From contig OX485805.1 in NCBI GenBank assembly GCA_950295325.1, positions 20,323,501 to 20,387,500 on the forward strand: 64,000 bases of DNA, given 5' to 3'. Numbering within the stretch: the first letter of the stretch is position 1; each line of letters begins with the position of its first letter. Source of the DNA: Polytrichum commune (Eukaryota; Streptophyta; Polytrichopsida; Polytrichales; Polytrichaceae). A model generated the notes under the pieces. The model made no database searches. It had not been told where the DNA came from and was given only the letters and a program-made list of their open reading frames with translations. Positions 1-64,000 of the stretch are shown piece by piece. The position numbers and the translations under genes are program-made.

Positions 1-2157
1 ACTAGATTGAGGGTAGGGAGCAAGTGTCGCACACGGGCTTCATCAGCAGAGGAACGATCGACACAGTGGCAGGGTCGGGACGGTGACGCTCGATTCTGGT
101 CGTGGGGAGGGGATTGAGCGCCGGGAAGCAATTCGCGGAGGCTGTTGGCCACCCTCCAAAGTTTAGAGCTTGAGCCAACCCCACCTGGAAAAGGCGGCAG
201 CCCTGACCGGCTGCTCTAGTCGCAACTCCATTCCTTGTACCACATATTATAACTCTAACTTGCATTTCTTTCTCGGTACTGGTACTCCGAATTTCTCTCC
301 ACACTAGGCAGAAGATCCATTCCCTCTACCTCGAGCCACCAGCCTCCACCTCAACCGCGTGAGACGCTAGATCGACAAAGGAGGTTACCTTGGAGGAGGA
401 GAAGGTGGTGCTCCTCCGGGGAAGTGTCCAGGGACGAGCGGGGTGGTGATTGAAGCTACGGCGAGGTCCGATTTCATGAGGAGTACGGGGAATGAGTCTG
501 GCAGTAGCGCATATTGACTCGGGTGGTGTGAGTGCAGTAGGCACTACTCCTCGCAGTCCCACGGTAACCCATGATCACGATGCACTTTGTCTTTGTGCAC
601 TGCGAAGGAGACAAGGGGGGGGGGGGTTCAGTCTTAATGAAGTGGCGAAGGAAGTGACCTGGGAGTACCAACGGGCTTCGGCAAGTTGGTGGTGATAGCA
701 CTGCAGTCGAGAGGGCGTTCCTTGCATTGGGGTGAGGAACCGGTGTTTTTGAGCGTGGCTGCAGGAAAAAATCGGGGCTGTTTGCAGAACAAGGACGACG
801 AGGGAGGATTCTATGGGGGTGTTAGTAATGACCACCTAAGGGAAAGATTGGGGGTGCAGTGGTGGACGAAGGTGGCTCTGGACGGGAAGCGGGGAATCAT
901 GCTTGGGGGAAGTTGCGAGAGTAGAGGAGAGTTGCAACAGTCATCCAAGCAAGGTTGTCTTGAGTCGGCGATGGAAGGTGCAATCGCGGAAATGGTTAGG
1001 ACAATGCTGCATGAAATGGAGCTGCAATGGTGGAGCTGCAGCTACTAGGCTCGGTCGACCTTGGGGGACGACTGATACGGAAGGGAGAACAGGTCCCTCG
1101 AGCACAGTACCTTCGTCATTGACAATGGCAGCCTTGTAGATGATTGTGTGCCCTGGTAAAACCCACTTGGTGAAGTAGGAGGCAATAAAGGTATGCCCAG
1201 TGATTGGTGAGGTTCAACGGAAGTAGTGAGGTAGACTGTAAGCCGAATCCTTCGCATGTGAAGGAACCGCGCATTTCGACTAGGTTGTGAGAGGAATTCA
1301 ATGGATTCATAAGGGTAGGTGTTGTTTGGAGGTCAAGTATTTGTGAATGCTAATGTGATGCAATAAAGAAAGAAAAAGGTGTTATATACACCACTTCTCT
1401 CAATCTTTTCTTTGCTTGCACTTGTGATTGCGTAATGGAATGTAGCTCATGATCCCTCACCCGGACTAGGACGCAATCGAAGGGTGAGGGGGATTGATGC
1501 TCACAGTATGCTGGATCCAGAGGCTTTCCGCCTCAAGGATTCGAGGTGACAAAGGGGTGAGGGCAAGGAGTTCGGTTGCTAGGAGTCTGGTGGTTTGGAA
1601 TGGCGCAAAGCAGCCTGCCAAGGTGACTGGGAGGCACCTGGTTGTTGCTGTTGTGTAGCAGGAGCTTACAAACGGAAACATGGAGCTTCGACGGCCAAGA
1701 GTTAATACTGTTGGGGCCCGACGGTAGATTGTTGGACCCAGGAAGGTCTTAGGGATTTGATTAGCATTAGGATCTTAATAGGCTAAGGTAGGATGTTAAA
1801 CAAAAGCTTAAGTGGGTAGCCTTTTAGTTAGGAAGTTGGGTTGAAATAATGAGGCTTGGGCAAGTTATTTGTGTATTTGGCCGTGCTTAAATGCTTTAGT
1901 AAATGGTTAGGATAGTTAGTAACTCATTGTTGTAGAATTGAATATTGTGGGTGGAGTTAGTAACAGAGCAAGGAGTATTCCTAAATATTGGAGCCTGTGT
2001 TATTTGAATAAATGTGGTGTGTTCAATATTTACATTGTGAGAGTATTGAGAGCGAAAATTCAAGGCTAAGAGGAGCAAGCAAGTACATGTGAGCCATGGG
2101 TTTCCACCCGGATTACGACACTTAAGGGTGGGGGTTTGTGGCTGACAACTCACAGAC
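1..2157. other. Region without a recognisable gene
   Basis: No open frame here resembles a known family on either strand, and the short ORFs look like chance frames. A run of 12 G lies at 615-626. From about 1709 the sequence turns AT-richer and begins TGTTGGGGCCC; a TTACGACA motif lies near 2120, so this stretch could be an old LTR, but no flanking duplication was seen. The recognisable LINE starts abruptly at about 2158. Confidence 0.5.
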
Positions 2158-4182
2158 CATGATATCTACATACTATATATAGATTTCAAAAATGCCTTTG
2201 GCTCAATTGACCATGCCAAACTCCTTGTTATCATGAAAGACTTTGGATACCCGCAGGATGCCGTAACCCTAGCAGGCAATATTTACTCACAATCCACCAG
2301 CACACTCGTAGGAGAATACTTTGGTAAAACCCAACCAATCCCCATACAAAGGGGAACCATCCAAGGAGACACACTGAGCCCCTACCTCTTTCGTATTTTT
2401 CTTGAACCGCTCCTCAGATGGCTACAACAAGGGAACAATGAATACTCCTTTAAAACCTCCAATACGAAAATAAGCTCAGCAGCTTATGCAGATGACCTAG
2501 CAATTCTGACTAATAAACTAACATCTCTCCAATCTCAATTGAATAAACTTGATCAATATTGCACATTGGCGGGAATGGGCCTAGGCATACCAAAATGTGC
2601 AGTCATTGGTTGCCCCAACAAATCAAAACTAAACCCACTAACCTTCAAAGCAAAACTACGAGAAACAAACATCAACTTTAGAAACCAATCAATACCCATA
2701 CTTAGCCAACATGAGCCATATGTCTACCTTGGAATTAGCCTAGTCCCATCATTACAATGAAATACACAAATACACATAACAACGATCAAACTAATAAAAC
2801 AATGTAAACTACTAATTACATGCCCAACTATCATGAAACAAAAAATACATATGGTAGATACAGTAATACGAGCATGTATCGCATATAGCTTTTACGCTGT
2901 CCCATACTCACTCCCAGCCATAAAGAAACTCGACAGAAAAGTAACTGCCCTACACAAAGCTATATGCGGCCTACCAAAGTGTATGTTGAACGCCGTTACA
3001 CAATTACCATACGATATGTTCGGCATGGAAGCATTCTCACTAAAAAATGCATACATCACATGCATAGGTGAACAACTCATTAAGGCCCTCGATGACAAAG
3101 GCAGATTAGGAAATATATATAACGGACTAGTAAAACACATACTTGCCAAATATGGAGGGGCACAAAATATAACGCGCATATCACACTACGACTGTATACG
3201 ATCCCCAATCACAAGGACTCTATTCCTACTTAAAACTAGTAGTGGAATTCACCTCAAGAGCACAATGGACAAATTCCCCCTCCTCCCCACACCACTAGAA
3301 ACACAATGGATGCGGCAAGCAAGAAACATACCAACAATAATTCCAGCACTATCCTTAAAATACCTACATAAACTAATATTACATAATATAACAAAAGTTA
3401 AACACATAACGCATCCCAACGGTACACCTAATGATGAATGATGAATTTAAACACTACTATAACCCACCCACAAAAATAGAAAAACTCGCATTAGACCAAG
3501 CTAGAACACTCTTTTGTAAAACCCCATGTCAAAGACAATGCCCAAATATGTGCTCAACACACATTACACCAAACACCTTAAAAAATGAATACTACATACA
3601 AAACCATAGCATACACACAAGATCGCGAGAACACAATAGACACCCTCTTCCCCTACCACCACTAGAATACCCAAAACCACACCCACACATCTTAAAAGAC
3701 CCCACACACTTCCCAATACACAACATACTTAATAACCGCCCAAGAACATACAAAGATAAATACAAAATCACAAAAAAATCACATCCTACTTATGCCAATG
3801 GACTTTCCCAAGCGAAGTAACTTACAACAAATGGCTCCCTCAAAGAGACATGTTTCCTTGGAACAACCAAAACGCCATAAATCATAATATCCTCTTATTA
3901 ACACAATACTATACTAGGAAACAACACCAACACTTTGTTGCCATACTACAATCAAACTTCAATAAAAAACAAATAAGAGACACCTGTTACATACCCCCAC
4001 CACAAACCATACCTCTTTGCCACATCCGCATTAATGAATGTAACCTAGAAAATGATATCGCCTACACACAAAACACTATTCAAACTCAATACGGAGTATA
4101 TCACATATATGATAACACTGGCAACCACTTGATCACCATTCCTGAACAAAGGCTAATATGACTACGGGAACAATACCAAAAA
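2158..4182 (+). pseudogene. 5'-truncated non-LTR retrotransposon (LINE) reverse transcriptase
   Basis: A degenerate ORF encodes the central and C-terminal parts of a LINE-type reverse transcriptase. It opens abruptly with an RT motif A-like segment (YILYIDFKNAF), then has QGDTLSPYLF (motif B region) and the catalytic AYADDLAIL (motif C). The frame runs 2158-2757, meets TGA at 2758, continues in the same frame to 3441, shifts frame for 3431-3820, and shifts back for about 3800-4161. The last piece contains a conserved-looking tail (IPPPQTIPLCHIRINECN). The stops at 2758 and 4159 are TGA where Trp is plausible. The N-terminal part, endonuclease and 5' UTR are absent, as expected of 5' truncation. 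The sense strand is very poor in G (2 G in 3661-3720), unlike its neighbours. The 3' end abuts a fragment of the 212 bp MITE family. The clade of the LINE was not determined. Confidence 0.85.
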
Positions 4183-4240
4183 GCCGGTTGGACTTGGAAA
4201 CACTAGGATCTTGACCGATTATACCAAAAATCTTCCCGGA
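4183..4240 (+). repeat. MITE-A fragment (3' end)
   Basis: This matches the last quarter of the 212 bp MITE-A family: the GCCGGTTGGACTTGGAAAC stretch, then CACTAGGATCTTGACCGAT, ending near a degenerate TCTTCCCGG. The 5' three quarters are missing and the LINE remnant adjoins directly. Confidence 0.75.
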
Positions 4241-4365
4241 CAGTGATGTTTTCTTTAAACAATATATCCATAGAATAATTTTGTCTCAAAACAATAACGA
4301 CTCAGGATCCGTTGCTGACATTCATCCAAACGGACGGTAATCATCTATCCACCCTGCGGCCCTCC

Positions 4366-4420
4366 AAACCCTAATCGGCTCCTCAAGACCTAAACCCAGA
4401 CCTCTTCCTTATTAAACCCT
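4366..4420 (+). promoter_or_regulatory. Two telo-box motifs upstream of the Lys-rich gene
   Basis: AAACCCTAA at 4366-4374 and AAACCCT at 4414-4420 lie 140-190 bases before the first ATG of the lysine-rich ORF. Telo-boxes are known in plant promoters of ribosomal-protein, ribosome-biogenesis and snoRNA genes. Their presence here fits the snoRNA cluster in the same inferred transcript. No convincing TATA box was seen, which is also usual for that class. Confidence 0.5.
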
Positions 4421-4555
4421 GCCTCCAAGCGCCTGTAATGTCGCAGAGAGTTTTACATCGATCTGCCATCTTTCTTCCTCCTTTTCGAGTTGGTGTTGTG
4501 TTACGACGTGTCTGCACTCGTGGAATTTGAAGTCTTTGGATTGATTGATTTTGCG

Positions 4556-5044
4556 ATGGCTCCGGCCATGGTGAAGAAGAAGAAGATTTCCAAGGACGGT
4601 GCAAGCCAAAAGTCGAAGGTGAAGGTAAAGGTGAAGGTGGCGAAGAAGATGAAGGTGTCATCACAGCGTGATGAGGTTGAGAAGTCTCTGAAGATCATGG
4701 AAAAGATTGTGCACGAGGAGATGGAGCAGTTGCAGTCCGCTGTGTCGAAGGGGGTGCGTAGAAAGGAACGGGCTTATGGCCATGTCCTCGTTGCTGAGAA
4801 AGGAGGAAGTGAAGACGTGGGGTTTGAGGTTGCGCGAGCTGAAGATGACTCTGCAGTGATGATGAAGGTTGCGAAGGTGCAGCAGGATGATGTTGTGGAT
4901 CATCGTCCGAAGCGGCCTAAGGTTGCGAACAGCTTACGGTCGCTTCGCCTTGCTCTGAAGGCGAAGACAAAGCAGATGCAAGAGAAGCAAGTGTCGCAAA
5001 TGCTAATGAGCAAGGGTTTGGTTGCAGATGAGGACGATGACTGA
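4556..5044 (+). CDS. Small lysine-rich, probably nuclear/nucleolar protein
   Basis: The ORF has 162 codons from ATG 4556 (GCGATGGCT) to TGA 5042-5044; an in-frame ATG at 4568 is an alternative start. The N-terminus is strongly basic (VKKKKISK near residues 6-13, then KVKVKVKVAKK), resembling nuclear/nucleolar targeting signals. The middle (residues about 40-60) is an amphipathic, probably helical stretch. A second basic cluster RPKRPKV lies near residue 121, followed by a helix rich in Lys and Gln and an acidic tail ending DEDDD. No family was recognised. Upstream are telo-boxes. Downstream is an inferred 3'-UTR intron with three C/D snoRNAs, so the gene may double as a snoRNA host. A role in ribosome biogenesis is inferred from context only. 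The frame has no stops and codon use looks normal, so it is probably a functional single-coding-exon gene. Confidence 0.65.
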   Translation: MAPAMVKKKKISKDGASQKSKVKVKVKVAKKMKVSSQRDEVEKSLKIMEKIVHEEMEQLQSAVSKGVRRKERAYGHVLVAEKGGSEDVGFEVARAEDDSAVMMKVAKVQQDDVVDHRPKRPKVANSLRSLRLALKAKTKQMQEKQVSQMLMSKGLVADEDDD

Positions 5045-5901
5045 ACTACGTGGAAATAGTTCTGCATGAATTTCTATCTACTAGAGCTATTGTTACCTGC
5101 GAAGTGGCAAGATTCTCCTAGCAACTCAGGGTATGCTTTTCATGCGCGACCTTTGACACATTCCGTCTACGCAAGCGGACATCGCGGCAGTATTTGAATT
5201 TGTATATGTTGGCGGCCTTGACAGGAAGCTGTAGGCATTAACAGGCGGCCCGTCCGACAATATCCATCGTAAGTTTCTCTTGTGCCCTCATTGTATGCTC
5301 TGTATGTGCCTAGGTCTTGAGGATAAACGGAGTAATGCAGGTCCATATTAAGTTGGATGGTGCCGAAATAGCGCTGAGTTCATTGTTTAATATTGTTTAA
5401 TTATAAATTGTAAGGGGGTTTCAATGTATGCCTTATTTGAATTCAGTATGCAAAATCTCCCGTTTATTGATTATCTGGTTTAAGGGATAAGTTGTACTGG
5501 TAGATTACCCAAAAGCAACACGTATGCATGATGTTAATGTGGCGGACATTCTCAAAATCAATGTATACCAAGATGTGGGTTTTGGACGGGGTGTTAGTTT
5601 AGCATGCTTTACCTTAGGGGTCTCCTGTACCTGTCTTAGTAGGCAACCTGTATCATCAATGCTGTACCCTTCCGTTTCCTTGTGGTTGCAGCCCTCAAAG
5701 TGTTGCTCCGTATGTGTTTGTGGATCCTTTTCAGGTAAGGAGATGTAGCGTGAACCTAATGTTGCCAGAGCTCTGAGGGCGGGTATGTTTCTTTTCAGGG
5801 TATTGCCTAGTTTTCATGAGCTTGTATTGGTAGTTTGTTGTTTTCTCGCTATCGAAGACTACATTGAAGGTGGACACGAATTGGGAATACCTCTTCGGAG
5901 T

Positions 5902-6002
5902 GGATCCAGATGATGAAGATACTTTTCCCAGATCGAGACTCTTGGTTCACAAGAGGTCTTGCAATGTGATGGGCATTATGTCATAGTTACACTGATGGTT
6001 CC
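5902..6002 (+). ncRNA. C/D box snoRNA, copy 1 of 3
   Basis: The C box ATGATGA (5910-5916) and D box CTGA (5992-5995) are closed by a terminal stem: GGATCCA at 5902-5908 pairs with TGGTTCC at 5996-6002 with one mismatch. An internal hairpin CTCTTG/CAAGAG closes a 5-nt loop, and a C'-like TGATG lies at 5967-5971. Just upstream of the D box, GTCATAGTTAC is complementary to the conserved GUAACUAUGAC of 25S/28S rRNA. By the D+5 rule it would methylate the second A of GUAAC. By counting from recalled rRNA sequence, this corresponds to yeast 25S Am2256, a snR63 site. The 85-nt C-to-D span is typical. Confidence 0.85.
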
Positions 6003-6104
6003 TCTTCCATAAGCATCTGGAGTTGATTGAACTGATTTTGAGAAAACTAAGATATTCCTGAATGATATTTGTGTTAGAGGCTTTTGAAGTAAGCAGTTCG
6101 AGTT

Positions 6105-6203
6105 GATCCAGTTGATGAAGACAAATTTCCCAAAATAAGTCTCTTGGTTCACAAGAGTTTTTGTCAAATGATGGGCATTATGTCATAGTTACACTGATGG
6201 TTC
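6105..6203 (+). ncRNA. C/D box snoRNA, copy 2 of 3
   Basis: This is a paralogue of the RNA at 5902. C box TTGATGA is at 6112-6118 and D box CTGA at 6194-6197, with a C-to-D span of 85 nt. The terminal stem GATCCA/TGGTTC and the perfect CTCTTG/CAAGAG internal hairpin are kept although linker bases have changed. The C' region reads AAATGATGGG. The guide just before the D box is identical to copy 1, so the same rRNA site is predicted. Confidence 0.85.
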
Positions 6204-6260
6204 CTCAATGCTTTGTGTAGCTATTCTCGTAGGGTAGAAATCACTCTTGCTGTTGGAGTT

Positions 6261-6359
6261 GATCCAGTTGATGAAGACAATCTTCCCAGAATAAGGCTCT
6301 TGTTTCCCAAGGGTTCTTGTCAAATGATGGGCATTATGTCATAGTTACACTGATGGCTC
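6261..6359 (+). ncRNA. C/D box snoRNA, copy 3 of 3
   Basis: C box TTGATGA is at 6268-6274 and D box CTGA at 6350-6353. The internal hairpin is now CTCTTG/CAAGGG: a base change that keeps pairing through G-U, which supports selection on RNA structure. The terminal stem GATCCA/TGGCTC keeps five of six pairs. The D-box guide is unchanged. Spacing from copy 2 is 156 bases, and 203 between copies 1 and 2, so this is a loose tandem cluster as is common in plants. Confidence 0.85.
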
Positions 6360-6451
6360 CTCCACGGTTTGTTTATTCTATTTACCTAGAATAGCAAGTA
6401 CTCTTGGTATTGTAGTCACTCATTCTATGGTCCATTCTTACTCTGTTTCAG

Positions 6452-8329
6452 GTGCAGAGACGTGATCCCTGGACAGTATTTTTGGCTGGGAGGGAAGAGC
6501 TCAGTTGCTTCTTCGAGAGCTGTAGTAGTCATGCAGATTATAAAATTTTAAGTAGCTCTCTACAGAACTATACTTGTGGTGTACCAATGCTAACTGCAAG
6601 ATAAATGCTCATTATTCATCAGCTGTAAAGCTACTGCATCGTATCATTTGCACGCGAATTTCTGAATAAAGTTTTTACACGATTGAACCTCTCTGTATCC
6701 ACCATATGTTTGAATTGTGGCTTCTCCTAGTCTTCCCTGTTCTCAGTTAGTATAAATCTTTTGAATGCATTTTTGATTGATGGTGTGAGAATCGCCTGCG
6801 CTGCTAGGTTTGCTTACCTTCTCGTCCACGTGGATCGGATAAGTTGTACGTTTGATATGCTACACTATTGAACATACTACATTGCTACACATGACGTAAA
6901 ATAAGTTTATTCAACGACTATACCTAAATCAAATAGAAATATGTCATCGTCACTTGAGCTATCCGTGTATAGAACCATGAAGTACGGTTCCCAGCAGTTG
7001 GAAAAATGCGATACATGCACCGTTAATATCATACTAGACTCACCGGCTATGGAAAATTGTACAAAATGACAGTCATGCGCTGTAATCGGGACGTTGCTAC
7101 CAACTACTGCTGGACATGAATTGTTCGTATCTGGCGCTAGACCTTACCCCAAACTTACATTCGAGCAGTACATTCTTCCCCACATCTGAATTGGGGGCGC
7201 CAACAAATTGCCTTTACTTCTATGTGATGAAAGATAAAACATATTGCCGACATTAAGTATCCACAAAATGCCCAACGACAAAAAGCATACTGTGAGCAAA
7301 CTAAGATCACTTCTCTATACACTCCTTTGAACAAACTTTTGCAAACTTGGGATGGTCTAAACGAAGTCACTGCAAGTTACTGTCACCAACAGAGATCACT
7401 TCAACCGAATTAAATTTACTGTCATGCCAAGGAGTTCTACAGTAATGTGAGCCTGCTCGAATCTGCCAGTGAGATGGGCTACTGGGCCCCCAAAGGCCTT
7501 GTTTGTCGCTGAAGTGTTGGATGCGCACTTCCTTCCGATTTCCCTCCCCACCGAGCCGATGTGGCGGGCCTGCCTGCTTGGCACTCGGTGCGTGGCACTC
7601 CCTTTGCCCGCCAAGTGGCAAGGATCTTCTTCCTCGGAGCCCTTAATCCACTGCCCACCCTCTCTTAATCTTGTGTAGACGCAGCCTTCAATTCCAACAA
7701 TCCACTCCCACCTTGTCTTCATCTCTAGCATCATTCTCGTCGGTGAGTAAACCCTCATTGCAGATCTCAAACCCCTACAACATCACATTGCTTGAATTTT
7801 TGTTCTCCCTTGGCCGGTTGTGGTCGATGTCCATGATGTTCTGACCACTTCGCTGATCATCCATGCCACCAGCCGGGGTACTTTAGGAGTAGGTTTCGGT
7901 GATTTTGGGTATGTCAAGTGGTTGAGCTTCGTGTGCACTTGGACTTCTTAGCTTGTTTGGCGCTTATTGTAGGGAGGGGGTTAAGTCACTCTTTAGTTCG
8001 TCGGTGTTGCTGCAGGTAAGTTGGGTGCTCTAGTCTGATGGTCTTCTAAGTGGACCTTTCTGTCATCTAAGTGGACCAATCTGCTTGGGAATCAATTGTG
8101 CACCTCTCTGTCATATTTTGTTTTGCTTTGTTTTGTGTTTCTCTCTTGTTGGAGAAACCCTGAAAGGTGTGTTTGTAGTTTAGGTTGCAGTTATGGGCAT
8201 CCGAAGGAACTCTTGTTTGTTGGATCACATCGATCGATGTATGCCATTTTATTTGAAGTCTCATTATGGCCGGTTCTGTGAGTAGGTTCATATCAGGTTG
8301 AAGGTGTAAGGTTGTCGAGAATAGACATA
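6452..8329 (+). other. 3' UTR end and intergenic/5'-UTR region
   Basis: The inferred last exon of the snoRNA host runs to a canonical AATAAA at 6665-6670. From about 6700 to 7650 no coding sequence was recognised. The stretch 7650-7740 is pyrimidine-rich and ends at a good donor (CG|GTGAGT at 7743), so it may be a non-coding first exon of the PARP-finger gene, with its intron ending somewhere before 8330. The TTGCTGCAG at about 8010-8018 is one candidate acceptor. Confidence 0.4.
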
Positions 8330-10743
8330 ATGACAACAGAAGAAGCAGTACCGGCGCATAAGCCATGGAAGGCTGAGTACGCCAAGAGTGGCCGCTCTTC
8401 CTGCCGGACATGCAAAGAGTCCATCGGAAAAGATGCGTTCCGCTTCGCCAAGATTCAACCTGCCCACCATTTTGAGGGTTTGATGTCTGTAAGTTCACAT
8501 AACAATTCATTTGCACAACGCCGCTTAACCTCTATGCCATGAACTAACAAAAAAATCTTATTTATAAGTTTAATGTGTGAGGAAAATGAAACCACTGCAA
8601 AAGGTCACGATCAGTTTGATTATTTCCATGGCCATGTTGTCTCTTGCTCTGCTCATTGTGGCTCTGTATCCTTACACACTGACAGATTCATGTTTTGGAA
8701 TGTGAACAGCAATGGCACCACGCGAGTTGCGTCTTTAAGAAAGAAGATCAAATCAACTCGTACGTTCTTCCAAATACTGCCGATGGTTACTGTATACTTG
8801 TGTGTCGTTATGGCCAAAATCATGTTAATTATCTTGGTAAAATCAACTACCAGAATTAGGTCATTCTTACATTAGGTCACCGTAGTTCCCAAGACATGAC
8901 TAGCATCTTTGACGTAGATGTGCTGACTAACCAGGAGATGCAACAGTCACCGATACGTGTTTGGGTATCTGTAGGTTGGACGAAGTGGAAGGCTTAGAAG
9001 ACTTGCGAGCAGCTGACCTACAGAACCTTCGGAAGTACATTGAAGGTTGGCATCAAATTTCTCAAGGAATGGCATCAAGAGTAGCCTACTGTCATTTTGA
9101 GAGGGTGTAATTGATCAACTTGTATTCTGGGTTTGAGATGATGCGTCATTCATGGTACATGAAATTACTAATAAGAGGTCTGATGGCAAAGGATGTTATT
9201 GGGTTGATGATACTTTCCTCATGTTCAGGTTATTACTGATGGCGAATCCCATAATAAGTACATAAACGATCTCTAGTGCAGTTGCAGAGCAATAAAATAT
9301 AGACATATTTGCACTTTGTATACACTTAACATGAATTGGACGCTGGGCAGGTTCCCTGAAAGTGGTGGATGATGAGGTTGACAAGGGAAAGTCAGTTGTT
9401 CCGACACCTGCAGCGGGAGGTGTTGAAGACAACAGTGGAGAATACGAAATTGAAACTGCGAAGAGCTCCCGATCTGTTTGCAAAAGCTGCAATGAGAAGA
9501 TTGAGAAGGGACATGTAAGTACATATAGTTTTTCTTACATGGAAGAACATATCTTTCTGTTCATGTATGTTAACATATCCCTGTTTCTCACCATAGCAAT
9601 CCTTCAAATCAGAGTTTGCAGCGACTCATTTAATTAACCGCAGCATGACATGAAGTAATCAACGTAGCATTCTGCTACAGATACTGGTTTTATTTTCCTC
9701 CGTGGCTATTAATTGTCATCCTTTTTGCTTGAAAAGACACCATACAATTAAGCCGTACTACAGTATACCTCAGAATGTCAGAATCATGCGTTGATGTGAA
9801 TGTCAATGTACTGTGCATGCAGGTTCGTGTTGCAACCATGGTTGACAATCCTCGGTTTCGTGGAAAGCAGCCTGCATGGCGTCATGTGCAGTGCTTCCTG
9901 GAGACAGGATGGTGGTCAAGCCCCATGGGGGCAATGGCAGGCTGGGATAATCTCTCGGTGAAGGACCAGGGTGAAGTTGCAGCTCTTGCTAAAGCTTCTC
10001 CAGGTACTTCTCAACCACTATTTGCTCAAGATGCTCCATGCTTGATCTGGATCATATGCAAGTTTGATTAAGTATGTACTAAATATCTGATTTAAGGTGG
10101 CATTAGAGTTGGCGTGCCATGTAATTTTACAGTGGTCTTCGTGGCTTGTCATGTAGCACCAAGTGTCATCATTGTCATGTCATGCCACCCAGTGATTGCA
10201 AGACGATCAATGATGAATAGTGTGGGCCACACTTAATTGTTTTTCTAGCGTAGCCCTCTTAACCTCCAGAAGTTCTTGAAATCTGTGGTTTCTTATCTAA
10301 GATCTGGTAATCGATCTGAACTAGAGGTGAATTCAGCAGATGCAAATTGCCATCTGCATTTGCCCTTTCTACTTCTGGTAGATCCTTGTTGTAGTAGATC
10401 CTGGTTCGCTTTGGATATCAATACGAAATCTTAGCATACCATGATCAACAAATCAAAGAAACATGTGAATGAGGTTCTTTGACACAGCAAAGAACTTATA
10501 TTGTTTCTGGAATGATTTTCAGGAGAATGCAGATGCTGATCATCTGTGATAAATCTTACAGGGGTCAAAGAGGGGAAGGTTGTGGAGAAACTTGGAAGTC
10601 CCAGAAAAAGTCCCACAAAGGAGAGCAAGAGAAAGCATGATACCATGGCGACCACAAGCCCAGTCAAGTCCCCTCGTCTTTCAAAAGCAGCCGAGAAGGT
10701 GGTTGATGCTGTAAAGAAGAAAACAACAAAGAAATCTAAGTGA
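8330..10743 (+). CDS. Two-finger PARP-type zinc-finger protein (no catalytic domain)
   Basis: Six exons join in frame: 8330-8488, 8710-8759, 8975-9045, 9351-9514, 9823-10003 and 10562-10743 (TGA). All introns are GT-AG. The product has 268 residues. Finger 1 uses C25, C28, H57 and C60; its start (HKPWKAEYAKSGRSSC) closely resembles the N-terminus of plant PARP1. It ends with an LxxLRxxDLQxLRKYIE helix. Finger 2 uses C137, C140, H169 and C172 and ends in a GWDNLS segment. PARP-type fingers bind DNA ends and nicks. The tail (about 210-268) is Lys-rich with SPRKSP and SPVKSP motifs (possible CDK sites) and a KKKTTKKSK end, which suggests nuclear location. PADR1, BRCT, WGR, the ADP-ribosyl transferase domain and a ZDP-like phosphatase domain are all missing. 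The intact frame and splice sites argue for a real gene. It could instead be a 5' part of a longer gene with a late alternative exon, but the terminal exon carries its own stop. Confidence 0.85.
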
Positions 10744-12101
10744 TCTATTTCAACAAATCTGAGTGACTTTCATCACCAGACCATCAGAAGTACAAAGTCA
10801 AGGAGGTTAGAAATGTGGTGAATTGTGAATTGAAGTTAGTGTGCAGTATCAGATGCGAGCCCTAGTTTTTGTTTCGGGAGGATTAATAGTAAACCTTTGA
10901 GTAGGATTTACAGAAGGTACAACTTTGGTTCAGGTTGTACAGTAGATAAGACTTTGGTTCAGGTATGACTTTGTTTAAGCTTGTCTTGGTCTGCAATCTG
11001 AGAGGGTTGGCCGCTTGGCAAACTAGAACATTTATGGGCACTCATGACCATCTTGACGCGTTCGCAAAATCTGCTGGATGAGTTGCAGTTGCACATGTTT
11101 TAGTTCCGAAACTTGCTTTTCAAACTAATTAGATATCTTCCCAATGTTCTCATGGCAACATGTTTGTGCTTCTATAAATTTCACAACCAACAGATAACCC
11201 AATAAGGCAATCATATAGTGCAAAGAATGATGGCATCAAGAATTGAGGTAGGGAGATTTGACAGTGGAGCAAACAAATGGACCAATCAACACAGCAACTT
11301 GGATGTTTTCATTGATTCTGTACGAAGATTTACTGTACTGTATGCCCCAATAACTTCAAATCACACTATTGTTGGGAATGTAGATTTTGCACCTCGGATT
11401 AATTATTCCAGGCAATTAAATATCACTGTGCATTACACTAGTTTTTTACTCACGAAACTATTACATATCTTTCCCTCCACTAATACATGGCAAAACACTT
11501 TATTGAGGATGACTGGTGCATAGACCAAACTTTGAACAAATATAATTAAATTATCTACAGCTACAAATGTGATTGATTTGATGCATTACAGAAACTTCTT
11601 AACACCCAATCCTAGAATGTGTATAATATCCTTATGAGTACTGTACTTGAGTCCGTACCAATAACTTATCTGTGTGGAATATTGAAAGTCCTTTTGGAAT
11701 ATCGGTTTCTGTTTGAAAAAGTGTTCCCAGATTACATGGTTTACAGATGCCAAAACAAGTGATTGGGAGAACATTTGTGCAGTTTACAGATAACATTGAT
11801 AAAATCTTTTTACAAAACGTAAAGTACAGATCAGTCATCAATCTCTGGACTCAGACTCGGGTCAGTATGTATTATACTTGATGAAACTATTACAATGATT
11901 TTACACGACATCTGCAAGCTTTATAATCTAGTGTATATGTGCATATATGCCACAATGAAAAAACATAAGTGCAAAGTTTCATTTCAAGCATTGTCCGAAG
12001 AGGGATTTCTGGCATGGAATCGTACTCAGATTTTATATATTTTTAGGTTGGAAGTAGTCAGGCTTGTGGTGCAGGTACTCTCAGAATTGCAAACCAAGGA
12101 T
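10744..12101. other. Downstream flank of PARP-finger gene
   Basis: The first few hundred bases are probably 3' UTR. They contain an imperfect duplicated motif (ACTTTGGTTCAGGT near 10921 and 10951). The ORF at 11218-11523 has no recognised domain and no splice context. Nothing else is supported before the MITE at 12102. Confidence 0.4.
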
Positions 12102-12313
12102 CGGGGAGAACCGGCAGTTGGGTACAGATGAACCGGTTGAGTTTGAGAAATAACCGGTTGAAGTTCAAGACTGTAGGAAAATCACCAATCATTTTAGAGG
12201 AATTTATAGAATATACCCCAATTTAATAAAGGAAAACCGGAGGATGTCAACATGTAACCGGTTGGACTTGCAAACACTAGGATCTTAACCAACTATGCCC
12301 AAAAATCTCCCCG
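12102..12313 (+). repeat. MITE-A, full-length copy (212 bp)
   Basis: This is the reference copy of the commonest repeat in the window. It opens CGGGGAGAACCGG and closes AAAAATCTCCCCG, giving inverted termini of CGGGGAGA. The first third has several AACCGGTTGA-like motifs, and the centre has TTTAATAAAGGAAAACCG and ATGTCAACATGTAACCGG. Flanking bases (GGAT / ATCA) give no clear duplication. It is non-coding. Confidence 0.85.
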
Positions 12314-14908
12314 ATCATTGTTGCAAACTGGATCTTTAGACAACTTGTAAATGTTTGGCCAGTGGCTTGATGTTGTGTGGCGTGTGCATAACATTATTCA
12401 GCTCCTATCAACCATTCCATTCTAATAATAATAGTATATTGTTTCACCCGAGTTTTTCATCCTCATTCTCCAGTGCAATGCTTTGTTGTGAGAATAAATA
12501 AAGTATATTTCTGAATGGAATCTGGCTTATTCTTGGCCCCACCCAACATACAAACTCAGTTGAATAATGTTATGAGTTGTAGTTGCAACATCTTTACACT
12601 TTTACATCTAATCCACCTGATTCCAATTCTATGATGTGCATGGCATTGTCGTGCGCACTTCCAACTCCAGAGACAATTTTGGCCCTTGGACCAAATCAAG
12701 AATTCTCTCGAGTCTCACCAACCAACAATTGTGAATCATTTTATTTCAAGTTTTAGTATCGGAGTTAATGCAAATGTGACAAGAGGTCAAAGTTAGGATT
12801 TTCTCATTCTTTCTTAACAATGACATAGTAGTAACTCCCAATCTGTTAACCATTTCTTATTTCTTAAATCATATTTGACGTTGGCTTAATGGTCTTCTAT
12901 CCCAAAAACCAATAAATTGTGTTAACCATTAGAGTTATCCGTAAAGTCCCTCAAAGAGGGACAAAACCGTGGGTTTCATCCTTCGTTAAGAAACCTTTCT
13001 ATTAAAAGCTTGTTAGCCCCCCGTGCGCACGGGGGGGGGGGGGGGGGCACTCATAGTAAATTTTTGGAGACACCTGCGACAACCACTTATTTTCAAGAGG
13101 GGGTATTATCTTTAAGAATTAAAATATTAGGAGTCCTTAAAGTAGAATTTTTTTTACCAAGCTTAAAATTTTAATACCCTATTGGTAATTGGAAATCTAG
13201 AATGCATTCAATATTAATTTCCCTATTTTTAAAAAAACTTTTGGATAGCCTTTAATTTTTAGCCAAAGCAGGGACGGCGTTTGCATTGTGAATTGGCATT
13301 TTAACAATGGGATTGCAATGTTGTGGTATGGCAAGAAGAAAACACAATAGAAATTAATTACACCAACAAGATTGTAATGGAGACTGCAAGTAGAGTACAA
13401 CCTTTAGTGTGCTAAGAAATTGTCCAACATTTGCAAGATAGCAAGAGTTCGTACAACATTAGCAAATGAATTTCAAACATCAAATATTGTCTCAAATATA
13501 CCCCTTCGTGTCGACATTTGAACATAATGGAGTTCAAAGTATCCTTAATGAAGAGAAACCTCCATGGAATAAAATCGAGCCCTCCATCTTCTTTGATGAA
13601 GCAAAATGTGGTCCCTTACACATGTTATATTGCATGATATATTTTTTATAATTGGTTTCCAACATTATTTCGCCCCTATAGTTAATATAGAATTCTTCAA
13701 AATTTTACCTCGAATGAATATTAAATACCCTATATTTCATTGCATATCGTTTCTAAAGTACCGCTAGTGCCCCTCCCCCCCCCTGGGTTGTTAGCTTGTC
13801 GTGTCTTGAAGTCTACTTTGAAAATTGGGTGAAACTTTTTGGACCTCGTATTGTCATCCCAAAATTTTGAAACAACCTTGGAATCTAAAATAGGGTATGC
13901 CCATGGGACCTGTCATCCTAAATCCAGGATCCACTGATGCAAGGGTGGATTGGCCTACCCATCCTAGTAGGACAAGCTAAGAAGCCAATTTTTAATACTC
14001 CAACACCACTCTTTGATTATGGCAATTTAAGCATCAAAAAAACATGGGTGACCTTATGCATAGGCTCTCAAACTCACGTTTTAGCCAACTCAACATGGTT
14101 TTGATGTTGAGACTTTACAAATAACTCCATTGCATCTACGTTTTGAGCACATAGTGCTATCTCAATGTAACAGGTGACTTTTCATTTCATTTTCAATTAA
14201 GAAGAATGACACATTAGGCCCACATACCTCATACAAAGCTCAAGAGCATTCATGGACGCCGATTGTCACCCTACATTTCATAAATCCATCTGCCAAAAGT
14301 TCATCAACATTCTATTACATACACTACACAACATTGTTTGTAACTATCTCCTAGACTTAGGTCCCACACACAACTGAACCGTGTCATGACATTGAGTTCT
14401 TGCCTAAATACTATGTTACCAGGCTAAAATGGGTTGAGTTCACACTGGGAAGCACTTTACACTTCTACTTGAACTACATTGATATGTGCAATTAGGTTGC
14501 CTCTTGACCCATGCAGATTACCTTGGATCAATATTAGATCACAAAAAACCAATTTATTTATTCATCTGAATACCAACCTCAGAAAAAAAAAATTGGTGTT
14601 TATTTCTTATTGTGGTAATAATAGTTGAATTAGTGTGGAATGTCAACAAATCAAGGATGGGGAACCTAATTGCACGTATCCGTGTAAGTATATGGACAAG
14701 GATTTGTCCAATCTTCACACTCATACTCTACAATTACCTTCATTGCCACGTACAAGCAACGGAATCTTCTTCCCTATTGCAAGTTTTGGCAGCGTTCATG
14801 ATCATGAAGACTTTCTAGATAGAATCTGTGACAAACATGACCATTTCCGGAGTCCACCACCTTCTTCATCTTCATAGTCAAGGAGTCCATTAACTTAGAC
14901 ATCTCAAA
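12314..14908. other. AT-rich intergenic DNA without a gene
   Basis: No coding family was recognised. A run of 17 G is at 13031-13047 and a C-rich tract at 13772-13784. Short ORFs (for example 13466-13651) have no supporting features. Confidence 0.5.
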
Positions 14909-17900
14909 TACACCCTAAACTTTATAATATCTACCTCCATAATGTCTCACACTCTAATATCCCGAAACCCTAGGGAACGGATGTTTGTAGTTCAAATCTC
15001 ACTCCTTACTGTCACCTTTCTCTCCCTTATATCACGAAAATTTTCATTAATGCAACCACTTAAGAAGTGAACCCCCACATCCTCGCATTACGTCATGTGT
15101 CAATATGTGGAGTGTCTTCTTCTTCTTCTTATGTTACTTGTTGAATGTTGGTGCATGCGTCCGCCACATCGCCTGGGAAGGCCAAGTGGCACGGGGTGAT
15201 CACACCCCCATTACATTCTGTAACCACGTGCGATAATGGGGTATTTAATGGGGGGGGGGGTATTTATGCACCTTTCAATATTTTTTCCCTCCCTATTTGT
15301 AGATATAAAGCTACTTTGACTTATTTTGTAGCACCCTATATTTATTTGTAATTGTTTAGAGAGGTTAATTTTTGGCACCATATTTTTTTTTAATCGTACA
15401 AGTACCAAATAATGAACGGAATACTATAGCATTGCAAAATCGACTATGTGAGCAACAAACATTCCATATCATCCATCTTGTCATTCAATCGGTCTCAATT
15501 AGGTATACCAATGCTAAACCATTCAATGTGCCATTTACGAGACAACCAATAGCACTTGGATTATGGTTAAAAGATTACCAATCAACATGGAGATAACAAA
15601 ATGTACAAGCTAATATAGACAAGTTGTAAACGCGGATAGAAAAAAACAAGAAATACAATCAATTGTCACAAGACAAGACATTTTGCACAACTATCTACTC
15701 CCAAAAATAAAAGATTGCATTCAAATGAAAGAAAGCTAAATACAAAATTACAAATATTTACATTTAATTGTGTTCACAAACATATTCAACCTTGTACCAA
15801 ATATTTACAATGTGAAGGGTTAGGATATAACTATGTACCCTCCAATACATGTCAAGGTACATGTCAATATCCTTTACAATATCATGATTAGACTAAAAAA
15901 ATCAAGAGGTTTAAATCCAATGATGATGAATGGTTTAAACTAATTGTTGGTATGAGGCGGACAACTTTCAAAGTCTCCAACTGCTCCATTATGTCTTCCT
16001 CCAAGGCAAAGCGCAATCCTCTGAGTCTACCACAGTGAGGTTGCTAAATGTTATAGCGCACCATTGATCATCTACAAAAGGTAGTTGTAACAAAAAGACA
16101 ATCAATAGAATGTTGGCATATTGGACACTACTAGGAAGACAAGTAAGAGAACAACAAAAATTGATGAAGAATGAACCACAAGCCAACCTTAATTCTCATA
16201 ATTTCATGGCTTAAAAACTAGGTTTTTAGGTTTAGAAATTTGAACATACTCATTCAAAAATCTATACAAGACCAAACAACAAGCAAAGGTGCAAATTCAA
16301 GGTTTAGGAAAACATAATACCTAGCTTCCTCCGAATTTGGATTGTTAGTTAATTCATCATCTTCATGCATTTGAAAAGTCTAATACATGCTTATCACTTC
16401 AACCATCCAATGCTCATTAATAAACGACATCTTTGAATGAAGCAAGAGAACTTCATAGATTAAATAACACCTACTAACTTAGAAAACATTTTCTACACCA
16501 ATTATTCATAATTTGTACATTAGAGAACAATTAGTCATTTTGTGATATGGGTATGGGGTCATAACTAATATCCTACATCGCTATTAATTTCATGTAGATT
16601 TTTTAACAAACTCATTGAAGGAATTTTCATCAACCGGATCAAGCTCAAACACATCCCTCTCTATGTCAAATGATAGTCATTGTGCAAATTACGGTATTTA
16701 CATCAATCCAAATAGAATATGAGTGGTCATATTTGAATTTAAAGTGTCCAAGGACTTTTCTAAAATAATTAAAATAAATCATAAAACCAAATATGAGAAT
16801 ACTTTTTTTTTTGTCATTGTTCACCTTCCGATTAAGAAGGTCAATGAGATGCCTGCAACTTCCCCACCTTATACTACCTTCCGTCTCATTTTCTAAACTC
16901 GTTATATACACCACGTATCATGGTCAACTCCATTGAGCACACATGTAGTTTGTAAAATTTTGGAAGGTCTTCCCCTAGTCCTCCTAACAGTTGATTTAAT
17001 TGTAGATGAGATAGTTGTCGTACTTCTCTGCATAAAATACACTCCACAATCTATCCCAAGACCCAACAACGTTAGTTTTTTAGAAAATGAAGCATTGATG
17101 TAATCATCAACATCTCATCTTTCTACACTCACATTCAGGTCTTGTAACTCTTCATCTTTCTATATCTCAAATTTAGGAGGGTGTCGGAAATCAATAGCAT
17201 GTCGTTGAAAAACGATCAGTGAAAGGGGAAAATCAGGAAGTTGGAGTTTGAAATCGACTCTTACCGCACGAGAGCGGAGCAAGCCAAATCTTTGGCTCTC
17301 GTGAAACACCCTCTATGAATGCTATAGAGCAAAGAAGAAAGCTCCAAAAAATGTGTCTTACCTACCGCCTTTGTACCGCTTCATTGTTTCACGCTTTACC
17401 AACGCAAGACCTCCTACCTGAACGCTTCACCGCCTTCACGCTACTATGCTTGCCCAAACCCTAAGCAAGCCCAAAGGCTATTGAGAAGTCACAACATTTA
17501 TTCTCCCAATAAAATCCACAACATTTCCTACCATACTAACACATTTCATTCAAATTTGGATAGAATTTACACGATATTCATTTAGATAGTCAAACCCATA
17601 ATTGTTCTATTGATCTTACTACACACATTTTGGGGGATCCAATATCTATGACCCTATTTTTTTTTTCTACTGATTACTAAAATGGAGGAATTATTCACCA
17701 TCCTATTTTACATATAATCATGTAGGGGACATATTTCCAATGCTATGGCAGATCTAACGAATTTATAAAATTTACCCTCAACGAATTAAATTGACCTTAT
17801 TTTTTATCTCACGTGGTTTCTAAAATTCCGATAGTCACCTCCCCGAGCCAAGTGGAGTGGACCACACTAACGTAGGTGACGGAAGAACGAATTCAAATTG

Positions 17901-18046
17901 TCCTCACATCTCCTTTATGTTATTTCATAATATCACATGCTACACTAATTCTATAGTATCATACATCCATGTTAACACTACAAACCCCTATAATATCACG
18001 TGCACTTTGGTTGCCACGGGTGTGATACTACGGAGTTCATAGTGTA
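14909..18046 (+). repeat. MITE-B copy 1, split by a larger insertion
   Basis: The two parts (14909-15189 and 17856-18046) together make a 472 bp element whose intact relative (471 bp) lies on the minus strand at 50407-50877. The left end begins TACACCCTAAACTTTATAATATC and the right end is its inverted counterpart (TACACTATGAACTCC in reverse complement), so imperfect TIRs of about 25 bp are present. The insertion between the parts duplicated GCCAAGTGG. Confidence 0.8.
15190..17846. mobile_element. Probable non-autonomous Mutator-like element, 2.66 kb
   Basis: The segment lies between exact 9 bp repeats GCCAAGTGG (15181-15189 and 17847-17855), and the uninterrupted MITE-B copy at 50.4-50.9 kb has this motif once, acting as a related empty site. 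Nine-base target duplications are typical of Mutator-like elements. The ends are weakly inverted: CACGGGGTGATCAC on the left and TCGGGGAGGTGACT (reverse complement) on the right, and both reach AACCACGTG about 32 bases in. No transposase was recognised inside; the interior is AT-rich with only short ORFs. Superfamily assignment is inference. Confidence 0.65.
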
Positions 18047-18991
18047 ATTCACAGTGAAAGTTGAGTTAGAAGTTAGTCAACAAGTGTTAAATATTCTTTA
18101 GAAGACAACATACATAGTACATCCACTCCTCCTTTATTTGCTTTTGCTTCCAAGTGTTGGTGTGCAAGATGCAAGACTAACTTAAGTGCTAGGTGCGAAT
18201 ATTGTACCACTCGACTGCATGCAAAATACTTGAAGAAAATAGTTGTTTCTATTAAGTTACACATAGATATATTCATATCATCCTACGAGACCTAGTAACA
18301 TACACATTTGGTATCTTTAAAATCTCTCAATGTGTTTGGCCATTGTCACGATTCGCAATCACTTCCATCTATTAAGTTCACAAGTCATGCTTTCAAAAGT
18401 AGACACATATTTAGGGATATGTGCCCAACAATAATGATGATTAAATATACAAGCTATTTGTATATAGATATGTATCTATAAGAACATCATCGCATCTTTG
18501 TTCAAGTTGTACTCCAAATCGACAATGAAGGGGCTTGTGGAGTACTTTATGGAGAGGCCTCAACATTATAGTGGGGAAGATACCACCATTACAGAATACC
18601 CATGATTGCTACTTCATATGTAATATCATAATCCAAAATATGTGATATATTAGTAGTCATGTGTAAATTTCAATAAAAAAATAATAGTGTAAAGTTTAAT
18701 ACAAATCTTGAAGTATTATAAAGAGAACTCTTTCTAATATTGAAAGATAATTGACTAGGGTAGAGAAGTCACCATGTTGTCCCAATAAGATAGAGTCGCC
18801 TCTTAATTTTGGTGCTTCTATATCTCACCTATACCTATGTTGATTGGTGTAGAGGGAGATATGCTGGGATGCGGTGGTATCGTTATAGCTCTCAAAAATA
18901 ATGTATAAATAGAAAGAGGTGTGATGTTATCAATGGAGATGCTCTTAGGAACAAGGTCAGTTAGACATTTCTTCCTATGCCACTCAAACTT

Positions 18992-19023
<32 letters not shown>

Positions 19024-19101
19024 CTTAGGGTTTGCTGCAGATTTGTCTATGGTACTTTTGTAAATGACACATGAATTGTTTGGGTGGTGGTAGACTATGA
19101 T
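18047..19101. other. Intergenic DNA with a (GA)n microsatellite
   Basis: No gene was recognised. A (GA)n tract of about 28 bases lies at 18994-19021. Confidence 0.55.
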
Positions 19102-19318
19102 CAAAGAGAACCAACAGTTAGTTACAAATGAACCGGTTGAGTTTGAAAAATAACCGGTTGAAATTCAAGACTGTAGGAGAATTACCGATCATGTTAGAGG
19201 AATCTATAGAAGAATATACCCCAATTTAATAAAGGAAAACCGAAGGATGTCAACGTGTAACTGGTGGACTTGCAAACACTAGGATCTCAACCGATTCTTA
19301 TGCCCAAAAATCTCCCCA
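19102..19318 (+). repeat. MITE-A copy
   Basis: This near-complete MITE-A starts at a degenerate CAAAGAGAACC and ends AAAAATCTCCCCA. All internal landmarks are present, including both AACCGGTTGA motifs and CCCAATTTAATAAAGG. It has small insertions relative to the 12102 copy. Confidence 0.8.
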
Positions 19319-19513
19319 GTCACTGATGCTAAGTTAGATGCTGATTCAACAAGTGAGGTAACTTGGACAAAGTGTAGGAACTTACACCAGATCCAGAGTC
19401 CAGATATGGATTTGTAAAGTGGTGCAGTACTTCACTTGTGGGAAGGCGTGCTAGTAAACTATGTAACTTACATAGCACATTTTATCCTGATCCCACAGGA
19501 CCCACGGAGGGAG

Positions 19514-19843
19514 CAGTACACAAAATGTGATATTTAGTGTTTGATACACTAAATACGAACGCATACACTAAATATCAATAACCCTATGAAAGTAAGTAAC
19601 ATTAAATGTAAACTCAAACACTAAATATCAACAATGGTAATATGTGGAAGTTACATGTTTGAATTTAGTGTTAGTAAGGATACGGGAAAAAAAGGATATA
19701 CTAAGGGAGGTGGTAGTAGGGAAGGTAGCGGCACATTTATGTCCAACACTAATTGTCAAAGAATTGAAAGTTAGTGTTGAGCATGGTAGGGTGGTAACAA
19801 CACTAAATATAATCAAACACTAAATATCATATTCTGTGTAGTG
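19514..19843. repeat. MITE-D, 330 bp with 32 bp inverted ends
   Basis: The termini CAGTACACAAAATGTGATAT... and, in reverse complement, CACTACACAGAATATGATAT... match at about 29 of 32 positions and share TATTTAGTGTTTGAT exactly. The motif ACACTAAATAT recurs internally. The flanks GGAGGGAG and CTAGGGAG agree at six of eight positions, which could be an old 8 bp duplication of hAT type, but this is uncertain. There is no coding content. Confidence 0.7.
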
Positions 19844-20419
19844 TCTAGGGAGATCTTCTTTCATTTTGTAACTACAAATTCAAAACCATCTCTTCCATTA
19901 GTTTTGTTGACGCATGCAATATGCTCATCTCTCTTGGTTGTAATGAGCGCTATGACTTCATTGTGCTCCTAGTTGGGTTGCCGCGGTTTCTTTGCACGAA
20001 TCTCACAAAGAGCTCATGCCAATCTATGCTTTCCCTTTGCCATTTCCCTTTGATTCGGTGCTCGCAACAAGGTGCTCTGCAAAATACGATCCAATTGCCA
20101 AAACTGGAAGCCAACAACACTTGTAATAAGCAACTGCCACCACCTGCCACCATTGTGAAAGAAACACAACCTTTCACCCAAACCAGCAAAATGCAATGGT
20201 GCTCTCTGACACGATGCTCTGGAATGGTGCTTGGTGGTAAGTTATTTGTTCCAAATGTGAGGTGGTGGGATAACCCCCCTTTTCTGCAGTATCCCCGCCA
20301 ATTTTAGGCCACGAGTGATGAGCACCATTGCACCTTACCATTGCACTATCATCAATATTAAGTCATTGTCATGTTGGCATCCACATCTTATCTCCAAAGT
20401 GGGTGTGAAATCTAGTTAA

Positions 20420-20972
20420 GGGCCACTTCACATACAAGATTGAAGGTCTATGACCATTGCAATCTAAGAGCTCACATTGGTCGAAAGGGCGGAGACCGTC
20501 CAAGTTCACTTCACACACAAAGGTGAAGGCCTAAAGGTCCACATAAGACTTCATGGATGAAAAGTCTACATGGAGTCCTACATGTCAGACTATGGATAAG
20601 GTTTCATGGTCTTCCGGAATTTTCGTTAGGCCCACCTCCACACAAATTCCAGGAGACCATGATTTTTTTGAATATTTTTTCCAACATGACAAATTGCAGA
20701 GCAGATTCCAGAACAGACTAACACCCCCAAGTAATTCTCTCAAATTGATAGAGTTTGAGACACATTATATTAAACCAAATCCTCCCCTCTTTTTCCGCCA
20801 ACAAAATATGCAATGATCCCGCAACATGATCCATTCTCACTTCACACTATGCTTGAGAACCTGTGACTACATAAAACGGCTTCCCCAACACCCATGGTAC
20901 GGCCTTTGGATGAGAGCCAAGGATCCTCACCATTACAAGGTCGCGGCTCTTGGCTCATGTGTGCAGTGGCCC
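20420..20972 (+). repeat. MITE-C copy 1 (553 bp, TAA duplication)
   Basis: The inverted ends GGGCCACTTCACA and TGCAGTGGCCC extend inward (GGCTCTTGGCTCATGTGTG on the right). TAA occurs on both sides (20417-20419 and 20973-20975), typical of PIF/Harbinger or Tourist MITEs. Related copies are at 38270, 57773 and 59423. Confidence 0.8.
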
Positions 20973-23265
20973 TAAGTTACCACCGCTCCACTATCAACCT
21001 ACCATTGCTTTTAGCACTAGGTGTAAAAGGTGCTTAAAATAAGTATGCCCACAGTATTTACCATAAATAGTGTTGTTGTCTTCGGATTGAAGATTGGTTG
21101 CTCTGCATGTCGATTGCTAAAGTGCTGTGAGAGCACAATCATGGTGCTTGTCACTCATGGCTCCAGTCTGCAGAAGCTAGTCTAACAAAGAAAAATATTT
21201 CTAGGATATTCTTCTGTGAGGTTAATGCAAAGCTGCAGGCAGGATGCCTCTTGGCCGCTCATCAAACCTCCAAGTGTCGCTGCATCCAATCTCCTAGGGC
21301 ATGCAGGGCATGCGTGTAAGGACAGCCTCCCGCAATTAATGGTGTTGAAATACTATAATACAGAAGCACACTGCACTTATGATCACCACTACAAGTTAAA
21401 CTTATTAACTTTAACCTGGCCGGTGTGTGTGAGTCCTCTCCTCGATCAACTCCTGGCAATCAGGGATTGAGTATGTTCTCTTTTGAATGCGTGGCAATTG
21501 CAAGCTTTATGGAAGTCCAGTGCAGCGGCTACATTTTAGTTCATGGTATCCTGGCCTATTACCGATATGTGACCTCAAACCGAGCTCTAGGAGGCGGATG
21601 ATGTATGACAATGGATAATGCTTTCATCTGACGGTATTAGGTAGAAGTGACTATGCAAATGGATAAAATGTAACACAACATAAACAGTTTGGATGACAGT
21701 TTAATTAAATTCCAGCGACGATTGTAAACATGAATGATAAAGATGCTGTATTTATGCAGATGATACTCTCGATTAATGAACCCATTAAAAATTTTAATTA
21801 GCTCAATCAGCATAATGCATCTACTCACTCTAACTTGAATTAAGCTCCATAATGTTCTCAACCTTGAATTGGGCGGGATGTTGACTTAAAGAGCCTCCTT
21901 CTTACAACCATGCATTCATACACTTACTACACTTTTATGTGGTGTATTTCATGAGTGCAACACCTCTTGCACGTATTGAAGCCAACATCTAATTGTCATT
22001 TGTGAGTCTTCAATCTCTTCTTTGAGAATCATTGTTTTGCATTGCTTGTAATATTTCTAAACTAGACTACTCATTGTTATATTGTGCAAGAGTATAACCA
22101 GCATACAAATAAGGATGTAATCTAGAAGAATTGCAATTACAAATGCTTGCTCTCTATCTACTTTGTTTCTAGGGAGCTGACAAGGCTCGACAAGAATGTG
22201 GTGTGACATTGACTCCAAAAGAATATATTTAACATCCAAAGTTGTGAATCTGCATGCACAAAATATGCATGAATCTGAGTCAGACAAATATTTCGATTCG
22301 AAGCAATATCAATCTTTTACACAAATACAAAACCCTGAGGGCATAACAAGGTCGACTGATGTTTCTTGGGCAGATATATATTGTGCCTTAATAACAAAAA
22401 AATCATTAGATAATCAGGTCAAACTCAGGATCACCTTTCCCATGCAAGATCAATGGCTGACATAAATGTGTACAGGTTCATAGGAAGGAATTGGTGGTGT
22501 GGGTGAAACCTGCATGTCCATACAATCAGCAAATGCAACAACAACATTTAGTGCCAACTTGGGCTGTTTTGTCAAGGTAATTCTTCAAAACAATAATCGA
22601 GCAGCTTTACAGTACAAGAATTGTAAGAACTGTATAACCGCATCTATTCCTCCATAAGACTATTATATAAGCATAGGGCTGGACTTAATAGTCACAAAAA
22701 CAATACACACCTCCGAAGTGCTAGGCGCAGCTCTAGAACGAAGATTGCCTTCGAGATGTAGCCAAGGTTTTGTGTCCGTGGGTACAGCTGTATGATAGCA
22801 CCTAACACATAATCAGCGAAAATATAGAAGCACGATTCTCATAGTTTGCAGGAGAAGTATAGCCCACTGGGCCAAAACAGGTCTGGCAAGAAGAGCCTAC
22901 TGCACCTATTGAACATAAATTTGAGCAGGGGTGCATCAACATTTTAAGATACAAAAACATGCCTCAACTAACATGTCAGTAATCAAAGTCAAAAATTCCC
23001 CTCCAACCAGAGCTTCTTCAGAATCCACATCAACAGAGAGCTCCACACTCATGCAGGAAAAGCTGCCCGATTTCCTTGGCAACTGTATTCAAGCCCGCAC
23101 ACAACATCACATGACTACCCATCGGACAAATGGAAGTAGCATTGATCCTCGATGTAGACTTATGAAACCCTTGTATAGAGTTGTGCTCAACAATCTTTTA
23201 TCACATGACTCTGCAAATCTAGGATACTGACAACTCTCATGAGGACCAATTTCTGAATCCCACAC
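20973..23265. other. Region without a confident gene
   Basis: Several short frames occur on both strands, but none has a recognised domain. Pieces between 22300 and 23260 may belong to the broken minus-strand gene whose exon-like remnants lie at 23266-23786; for example, the frame open on the minus strand at 23107-23346 continues past the proposed donor. Confidence 0.4.
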
Positions 23266-23786
23266 CTTGTCTTTCATGCTGGATGGCAAAGAATCAGCTC
23301 CACAAGGAGAACACACTTTGGATCTGAGAATCGCATCCAGGTACATTCGAAAAGCTACCCAATCATCTGAGCTGCACGCACAAATCCAATGTCCTCCTCA
23401 AAATTCTTCCCACTAATTTCCTAAATATTGGCATGTTTTTATAAAAAAGAAACAAAGAGTACCCAGGAGAAGGGCTCTTTGCACTTGTATGTTCCCAGTA
23501 CCCACATTCAATGTCCACCAACTATAAAGGAAGCAAGACCTCTAAACCTTCAAGACTTCTGTACAAACATGATAGAACCCTCGCAATGTGATAGGCTGCA
23601 ACAACATGTAAGAATCATAACAACCTCAACAGGCAAATCTTGCAAGGAACTCCAAAGCAATATGGCCCTCCACGTACAAAGCAAACTGCATGCACACCTA
23701 GATTTAAGAAATTTTCGAACACAATGGCCGCCTCCTCATAACGATGCAGATGCACAAGCTTTGGAATATGGTGGCATCTTTTCCAT
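23266..23786 (-). pseudogene. Exon-like remnants of a TPR protein, possibly NatB auxiliary subunit (NAA25-like)
   Basis: Three minus-strand segments look like exons with matching phase-1 boundaries. Segment a (23786-23698) contains LVHLHRYEEAAIVFENFLNL. Segment b (23595-23548) gives AYHIARVLSCLYRSLE. Segment c (23366-23266) gives DDWVAFRMYLDAILRSK. Joining a to c, with or without b, keeps the frame. The pattern of a Tyr/Ala-rich helical hairpin followed by DDW, then an aromatic residue and YL, resembles the region of the NatB auxiliary subunit that includes a conserved PDDW motif. The remainder of that large (about 1000-residue) protein was not found, so this is a fragment or pseudogene. The family call rests on recalled motifs only. 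If wrong, it is still probably a helical-repeat protein fragment. Confidence 0.35.
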
Positions 23787-24834
23787 CTGCAACAACAAGA
23801 AAATAAATCAGACCTAACTGAAAAAAAAATCCTAAACCAATCTGCATGTACTTCTGCAAAGAAATGACAAATGCCTCACATGAAATGTACTTGATCGACT
23901 TGTGGAAGTGAACACCGCGAACATGGCCATCATGCTCAGATCTGCTTGCGGGATCCAAATTAAAGGCAAGGAAAATGAAACCCCTTCACGATCCAAAACG
24001 CATCCTTCCATGGCACAAAACATCTTCAAAAGCTCACGACGAAACTCTTGCGTTGCAAGCAAGGGGGGGATCTATTGGGGGCACGAGCAATCAGAGCATG
24101 GGTAGTGAAGAAGAGGAGTTGGCAACTAGACGGAGGAAGAGGGGTGTCGGTTCAAGTCACATTCTCCCTCACAATGTCGACGATAGATCAAGCGGAAAGG
24201 GAGGGACTTGTTGTGTCCAAGAGCAACCATAGCATTATGGGCAAGCAGGAAGAGGAGTCACGGTTCAAGGCCAATTCACTCACTATCTTTAATAATATGA
24301 AACATGTATCAATGACCTGGTTAAAACAATTACATGATTGACAGGAGACTTATTTGAAGCATTTTTTGAACTATACATTATCTTTTCGTACATGCATTCC
24401 TGGATGGTCGATGTTTATGAAATTTTTGTTCCTTAGTAGTTGTTTATTCACATGGTTTTAGGAGCATTGTTGTCTCCCACAAGATATATGTGTGGGTGTG
24501 CATGCACATTGTACACACACAAATATATCTATATAGATATATAGATATATAGATATATAGATATATAGATATATAGATATATATAAATATATAAATATAT
24601 AGATATATATAGATATGTTGTTGCCACATCATTCCTCCAATCCCACTACAGTAGCAACAGTTGGAGGCTTTTTTGGAAAAGAGTTAATAAAAACAATAAA
24701 AAATGAAATCCTTCCCCTACCCTCCTTATGATTTTGTCAACTCCCACATGTACCGTATTTGATATAACCATGTGTGGTTAACCACCATGGGGATGTTTGG
24801 TTGTGCTTGTATGGCAGTATTAGAGAGCAGTGAT
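23787..24834. other. Intergenic DNA with (AGATAT)n microsatellite
   Basis: The stretch 24521-24617 is a hexanucleotide-like AGATAT/ATATAG array. The rest has no recognised gene; ORFs between 23900 and 24340 lack domains. Confidence 0.5.
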
Positions 24835-25192
24835 TGGGGAGATTTTTGAACATAATCGGTCGAGATCTTAGTGTTTGCAAGTCCAACCGGTTACATGTTG
24901 ACATCCTCCGCCTTTCCTTTATTAAATTGGGGTATATTCTCCTATAAATTCCTCTAAAATGATCACTAATTTTCCTGCAGTCTCGAGCTTCAACCATTTA
25001 TTTCTCAAACTCAACCAGTTCATTTGTACTCCAGTAACTAACTGCCGGTTCTCCCCGATCATTCATTGTTAGAGAGATTTAAGGCCAAGGTCTAGGGAAG
25101 GAACAAATTCAACCGGTTCATTTGTAACTAACTGTTGGTTCTCCCCGAGCATTCATTGTTAGAGAGATTTAAGGCCAAGGTCTAGGGGAGGA
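24835..25192 (-). repeat. MITE-A copy with duplicated end
   Basis: A minus-oriented MITE-A spans 24835-25057 (TGGGGAGATTTTT ... GGTTCTCCCCG). Its outer end plus about 45 bases of flank is repeated in tandem: AACTGCCGGTTCTCCCCG ... AAGGTCTAGGG occurs at about 25040-25100 and again at 25129-25187. This is probably a local duplication after insertion. Confidence 0.75.
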
Positions 25193-25289
25193 ATTAGTCG
25201 TTGTACAAAAAACTACGAGAGTTACAAATTACCCATCATACAGTAACATGAGTGCACGACTTGGGTGTGCACCCCTCCCCATTTCGGCT

Positions 25290-25527
25290 GGGGATTCGTG
25301 GCACTCAAGTAAAATCATCCATCCAAGATATCGTGGATGAAGTGGCTCCAATAAAAAAAGCCCCCCTATGGGGTTGAGGGCCGATTCATTTGAATGTGAC
25401 GTCACTAGACTAATTCGGGGCCTTTGACTCTATTTCCGGAATCAAATTTCCCAAAAATAGCCATTTAGATGATTCCTGTGTTTTTTTCATCCGCACGGAT
25501 GATTTTACTTGAGTGCCACGAATCCCC
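25290..25527. repeat. Short element with perfect 31 bp inverted ends
   Basis: The left arm 25290-25320 (GGGGATTCGTGGCACTCAAG...) is exactly reverse-complementary to 25497-25527. The 238 bp element has a non-coding centre and looks like a MITE. No clear target duplication was identified: ATTTC occurs on both sides, but with unequal spacing. Confidence 0.7.
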
Positions 25528-26285
25528 GGCCCCCTATTTCAAGCTGCTACATGTACGTATGAGTTAACCATTAGAAAGGGCTTTATATAGCTGGTGCTTC
25601 TGAGTCGTTTGGGCCTTATGATTGATTGCACACTTTACCGCACGCAACAAAAGCCAACCCAACGTTTTTTTCCTTCTTATTGGGTTTAACACATGACGAA
25701 ATATCACGACTGACACAAGGATTTTCAGTCCTTTGCTCTAACCAGCTCTTGATCTGCTTTGCGCTCCAAGAAAGCGAAAAAAACTATTTGAGCCGATGTC
25801 TTGTCATACAATTTTTCAAACTCCTAGTCTTATGAATTCAAGACGAATATATTCCCGAAGTGATCCTTTTGTCAAAGCTGTCAGTACGGAAGGCAGCTGC
25901 TTGGAATAAAGCCTTAACAAAATTGTCGTGTAGCACAACGCAAGGTTGACCTCAAAATAAGGCTAAAAAAATAAGAGTGGAAATCAAAAGCTTCCGTGTG
26001 GTCTAGAGCTAAATGTAGATATCCCATAACACATTCAAGTAGCGAATGATTCAACTTCCTATAAAAGCCCCTGGAATATACCCATAGGGCCGCTATGGCT
26101 GGAAAGCCAGGAAGAAATATGGACCTGCGTCCTCGGGATCTTTTGGAAAAAGAGTAAACATTTATGTTACAATTTTTAGCTCCATTGTATTCCAATCTCA
26201 GTGGTCTTATTCTATGTCCTTTGTTAGGAAACATTATTCTTTTTGTTATCCCTGATTTCAGAATACGACTGATACGAACAGTGTT
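25528..26285. other. Region without a recognised gene
   Basis: An open frame on the minus strand at 25914-26234 is 106 codons long but shows no known domain. Nothing else is supported. Confidence 0.4.
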
Positions 26286-26387
26286 CGGGGAGGACCGGTG
26301 CTTAGTTGCAGATGAACCGGTTGAGTTTGAGAAAGAACCACCGGTTGAAGTTCAAGACTTCAAGAGAATTACCGATCACTTTAGAGG

Positions 26388-26930
26388 TGTCGTGTAAACT
26401 AAGATCGTTAAATACAACAGATCAAGTGTCGTCATCAACATCAATTAGCAAAATAAACATAGCAAACTAATATGCTAAACAACCACCTCTTCAAGATGAG
26501 GGTTTCTCTCTCCAAGCTCAAGAAACTAAGAAGTCTCCTTACAAGCTTAAGAAACTATGAAATTCACACACAAGAGTCAAGCTATCTCTCACTCCACAAA
26601 GGGAGAATCCAAGAGTGCAAGTGATGGAGAAAGAATGCAAAGGCTTTACTCATGATCTACTACACCATAGCCATAAGATAGCAACAACAAGCTCTCTCTC
26701 TCTCTCTCAAAACACACTCACAAGACTTGACTTGACAACAATGGCAAGTCAAAATGCCTTCCTCTCCACATAACCCCAATCCTATGTGAATTTCATTCAT
26801 GGAGTGGATGAACAACTAACTAGGACTCCCAATGGAGTCCATAATCCATCCAAACACACATGGACTCCTAATGGAGTCCATTTACTCCTAATTTGACGTG
26901 ACTTAGCCCCCGATGTCGCCTCACGTGACA
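26388..26930 (-). repeat. Left (3') LTR, 543 bp, chimeric
   Basis: Read on the minus strand it begins TGTCACGTGAGG and ends TACACGACA. It consists of block B (26496-26930, shared with the right end) and block A (26388-26495, 108 bp). Block A is not present next to block B at the right end, so the two LTRs differ in their second half. Confidence 0.65.
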
Positions 26931-26932
26931 GC

Positions 26933-27049
26933 TGTTGTGTAAACTAAGATCGTTAAACACAACAGATCGAATGTCGTCATCAACATCAATTAGCAAAATA
27001 AACATAGCAAACTAATATGCTAAACAACCACCTCTTCAAGTGCCCCCCT
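26933..27049 (-). repeat. Second copy of block A plus polypurine-tract-like run
   Basis: The 108 bases 26933-27040 repeat block A with about four mismatches and lie just inside the left LTR, separated by GC. On the minus strand it is preceded by AGGGGGGCA (27041-27049), which resembles the polypurine tract that normally lies directly before a 3' LTR. The layout A-B-A' is unusual and may mark a recombined or tandem LTR. Confidence 0.6.
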
Positions 27050-27364
27050 AGCAGATAAGGAGCCACTCCAATCGGCTAGGAACAAACACACTCATCGGTA
27101 GAGGTGTTGAACATGATGAAGTTGTTGCTACATCTGTACATATCCAATTGGGTAGTGGTAATCTAAGGAATTAAATTCATGGTTGAGAAAGTAACCCAAG
27201 AACTGTAGGCTGGGTGCAATGTGAGCCCCATTCTTAATCGCCTTCAACAACTTATGTTGAATTCTTTGATAACTCTCCCAATGTGATTTTCAATCCCATA
27301 AAACTTCCGACCAACTAGATAACAACTTCACCACAAAGACATGTGGCAAACATCCACAAAGTCC

Positions 27365-28730
27365 CTAATCATGACCATTAACGGACATGTAGTGAGAGGC
27401 TTTCCGACAACGAGGACAAACCCAATTGCCAGAAGGAAGAGTCAAAAGGGGAGGTGTCAAACATGCCATGTGCCATCCACGTTGACAATGATCGCACAAT
27501 AACATCGTTGCAGCTCCTTTCTTCTCTCCATACACATAACAAGGCAGACCCTGTGGTACAACCGCCAACTCGGGATGCACAGAGCCGTCGATGGGAAGGT
27601 GATATGGAGCACAATTCTTTGAATGCTCATGACATTCCCGTCCATCCTTGCCTTCAAGCAATAATATACCACTTGGTAAAACATCTTTTATCCGCAAAAT
27701 TGTGCGCCCAGCCTTGACATGCAATGTCGTAGGCGCCTCCCGTTGCAAGTAAACATAATCCCCCTTGGAAAATCTACAAACCTGAGGTCGATAAGCTTCA
27801 CTGCGGATCTGGACATACCGTAATGCATCACGATGTTGAGTTATGTTTAAGTTCTCCATGGCCAAAGGTATGGCCTTTTGAAAGAATTCTGCTCGGTCAT
27901 GAAGACATTGAGCCCAAACATCTGGATCATCCAAGTCTACCACAGGAGCCAATTTCTCTCGCACAGAGCTAGGTAAAATTGGTTCCCGTCCATACAAGAG
28001 TTGGTAAAGACTATAGGATGCCAAAGAGGCTTGCCTGCTGAAACGGTAACCCATTGCTATCCATGGTAACATTAAGTCCCAATCGCGATGGTTGCCATGA
28101 AACAACCCATACTTCCGCAAACCGCGCTTGACAGTCTGAACAACTCGTTCAGCTAAGCCATCTGTCTCAGGGTGATCTCTGGAAGTTGTTCGATGATCAA
28201 TCAAAGCCTTAATACACAAAGCCTCGAAAGATCCAAGAAATTCTCTCCCTTGATCCGTCAATAACTCTGCAGGTGCTCCAAACCGTGCCAAAACTCGATC
28301 AAGAAATGCCATAGCCACCAATTCTGAGGAATTTTGGGAAGAGCCACGAGTTCAATCCACTTACTAAAATGCTCCACCATCACAAGTACATACTTTGCCC
28401 CACGTGGAGTGATAGTAAGCGGTCCGGCAAAATCCAAAGACCAACGATATCCCAAGCCCATAATAGGTAAAGGCTGAAATTGAGGTGATAAAGTATTAAA
28501 ACTTGACCTGACCCGGTCACATACTTCACACCTAGAAACATAAGTGGCAACCTGTTGATACATCCCAGTCCACCAATATTGGTTGCGCAACATAGAGTGT
28601 GTCTTGCGCACTCCAAAATGTCCAAACTCCTCGTGCACTTGCCGCACTAAAGAAGCTCTTTGACCTGGCCTTGGAACGATGCGCCTCGTTCCGTTTGGCC
28701 ACACACGAAATAACAAGCCGTTTGCCTAAC
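27365..28730 (-). pseudogene. Integrase with C-terminal PHD finger (Ty3/gypsy pol)
   Basis: The integrase makes the double-strand DNA copy join the host chromosome. The HHCC zinc-binding part (HEEFGHFG ... RCEVCDRV) lies at about 28650-28510. The catalytic core follows, with WSLDFAGPL, LLTDQGREF and DHPETDGLAERVVQT carrying the D, D, E residues. The frame breaks once near 28300, between KIPQN and VAMAFLDRV, and a TAG lies at about 28726. After the core there is a KGDYVYL ... LLLEGKDG module, then at 27550-27410 a PHD-like finger: LPCYVY ... LLCDHCQRGWHMACLTPPL ... GNWVCPRC. The second zinc ligand reads Tyr (CYVY instead of CxxC), a probable G-to-A change. The protein ends NGHD followed by TAG at 27365-27367. 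PHD fingers commonly read histone H3 tails, so it could steer integration; this is inference. Confidence 0.85.
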
Positions 28731-28989
28731 GAAACCTTGTTATTCGATGGCTAACTCTATCTCGCTCCATAGCAGATAGTCCAAGAAGAAATATCCCTTG
28801 TTGAAGTTTGTGCAAGACCGCCTGGTCTTCCCACACATCACTAACAATGACAGATTTATCAACCTCCTCATTTTGTTCTTCCATAAGGATCTCAGCAGCC
28901 CATCCCGACATCATTGTGAGATATGTGGCAGCATGCCAACCTGACACTGACTCACGATCATAATCTCCATGCCACCTGGCTCCAGTTAA

Positions 28990-29566
28990 ATCCTCATCTG
29001 AAGGACTTGGATTGTGAGACAATCCGTCTGCATCCAAGTTGGCAATTCATGTTCGGTGAACAACTTCAAAGTCATATTCTTGAAGTAACAATGCCCACCT
29101 AGCAAGTTTCCCGGTGAGTTTATCTGATTCCATAAGTCATTTTAAAGACTGATGATCAGTCACCAAAGTAAATTTTTGCCCATACAAATAAGGTCGAAAA
29201 TGTGCAATGGCCCAAACGCCCCTAAGGCCTCGCCTTCATAAGAAGAATAATTAGATTCAGCATTATAATTGCTTCTAGATGCATAAGACACCACATATTC
29301 TTTTCCCTCTTCATCTTTCTGTGTCAATACCGCTACCAACCCCACTGCACTCCAATCCGTGTGCAATTGAAAAACTCTAGACACATCTGGGCGTCGAAGC
29401 ACTGGCGCTGAACCGAGCCTCTGCTTCAATGTATCAAATGCTTGTTGTTATTCCCGACTCCAAATCCATGGTTGGTCTTTCCCCGTGAGAATGGTGAGAG
29501 GTTTGGCAATCAAACTAAAATTTTTGACAAACCTTATATAATAATTTGCCAATCCTAGAAATGCCC
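28990..29566 (-). pseudogene. RNase H region (Ty3/gypsy pol)
   Basis: After the RT connection (AFLGLANYY, interrupted at its start by the solo LTR) comes PWIWSRE, then the RNase H domain: FQLHTDWSAVGLVAVL with an active-site Asp, VVSYASRSNYNAESNYSSYEGEA with the Glu, and VTDHQSLK. The frame shifts near 29225, where AFGPLHIF should read WAIAHFRPYLYGQKF. At 29137-29139 TGA replaces the expected Trp of SLKWLMES. A further TGA lies near 29040. The domain would remove the RNA strand during reverse transcription. Confidence 0.85.
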
Positions 29567-30512
29567 TGTCGCAACCCTTGCTAGGTCCCTTAACAATCTT
29601 GCCAATTTTCATTTCTAGCAAAGATTACGAGCGCTAACCCTTCGCATTCCGCCATGCTAATGGATAGCTCCTCTTACCCCAAACCAATAGTTCATAGGAG
29701 GGAACCAACCCTCCTACTTTGCTTTCGGGACTCACCCCTTAATCGGTAACCCATTTCCCCAATGTGGACTTCCATCCATGGAAGTCCAATCCTATGTTGA
29801 TCATCGCGTTGCCGGAGCAACACTACAACAACCCGAACCATACTAGGCAACTATGGCCTCACAATAGGCCAAAGCCCATGGAGGCCTTGCCATTCGGCCT
29901 CGGGTGGGTGAGGCCACACCACCTCACCCATATAAGCCTCTAGGACTTTACACAGGGCCCCTACCCCACCGTGAACCAACCTCTTGTCTCTCTACCAAGA
30001 GTTGGGGCCAAGTGGACATTCTCCCTTAGCCGCTGGGCTAAGAAGCCTCTAGCAGCTTCAGACCATCATAACTTCCTTGTATGATGTCTTCATCTACGTT
30101 TCACGTAGATGCCGATGGACTCCTCACTTGCCCCATTTGGGCAAGTTATGAGGACGTTATGCCTCTTTGAACCTTGGCAGTCCCGGGAGTCACTCCCAGG
30201 CACTGCTGCACCAGGGCGCTGTCCTGGGACAGCGCCCCACTCAAATGGCCATAACTCCTAGCTCACACCTCCGATTGAGGTGTTCTTGAGCATTCTAGAA
30301 TCACCACGCCATGAGCTACGCATAGCTCATGGCCTTACCCTCATGCTTCCTAGTCTCAGTGGGTGGGAGGCGTTCCCAACGCCCGGGGCCCTCACCCACA
30401 CTAGGATCACTTGGGCCCTCTCACCAATGGCGCCACAAGTCCCGGGTGTCACTCCGGGATCCCCCTTGTGCCCATGGTGTTTCGGGCATTCCTTATGGAG
30501 AGGTGCGCGACA
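29567..30512 (+). mobile_element. Solo LTR (946 bp) inserted in the pol gene
   Basis: The insert begins TGTCGCAACCC and ends GTGCGCGACA, with TGTCGC/GCGACA inverted tips, and is flanked by exact 5 bp copies of TGCCC (29562-29566 and 30513-30517). Removing it restores the RT-RNase H connection (DVPRLRA-FLGLANYY). TG...CA ends plus a 5 bp duplication define an LTR. A TATA-like CCATATAAGCC near 29931 suggests plus orientation. It has no coding capacity. A 980 bp relative lies at 45253-46232. Confidence 0.9.
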
Positions 30513-31444
30513 TGCCCGAAGTCGTGGTACATCACTAGGTGCGGGAATTTTATGCAAAACATCCACCTTCGCCTGTTGCACACCAAGATCGTCAGGAACA
30601 ATCATGTGGCCTAAATAAGGCAATTGATCATAGAAAACTTACATTTGCCATGATGTAAATGGAGTCCCCACCATTGTAATCGTTCAAATACCGCTTGCAA
30701 ATGTCTCACATGATCATATGGACTATTACTAAAGATGATACCATCATCAATGTAACATGTAGCAAACGGTAAACCAGCCAATAATTGGTCCATCACCCGC
30801 TGAAATTCAGTTGGTGCATTTTTGATACCAAATTGCAAAAATTTCCAATGATAAAGTTCATCCTTGCCATCTTTATCAATTTCCCAAAATGCGGTCTTCA
30901 CCCGATCACCCAACAACAAAGGTAATTGATAATAACCAGACCTCAAATCCACAGTGCTGAAGATTCTAGCAAATCCCAGTGCATCAAATAACTCCTCTGG
31001 TATCGGTATTGGATATCGATCCGACTTGGTCTTGCTGTTGACTGAACGATAATCACCACACATCCGTTTTTCTGTCCAGTTGCCAAAGATATATTTCTTT
31101 GAAGGCATAACCGTGGCACAAGCATACTCTCCATTGAAGAGTTCAATCAATTCCGCTGCCAATAATTCTTGACATCGAGTTTGAACACCCAACCTTTCAG
31201 ATGTACTAAGTCTGTACGGCCGTCTGAAAATAAGATGGTCGTCCTCGAGTTGAATACGAACATGTTTATCTTTATATGCTTCAAGATCATGAAGACTAAA
31301 GGCAAAACAATTATGGTAAGAGCGAATAAATGCCCGTACCTTTCGTGTTTCGACACCAGTAAGTTTTGGCCCCACTTCAATTGGCCAATCGTCAAACTCC
31401 GTGATTTCCTTCTTCATAGAAGGATTGCCACTTGGTGCCAGCAC
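30513..31444 (-). pseudogene. Reverse transcriptase (Ty3/gypsy pol)
   Basis: This region copies the element RNA into DNA. The open frame 31444-30611 contains the classical Ty3 RT blocks: RRPYRLS, ATVMPSKK, KRMCGDYRSVN, PIPIPEELFDALG, FSTVDLRSGYYQ, FLQFGIKNAPTEFQRVMD and the catalytic YIDDGIIFS. It then loses frame near 30635, where KFSMINCLI should read KFFYDQLPYLGHMIV; the correct frame continues 30630-30520 with HKIPAPSDVPRLRA up to the solo LTR. The N-terminal DWPIEVGPKLTG segment links it to the region behind the methyltransferase. Confidence 0.9.
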
Positions 31445-31798
31445 AGCTTGTGATTGCTAGTCCGTGAAGAGGGCAACACCTTTGCCCCCATCATCTGCAC
31501 TTGAATCCAAATGCTTATCTTCTCCACTACAATCAGTTTGTGTAGTTACATAGCTACCCACATATGAAGTGTCACCAAGAAATAGAAGTGGAAACATTTT
31601 ATGTGCCTCTAACTTCCTAAAATCTTAGGACAAAACCGTAAAAACACGTTGGGCTCGAAGCTCTTCCGCAACATGTTGTTTCAAAGAAAATAATCACTTG
31701 GTGTCATTGACCTCCATGTGATCCTTGGATTGCAGCTCCATTGCCCCCTGACCATTGTTCTCTGCCCTCAGATGAAGCAATTGGTCATTCATACGTTA
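31445..31798 (-). other. Linker between methyltransferase and RT
   Basis: The same minus frame as RT continues upstream with stops at several places (TAA at 31796-31798 and a TAG near 31457). The readable parts (for example MELQSKDHMEVND and LGDTSYVGSYV) show no recognised domain, and may include the processing boundary between the two enzymes. Confidence 0.45.
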
Positions 31799-32830
31799 TT
31801 GAGCAGCAAGACAAATTCCAATTATCCACACAATGCTATTGAGATCCATAGCTTGTCCCAATAGGAAACGTCTCTGACCAACCTGAAGCCCATGAACAGC
31901 CGTGGTGCCTGTAGGAAAACCCATGGCTCATTCCCGCTCATTTGCCGTAGGCTCATCATGAGTTTGGGATTTTTGAATTCCAAACCATGTCTGGTCCACG
32001 AGATCGAAATGCAAAAGACAGTGAATATGTCACAAAAGTAGGTAGTGCACCTCTCGGAATTCCCACCTTGTAAATTAATGCAAATGGCAAGGTGTCATCC
32101 TTGGTAACTGCCAAAGAAATACGATGAGCATCTAAAATGTCATCCACCTTGCGATTCATAAGGCGGGGAATGCGGGCGATCGCCGCTGAAAGCACCTGAG
32201 GTGATACCAAATTGGTCTAAAACCAACGAGGCCGATGAGCAAAGAATCCCAAGGATGCAGCATCCAGAAATGTTGGGGTACCCAAAATTTGGTTAATGTA
32301 CTCACCATCCTTCACCACTTTGTGCCGTGTATCACCCAATAATGGCACATTTTCAAAAATGTACCCTGGCGGATTTGATTGGTGGGTAAACCACCATTGT
32401 GTCAATCGCATCAAATCCGCGAACAAACTAAACCTATGATCATCCAAACCCTGGCCAGTTCCTGCCCGTGAATGGCCTTGACAAGGTCATCCTGCAATAA
32501 TTAAATCCACGTGGCCCAATCTTCTCAAATCCTCATCACTAATCATAGTGACATCTGGAGGAAGTTGACCACAACATCCAAGAATCGCAGAGGCTGACAA
32601 TTGTGCAGGGTACCTCAACAACAATTGTTGAATGTGGTGTCGGACGGCTCTGTTGGCTGCATATCCAATATCCACATGAATATATCGCATAACTGTAATC
32701 CTAGCCTCCAACACTGCCGCCAAACCTGTGCCAATGCCCCAAAGATTTCTACAAGGACAATAGCTTCAGGTGGTGGTTGCCAACGAATGGATTGAGCAAA
32801 AGAAAATGAGGATGACGTTGGAGGTGTCTC
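31799..32830 (-). pseudogene. C5-cytosine DNA methyltransferase domain inside the retrotransposon
   Basis: Conserved motifs appear in canonical order. Motif I: VLVEIFG + GTGLAAVLEA, with one G missing in a GGGG run near 32736. Motif II: RYIHVDIG. Motif IV: VDLIIAG-stop-PCQGHSRAG, with the catalytic Cys kept. Next is GLDDHRFSLFADLMRL (motif V). Motif VI: YIFENVPLLGD. Motif VIII: FFAHRPRWF-stop-TNL. Motifs IX-X: EPTANERE-stop-AMGFPTGTTA ... QRRFLLGQAMDLNSIVWIIG. Stops at 32487-32489, 32217-32219 and 31928-31930 each sit where Trp is expected, and a second frameshift lies near 31970. The enzyme would add methyl groups to cytosine C5 in DNA. The order I to X is not the permuted order of plant DRM enzymes, so the domain was not taken from DRM; DNMT3-, Dnmt1/CMT- or bacterial-type origin is open. 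It lies between protease and RT, an unusual place for a captured domain. Confidence 0.88.
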
Positions 32831-33819
32831 TCCAAGCCCAAATCCGCTATAATATGTCGACAATGGTCGGATAACTCCTTAGGAGTACGCCATGGTGGAG
32901 GTGGATCCTTGAAATGTTGAGCAAAAATTTGTAAAGATGGCAAAATTTGTTGTTCTACTGCATTACAAGCGTAGTCCAATGTTTCCTCCAACAAAACTGG
33001 AGCACAAGGTAAATCCGCAACTGAACCGCTGCAACCAAACATTGCCTCCGCAACCATAGTCATAGAAGTAGCTGCAAATGCTACAGGAATAAATACCTTC
33101 ATGCCATCTCCAGAAGACCATCCCGGTCTAATCCATGCCTCTTCAGTCCAATTATCCAAACCAAAGCCAAGTGGATAAAGAGCTTGCTGACCAACAAGTA
33201 TATCATAGTTGGTAGCATTAGTAACAACACACTTCATTGACAAATGAGTGTAGGTAGGTCATGCCCCCACATTAAAAATCAAATGTAGAGGTGTCTTGGT
33301 GTAACCTGTTGCACGTTCAGTGCCCCCTACTGAAGTCACAATTGTGAATGGACAAGGATTTAAGTTTGCTGGCGTCAATCCAAGACTGTCAGCAAGTCCT
33401 TTGCCAATCATAACCAGTTGAGCACCGGAATCCATCATAACTCTCAGTGGTGTAGCACGAATAGTAGGTATATCCGCGCGTGAAACGACAAACAAAGATT
33501 TATCGTTCATCAGCCGTAGAACTCCAGGTTGCAAATTATGCCGCTCGCGAGCAGGCCTTGCAGAAATATCTGCAAGATATGCCGCTCCCGCTGCATAATT
33601 CGAAAAGGACGTGTCCACTGCTGAAATTGTTGATGGAGGAATATTAGTGTGCTTACCAAAAGCAATGATCGCCGCATCCGCAAGGCTCGCTCGCAAATTG
33701 GCTAAGTCCTCCACCTCCTCAGCCACAGGTACGTCAACAACAGCTTGGGATACTTGAAGGGATGGCAAATCCGCCTTTCCTTCTAACATTTTCCCAACTA
33801 AATGGAAAACTTCAGCAGG
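32831..33819 (-). pseudogene. Aspartic protease and following linker
   Basis: The protease processes the Gag-Pol polyprotein. Its catalytic site is the RVMMDSGAQLVMIG stretch with Asp at about 33432. Behind it are VTSVGGTERATGY and, beyond a TGA at 33259-33261, NATNYDILVGQQALYPLGF, the usual flap and C-terminal part of Ty3-type proteases. The frame is the same as Gag, separated by TAG at 33820. The 350 bases after the protease (SSGDGMKVFIPVAFAATS ... FKDPPPPW ... ELSDHCRHIIADLG) have no recognised domain and lead into the methyltransferase. Confidence 0.85.
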
Positions 33820-35553
33820 CTAGAAATCCGGAGCCATCAACTCCGAACCTGAGAAAATTGGCATATGGAGAATCTTATATGCCAATGCCTGCGTAACATC
33901 CCTCAAGATGGAATTCCCATCTCTCAAAGTTACAGGGTCTTTAGCCCCAACAACAGTGGTGTCTACCAATCCAAATGAGAGAGGTAAACGTGCTTGACCA
34001 ATTTGATCCGCTGGTCCGGCATGGCGAGGATGTGACACCTTGTTGCTACCACCACTTGTAGAAGCCACCGCATTTGCCAATGTTTGTGATCGAGTAGAAG
34101 CCGCAGCCACCACCTCTCCAGATGCCCCAAACATATACATGTCCGAACCCGTGGTGCCACCACCCGCATGCGGCTCAGAAATTTGAGCAAAAGATGCAGA
34201 AAATTTGAGCTTTTGCTCAAGCTCTGCCACCTTAGCCTCAAGACTCTGCTCCCTTGGAGATTTGCCAGTGACATATCTGGCAGGCCGCATCTCATGATGA
34301 AGTTGGAAACAATGATCCACATCGTGATTAGTGTCACTACAATGGTTACATTTCAATTGTCTCTTCTTAGAATTGTCCCCTGTCTTTACTGGTTCTATCT
34401 TTTGTTTTAATTTTCCCAAAGGCTGGATTTTCTTCTTCTTAGGACAATTGGGATCATTCTTCGAATGACCAACTTCTCCACAACCCCAACAATGCAAAAT
34501 CTTTTGCTCCTTAACGGTTTGAGTCTCAGCTAAACTACTAGTAGCTGTGACAATTCTTCTTGATTTCGTACTCTCTGTCATCCAAGATACCATGTCTATG
34601 GCATCGTGTTGACAGAGAGCCCGATCACATCTCTCAACCACGGCAAACGCTTGTGCAAGCGTAGCTCTGCCTTCGTAGTCGAGGATAATCCGAGGGGATG
34701 CCAACTCAAGTAGCCGCTTGTCAATCTTAGACAAAAAAATTTTGACAAGCTGACTCTCAGCAAAAACACCTCCCGACTCAACAGCAAAGCGTGCAAGTCG
34801 CGTATACATGGTCCGTGGAGTGTCATCCTTCTCTCGGCGGAAATCTTGAATGTGCTGCATCTGGTCTCGCCGAAATCCACCATACTCCAACTCTAAATGT
34901 ACGACAAATTCAGCAAGGGGATTAAATGGAGGTGGTGGACCAACAGCCGTCAATGCTGCCTGTGTAGCACGTGCCATCTGTGAAAGGGTAGCCGTGCTAC
35001 TGCCAGCCACTATTGGCCCAAGTGCCAGTTCTTGGTCCTTAGACTCCTCTGGTGGATCCTCCTCCTTTAAGGTGGGTGGAGCTAAGGTGGCAATCGCCCC
35101 ATCCTTAAGGGCTGAAATAAGCTCAACCCGGGCCTCCCAATACTGCTCCACCCCCCGAAGTTGTCGCTGATGACCCTCTGTCCAGCGTTTGTAAGTTTGG
35201 AATGCCTCATGCTCCAAATGCTAAGGCAGAAGTTCAAAGGCATACCAATCATTGAAATTGGAAGACCTTTGGCGTTTCTCCTTAATCCAGGTACGAAACT
35301 GGAGTTTCCAATTGGGCAAGGAAATGCCCCCAGCTCGACCTGAGAACCGATCACGCACTGAACCGTGGTGATCGTCGTCCATTTCGTCGAACGTGCCAAC
35401 ACTCCAAATCCGAAGCCTACTAGTAGTGTCCAACGCCGAAATAGGCTCAAAAGCCTCGTTGGTATCTACCTCTGGCTCAAGATTTGTGGTATGCACGTCC
35501 TCCAAGTAATCTGGTGATGGAGATCGATAATATCGGCTCCTAGTTTGCACCAT
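33820..35553 (-). pseudogene. Gag polyprotein with two zinc knuckles
   Basis: The frame starts at ATG 35553 (MVQTRSRYYRSPSP) and runs to TAG 33820-33822, broken once by TAG at 35221-35223. The retrotransposon Gag core is at about 34900-34600 (EFVVHLELEYGGF ... LVKIFLSKID). It is followed by two CCHC knuckles: CWGCGEVGHSKNDPNC near 34490 and CNHCSDTNHDVDHC near 34350. The first has an extra residue before the last Cys. Gag packages the RNA in virus-like particles. Both stops are TAG and each could come from CAG by one C-to-T change. A coiled-coil-like segment (LEAKVAELEQKLKF) follows the knuckles. Confidence 0.88.
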
Positions 35554-36743
35554 AAAATAATCACTTGAGTACCGGCAACTATCTACAAGGTAATGGTAAC
35601 CTGCACCTGTTGCGGGCTATCTAAATAGCAATCCCTTGCCAAATGCCAAGTGTTTATTTAGGCCCCCATAATTCCAAAATTGTGCAAAGGTTTGAGATTG
35701 GTAATTAAAATTAAAAAAATCAGCGTTGAAAATGTTAATTTCTAAGGTGATTATGGACTCCAATCAACAAACTAGTTGCACCAATGGACTCCTAGGAAGA
35801 TTTCACACAAATTAGGCTCAAATTTTACTCCGTTCGGAGTTAATTTGCTCCCAAAAACAAAAATCAGCGTTGAAAATGTTAATTTCCAAGGTGATTATGG
35901 ACTCCAATCAACAAACTAATTGCACCAATGGACTCCTAGGAAGATTTCACACAAATTAGGCTCAAATTTCACTCCGTTCGGAGTTAATTTGCTCCCAAAA
36001 ACAAAAATCAGCGTTGAAATTAATAATTTCAGCAATGATTTTGAATTCCAATCAACAATCCAATTACACCATTGGATTCCTTGGCAAATTTCACTCCAAT
36101 CGGAGCTAGTATGCCCCCAAATTTGAACCTCAAAGTTTGTGAGAATTAAATGCCAAGTTTGAAAGGTGAAAGTAAAAATGTAAAAATTTTAAAAAAATGT
36201 AAAAAAAAAGTGAAAAGTAATTGTAAAACAAAGTTGGTAAAAGTAATGTTGGAAAACAAAAACAAAAACAAAAAATAAAAATTTTAAAAAACAAAACCTT
36301 ACCTGCCTCTGCCAGGGCCTGGCTGGCACCCGCCCGCCCATGGGGCCCGGCTGACGCCCGGCCTGCCAAGAGCTTCAGAGCTCTAGGAGGGTCCGGTGAG
36401 CTCCGGATCCGTCCGGAGCTCAATAAAAAATTAAAAACAAGTCGGATATTTTTTTTTTGTTTGTTTTAAAAAAGAATTAAACTTTGCTTCCACAATTTGC
36501 AAGCAAGAAAGATGTGACTTGAGATTCCATTTGGTCTCAAGATTCAACCATCAACAATTGAAGAAAACACAAAGAGACACCAAAAGAGAAATGCGGAGAT
36601 TTCTCTCAAAATCTTCTTGAGGGTTGCAAGGAATTGCAAACTAAGCTTTTATACACTTGTATCACTCATTTGCTCTTACTACTGGGCTATTCTAGCTCCG
36701 AAATACAACCAAAAATGCAAAAATAAGCCAATTGTTGTCAAGT
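35554..36743 (-). other. Leader/right-LTR second half of the Ty3 element, with tandem repeats
   Basis: Between the gag ATG and block B lie three copies of a 144 bp unit (starts at 35721, 35865 and 36009; the third diverged). There is also an AT-rich tract with a GC-rich island (36303-36412), and next to block B a TATA-like GTATAAAAGC on the minus strand near 36650. The latter suggests promoter and R-U5 sequence of the 5' LTR. The LTR/leader boundary and primer-binding site could not be fixed; GCAACAGGTGCAGG near 35610 (minus) was considered, but no tRNA match is known to me. Confidence 0.55.
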
Positions 36744-37176
36744 ATGAGGGTTTCTCTCTCCAAGCTCAAGAAACTAAGAAGTCTCCTTACAAGCTTAAGA
36801 AACTATGAAATTCACACACAAGAGTCAAGCTATCTCTCACTCCACAAAGGGAGAATCCAAGAGTGCAAGTGATGGAGAAAGAATGCAAAGGCTTTACTCA
36901 TGATCTACTACACCATAGCCATAAGATAGCAACAACAAGCTCTCTCTCTCTCTCAAAACACACTCACAAGACTTGACTTGACAACAATGGCAAGTCAAAA
37001 TGCCTTCCTCTCCACATAACCCCAATCCTATGTGAATTTCATTCATGGAGTGGATGAACAACTAACTAGGACTCCCAATGGAGTCCATAATCCATCCAAA
37101 CACACATGGACTCCTAATGGAGTCCATTTACTCCTAATTTGACGTGACTTAGCCCCCGATGTCGCCTCACGTGACA
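36744..37176 (-). repeat. Right (5') LTR, block B
   Basis: These 433 bases begin (minus) TGTCACGTGAGGCG and match 26496-26930 base for base by eye, except two fewer bases in a (TC)n run. They directly abut MITE-A sequence at 37177. Beyond 36744 the similarity to the left LTR stops after a shared CTTGA. Confidence 0.85.
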
Positions 37177-37297
37177 AAGGAATCTATAGTAGAATATACC
37201 TCAAATGAATAAAGCAACATTGGAAGAGGCCAACATGTAACCGGTTGGTTCTAGAATCACTAGGATCTTGACCAACTATGTCCAAAAAATTCTTGGG

Positions 37298-38269
37298 CAC
37301 CGGTTACAATGGCGAGTCTTGAAGGTTGTCACTACCTCGCCTTAAGCTCGAGGCATTCATTGTCGACTAGGTTCATTGAGCTATACACTACGGTCATGTA
37401 ATGCTGACACAGATGAGATCTATATATTTTTAGGTGAATAAACTTAAAGTTTAGAGTGGAGGCACCCATAACTAATCACTTGAGAGACTTTACACCATAT
37501 CTAGAGAAGTATGAGGCGGTACAAATTTTTCATGTAAAAAGGTAGAAATTAGGAGGACTTGAATGTTTTGGGTAATTTTATTCCCTATATTGAAATTACT
37601 AGGAATTTTTCAAGCCAATAGTTACCCTGAACATATTACCAATGTCTACGGTTCGCCATAACCACTCATTCCTCCTCACTGTAGCACTCAAAACCAAGAC
37701 ATGTGTCATGGCACTATCGCTTCCAACCTGATCAAAATTTAGTCATAGCATGATGAAAATTCCGGTACCCTATAGATTGCCGATGGGGTGTTGATTGGGA
37801 ATTGGCACCTCTAATATATGTGGTGCCGGCCGGCTTGTGATTGATTACGCTCATAAGAGTTTTGACAAATGATCGTAGACAATAAGTAGCATTACGATGA
37901 GCAGTTATAAGTCGACCTATAAATCAACTATGTGTCACCCTAGGTAAAATTTAAACTTTAAAACTTGCAGCAATATCTATATTCAAGATTTTTCTGACCA
38001 ATTGCATTTTCCTTAAAACAAAATATTTATCTTCACAAGAAAAATAATTCCCCGCTATTACTCCTCCTAAACAGATGCAAATTTCGCTTATTTTATCGGT
38101 TCTAGATGCCTCAACCTTACCCTGACCTCAAAAAAGAGCCACAGTAGCATATTCGGCAAGCCATTGCAAAGATGTCCAACCTGTGAACTCCACCCTCACA
38201 TGGGGACTCCACCCTCATAACAGTTATTGCAAGCCCTTCCCCATAAACTCATATTCACTTCGAATCTAA
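37298..38269. other. Region without a recognised gene
   Basis: No coding family, RNA gene or clear repeat was seen between the MITE-A end and the MITE-C copy. Confidence 0.45.
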
Positions 38270-38771
38270 GGGCCACTTCACACATGAGACTGAGAGCCCG
38301 GGACCATTACACTTCAAGCACTCTCATTGGTGGGAAAGGTGGGGCCGGTCCAAGTTCGCTACTTCACACTAAGCTTGAGGGACCGACGGAGTATGCGAAT
38401 GCAAGATGGATGTAACGTCTACATGGACTCCTACATGGCATCGAATGGATCATGTTTCATGGTCACTTAGATTATTTTGAAAAACCACCTCTTGGAGAGA
38501 GGCTTAACACAAAATTGGGAGACAATGGCACTCCGAACGCTCACAACCGTTGGTTTGTTCTATTCTATCATGCGTGAGGACATGCTTGAACAAACATTCA
38601 TTAAAATAGCATTTGGTTGAGGGCCCGGTCACATATGACTTCACACTACACTTGAGGGTTTGTGACCACACTACATGATTTTGGAGGTGTGTTGGGACGG
38701 CCTTTGGACACTTTCTTTTGGGCTCTCACAATTTCATGGTCACGGCTCCTGGCTAGTGTGTGAAGTGGCCC
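38270..38771 (+). repeat. MITE-C copy 2
   Basis: The ends GGGCCACTTCACACATGAG and CTAGTGTGTGAAGTGGCCC are inverted. TAA precedes it; TCA follows, so one duplication copy has changed. The interior matches the copies at 57773 and 59423 (for example GGTCCAAGTT and ATGCAAGATGGATGTAA). Confidence 0.8.
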
Positions 38772-41414
38772 TCATGTTCACTCCGAATCTTAGTGGGAGG
38801 CAGATCTAGGGAATATTGTTGGGGAATAATTGATTTAGATGCTTGAACCCACAGTACCAACCATGAGAGTTCATTGGTGTTATGATACCCTAATCTAGTT
38901 ACAAGTTAGGGGAAAGATTGTATTAGCTAATAGCCAAGATTGTACACAAAAGACTCAAAGTGGATAAAAGATCCAAGGAGAAAATAATAGTTTGTACCAA
39001 CAAGGTCACTAAGGTAAAGAATTACCCACATCCAAATCCACTTACTTACAAGCTGGAGAAAAGGCTATAGTACACTGCATATTGTATCTAGTGCCACTTA
39101 CTATTTGGAATTATGCAATGCTATATATTTTTTATACTGCTTATTTCATATTTTGTCAACAAATGTCAAATTGATTGTTTGAAGATTATAAAACATTAAC
39201 AACTTTACTTGATAGAGAATTGCATCAATAATATAAAAAAACCACATTGTGTAATTCCAAATAGTATGTGACATGAAATGTCATATTCAATGTAGCTAGT
39301 AGGCAAGACTTATTGTCCATACCTTAAAGAAATTTCGGCCAATGGCAATGTTAACTAGGTGGTGGGAGAGAGACTAAAGGGTTGGGCACATGGCCCAGCT
39401 TTGCTACCACGCAATTACTTTTAGTTGTTGGGGAGGTCGGGCAACCGGGCAAGCGGTAGTACAACACAACAAGAAATTGGTTGCAGACAATGCAAGCCAC
39501 CGCACAAGCTACAAAATGCAATAAGGACAAAGCTTACATTACACTGCCAACGCAATAATCCCACTGCGTATGTTTTACCCCAAGGTAAAAACATGTGTTT
39601 TGCTTCAAAGTTTGATTATCATTTTGAGGTTTTGAAACTTTTTTGAATGTTGCGGCCCATGTCTTCCAAGGGCTGTCCAGGCTATGGAAGTCCTAGCCAT
39701 GTGCCTAGCCTCTGAGGGGTCGACCACACTGGCCACTTTTGACACCATCCGTCGGCACCTCTGGCTGTAATAGTGTGAAAAGTGGTGGGCCAATATCTAT
39801 TCCTCAACATAATCCCCAACAATTACATGGCCGGAACCGGACAAAAATGTTATTTGATGGGGGCACGAGAGAGAGAGAGAGAACTTGGTGGAGCCAACCA
39901 CGACACCCGCATGATGTCTGTCATTAATTCAACATTCCTGATTTCTGTTGCTTTTGGGTGAATGAAGTCGATGATTCTCAATGATAGGCTCGCTTTAAAG
40001 GTGCCCACATGGGTTAATGCTCCACTTGAACAACACAAGTAACCTTGCCATTCGCCATTTTCATTCTCAACCTTGAGAAAGTTCACAACAAAAGAACTTA
40101 TTACATAAGTATGTATGTTGCCTAATAATAAGTACTTCCAGGAAGATTCTCGTAACTCTTTTATATCTTGAATATCAAACATGTAGAGTAAATCCTCATC
40201 CTGCTTTTAGCATGCTCATATTGATTATGTACTCTCTCTTTTTACTGAACGATACGATCTTCACTAAATTTGTCTCGTGTGAATTTATGTTCTTGTATTG
40301 AGAAGAACAACCTTGTTACAAGACAACAAGCTATCATTGTGTTATCAAAAAGACACTTTACAATCAAGTTATACGATTTTCAAAATATCGTAATTATGTG
40401 AGATTCCAATCGGATTCTCAAATCACATTAAGAGTTCGGTTTAGAGCAATCACCTTAAACCCGTTTGGGTGATTACACACAACAATGTTAAGCTTCAAAC
40501 CTAACTGCGGTGGGGCGAGAATAAGTTGGATATGTGTGGGACTAACTCCTAAGAGACCACATACTATTGTAAGATTCAAGCTTTCTAGTGGCATGAATAT
40601 ACTAGCAGTGGTGGATGTCTCGGTACCAAACAGGACACAACACCTTTTGAAGTTGGTTTCATGCCCGCCTCATGCGAACGGGCCTCCAAAAGGATATTCT
40701 CAGAGCTTGTTCAATGCTCACCTGGCTCAGTTTCGGTGAACGAGTTTTGTGTGCATTGTTTGTGTCGTTTAGACAGCTTTTTGGGGGAGTTTGGGGTTTC
40801 TCTTGGATCATTTGTTGTGAAAATCTACACCTTGTGCAGCCCCAAAGGTGGGCTTGAGAGGTTGCCTAATAAGCGAATGGAGTTGCAAGCAACATACACT
40901 TGGATTCAGGAAAGTGAATTGTTCTATGGATTTCATTACAATCTCCTTCGACCTAACTTAGACACGGCCAAGCAGAGAGGCACATTGAATGGTCCCTGGA
41001 AAGAAGGGGAAATGAAATGAACTGGACCCACATTCCCAGATGGCGACGAGGTGATTGGAAAAATCCAAGGAAAGGTGTGTTGGAAAATCAACAGAATTGA
41101 GCTGGAAATCGTGCACTTGCAGGGCTGTAATGATGCTAATAAGGTTGGAGGAGGTACCTTACTTGATCCTGCACAGAAAGCTCAAGAAGAGATAGAAACT
41201 GAAAGAGACAGAAGTTGCAGCACTGAACTTGCGACACTTTTCGAGATTTTTTTTGTTGTTGTTGTTGTTTTTCCTTCTTCTTTTGACACAAGGCCAACAC
41301 GCCAGCGCCAAATACATTAACACTTTTTGAGATTCGCAACTTGCCTAATAACTAATGCTAGTGACCTACCTTCAACTGCCTACCTGGCAGTTCAGGGCGT
41401 CTGCAATGCAGTGT
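38772..41414. other. Region with unassigned ORFs
   Basis: Overlapping plus-strand frames at 40485-40739 and 40661-41020 have a less AT-rich, coding-like composition (for example MELQATYTWIQESELFYGF), and the frame beyond the TGA at 41018-41020 stays open for about 45 codons. No family was recognised. It may be a broken gene. A (GA)n-like tract lies at 39867-39882. The remainder has nothing identifiable. Confidence 0.4.
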
Positions 41415-41478
41415 CTGGGGAGATTTTTTGGGCATAATCGGTCAAGATCCTCGTGTTTCTAAGTCCAACCAGTTGAGG
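41415..41478 (-). repeat. MITE-A fragment
   Basis: It covers only the terminal 64 bases: CTGGGGAGATTTTTTGGGC, then ATAATCGGTCAAGATC and AAGTCCAACCAGTTGA. The sequence breaks off inside the conserved AACCGGTT block. Confidence 0.75.
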
Positions 41479-42433
41479 TATGCTGCCCTATTTTCGTGGG
41501 TTACATCTTGAGCAATTTGTTCTATTTATGTGCATTGGCGTTTGGTGTGAAATTTATTTCCCATGCAGAGGAAGTACACGAAAATTCGTCCTATTTTTTT
41601 GTATTTAATTTCTCCTTTTTTTGAATTAGTTGTGAGTTTTCAAGTATTTTGCTAGAGTGTACTCTGATACATTTTCAAAGGTCTCATTTTAGAAGTGAAC
41701 AACTCCTATGATAGAAGCAAATCTTGTCTACTTATTACATCTAAGTTTGTCTTTACACACTCATCATGTGTCTTGGAACCCAACACTTATTTGGCTTTAA
41801 ATACTCTCACCAAGTGTCCTATATCCGACACCCTAGCTAGCCCATCATAGCAAAAGGATAGGAAGGAATTTTCTTGTCCTTGGATCATGCTTACCTTGTC
41901 ATATTTAGAGAGATTGCTTCTTTATTTTTGGTACTTGCCTCTCCCATGCAAGTGCTTCTAAATTTTCTTCATGGACCTATTTCCGACACACTCCCTCCCT
42001 CATTAGCTCACCACAACCCTTAGACCTCCTCATCAGTGTGTATGTTTGACAAATTTCATGTGACGTTCAACCTCAAATCCAAAGTGTCACATGACGTTTT
42101 CAAAAACAAAAATGAATGTCAATTGACATCTACATTTTATTCCAAAATGTCACCTCAATTTTTGGCTTACACAATATTTTAGAAAACTAATATTTTGAAT
42201 AATAAAAAACAAACTTGATTTGTAACCAAAAAAAAAACTATCAATCGAGCGTAAGTATCCTTCGGTCTCGCATGTTTCTCCACTTATGCAATGTGATTAG
42301 AGAGAAATGCACGACATACAGAAAAGAAGTCAAGAGCCTTGAATTTAGGCGTCTTTCTCCACTTTTTGCTTCTGAATCTGCAGCCAGACTCTGCTATCTC
42401 TCCGCCAAAAGCAACGGACAAAAATTCTCAAAG
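41479..42433. other. Region without a recognised gene
   Basis: AT-rich sequence with scattered GTCAATTGAC-type palindromes. The open frame starting near 42215 runs into the SAC-domain fragment but has no known domain before it. Confidence 0.4.
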
Positions 42434-42812
42434 GTGATCAACATGGGTGACTCTCTTGCACTTCAGTACGGAGGCTCTGAGGCTCACAATTACGTATGCT
42501 CCTCCCTTTGCTTGATTCTAGTTGAATGTATCTATTTATCTATCTACCTATCTGCTGAACAATCAATATCAACCGATATCCTTTTGAAGCATATTATATC
42601 CTTTAGTGGTAAAGAAAAAGAATAAAAAGTTGTTCAATTGGTGAGGTCTGATCTAGGTCTCTGAACTGGAATTGTGAAATATAGAAACACTTCTAGTGCG
42701 CTGGCCAACAAAAGGTTGTTACAAGAAGGAATATTGATTATCGTTGGGAATTAATTGGTTCCAGGTGTTTCCAGAGAGGCAGGGGAAGTGGAAAGCAACC
42801 ACACAATCACAA
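42434..42812 (+). pseudogene. Two-exon fragment of a SAC-domain phosphoinositide phosphatase
   Basis: Exon 1 (about 42434-42493) encodes VINMGDSLALQYGGSEAHNY and ends at a GTATGC donor. After a 271-base intron ending GGTTCCAG, exon 2 (42765-42812) encodes VFPERQGKWKATTQSQ. Joined in phase 0 they match the segment of plant SAC1/FIG4-like phosphatases that follows the catalytic CX5R loop. The remainder of the domain is absent on both sides: the sequence loses similarity right after TTQS. Keeping the intron means the fragment came from genomic DNA, not a retrocopy. Such captured gene pieces are often found inside Mutator-like or other transposons; no carrier ends were identified here. Not expected to be functional. 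Confidence 0.75.
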
Positions 42813-43578
42813 CTTCATGATTACAAGTTAATTATCCCAACAGAACAATTCACTCTAGAACAAAGTGCGCTACAATCAATCCTAACCGAAAGCAGGTGAT
42901 GATCTTCGTGCCACTTCTGCGTCATTTTTGCAGTAAGAAGCCTCTCCTGCTCCAAGAAAGCTCAAAGGGATTCAAATGCTTTCAACAAGGGAGCTTTGCG
43001 ATTCAAAGGGAATTGCTCAAAACAACTTTGGTTGAAAGCAAGAAAAACTCACATTGGTTGGAAGCAAGAAAAAACTCATATGGAGTGGAGGATGTGCAAG
43101 CACCACGGTGATACAAACATTTGCCTCGTCATGTTCCTAGTTAGTCTCGCTCTCCGATCACCATCTTAGCTCCCGGTTACAAAGGAAATTGCAAGAGCAA
43201 AGTTGAACTTAAGTATGTGAGTGACTGTAGGAAGTTCTCCTACTGTTATGGGTTATGTTTTCCGGATACTTGAGCTACACTTTATAGTACTCAAGTAATA
43301 CGTGTCATTTCAATTTCTAGTGTGTCAATTGACGTGTGGTTTTTTTCTTCACAAGTCACAGTACATGTCAATTTCTAGATTGTGCGTGTCAATTGACGTG
43401 CATTTTTTTTTTGTGCAAGTTTTTGCGTGTCAAAAGAGAAAAACTTGCAAAAACTTTGTCAAACATATACACTGCTCCTCATGGTTGTAACAACACAAGC
43501 AATGTTGTTTGATGACCATAAATGTATCATTGGCCAATAATTGAAATGTGTTGAACTCCTCTCCATGGAAAGCAAAGG
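42813..43578. other. Region without a recognised gene
   Basis: A repeated GTCAATTGACGTG motif occurs near 43325 and 43388. The ORF at 42896-43111 has an imperfect internal repeat (ESKKNSHWLEARKNS) but no domain. Confidence 0.4.
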
Positions 43579-44170
43579 TTAGGTCTCTGTAGAGTCTACA
43601 TAGATCACCTCACATATCTTCATCGCGGAAAGAAAATCAACAATGTAACATGTTGGACTTTGTGCAAACTTTATGAGGGAGATCACAAAGTGGAGCATAG
43701 GCATCAAACAAGGTAGGATAAGCATGTTTTGCCAGTCTAGGAGCATAGAAAGATTCTTCTTTGTTGCATGCGCTTTGGGTGCATTCATGGCCATCTTCGT
43801 CACCAAGGAGTTATACTCCTCAAGCACTCTCCTTGCAAGTCCTAGGATGGAGATCCAACAAGTCTTCACATTTCTAAGGATCTTGTTAAATTATTTATTC
43901 CAAGCAAGCTACTAGTTTTTGAAACTCCAAAGTTCGCTTGGAAGGTGCGTTAAAGTAAGAGTACAACGATGCCAAGAGTCCCTCTACATGTTTCACGACC
44001 TCTACCTTGGAATGGGTTTGGATAGCCAAGTTAGTGTGGTATGCCATGCAATGGGCACCCATTGTGAACATATTGTGTTTGTTGATGAGTTACACTGTCA
44101 CACTCGACTTAGCACCTTGAAATATGGACACTCCATCTACCCCAAATGTGATTAAGTTTTATTTCATCTT
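43579..44170 (-). pseudogene. hAT-like transposase remnant
   Basis: Translating the minus strand gives DGVSIFQGAKSSVTV ... HNMFTMGAHCMAYHTNLAIQ ... VEGLLASLYSYFNAPSKRTLEFQKLV, then in another frame MKTCWISILGLARRVLEEYNSL ... LPCLMPMLHFVISLIKFAQS. This is the typical middle part of the RNase H-fold, hAT-related transposase-like proteins that are abundant in non-seed plants (HCMAHRTNLA- and CLMPLL-type motifs). Stops and at least one frameshift (near 43870) interrupt it. N- and C-terminal parts, zinc finger and inverted ends were not found. Confidence 0.7.
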
Positions 44171-45252
44171 GTGCTATGATAAAACCCCATCACAACAAAC
44201 GACGTTCGCAAACATACAAGTGAGGTTATCTAATGTCCCTCCCTCTACAACTCTTTCCAAGGTGAGGAGTATAGGAATACACTTCCAATCTACCAAAACA
44301 TAACTATGGACACTTATCCAGGATTGGCAATCTATCAATGTACTGTAACTTCATCACACAAAAACATTAGATGAAGGCATAGATTACTAATTGTACCAAT
44401 GGGGTCGGGCCTAGAGAATTTTTTCCTAAACTTGAAACCTTTTGGAGAGGCAAGTGGTGGAGCCATGGCTATGGCTACAACACAAACCAAAATGAATGAA
44501 ATGAAACACACACACACATACACACACCTAAAACTTCAAACTTCAAACACAAACACATAAATAACAACATTCTCCACGATTTAAAGCACCTAAGGCATGA
44601 ACCGGCAAGACATGCGCCCAAGGATGCATCAACTAGCAATGCATATGTCTTAACAAACTTGAGAGACCACTTCAACAAGGAAACTTGTCAAAAAGACCTT
44701 ACCAAAACAATACAAAGGGGTGAGAGGGTTGAACACCACAAAGAGGAGGGGTGTCCATGACAGGAGTGCCCAAAAATGGCTACATCCTATACATGTGCAA
44801 TATTCTTTATCAAATGCAAAGAGAGGACCCCAAAAACATGGCCAACAATTTTGAAGATACACGATATATATATAGAATTTAAAAATGTAAACATGACTGA
44901 GGATGGAAACTAAGCTAGATATGACCAAAATGGTCCCTTCCAAGCAAAGACTAGCATTTTTCACCTAAATGCACATGAGAGAATGGCCATTAGAACATAA
45001 AATGAAAGACATGAAGTTGAAGATACAAAATGAGCCTTGTGGATTTGAAATGGTCATAGAAGTTTGAAGCAATAAACTATGGATCTTGCAAATGCAACTG
45101 CCACCACACAATTGCCAACCAAACTCAACATCCATAACATCAACGAAGAGATGTAATGAGTTCAAAAATCAAATAAAAGTGAAGATGTTGTTGCCTAGGA
45201 GAGGCCAACATGCCTGACTAGCATACAAGGCAATTGCACCAGCAAAGGCGGT
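44171..45252. other. Region without a recognised gene
   Basis: Minus-strand frames at 44335-44964 are open but of low complexity and lack known domains. They may be upstream transposon sequence. Confidence 0.4.
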
Positions 45253-46232
45253 TGTCGCAACCCTTGCTAGCACCCCTTAACAATCTTGACCATTTTCAAA
45301 TTCTAGCAAGGGTCACAAGCGCTAACCCTTCGCAATCTGCCATGCAAATGGTTAACTCCTCATAGCGCGGACCTCTTTAGCTCATAGGTGGGGGACCAAC
45401 CCTCCTTTACATTCAGGACTCTCCCCTTAATCGGTAGCCCATGATTAGATGTGGATTTTTATTCATGGAAGTCCAATCTTAAGTTGATCATCGCGTTGCC
45501 GGAGCAACAATACAACAACTGGAACTATACTAGGCAGGCTATGCCCCTTCATTGGGCCAACATCCGTGGAGGCCGTATTGTTCAGCTTTGAGTGGGTTCG
45601 GTCGGCCACGCCGCCTCACCCATATAAGTCTATAGGATTTTTGGCAAGACCCCTATTCCACCATAAAAAAAAACATTTTGTCTCTCTCCTAAGAGTTGGG
45701 GCCAAGTAGACATTTTCCCAAAGACGTTGGGCATGGAAGCCCCCAGCAAATTCAGACCACCATAACTTTGTCATGTGATCTTTGCTTCTATTAGGCAACA
45801 ACTTCATCGTCATCTATTCTTCATGTAGATGCCAAATGACTCCTCACTTGCTCATTCAAGCAAGTATTGAGGAAGTTATGCTGTTTCTAACCTCGGCAGT
45901 CTCAGGAGCCACTCCTAGGCCATTGTTGTCCGAGGACGCTATCCCGGGACAACGCCCCACTCAAATTGCCATATCTCCTAGCTCACACCTCCGATTGAGG
46001 CATTCTTGAGCATTTTACAATCCGGACATCATAAGCTACTCATAGCTCATGGCCTTACTCTTGTGACTCCTAGTCTCTGTGGGTGGGAGGCGTTCCCATT
46101 GCCCGAAGCCCTCACCCACATTAGGATCCCTTGGGCCCTCTCACCAATGATGCCACAAGTCCCGGGTGTCACTCCAGGGTCCCCCTTGTGCCCATGGTGT
46201 TTCGGGCACTCCTCATGGAGAGGTGTGCGACA
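45253..46232 (+). mobile_element. Second copy of the 0.95-0.98 kb LTR
   Basis: It begins TGTCGCAACCCTTGCTAGC and ends GAGGTGTGCGACA, and aligns along its whole length with the solo LTR at 29567-30512, with many substitutions and small indels. The flanking five bases differ (GCGGT and TCGAC), so it may be one end of a rearranged element or an old solo LTR. Confidence 0.8.
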
Positions 46233-49200
46233 TCGACAAAGGAAAACCGGGGTGTGGCGGAGTGGTAGGTGGGATGCCAGGTGGTAGTAGATCAAAGCAC
46301 GTAATGGAGCACGTGAATGAAGGAGCAATGGAACATGTAACTAGAGCAACAGTGGAGTAGCTAATTGGTTACCAACAAAGTGGAGATGGAGAGCACAAGA
46401 GCGATGCAACTAATACAACAAAGTCGGGGATGAAACGTGAGACAATACGTTCAAGAGCAAAGCAATCATAGTGACAGGGTGCAAGTGGGTGTGACAATGA
46501 AGATTGCTAGCAGGAGCAACAATGGAGTTGGTAATCGGACAATGGGTAGCAACATAAGAGGAGGGACGAAGCACACAAAAGTGGGGATGATGCATGAAGG
46601 GGCCAACAACAACTACAACAAAGTTGGGATGAACCGCAAGGCGTCATGTACAATGATAGAGCAAGGTGGCAAGGAGGGAAAGACAATGATTGAAATGAAG
46701 GAAACGATGGGGTGCAATTAAAGGTTAGGATTTGTGTAGAGTCACCAAGCAAGCATTCTCAGATTCGGCAAGAGCATGTGAAGAGCGTGAGGAAGCCAAA
46801 GACAAAGAAGCAGCTGAAGCCGAGGGAGGAAGATGGAGCTCCCATCCCCTCAAGAACACACTATGGCTATGAGAACGAGGAGCAAGACTTGGGAACATTG
46901 GTTAGGTTGCAAGAACAAAGAACAAGACTTGAGAACATCAGTAAAGTACAGGAATGAGGAGTGAGACTCAGGATCGCTAGTAGGGCCATGAGAACAAAAG
47001 CTCATGATCGGGAACACACCAAGGCTTGGGAACAAGGGTAGAGAGCCCTTATTTACACAAACATGTGATTAGATGAATCGGTGAATGGATGAGCCTTAAA
47101 TGGAAATCCAACCACCAGATGAATTTTGATACTAAAAGGTATGTAGATAGGAAAAACATTTTAAGTAATTTAGTTTTGGGATTAGTAATTGAGTAATTTA
47201 ATATTGTGATGAATTTGATTAATCTTTTAATTTCATTTTATACTTAGATAAATTTATAATTTTAGCCACCATGAATATTTCTAAAAATAAGAAAATTACC
47301 CAAATGTCAAATACTATATAAGCATACCAAGATAAGGGCCTTATTACACTTCATTTGGCCCCATGCATCTTACATGAGTGTTACTTTGTTGCCTTGGGAA
47401 TGTTACCTTACTACCTCGCAAATATTACCTTGCTACCCTAGAAATTGGCACCCACGTGCGTTAACATTTAATCGGCACTCATGATGTACTAATTTTATTG
47501 GCACCCGGGGTGTATAAAGTTGGTATTGACAAAGGAATTGAATGCCCATGCTCATCAAGGACAAGGAGCACGCATTCGAATTCACCTAAGATTTAAAATC
47601 AATTGATTTGATATCTATATGGAAATTTTGCTCAAGCCGTAGTGATACAAAATAAGATTTTTTTTAAAAAGAAAAAGAAATTGCATGAATTTAAGGACAA
47701 GGGACTATGGTAAGCCACTACCCAAAGGCGTGCCTCGAGAAGATATTGGGTGTTCTTATGTCTCTCATTAACAAAACGTACTTGGAGAATGACATAAGAG
47801 ATCTAATCGAGGCAAAGTGAAAACCATCGTTAGAAATGATATTCAAGGGTGGAAGACAATTCATACAAGGCCATTGAGTAGGCCAAATCTATCATCACCT
47901 CATCCTCAAGTTTTAAATTAAAATTTCACATTATAAGGGTCCTCAATCAAAACAGATAGGGTTAAACACTAATAAATAAAGGAATAAAAGATTCTTGAAT
48001 TTAAAGATCGTTTTAACTCCAACACATGTCTTGACAATCATAGATCATTTGAAGGAAGGTATTGATTCATGTATTGATATTAATATTCTAGCTTCCACCA
48101 ATTATATTTAGTAGCTTTTGAAAGAATTTAAATGAGATCTTTGACCAACGAACTTGAAATCAAGATGGGAGGATTTTTTTCCACTTAGTATATGCATGTT
48201 TTAAAGGGGGTGATGAATCAATTACACTTGGTAATGACAGTGGAAGGTATAATCCTAGTTCTATCCTAAAGACACCTAACCTTTATATAAGGACCTTGGG
48301 AGAACATAAGCTTGTAAGAACTATGAGCATCCAATTTTAGGAGAACTCCTTTGAGTCTTGGAGAAACCTTTCTTAAAAAGGGAAACATACGTTTGAAAAT
48401 GCAATCAAGATATCAAAAAGGTTTAAGGAATTCATTTGATTGATCAAGTGTTAGGAATGGTGCCGGAAGATTAAGTGTTATAATAAGATAATACTTTGAA
48501 CCTTTGAGGAGTAGAAAACACACCTAGAAGATGATACTTCTCTTCACCTCTAGATTATTAGAGGGAGCCTAAGTTCAAGACTTACATGCAAATCATCACC
48601 TTATCAATATTTGATTTTTAGGATTGTTTCAAAGTCTAATTCTTATGGGAGTGATGCTCTTATAACCAGTTAACATCGGATTACATCGTCTAAGGCTGAG
48701 AGTTGAAGGTCACCTCAACAATTTGGACCCCCTATCCCCTCGGCCATTAGACTACCACCTACATGCGCGGTAATGATCAAGTGTGTTGATGGCTTCTTTG
48801 ACCAAGGCTACATGGCCGGATTAGCTAACCTGAATCGCACCCGGCTCGATTTCATGCTAGTTTGCTTGTTACTTTCTAAATTAACAATGAATAAACATAG
48901 CACAACCACATTTAGTGTAGGAAAAACAATCTATATAACCAAATTTTAAAACACTACACATGTACATACATGTGTTCAATTATTTATTCATTAACATATG
49001 TACCGAGGGAAATTGTATCCCCCAACATTTGAAAATTAACTCGAGTTGCGAGCTAAACGTGGGCATGATAGCTTTTTATTGGTTCCAAAATGACACTTGG
49101 CTAAAAGGATAGAAACACGTATGATGGAAATGATGAAGTTGGACATGGTTGGTGATGGGACATGACTCCAGCCTTATACAAAATTTGTCAGTTGAGGAAC

Positions 49201-49269
49201 GGGCATGTGACAATGAGCTTGCATGTACTTGTAGATGTGAATCATTTCAAGATAACTATGCAATGAATA
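46233..49269. other. Low-complexity region; no recognised gene
   Basis: From 46240 to 47040 the plus strand is purine-rich, with repeated GGAGCA/ACAATGG-like words and loose open frames (46437-46721 and 46712-46957), such as YENEEQDLGTLVRLQEQRTRLEN, which has an internal repeat. This looks like degenerate repeat DNA and not a gene. From 47050 on it is AT-rich with nothing identifiable. Confidence 0.45.
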
Positions 49270-49414
49270 GGGAAGAACCAACCGCTAGTTATGGATGAAT
49301 TGGTTGAAGTTCAAGACTTCAGGAGAATTTAAACAATCATTTTAAAGAAATTTAGAGAATATACTTCAAATTAATAAAGAAAAAATTGAAAGATGTCAAC
49401 ATGTAACTGGTCAT
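49270..49414 (+). repeat. MITE-A fragment (5' two thirds)
   Basis: Starts GGGAAGAACCAACCG and ends ATGTCAACATGTAACTGG; the last 60 bases of the family are missing. Confidence 0.7.
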
Positions 49415-50406
49415 TAAGGCTCATTTATGCACCCGTCACAAAAAGGAAGGCATATAAAGTTTGAAATTCATCCTGTCCATTGAAAGAAATCGAAAATGAA
49501 AAAAAAAAAAAAAATGCTCATCACATGGGAAGGGGAAAAAAATCAACCCCGTCAAAAGAAAGGTTCCCTCAACCATACCCATCAACCATATCCCAAAACT
49601 ATGGGCATACAATGTTGTATCATGTAATATATAAGCCACCCTCAATTTCAGAGCGACTTAGGAGATACGAGTGAGCTTGTGCACTTGTAAGTGACACCTA
49701 ACTCAACTCAATTTGAGTTTAAGTTGAGTTCTCCATCAATACATTGTTACTAATGCTTTGTACTTAGTAGCTTACGAGACCTACCGCAATGGACGGGGAG
49801 AACCAATAGCTAGTTATAGACGAACTGGTCAAGTTTGAAGATTAACCAATTGAAGTTCATTACGCACATGATTGAAGCTCTTCAAATTCAGTTTGCATTT
49901 TGAACACTCGAGTTCCAATTTTCTTAACAATGTAGAATCTACAATTAAATCTTTTGCTCAACCCCAACAATCAAAAAATGCATCGTACCTAACTTTAACC
50001 ATCTTATGAAAGGAGGATCTTTAGCAAAGGTTTGAAAATTGATGTTTTGGTCCTTTGACCAGAAATCGACCATTTTGTGGTTGCCTAGACTGTTGAGGGT
50101 TACCCATGGTAGCTTTTGGATTAGGGTTTGGCTAGATAAGCCAAGGCAAAGGAGTTTTAAGGAGAGAGTTCAATTGATTGTTGGTTCTTTTAGTTGATTA
50201 AGTTAGTGGAGACTTGGTGGAGTCAGAAAAAAAAGTAGTGGACATATGGAGCCACATAGTAGGGATAAAGAGAAAGGAGTTGTTGGACTCCCTTGTGAGA
50301 TTTTCTTGAGTACTTGAGTAAAAGGGTTATGTAGTCTGATTTGAGGTCGATCACATAAGTCCTCTTGTGGGTGCATTCACGCAAGGGTTGTTAATTATAT
50401 TAGATA
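49415..50406. other. Intergenic DNA with a second MITE-A fragment
   Basis: A short MITE-A start (CGGGGAGAACCAATAGC) lies at 49794-49857. Otherwise no gene was recognised. An A run is at 49500-49514. Confidence 0.5.
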
Positions 50407-50877
50407 TACACTCTAAACTTCGTAGTATCACATCTGTGGCAACTAAAGTGCATGTGATATTATGGAGTTTTGTAGTGTTAACATGGATGCGTGATACTAA
50501 AAAATTAGTGTAGCATGTGACATTATGGAATAACATAAAGGAGATGTGAGGACAATTTGAATTCATTCTCCCATCACCTACGCTAGTGTGGTCCACTCCA
50601 CTTGGCCTTCCCGGGCGATGTGGCGGATGCATGCACCAACATTTAACAAGTGGCAAAAGAAGAAGAAGACACTCCGTATGTTGACACATGGCGCAATGCG
50701 AGGGTGTGGGTTGACTTCTTGGGTGCTTTGCATGAAAGACAAATTTTTGTGATATAAGGGAGAGAAATGTGACTATAAGGAGTGAGATTTGAACTATGCA
50801 CATCCGTTCCCTAGGGTTTCGGGATATTAGAGAGTGTGTGGCATTATGGAGGTTGATATTACGGAGTTTTGGGTGTA
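50407..50877 (-). repeat. MITE-B copy 2 (intact, 471 bp)
   Basis: The ends TACACTCTAAACTTCGTAG and, in reverse complement, TACACCCAAAACTCCGTAA form inverted repeats. The single GCCAAGTGG inside (reverse complement near 50600) is the unoccupied counterpart of the site that took the 2.66 kb insertion in copy 1. The long minus frame across it is also kept in part of copy 1, probably by chance or common descent; no protein domain is visible. Confidence 0.85.
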
Positions 50878-53800
50878 GTACACCTCCCTCTCATAACCTG
50901 ATGGTTAATGTGCGTTTGGAAAGGTTAGGTTGTGTTGCATGCAGTTCGATTAGGAGAATAAGAGTTTAGTTGCAAATCATGGTATTCAAGACTAGATCTA
51001 GGACAAAGGGCATGGTTTGAGGCCATGAGCTTAGAAAGAGAGGAAGATCATGAGATATTTGGTTAGTTAAAAACATGTAATTAAAACCGACTGGTAAGGC
51101 CGGAAAACTCCGAGTGCGGTAGAACATGGAACTAGGCAATAGACACAAATACCGATATATTAGGACGTGATCTACAAGGCTAGTGAAACTACAAGTTGGT
51201 TACGGATAGAAACCAAAATAATGCCAAGTTGAGAAGGTTGGTTGATTGAAACCAATTGCATGAAGCTTGATCAAGAGGAGCATGGAACTCTACATCAAGG
51301 GGCACGAAATGTTCATTGAGCACATGGTTGTTGTAATGATAATTATAAACATGAACGTTTCTTGTGTTAACTACATTGTTTATGGTATTCAATGTCATGT
51401 ATACTATTCATGAAGGGCCTAACATAGATGCCTATAGGTTTCAAAGTGTCACATCCATTACTTGTCAATATGATATTCTTTGTCAACATAAATAAATTTT
51501 TAAAGGGAAAAAATTATGTACATGATGACATTTAGCATAACATGTTGGCGTACTTAAAATGATAGTATGTAGGAGGAAGATTTTCTTGAGCATACTAATG
51601 CCAAGTGTCAATTGTTTACATTCTAGTATGCAAGAGGAAGATATTCTTGAGCATCCTAATGACAAGTGTCATTTGTATACACTTTATTCAACTTGTAAAC
51701 CATTATATAACATAACATACACCTCTAATAATATTGAACATACTCATGTCAAGATAATTGTTAACCAATTTGAGGAGACACTAATGATGCAGCTGTTGAT
51801 CACTGGTGTAACCTAGCATATGCCTCAAAGTAGGGTAAGTGACACTAAATACCATACACAGTGTAGTACTTGCATGTACTTTATGTTCCTTGGTTAATGC
51901 ATTGCTTCTTGCATGCCTCTATGTATTCTTACATTACATTGTCATAATCTTGCGCTTTACAAGATCTTTAATAAAAAAAACAATGTACGCATATGAGGAC
52001 ATAAGTTAAGACCCAATGAAAACCATAACATAGGAAGGAAGGAGAAGCGGAGGAGAGAATCAGGAGGCAGAGAGGGGGAAGTAAAATATATTTCGCTTTG
52101 TTAGCGTACATGTAGTTATATTTCAAATGATGCAACATCCCCATAAATATATAGTTTTCTTTAAGTATTCATGGGCTAGTTAAAAGTGGTGGGGGGTCTT
52201 TAGTCTGTTGGAAGTAGAGGTGAACTATATTATGAAAGCCATTTCAAAGTGAAAACCTTTCAAATCTGCATCTATCATTGTTATATGAAGTTTGGCAGTT
52301 GCTTGATGCTTTGAGTCATGTCTTGTGTCAAAGAGTAGTTTAAGTTTATATAACTCAATAGATAACTTAAGCACAACATAACCAACTTTCAACACCACTC
52401 AGAGGAGTTGGAGTGTCTCCCACACACACATGGCCTATTGTTGGGACTTGGGTAAATAGTGAAATGTGGGTCAAGTGGGTTGCATATAAATTACATTTAA
52501 GGCTTCAATTTTTCTGAACTTTTGTCAACCTTTGGAAGGTTGGGGCAAAACAATCCATACATTGGTTTTGTGGAGGCACGGTTGCAATCATCCAACAAAT
52601 AACCAATGTATGCATTGGTTCGCCGTCCCCCTTTGAAAGGGGCTTTCAATACATCTCACACTCTTTGAGAATGGACCCACCAAGCAATGCAAACTGTCTT
52701 TCCTCGTGGAGGCTTCTCCATTTCACGTGTCCCCATTAGCACCCGTGATATTGATCAAGCTCGTAACCTCCTAATGAGCTTTAAGAACATTACTCCATCA
52801 TAGTAAGGGTCTTCCTACATCATCAAGCTGACATTGTAGCATGGAGTATAAAATTTTGCAAGATGTTGCAATTTTACTCCTATAATTTCATTGCCCACCC
52901 AATTGAAAGTATGTGCTAACTAATCTTACATTCTCTCCTTTTTCAAAGTTGGTCTAACTTACATTCATATGTGTAATTAGGTTGCCCCACGTTAATTTAT
53001 CGACATTCTACACTATTTTGAATACTTGTTACCACAAAAACAAATTATAACAACTAATTTTTATTATGGTTCCTATATGGATCCATAAAAAAAAGTTATA
53101 AGTTTTTGTGATATGATTTTGACCCAAGATAACTTGCATGAGTAAAGAGGCAACCTATTTGCATAGGCGATGTAATTGCACATAACAATGTAGCTCTTTT
53201 TCTCCCTTGTGTTTGTAAGCTAGAAAGCTCTTGCTTAGGGTGTGTGGGTTTACATGGTCATTCTCCTTAATCATATACCTATAGTTGAGTGGAGTGTGGT
53301 AAGGCTCAAAGTAAAAAAAAAACAAACACCAAAAGACGTGTGTTTTCATGAGATTGAACTATGTGTTTAAAATACATATTACGTATTAGGGTCAATACTT
53401 AAGACAATTGAGAGGTCAATGTGGTTGTGTAAACACAAAGCATTGATTTCACTTTGATCTCTAATAGTGTTTGTGCCACAACTACCAATTTTGCAACTTG
53501 AAAATGCCAATACTTGTGATTTGCATTTGGTAATGGGATGTGAAACTTCCCAAATCAATCTTATGGTCAAAAGCGGTTGTGCAGTTGCAAATGCCCACAA
53601 TAAGGACACATAATTTGGATCATTTTGTGGGTGAAGGATGTGGTCACATATGGACCACATTTCTCTTCATGTGATCACATATTAGGCCCATCCAATCGTG
53701 TGAACTTTCGAACCTAGATCTAGTAATAGGTGTATTTTGAGTCCCCCGGCCCCTCCTTCCCCATGTGACTCTATTAAACAATGCAATGCCTAGGTGGCAA

Positions 53801-54543
53801 CATGGATTCCAATTCTTTCTTTCTTCTTTCTTTCGTTTTTGAGATAGAAGATCAACAAAGCCAACGCCAATGCATGGAATCCTTTTTCTCAACACCTACC
53901 ATGGGGGGTATGGTAAGAATCCATGTATGCCAAGCTTGTTGTCAATCTATTGTAATTGGATCCCATAAGCCCAAATTAAGATATGTGAACCAAATGCTAA
54001 TGAGGTCGTTTAAAAATAAAAACTCAAAACTATATATATTGATGTTTTTGCCCTCCCTTGTAATAGGTGTCACAAAACTTTACATGTGGCTATGGAGGAT
54101 GGGGACACCAAACTACTGTTCGAAGACCCTCACCTTTACCAAAAAAAAAGACTAGGCACTTCGGTGGAACTCCTCTCTCCTTTAATTTCCTTTAAAATAA
54201 GACTATGACATGGGGAGTACTTTGATTTGTTATATACGTGAGGCTCTAGGTCATTTCTTAGTCACTCAAAGCGAAAAAGTTGTGGGCATGAGAGTGAGGT
54301 CTTGGCAACATATGCAAGTTAAAAAGCTTAAAAGTTTCCCCAAAGTTCATTGTCCTCTTTTGAACACGGGCCCAAATTGTACTGTACACTTTAGACATGA
54401 GGGAGAGGATATTTTAGGAGGGCATCCAAACTTACAACACAAAGTAATCCCTAATAACTAATTGAGGAACCTCTGGATAAAATTTGCGCCACTTCACTTG
54501 GTTCATTCATTATTTTAGGAGCACATTCCAAACAGTGCCCGGC
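50878..54543. other. Region without a recognised gene
   Basis: It contains a 62 bp tandem duplication at about 51564-51687 (AGGAAGATNTTCTTGAGCAT unit). No known coding family was seen. The ORF 53781-54155 has no domain. Confidence 0.45.
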
Positions 54544-54772
54544 CGGGAAGCTTTTGGCTTTGGGCATAGTCACTCAAGATCCATGTCATTCTAAATCCAA
54601 CCGATTACATGTTGACATTATCTTCCGGTTTTGCTTTCATTGAATTGAGGTATGTTCTTCCATAGATTCCTCTAAAACGATCGATAATTCTCCTGAACTC
54701 TCTGACTTCAACTAGTTATTTCTCAAACTCAACCAGTTCATCTGTAACTATATAACTGTCAGTTTCCCCCGG
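54544..54772 (-). repeat. MITE-A copy (diverged)
   Basis: The ends CGGGAAGCTTTTGGC and CAGTTTCCCCCGG are mutated, but the order of internal blocks (AATCCAACCGATTACATG, then CAACTAGTTATTTCTC and CAACCAGTTCAT) is that of the family. Confidence 0.75.
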
Positions 54773-56506
54773 ACACTGATTCCAAAGCTCAAGTGTTCAT
54801 CAAATCTACTACACTTTCGATGCCACTTAGAGCATCCCCACTAGCCCGGGCATAATGGCCTCGGTGGCAGCCCCGACACAGTGTGGGATGCCCGGCACAT
54901 CCCCTGAGGCCCACTAGCCCCGGTACATACCGGCTTGCAGACCCGCTCCGAGGCCAACCCCCGCCCAGGATAAGCAGGCCCCGAAGCCCTGCCCGAGAAT
55001 ATATTTTTTGCCCGGTTTCACTGCACGAATTTTATTGCCCCGCCCGGGAATGAAATAAAACACTACACTAATACGAGATAATTAGCAAATCCAATTCATG
55101 TGGGGGCAATAATGAACGTAATATTGTTGTTTTGTATGAACAATCAATTCTACCCTAGATGTTGCTTCCATAAATATTTTATGGAAATAATGACACTCTA
55201 GGGTTTTTTGTACACGGAATAACATACAAACGATCATACAACTTTTGAGTGTGTCCAGGAGTTTTACAACCTTTTGTATTTGAATCATAAACTAACTCTA
55301 AAATCTTTGTAGATTCTATGAAGTTAAGAGCAATGACTTGTGCAATTCTGGGTATTTTTGCCTCATGTATCTCAAGCTCAACCATCTCTGCAATAAAATG
55401 AATGGTTATAGACTAATAGAATGTAAGGTAGTACAATGTAAGGCACTAAATACTTTGGATATATTTTAATAAATAAAAAATCCTCATTATATAGTTACTT
55501 GTAAAAGCTTTTACTTTACTTTTCAATTTAAAAGTATTAAAAGTAAATGTAAAAATGTCAATTTAAAAAGTAAAAATGTGTATTAAATTAAGTAGAAAGT
55601 AAAAAATAAAGACCCTAGGTAGTGCAATTGGGGTCCATAGTTCATGCTAGTAATTAAAGTTCATAGTTCATTGATTCTCATGGTGGTGATGATTGTTTGC
55701 ATTGTTATTGATTTGTGGTGATGCTTGTTCATGCTAGTTCTCATTGCATGTCAAATGAATTTTGTAATGAACATAGGCAGTCCTTAAACACAAAATAGGG
55801 TGAGCTAATTTTTTATAATGAACATAGGGTTGAAAAAAAAAATCTTATGTGAGTGATAACTATAGTAAGACATCATAATAATACACCATATTAGGGAATT
55901 ATATAATTAAACGGTGTGTTCAAATCTAACATCTAGACATAATACCCCTACATTAAATACTTCTTCCTCCTCCGGGCAGAAGTTCCTGCCCTTCTTTGTC
56001 CTCCCAACCGTTGCAGCCACATCTTCTCCCCTTGCTGACATATTAGAATAAATCCAAAAAAAGGAAATATGGGCGATGGCGTTGGCGTGGGAAGCTCGGT
56101 AACTGAGGCGAAAATACCCAGCAAACTCCTCTAAAATGCCCGCCCCGGGACCCTTTTACCAGATAGCGGTGATTGATGGACGTTGGGACTTGGCAGCCCT
56201 GGCAGCGATATACCCGGAGTGCCGTTCACCTGCCAGGTACCCAGCCTGGTGGGGACGCTCTTAGGATGTATGAATCAAGTCTGTGCATATATGTATAGAC
56301 ATAGTTGCGATTTTCAAGTGGGGGTTACATGTCAACCTTACTTTGATATAGAGAGCACCCCTTCACTAATAGTGTTGAGTGGTCTTCGAGGAACTGAGTT
56401 TGCTCTCTTCAAAACAGGTGAGCTGCGCTTTTTGCTTTTGCAAGAACACTCAAATAAATTAAAGTATACTGGATTTTACCGCACATCTATACAATGAATC
56501 GATGAA
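54773..56506. other. Region without a recognised gene
   Basis: A GC-rich stretch at 54840-55020 opens with GAGCATCCCCACTAGCCC and has many GCCCGG words; GAGCATC starts are common in plant Tourist-like MITEs, but its partner end was not established. The rest is AT-rich. Confidence 0.4.
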
Positions 56507-56702
56507 CGAGGAGAACCGACCAATAGTTACAGATGAACTGGTTGGGTTGAAGTTCAAGACTTGAGGAAAATTACCTATCATTCTACAGGAATCTATAGAA
56601 CATACCTCGAATTAGTAAAGAACAACTGAAAGATCACAGCATGTAACCGGTTGGACTTGGAAACGCTATGATTTTGACCAAGTATGCCCAAAAATCTTCA
56701 CG
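56507..56702 (+). repeat. MITE-A copy
   Basis: Starts CGAGGAGAACCGACC and ends CCCAAAAATCTTCACGG, with a short deletion in the first third (one AACCGGTTGA motif lost). Confidence 0.75.
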
Positions 56703-57535
56703 GCCACTGCAATGAATAGCTTAACATAGTGACCGACTTGAGTCATTCATCTTGGGTAGCTTTGATCATTGGGTTCATTTAGTGCAGAAACTACACTGCT
56801 AAATGCAATTAGCTTGCCCTCACTAATTTACTGACGTTCCACACTATTTGAACTGTTGAATGTCCATTTACCAAAGTACACGAATCGTTTTGTTACTGTA
56901 GTTGCTCTACGGATGAACAATAAAACTTATAAGTTGTTGTAATGTGGTTTTGACCAAAGGTAATTTTCATGGGTAAAAAAGATAACCTATTCGCGGAGGC
57001 AGTTTTGATTGCACATGTCAGTGTAAACTTTCCTAGTGAAATGAGAAGTTTGAATTTCAAATGACTTTTATTGGAAACGGCACGAAACCAAATATTTTGA
57101 AGTTATGTGGATTTTAGATGGATCCGTGATGGATAATGACGTGAATGAATGAGAGGGCAACTTGTAGTCAGGGGGGTGGGATTTGAAACAACTGCCTAAG
57201 GAAACTTTAGGTAGCCGAACCCATGGGCGTGGATCCAATCAAGTGTTGATTGGGATAAAGGGACATGGGTATGAGATACATGGTACATGCAATAAAAACA
57301 AACAAACAAATTGGACTACTTTGAGTTTATGTACGTACATTTCACCTTTGACTCTTTCAAGGGCCACACACTACCCTCAAATTTCAACAACAATTTCTCT
57401 CAATATTAATAAAGAAAAAAAAAGACAAGAAAGCCAATCGGACAAAGTGGCTTGGCATGTCACGACCAACTCCTCATCAAACGTCATGTATATGACCTAT
57501 CCCGTTGCCAACACATTTGCCATATTGTCTATGAT
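56703..57535. other. Region without a recognised gene
   Basis: No supported feature. The ORF at 57183-57587 runs into MITE-A and has no domain. Confidence 0.45.
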
Positions 57536-57747
57536 CGGGGAGAACTGGCAGTTAGTTATAGATCAACCATTTGAGTTTGAGAAATAGCCGGTTGAAGTTC
57601 AAGATTGTAGGAAAATTACCGATCATTTTAGAGGAATCTATCAAATATACCCCAATTTAATAAAGGAAAACCGAAGGATGTCAACATGTAACCGGTTGGA
57701 CTTGCAAACACTAGGATCTCCACCGATTATGCCCAAAAATCTCCCCG
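57536..57747 (+). repeat. MITE-A, full-length copy (212 bp)
   Basis: Exactly the same length as the 12102 copy, with CGGGGAGAACTGGC start and AAAAATCTCCCCG end. The two copies are the best guide to the family consensus. Confidence 0.85.
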
Positions 57748-58190
57748 GTCACTGGTCCCCTTTGTGATCTAAGGGTCACTTCACAGACAAGCCAAGAGCT
57801 GTGACCATGAAATTGTGAGAGCCCAAAAGAAAGTGTGTAAAGGCCGTCCCAACACACCTCCAAAATCATGTAGTTTGGTCACGGACTCTCAAGTGTAATG
57901 TGAAGTCATATGTGACCGGACCCTCAATCAAATGTCATTTTAATGAATTTCTATTCATGTGGGTCTTCACACACGATGAAATGGAATAAATCAACGGTTG
58001 TGAACGTTCGGTTGGGCCATGATCTCCCGGTTTTGTGTTAAGCCTACCTCCAAGAGGTGGTTTTTGAAAATAATCCAAGTGACCATGAAACATGATTCAT
58101 TCGATGCCATTAGGAATCCATGTAGACTTTACATCCATCATGCATTCACATACTCCGTCGGTCCCTCAAGCGTAGTGTGAAGCGAACTTA

Positions 58191-59287
58191 GGGCCTGCCC
58201 ACACCTGCTGGTGGGCGAGGCAGTGGAAGGCCCCCACCAGCAGGGAGGGACTTTTCGTCCAAAAAGTTGACCCACCAGCGACTGGGCGCAAGGCCCTTAA
58301 TATTTGGCCGTTCGCAGGTAGCCCGGGTAAGTTTTCGGGTTTAGGACCAGAAACTTACTAAAGTGCGCCAGAGTGACAACGGCCGTTTGAGTTCATTGGC
58401 CCGTGTTCGGGGAAATTTTTGGGCATATTGGTTGAAATCCTACCGTAGGTTACTAGAAGCTTAGGCTTAAAATAATTATTACCAAGTGTGCCTTAACACC
58501 TAGGCAGTTCTTGACTTTGTTTGCTCAAAAAATTAAAAATTAAAAATGGGTTAGCTAGCCACACAAGTAATTTAAAGTCTAAAGCCTAGAACTCGATGAT
58601 ATTCTATAGATTCTATAGATTCCTCTTAAATGATCGGTAATTTTCTTGTAGTCTTCAACTTCAACCGTTTATTTCTCAAACTCAACCGGTTCATTTGTAA
58701 CTAACTGCCGGTTCTCCCCGATCATTGGTTTGAGTTTAGTGGCCCGTGTTCGGGGAGATTTTTGGGCATAATTGGTTGAAGTCCTACCATAGGTTAATAG
58801 CATCTTAGGCAGAAAATAATTATTTACAAATCTACCTAAACTTTTTGGAAATTCTTGACTTTGTTTGCCTAAAAAATTAAAAATTAAAAATGGTAAGTTA
58901 CGGGTTCAATTCCTGCCAAGGATATTAACTCTTCAAATTTAAAATTTCGAACATGCCTTTCATTTCACTTATTCAAGATTTTGTACTAAGAAATGATTTC
59001 TAATAACTTTTCATACATTTTTAAAACAATTAGTGCCGATATGAATTCCATTTAATCGGATATTGGCCAATGAAAATATGAAAATATAGGCAATTGGCCG
59101 ATTGATTTTACAGAAGACCGGCTCTCACCGATGTAAATTGGAAAAAATCCGACCCTTCGTAGCAACTACCGGCAATTAGCCACTGAGGCTTCAAAAACTT
59201 CCCGAACTCTGGCCCACACATGCTGGTGGCGGCGAACGGACTTCGTCCGTTCACTGCCCCCCGCCACCAGTATGTGTGGGGAGGGTA
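58191..59287. mobile_element. 1.1 kb element inserted in MITE-C (TTA duplication)
   Basis: TTA lies on both sides (58188-58190 and 59288-59290). The two ends both carry CCCACACNTNCTGGTGG-type sequence in inverted order, and each end also folds on itself (for example a hairpin at 59208-59281). No transposase is visible. It holds the MITE-A copies at 58408-58920. PIF/Harbinger-type membership is inference. Confidence 0.6.
58408..58920 (-). repeat. MITE-A variant, one and a half copies
   Basis: The first copy spans 58408-58720 and contains about 140 extra bases after CCTACCGTAGGTTACTAG. The second starts at 58751 (CGGGGAGATTTTTGGGC) and reaches the same extra block (CCTACCATAGGTTAATAG ... AAAAAATTAAAAATTAAAAA), then breaks off. 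The shared extra block shows that this is a distinct subfamily, partly duplicated in tandem. Confidence 0.7.
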
Positions 59288-59422
59288 TTAGACCAGCTCT
59301 GCCTTTTCCACCAATGAGAGTGCTTGAAGTGTATTGGTCACGGGCTCTCAGTCTCGTGTGTAAAGTGGCCCTAACTGCAATCAAAGCTTGCAGCCTATCT
59401 AACCAAGGGCCTATCTAACTAA

Positions 59423-59917
59423 GGGCTACTTCACACACGAGACAGAGAGCCCGTGACAATTACTCTTCAAGCACTCTCACTGGTGGAAAAGGAGGAGCCG
59501 GTCCAAGTCCACTTCACACTACACTTGAGGGACCAACGGAGTATGTGAATGCAAGATGGATGTAAAGTCTATATAGATTCCTACCATTGAATGGAACATG
59601 TTTCACGGTCACTTGGACTATTTTCAAAAACCACTACTTGGAGGTAGGCCTAACACAAAACTAGGAGACCATGACACTCCGAATGCTCAAAACTGTTGAT
59701 TTATTCTATTTCATCATGTGTGAAGACCCGCATGAATAAGAAAGCATTGAAATAGCATCCGGTTGAGGGCCCGGTCACATACGACTTCACACTACACTTG
59801 AGGGCCTGGGACCACACTACATGAGTTCGGAGGCGTGTTGGGACGGCCTTGGGACACTTTCTTTGGGGCTCTCACAAGTTCATGGTCACGACTCTTGGCT
59901 TGTGTGTGAAGTTGCCC
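59423..59917 (+). repeat. MITE-C copy 4
   Basis: Inverted ends GGGCTACTTCACACACGAG and CTTGTGTGTGAAGTTGCCC, preceded by TAA. Internal landmarks match copy 2 in the same order. Confidence 0.8.
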
Positions 59918-59933
59918 GAAGTTGTTGATCTAA

Positions 59934-60306
59934 GGGCCGGTTTACACTACGGTGGAGAAGTCCACCAGTCATGAAAAAAGGGCGTTTCTCAATTGTGATT
60001 GGTCGAAAATGCAACTCTTGACCGGTGGGTGTTTACATTAGGTGAAGAAAACAATGGTGGTGAACTTTTCTCATGGATGATAAAATGACATGGCCGCCTA
60101 CATGGCGGCACTTTTTGGAGTTGGGCTTCTCCGGAGAACGAGTTTCTTGTCCGGCCTCAAGAGGCCGGAGAAGCCCAACTCAATAAAAATATTTTATTGC
60201 CTTTAATTCTTCTCCGGCACATCCACCATTTGCCTCATATAACCATGTCTTGGCCAAGCATTCTTGACCGACCGGAGGCCTTCTCCACCGTAGTGTAAAC
60301 CGGCCC
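59934..60306. repeat. MITE-E, 373 bp, perfect 27 bp inverted ends
   Basis: The ends GGGCCGGTTTACACTACGG... are perfect inverted repeats over 27 bases and TAA is duplicated (59931-59933 and 60307-60309), typical of PIF/Harbinger/Tourist elements. Inside is a second inverted pair (GAGTTGGGCTTCTCCGG at 60118 and its complement at about 60165-60181). The perfect ends suggest recent activity. Confidence 0.85.
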
Positions 60307-60358
60307 TAAGTGTAATTTCCAATTCCAGATTTTGGGTGCAAGCCAGTTCCAAGGAACA

Positions 60359-61013
60359 GGGAGACGAATCGACTGCTTATTAATTAACTACAAATGGATC
60401 CGGTTGAGTTATAACCGGTTTCACATCGCATTCAAGGCTTCCAGAGCATCGTGGATCGATTTAGAGCATCCTCAGTCGGTCTAGGTAAAGCTCACTGCAA
60501 ACCAAGACCTATCTTGCTTAAAATTGCTCAAAATTTAGAGGGAGTGCACCAAATCTTGCTTAAAATGGACAGATCCTCCCACACTCCCTCTAAATGTCAA
60601 AAATTTGGAGGGAGTGTGGGAGGATCTTTCCATTTTTAAGCAAGATTTGGTGCACTCCCTCTAAATTTTGAAAATGTGGTGTTTTCAATGAGGGATTTCA
60701 CCTACGTCAAATTTTTACAATTCTTTTTTCTTGAGAAATATCTCACGTTTATTTAGGTGTGCTTCTAATGATGGTAATTTCAGTTTCTAATTTTAGGTCA
60801 GTCAGAAGATAGGTTTTGGTTTGCAGTGAGCTTTACCTAGACCGACTGAGGATGCTCTTAGAGGCATTCACAGAATGTTCCTCATCGAAGTCAACAAAAG
60901 ACGAGCTAAAAGATGTCAACATGGAACTGGTTGGGCTTGGAACGAAGGAAAGAAATTAAACACTTGGATCTATCTCTGACTGATTATTATGCTCAAAAAT
61001 CTGCCTGCCGACT
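60359..61013 (+). repeat. MITE-A copy split by MITE-F
   Basis: A strongly diverged MITE-A (GGGAGACGAATCGAC start, CTCAAAAATCTGCCTGCC end) becomes continuous when 60464-60857 is removed: GATCGATTTA joins GAGGCATTCACAGAA. Confidence 0.65.
60464..60857. repeat. MITE-F, 394 bp foldback element
   Basis: The ends GAGCATCCTCAGTCGGTC... are perfect or near-perfect inverted repeats of about 40 bases, with TTA on both sides (60461-60463 and 60858-60860). The interior holds a second, shorter-loop inverted repeat with arms of about 60 bases (CACCAAATCTTGCTTAAAAT ... AGCAAGATTTGGTGC), so a transcript would fold into a long hairpin. Tourist/PIF type by duplication and GAGCATC start. Confidence 0.85.
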
Positions 61014-63454
61014 TGGAATCTATTCACAGTTTACAAGTTTCTTCACAGGCTAGCTAGGGCAGGCAGCTGGGAAGAAGCTTCGATCGATGATACTATATCT
61101 AATTTCTCGCACTGCCATTGATGGTGGCATGGCCGTACACACACCACCAAAAAGGTGGTGCCCAAGATGCCTTCGCATCATCCAATCACAAGTGGACTCT
61201 TTAGTATCCAGTGTGTGTATAGTTTCTCTCTCCAAACGGACTCATTCATATATATATATATATATATATATATGTGACAATGGATCGGAAAGCTTCTTGA
61301 CACCAACTAGTATAGGCACTTCATAGAGTGTAGGGCTTAAGCTACTTATTAGGGTTTCAAACATGGACCTTATCGTCACGAGAAGAGGCCTCCCCCTATT
61401 GGCCGTCCAAGATTCTTGCCATATGGGAAAGGTCGCGGGGTGGTCACGTGACCCTCGAAAAGAACGGCATGGTACGGGACGCCCAACTTTCTCATCAAAA
61501 GACCTAGGAATACCAAACCCTAAGAGTGTTGGGGGAGGGGAACAAATGGGAAAGGAAAAGGAAATCTAGCACTCCAAGTGGGATGTGCTCTGATGATGTC
61601 GATGCGCCTTCGAAGAACAACAAACATTACTATAGTTTTGGAGCCTGGCACAAGTGACCAAATTTGCATTGCTCGTAACTTATGCAACTTATAACGACGA
61701 ATGCAGTGAGATAGAGCCTTTTATACAAAAACACTCCAAGAACTGAGCACTCACTACTAGCATTCGAGTCCTAGGCAATCGCCTTGCATCGGTGAAAGAA
61801 ATATGCAAATCTACCACTACGGTAGATTTTATGTGTATATTTTCAGCAACAAAGGGCAAATTGTCAATGTGGCAAGACAATTGCGCATGATTCATATGCT
61901 TGTAGGGACTCAAGACCTTTCAAATGTTCATAATGTTTCAGGATAACTCTCAAGTTGTATCATAACATGACATGCGTACAATCAAGTCACGTCATCGTAC
62001 ACCTGCATTGCCCAACCAATGAAATTTTCGGATCATTAGCCCGTTCGTGCAAATTTGTCCACATGTCTCGACACCACAACTATGTAAATGAGATTAAGAT
62101 TGAAAGTGAGTTGGGAATCACTACACCATTTATGGTGTTTGTGTCGCATATAATATTTATGAAGGGCCTAAACCAGATGTTATGTTAAAGGTAACAATAA
62201 TTTTACGAGTACATGGGTAAAACAGTAGGGAAGTGAGTAGATAAGGATAGGATAGAAGGTTCCATTGAAAGGGGACCACGATTTTATGGATTGTGTGGAT
62301 AGAAAGGAGGATTAGATTGAGACTGAGGAAGATTATAGACAAGGAGGAACAATATGGTGTGGGACCAATTTTTGTATAGTGAACCCTTGTTAGGTTATCT
62401 TCCTTGAATTATTATGTATGGAGGTGAATTTGGGGACTTGTGTGGTGTAAACGGTGGAATGTTACAATGTAGTCAATTTGGATTGAGGGGTCACAATCAA
62501 CAATTGAGTTTCTTGTTGGATTGTGAAGTAGAGTTAGAAGCTGTGCTAAGGAGATGTAAGATGTGGTAGCTAGGAAACACCCTCAAATATTAGAAGGGGT
62601 CTGGAAGGTAGGGATAAACCTCAAGTATGCATCAAGTGACGCAAAAACTAGCACTAATCCACTCAAGGAGTCAACTCATGTAGAGTGGTGAGGAAGACCC
62701 GAGGATGTTGTGGAGTAGTGGTTAAAGATATGTAGGGCTAGTAGAAATATTGGTGGTGATTTACATATGGTGGAATAATTGGTATTCAAATCATACTCAG
62801 GGTGTTGAGTGCGCAAACATCCTAAGGATAAGGGTAGTGAAGGGTTCCGCTACTAGTAGTTGATAGAAACCTTAAGCGAGTGAGCTAGGGAGTCACAAAC
62901 CGGTAGTTGAGGTGCTACCGGGAAAGCGTCCACATGCAATACGATCAATAGTATTCTCATGAGTCAAATAAGTAAATGGACATATGGGGTAGTGTCGGAA
63001 TGATGTCACCTACCGAACATGTTGGATAGCTAACATTATCTACCAGTAGTATGAACCCAACCAATACTACGGTTCACTGTAGTGGATGAGTAATTAGTTG
63101 ACGCCATACTAGAAGCCATCAAGATAAAATTTGGTAGTACTAGGGGAAGGTAACTAAATAGGAAATTTTACCTAGTAGTAGACACGGTAGGAGTGGCACC
63201 ACCTAGTAATATTGTAGAATTGGTAGTACCGTAAAGTAACATGAACACGGATTGGCGAGGGGGCAAGTAAGAATACCTAATTCTACGTGGGGTAGAACAA
63301 ACTATTCTTTAACATGCCCAAAGGTCTCAAAGCATCACCACATCCTATTGCCAATATGACATTACTAGCATTGTGGCCCATCGCTTTGCAACTTTGAAAC
63401 TTGTACATACGTTTTACTTTCCCAACCTCATCAACTTGCCTCATTCACCCCCTT
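61014..63454. other. Region without a recognised gene
   Basis: A (TA)n tract lies at 61248-61273. From 62580 to 63300 the plus strand is rich in CTAGTAG/GGTAGTAC-like words without coding features; this may be the 5' flank or leader of the retroelement at the edge. Confidence 0.4.
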
Positions 63455-64000
63455 TTGTCCCATGTTGATTCCGGATTATGCAAAGATTGCAGTACCTATC
63501 ATGCAACTGCTTAAGAAGGATTGTAAGTTTGAGTGGACACAGGCATGCCAACATGCATTCGAAGAGTTGAGGTCAAAGCTTAGCACCTATCCGGTATTGA
63601 GGCCACCAGATTGGGGAAAGCCATCTCATATGTTTTGTGATGCTAGTGCGGTGGCTGTCGGTAGTGCATTGTGTAAGTCGACAGGAGACAAAGGGAAGGA
63701 ATAACATGTGGCTTATGCGAGCCGACAGTTAACCTCTGCAGAGAAAAATTATTCTACCACTGAAAGGGAGTACTTGGCCATGGTCTTCTCAGTTAAGAAA
63801 TTCCGCCATCATCTCACGTGTAATCCAGTGGTTTTCTTCGTCGATCACATGACAATTAAATTTTTAGTCAACAAGGTGGAGTTAAGTGGAAGGTTGGCTA
63901 GGTGGATCCTACTCTTAGAAGAGTTCGACTACACCGTGGAGTATAAGCCCGGGCGTATGCACTTGCAAGCGGACCACTTATCAAGGTTGTCCGATGAGGT
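63455..64000 (+). pseudogene. Ty3/gypsy RNase H region (continues beyond window)
   Basis: The frame starts abruptly with MLIPDYAKIAVPIMQLLKK, the connection after RT, then gives the RNase H domain: MFCDASAVAVGSAL with the active Asp, HVAYASRQLTSAEKNYSTTEREYLA with the Glu, FVDHMTIKFLV, and LEEFDYTVEYKPGRMHLQADHLSR at the edge. One TAA at 63702-63704 interrupts it (CAA to TAA is a simple change). In the classical D-H-x-x-L/I-K motif, His and Lys are present. RT itself is missing upstream, so the copy is 5'-truncated or rearranged. It differs clearly from the 26-37 kb element. Confidence 0.85.

What the first reader, a model, noticed from the sequence alone, without database searches (positions are those of the whole stretch)
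31799..32830. Cytosine DNA methyltransferase domain embedded in a Ty3/gypsy retrotransposon
Seen: motifs I, II, IV (PCQ), V, VI (ENV), VIII (HRPR), IX and X occur in canonical order between the aspartic protease and RT, on the same strand and within the same terminal repeats. Known: C5-methyltransferases captured by retrotransposons have been reported in some algae and dinoflagellates; I recall no case as a standard part of plant Ty3 elements. Inference: the element may have methylated its own or host DNA, for instance to stay silent until conditions suit or to protect its DNA copy.
Basis: partly seen in the sequence, partly recalled or inferred. Interest (0 to 1): 0.96.

Follow-up and report, generated by a model that had tools for sequence, protein, structure and literature searches.

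The report
DNA-methylating enzyme inside plant retrotransposon
A family of jumping genes in a plant genome carries, as a regular part, an enzyme like the one animals use to put new methyl marks on DNA, in elements that also seem to prime their own copying, read through a leaky stop signal and insert with unusually arranged end repeats.

Summary
Window 31799-32830 (minus strand) encodes a DNMT3-type C5 methyltransferase domain between protease and reverse transcriptase of a Ty3-like element (26388-37176). This copy is broken, but the domain is no chance insertion: the genome (408 Mb) has at least 123 PF00145 places, and 10 of 20 fetched copies have both frames whole. dN/dS of the domain between families is about 0.12. 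Relatives occur in Marchantia, a Volvox and many metagenomes.

The kind is known: KnitGypsy-Dnmt3 of the alga Klebsormidium nitens (2018), with the same DIRS-like repeat order. Not found described in my searches: (1) the enzyme closes ORF1 (Gag-protease-DNMT3) before a UAG-CARYYA leaky-stop motif (20 of 20 copies), so it should be made at Gag level; (2) a PHD finger ends the integrase; (3) probable self-priming (13-15 nt, co-varying in four families); (4) A-int-B-A-B repeats with TG..CA ends and perfect 4-bp target duplications (18 of 18 copies with both ends read), pointing to a DDE integrase acting on a permuted intermediate; (5) a sister group with the enzyme between RT and integrase. Methylation, readthrough and movement are untested. 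Verdict: new variant of a known kind.

The parts
26388..26495 (-). B2, outer copy of the short split repeat; 3' end of the element (..ACACGACA)
   Evidence: left flank GAGG against AAGG on the right (3 of 4 bases)
26496..26930 (-). A2, inner copy of the long split repeat (TGTCACG..)
   Evidence: 99.3% identical to A1 over 441 columns; bounds
26931..26932 (-). two-base spacer GC of the B1|A2 joint
   Evidence: same GC in the joints of other copies
26933..27040 (-). B1, inner copy of the short split repeat
   Evidence: 93% identical to B2 over 120 columns, flank included
27041..27052 (-). polypurine tract directly before B1
   Evidence: GCTAGGGGGGCA; similar tract in 9 of 9 copies and L002
27368..28725 (-). 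integrase pieces: H2C2 (28725-28261) and DDE core (28351-27368, in another frame)
   Evidence: PF17921 5.7e-19; PF00665 weak here (7e-5, below cut-off) but 1e-13 to 1e-14 in other copies
27407..27523 (-). PHD finger at the C-terminus after integrase
   Evidence: PF00628 E 3.1e-9; E 1e-9 to 1e-10 in one copy of each of three families
28989..29624 (-). RNase H region, in pieces
   Evidence: open pieces; matched by eye to ORF2 of other copies, where PF17917 is found; not scored in the window
30614..31456 (-). reverse transcriptase, start of ORF2
   Evidence: PF00078 E 2.4e-25
31451..31459 (-). ORF1/ORF2 boundary TAG CAATCA, a UAG-CARYYA motif with RT in the same frame
   Evidence: window; motif at the boundary in 20 of 20 copies, directly ending the long ORF1 frame in 17 of 20
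31799..32761 (-). DNMT3-type methyltransferase domain, broken in this copy
33262..33819 (-). aspartic protease piece (DSGAQ)
   Evidence: PF13650 E 4.2e-5
33823..35553 (-). Gag part of ORF1 with two Cys/His knuckles, broken
   Evidence: frames; no Pfam gag hit, only weak zinc-knuckle hits below cut-off
36731..36743 (-). primer-binding site ACTTGACAACAAT directly after A1
   Evidence: exact reverse complement of 36976-36988
36744..37176 (-). A1, long split repeat; 5' end of the element (TGTCACG..)
36976..36988 (-). self-primer sequence inside A1 and probable RNA start
   Evidence: RNA start is inferred

Best explanation
It is one broken copy of a lineage of Ty3-like retrotransposons in which a DNMT3-type methyltransferase became a standing part of the Gag polyprotein. 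Shown by sequence: the order Gag-protease-DNMT3, UAG-CARYYA, RT-RNase H-integrase-PHD; conservation and purifying selection of the domain; repeats A-int-B-A-B with TG..CA ends and 4-bp target duplications; a 13-15-nt self-complement at the primer site. Inferred: most ribosomes stop at UAG, so the methyltransferase is packed at Gag dose and a minority read through into Pol. Reverse transcription starts from the element's own RNA in the particle. The methyltransferase marks the new DNA there, or the landing site, with 5mC. The integrase, guided by its PHD finger to a histone mark, opens the DNA at the B|A palindrome (CGACA-GC-TGTCA) of a circular or DIRS-like permuted intermediate and inserts it. 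The likeliest gain is that new copies enter chromatin already marked, which lowers detection or damage to the host.
For: DNMT3 profile and fold; at least 123 PF00145 places in the genome; 10 of 20 fetched copies with whole ORF1 and ORF2; dN/dS 0.12 between families 1 and 2 against 0.59-0.66 just behind the domain; homologues in Marchantia (10 of 26 rows), L002 and Volvox; UAG-CARYYA in 20 of 20 copies and no Met before codon 117 of ORF2 in family 2 and L002; PHD in three families; self-complement with 0 of 2000 shuffles as long in each of three families and again in L002; 18 of 18 perfect 4-bp duplications; 16 of 20 copies with the B|A joint.
Against: No methylation, readthrough, transcription or movement measured. 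Published yeast assay of the K. nitens enzyme gave no methylation, called inconclusive (PMC5890265). CpG is not depleted in copies. Within family 1 DNMT dN/dS is 0.31 and 0.67, on few changes. The self-complement beats the longest shuffled match by only 1 base in families 1 and 3. P0075 runs Gag-protease-DNMT3-RT in one frame, so the stop is not universal. The window's own duplication matches in only 3 of 4 bases. The copies were chosen for the domain and long frames, so they cannot show how many relatives lack it.
Confidence: 0.6

Rival explanations
1. The domain is kept not to methylate DNA but as a nucleic-acid-binding part of Gag, or to modify RNA.
For: It sits in ORF1 with Gag; no CpG depletion; the published yeast test of the K. 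nitens enzyme was negative, though inconclusive.
Against: PC, ENV and the motif VIII region are nearly invariant among 20 aligned relatives; the closest solved relatives are DNA enzymes, DNMT3A/3B, ahead of DNMT2.
Confidence: 0.2
2. The host gains: the element methylates and silences itself and limits its own spread, so that selection keeps the domain for restraint rather than for stealth.
For: Discussed as an option by de Mendoza et al..
Against: Not tested here; many near-identical copies with long frames suggest recent spread.
Confidence: 0.2
3. The B-A-B order is not a mode of insertion but a tandem duplication inherited from one ancestor.
For: A-B-A-B order could arise by duplication; B2 follows A2 without extra bases in 9 of 9 copies.
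Against: The order recurs in three families and is reported for K. nitens; target duplications lie outside B2 (18 of 18); A1/A2 are 99.3-100% and B1/B2 98-100% identical within each of 9 copies, so both are renewed at each insertion.
Confidence: 0.1
4. A-int-B copies (L011, L012, L021) are later deletions by recombination between B1 and B2, not inserted one-repeat circles.
For: B1 and B2 are direct repeats of 105-233 bp, a normal substrate for deletion.
Against: None direct; perfect duplications in the three are predicted by both accounts.
Confidence: 0.55

Closest known systems
KnitGypsy-Dnmt3 of Klebsormidium nitens (de Mendoza et al. 2018, PMC5890265: abstract, text parts 1-2 of 7, sections 9-11 and passages seen)
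   Same: DNMT3 domain, not rearranged, in a Gypsy-type element; repeats said to be as in DIRS; domain under purifying selection.
   Different: There placed in the Pol ORF; here at the end of ORF1 before a UAG. No hit in that text for PHD, readthrough, target site or Marchantia; its supplements and figures were not seen, and I had none of its sequences to compare.
SymbioDIRS-Dnmt3 and SymbioLINE-Dnmt of dinoflagellates (same paper)
   Same: Retrotransposon-borne cytosine methyltransferases; DIRS-type repeat order in the former.
   Different: Tyrosine recombinase or LINE machinery there; rve integrase with 4-bp duplications here.
DIRS/PAT-type tyrosine-recombinase elements
   Same: Split direct repeats A-int-B-A-B.
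   Different: No tyrosine recombinase hit in ORF1 or ORF2 of the copies scanned; TG..CA ends and target duplications here.
Tf1/Sushi and plant Tcn1 elements (passages of PMC6317226; details of Tf1 recalled)
   Same: Self-priming is stated for them; same kind of match here.
   Different: No chromodomain hit; a PHD finger stands at that place.
DRM plant methyltransferases
   Same: DNMT3 superfamily, second-best profile match.
   Different: Motif order here is canonical, not rearranged.
UAG-CARYYA readthrough of tobamoviruses (recalled, from no call)
   Same: Same stop context, frame open downstream.
   Different: Here between Gag-protease-DNMT3 and Pol; readthrough not measured.

Membership tests
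DNMT3-type C5 methyltransferase | C5-methylase profile match with PC, ENV and motif VIII | tested here: met
DNMT3-type C5 methyltransferase | nearer to DNMT3 than to DRM, DNMT1, DNMT2 or bacterial enzymes | tested here: met
   Profile and fold order; no tree with these classes was made
DNMT3-type C5 methyltransferase | de novo methylation of cytosine in DNA | not testable with these tools
   needs an assay
DRM | rearranged order of catalytic motifs | tested here: not met
   Canonical order
Ty3/gypsy | order protease-RT-RNase H-integrase with rve core | tested here: met
Ty3/gypsy | two plain LTRs bounding the element | tested here: not met
   A-int-B-A-B in 16 of 20 copies; A-int-B in 4 of 20
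Ty3/gypsy | TG..CA ends and 4-5-bp target duplication | tested here: met
   18 of 18 copies with both ends read; window 3 of 4 bases
DIRS/PAT (tyrosine recombinase) | split direct repeats | tested here: met
DIRS/PAT (tyrosine recombinase) | tyrosine recombinase | tested here: not met
   No such Pfam hit in five ORFs of three families, E up to 0.01
Chromovirus | chromodomain after integrase | tested here: not met
   PHD instead in three of three ORF2s scanned
KnitGypsy-Dnmt3 lineage | common descent of DNMT3 and RT with the K. nitens copies | not tested
   No K. nitens sequence at hand; resemblance in repeat order and domains only
Tf1-like self-priming | primer site complementary to the RNA 5' end | tested here: inconclusive
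   Complement met in four families; RNA start unknown
CARYYA readthrough | UAG followed by CARYYA with the same frame open downstream | tested here: met
   Motif 20 of 20; frame shared in copies with open frames. The motif definition is recalled

The most novel reading that the evidence does not exclude
A distinct way for an integrase-bearing retroelement to insert: a DDE integrase of Ty3 type that does not use the ends of linear cDNA but opens an internal palindrome of a circular or permuted intermediate, in elements that carry their own DNMT3 at Gag dose and a PHD reader on the integrase, so that one particle both methylates DNA and reads its landing site. The lineage spans green algae to land plants, with two placements of DNMT3.
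Probability: 0.35. Interest if true: 0.92.

Novelty: new variant of a known kind. Interest (0 to 1): 0.7.

Why it matters
DNA methylation is how plants silence transposons, so a transposon lineage that keeps its own de novo methyltransferase under selection is a paradox, and it can be tested in plants with genetics: Marchantia polymorpha has copies (10 of 26 rows). [quoted passage not shown] the liverwort copies limit that statement. The stop context suggests a dose: the enzyme goes with Gag. TG..CA ends and 4-bp duplications on a DIRS-like repeat order break the usual link of split repeats with tyrosine recombinases. Surveys that count DNMT genes or look for plain LTRs may miscount or miss such elements.

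Tried and rejected
Rejected: (a) chance match; (b) a methyltransferase insertion private to this copy; (c) a viral source: the single confirmed IMG/VR locus, L001, is a contig with many long overlapping frames and 41% identity over 77 residues, which I take, without annotation, for a phage; (d) tRNA priming: the site after A1 does not begin with TGG and fits the element's own repeat; no tRNA comparison was run; (e) a separate start for ORF2: in family 2 and L002 the first Met is codon 117, though in families 1 and 3 it is codon 14 and 5.

Led nowhere: the search for RT relatives lacking DNMT, and a count of B starts (not completed); the host name. Seven contigs make about 406 of 408 Mb; I recall n=7 for Polytrichaceae mosses, a guess from no call. 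L002 lies in a cyanobacterial bin; its ends overlap by 127 bp, as a k-mer assembly of a repeat would give, so the circle is no evidence of circular DNA.

Literature: 10 searches, open-access papers only. The statement that leaky stop, PHD, self-priming and duplications were not found described in this lineage rests on these and on passages; supplements, subscription papers and preprints were not searched.

Full report
OBSERVATION. Read frame by frame, the minus strand of 31799-32830 holds a methyltransferase. The piece 32486-32220 scores PF00145 at E 7.5e-7, above the curated cut-off; the other three pieces of the domain have no hit on their own. The main frame (32765-31959) has two in-frame stops, and motif I and the C-terminal block lie in another frame. 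With X at the two stops this frame finds 52 proteins, the best 85% identical, E 2e-141. A profile of 20 sequences matches DNMT3A/3B before DRM, HhaI and DNMT2. An AlphaFold2 model of one relative (P0003, mean pLDDT only 63.8, pTM 0.66) has DNMT3A or DNMT3B entries in all 50 Foldseek rows shown, of 177 with E up to 0.001. The motif order is that of DNMT3, not of the rearranged DRM.

THE ELEMENT. It spans 26388-37176. Four copies of the ~220-bp repeat into which it inserted show the empty site and so both ends. Its flanking bases, GAGG and AAGG, agree in three of four. Protease, RT, integrase and a PHD finger (E 3e-9) lie on the same strand. A 0.95-kb insert flanked by GGGCAT splits RT from RNase H.

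COPIES IN THE GENOME. In a genome of 408 Mb, 123 PF00145 places were scored out of 353 candidates, all over the cut-off; 18 lie in a stop-free frame of 1350 aa or more. They include possible host genes, which I did not sort out. I fetched 20 copies chosen for long frames, so the sample leans towards the domain. Ten have ORF1 and ORF2 whole; an eleventh (L028) lacks 30 codons at the start of ORF1. In the ten, ORF1 is an open frame of 1366-1386 codons (Gag-protease-DNMT3) and ORF2 one of 1045-1048 (RT-RNase H-integrase-PHD). By sequence they fall into three families: one (L011-L019, L028, L029; the window's kind), two (L020-L027) and three (L030, whose ORF1 has an inner stop).

LEAKY STOP. At the ORF1/ORF2 boundary the 20 copies read TAG followed by CAATCA, CAACCA, CAATTA or CAGCCA, each a spelling of CARYYA; the same motif stands in L004, L005, L006, L010 and L002. 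In 17 of 20 it directly ends the long ORF1 frame; L026 and L029 have an earlier stop after a frame change, and L030 an inner stop. ORF2 goes on in the same frame in the ten whole copies. In family 2 and L002 no Met codon occurs before codon 117 of ORF2; in families 1 and 3 one occurs at codon 14 and 5. UAG-CARYYA is, from memory, the tobamovirus readthrough context. So DNMT3 should be made with Gag, and RT only on readthrough. P0075 runs Gag-protease-DNMT3-RT in one frame with no stop, so the stop is not universal.

REPEATS AND INSERTION. In 16 of 20 copies the order is A1-int-B1-A2-B2; in the 9 measured, A is 295-561 bp and B 105-233 bp. Four copies have no B|A joint (L011, L012, L021, L027). 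Both ends could be read in 18 copies, and all 18 have a perfect 4-bp duplication: 15 with all repeats and three with A-int-B only. Nine were compared by script, nine by eye; in L012 two A-like starts exist and I took the one whose flank matches. The 5' ends of L024 and L027 were not found. The window's own copy matches in 3 of 4 bases. The inner joint is CGACA-GC-TGTCA, the two ends with two bases between. A polypurine tract stands directly before B1 in 9 of 9 copies, in L002 and in the window. A standard reverse-transcription product would then be [B A]-int-[B A], and the integrated form is that molecule permuted at B|A. A two-repeat circle opened at B|A gives exactly this. B2 follows A2 without extra bases in 9 of 9 copies, which a template-driven route like that of DIRS elements would also give. 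A-int-B copies may be one-repeat circles or later deletions between B1 and B2; I cannot tell. The family-1 B|A joint (29 bases, up to 3 mismatches) occurs at 139 places, the reversed control at none.

SELF-PRIMING. Directly after A1 stands ACTTG..., with 13, 15 (13 in L025), 13-14 and 13 exact complementary bases within A in families 1, 2, 3 and L002; the sequences differ and their partners differ with them. In 0 of 2000 base shuffles for each of three copies did a match of that length arise, but the longest shuffled match was 12, 11 and 13 against 13, 15 and 14 observed. Self-priming in Tf1/Sushi and plant Tcn1 is stated in passages of PMC6317226.

SELECTION AND HISTORY. Between families 1 and 2 (three pairs) DNMT has dN/dS 0.12 (dS 2.2-2.4, a rough range for this method), PHD 0.10-0.11, RT 0.04, integrase 0.02-0.03, and the stretch just after DNMT 0.59-0.66. 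Within family 1 two DNMT pairs give 0.67 and 0.31 on few changes; within family 2, 0.16. Many pairs with L002 and L030 are saturated. The integrase-PHD query found 402 proteins, 120 listed: 2 have DNMT before RT, 18 between RT and integrase, 26 in a piece without RT, 30 are RT-to-integrase pieces with no DNMT and little room upstream, 44 are integrase pieces without RT or DNMT. Among P0054-P0199 only four pieces have more than 350 residues before RT, and all four have DNMT. Named green algae are Volvox reticuliferus (P0129, with a DNMT piece) and Haematococcus lacustris (P0082, none in its piece). On the DNMT tree (35 rows) and RT tree (32 rows) the two placements separate with 100/99 and 99/95 support, unrooted; P0091 is a long branch. 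One capture with a later move, or two captures, both fit.

WHAT IS NOT SHOWN. No methylation, transcription, readthrough or movement was measured. CpG observed/expected is 0.67-0.75 in nine copies and 0.78 in L002, against 0.46 and 0.53 in two window stretches, which is against a simple footprint of heavy self-methylation.

KNOWN WORK. [quoted passage not shown] Its main text has no hit for PHD, readthrough, target site or Marchantia. A 2025 survey mentions DNMT3 members within retrotransposons of streptophytes and dinoflagellates (PMC12344493, passages). PMC6338049 (passages) mentions methylase-encoding Ty3/Gypsy and DIRS elements in green algae and charophytes among others, and says they are not present in land plants, such as tracheophytes. 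A Marchantia methylome paper counts five DNA methyltransferases of the MET, CMT and DRM classes (PMC5784723, passages). Hence: new variant of a known kind.

Noticed in passing
window 29567-30511 and 45253-46233: A 0.95-kb insert between RT and RNase H, flanked by GGGCAT, with short GTCGC/GCGAC inverted ends; a 79% identical copy lies at 45253-46233. Looks like a non-autonomous DNA transposon.
   Followed up: partly
window 12099-12317, 19095-19325, 24831-25063, 57533-57751: Copies of a dispersed repeat of about 220 bp, 85-91% alike; the element sits inside another copy of it.
   Followed up: partly
window 35715-36146: Tandem units of 144 bp between A1 and ORF1 of this copy; the third is only 62% alike.
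   Followed up: no
window 2146-3438: Open frames with the look of a LINE-type reverse transcriptase (read by eye).
   Followed up: no
P0139, P0154: Relatives with DNMT between RT and integrase that read ECQ in place of PCQ at motif IV, keeping the cysteine.
   Followed up: no
L002 (CADCWO010000201.1): A contig binned with a Synechococcales MAG is a plant-type retrotransposon of this lineage, so probably a wrong bin; P0003 is likewise filed under a bacterial MAG.
   Followed up: partly
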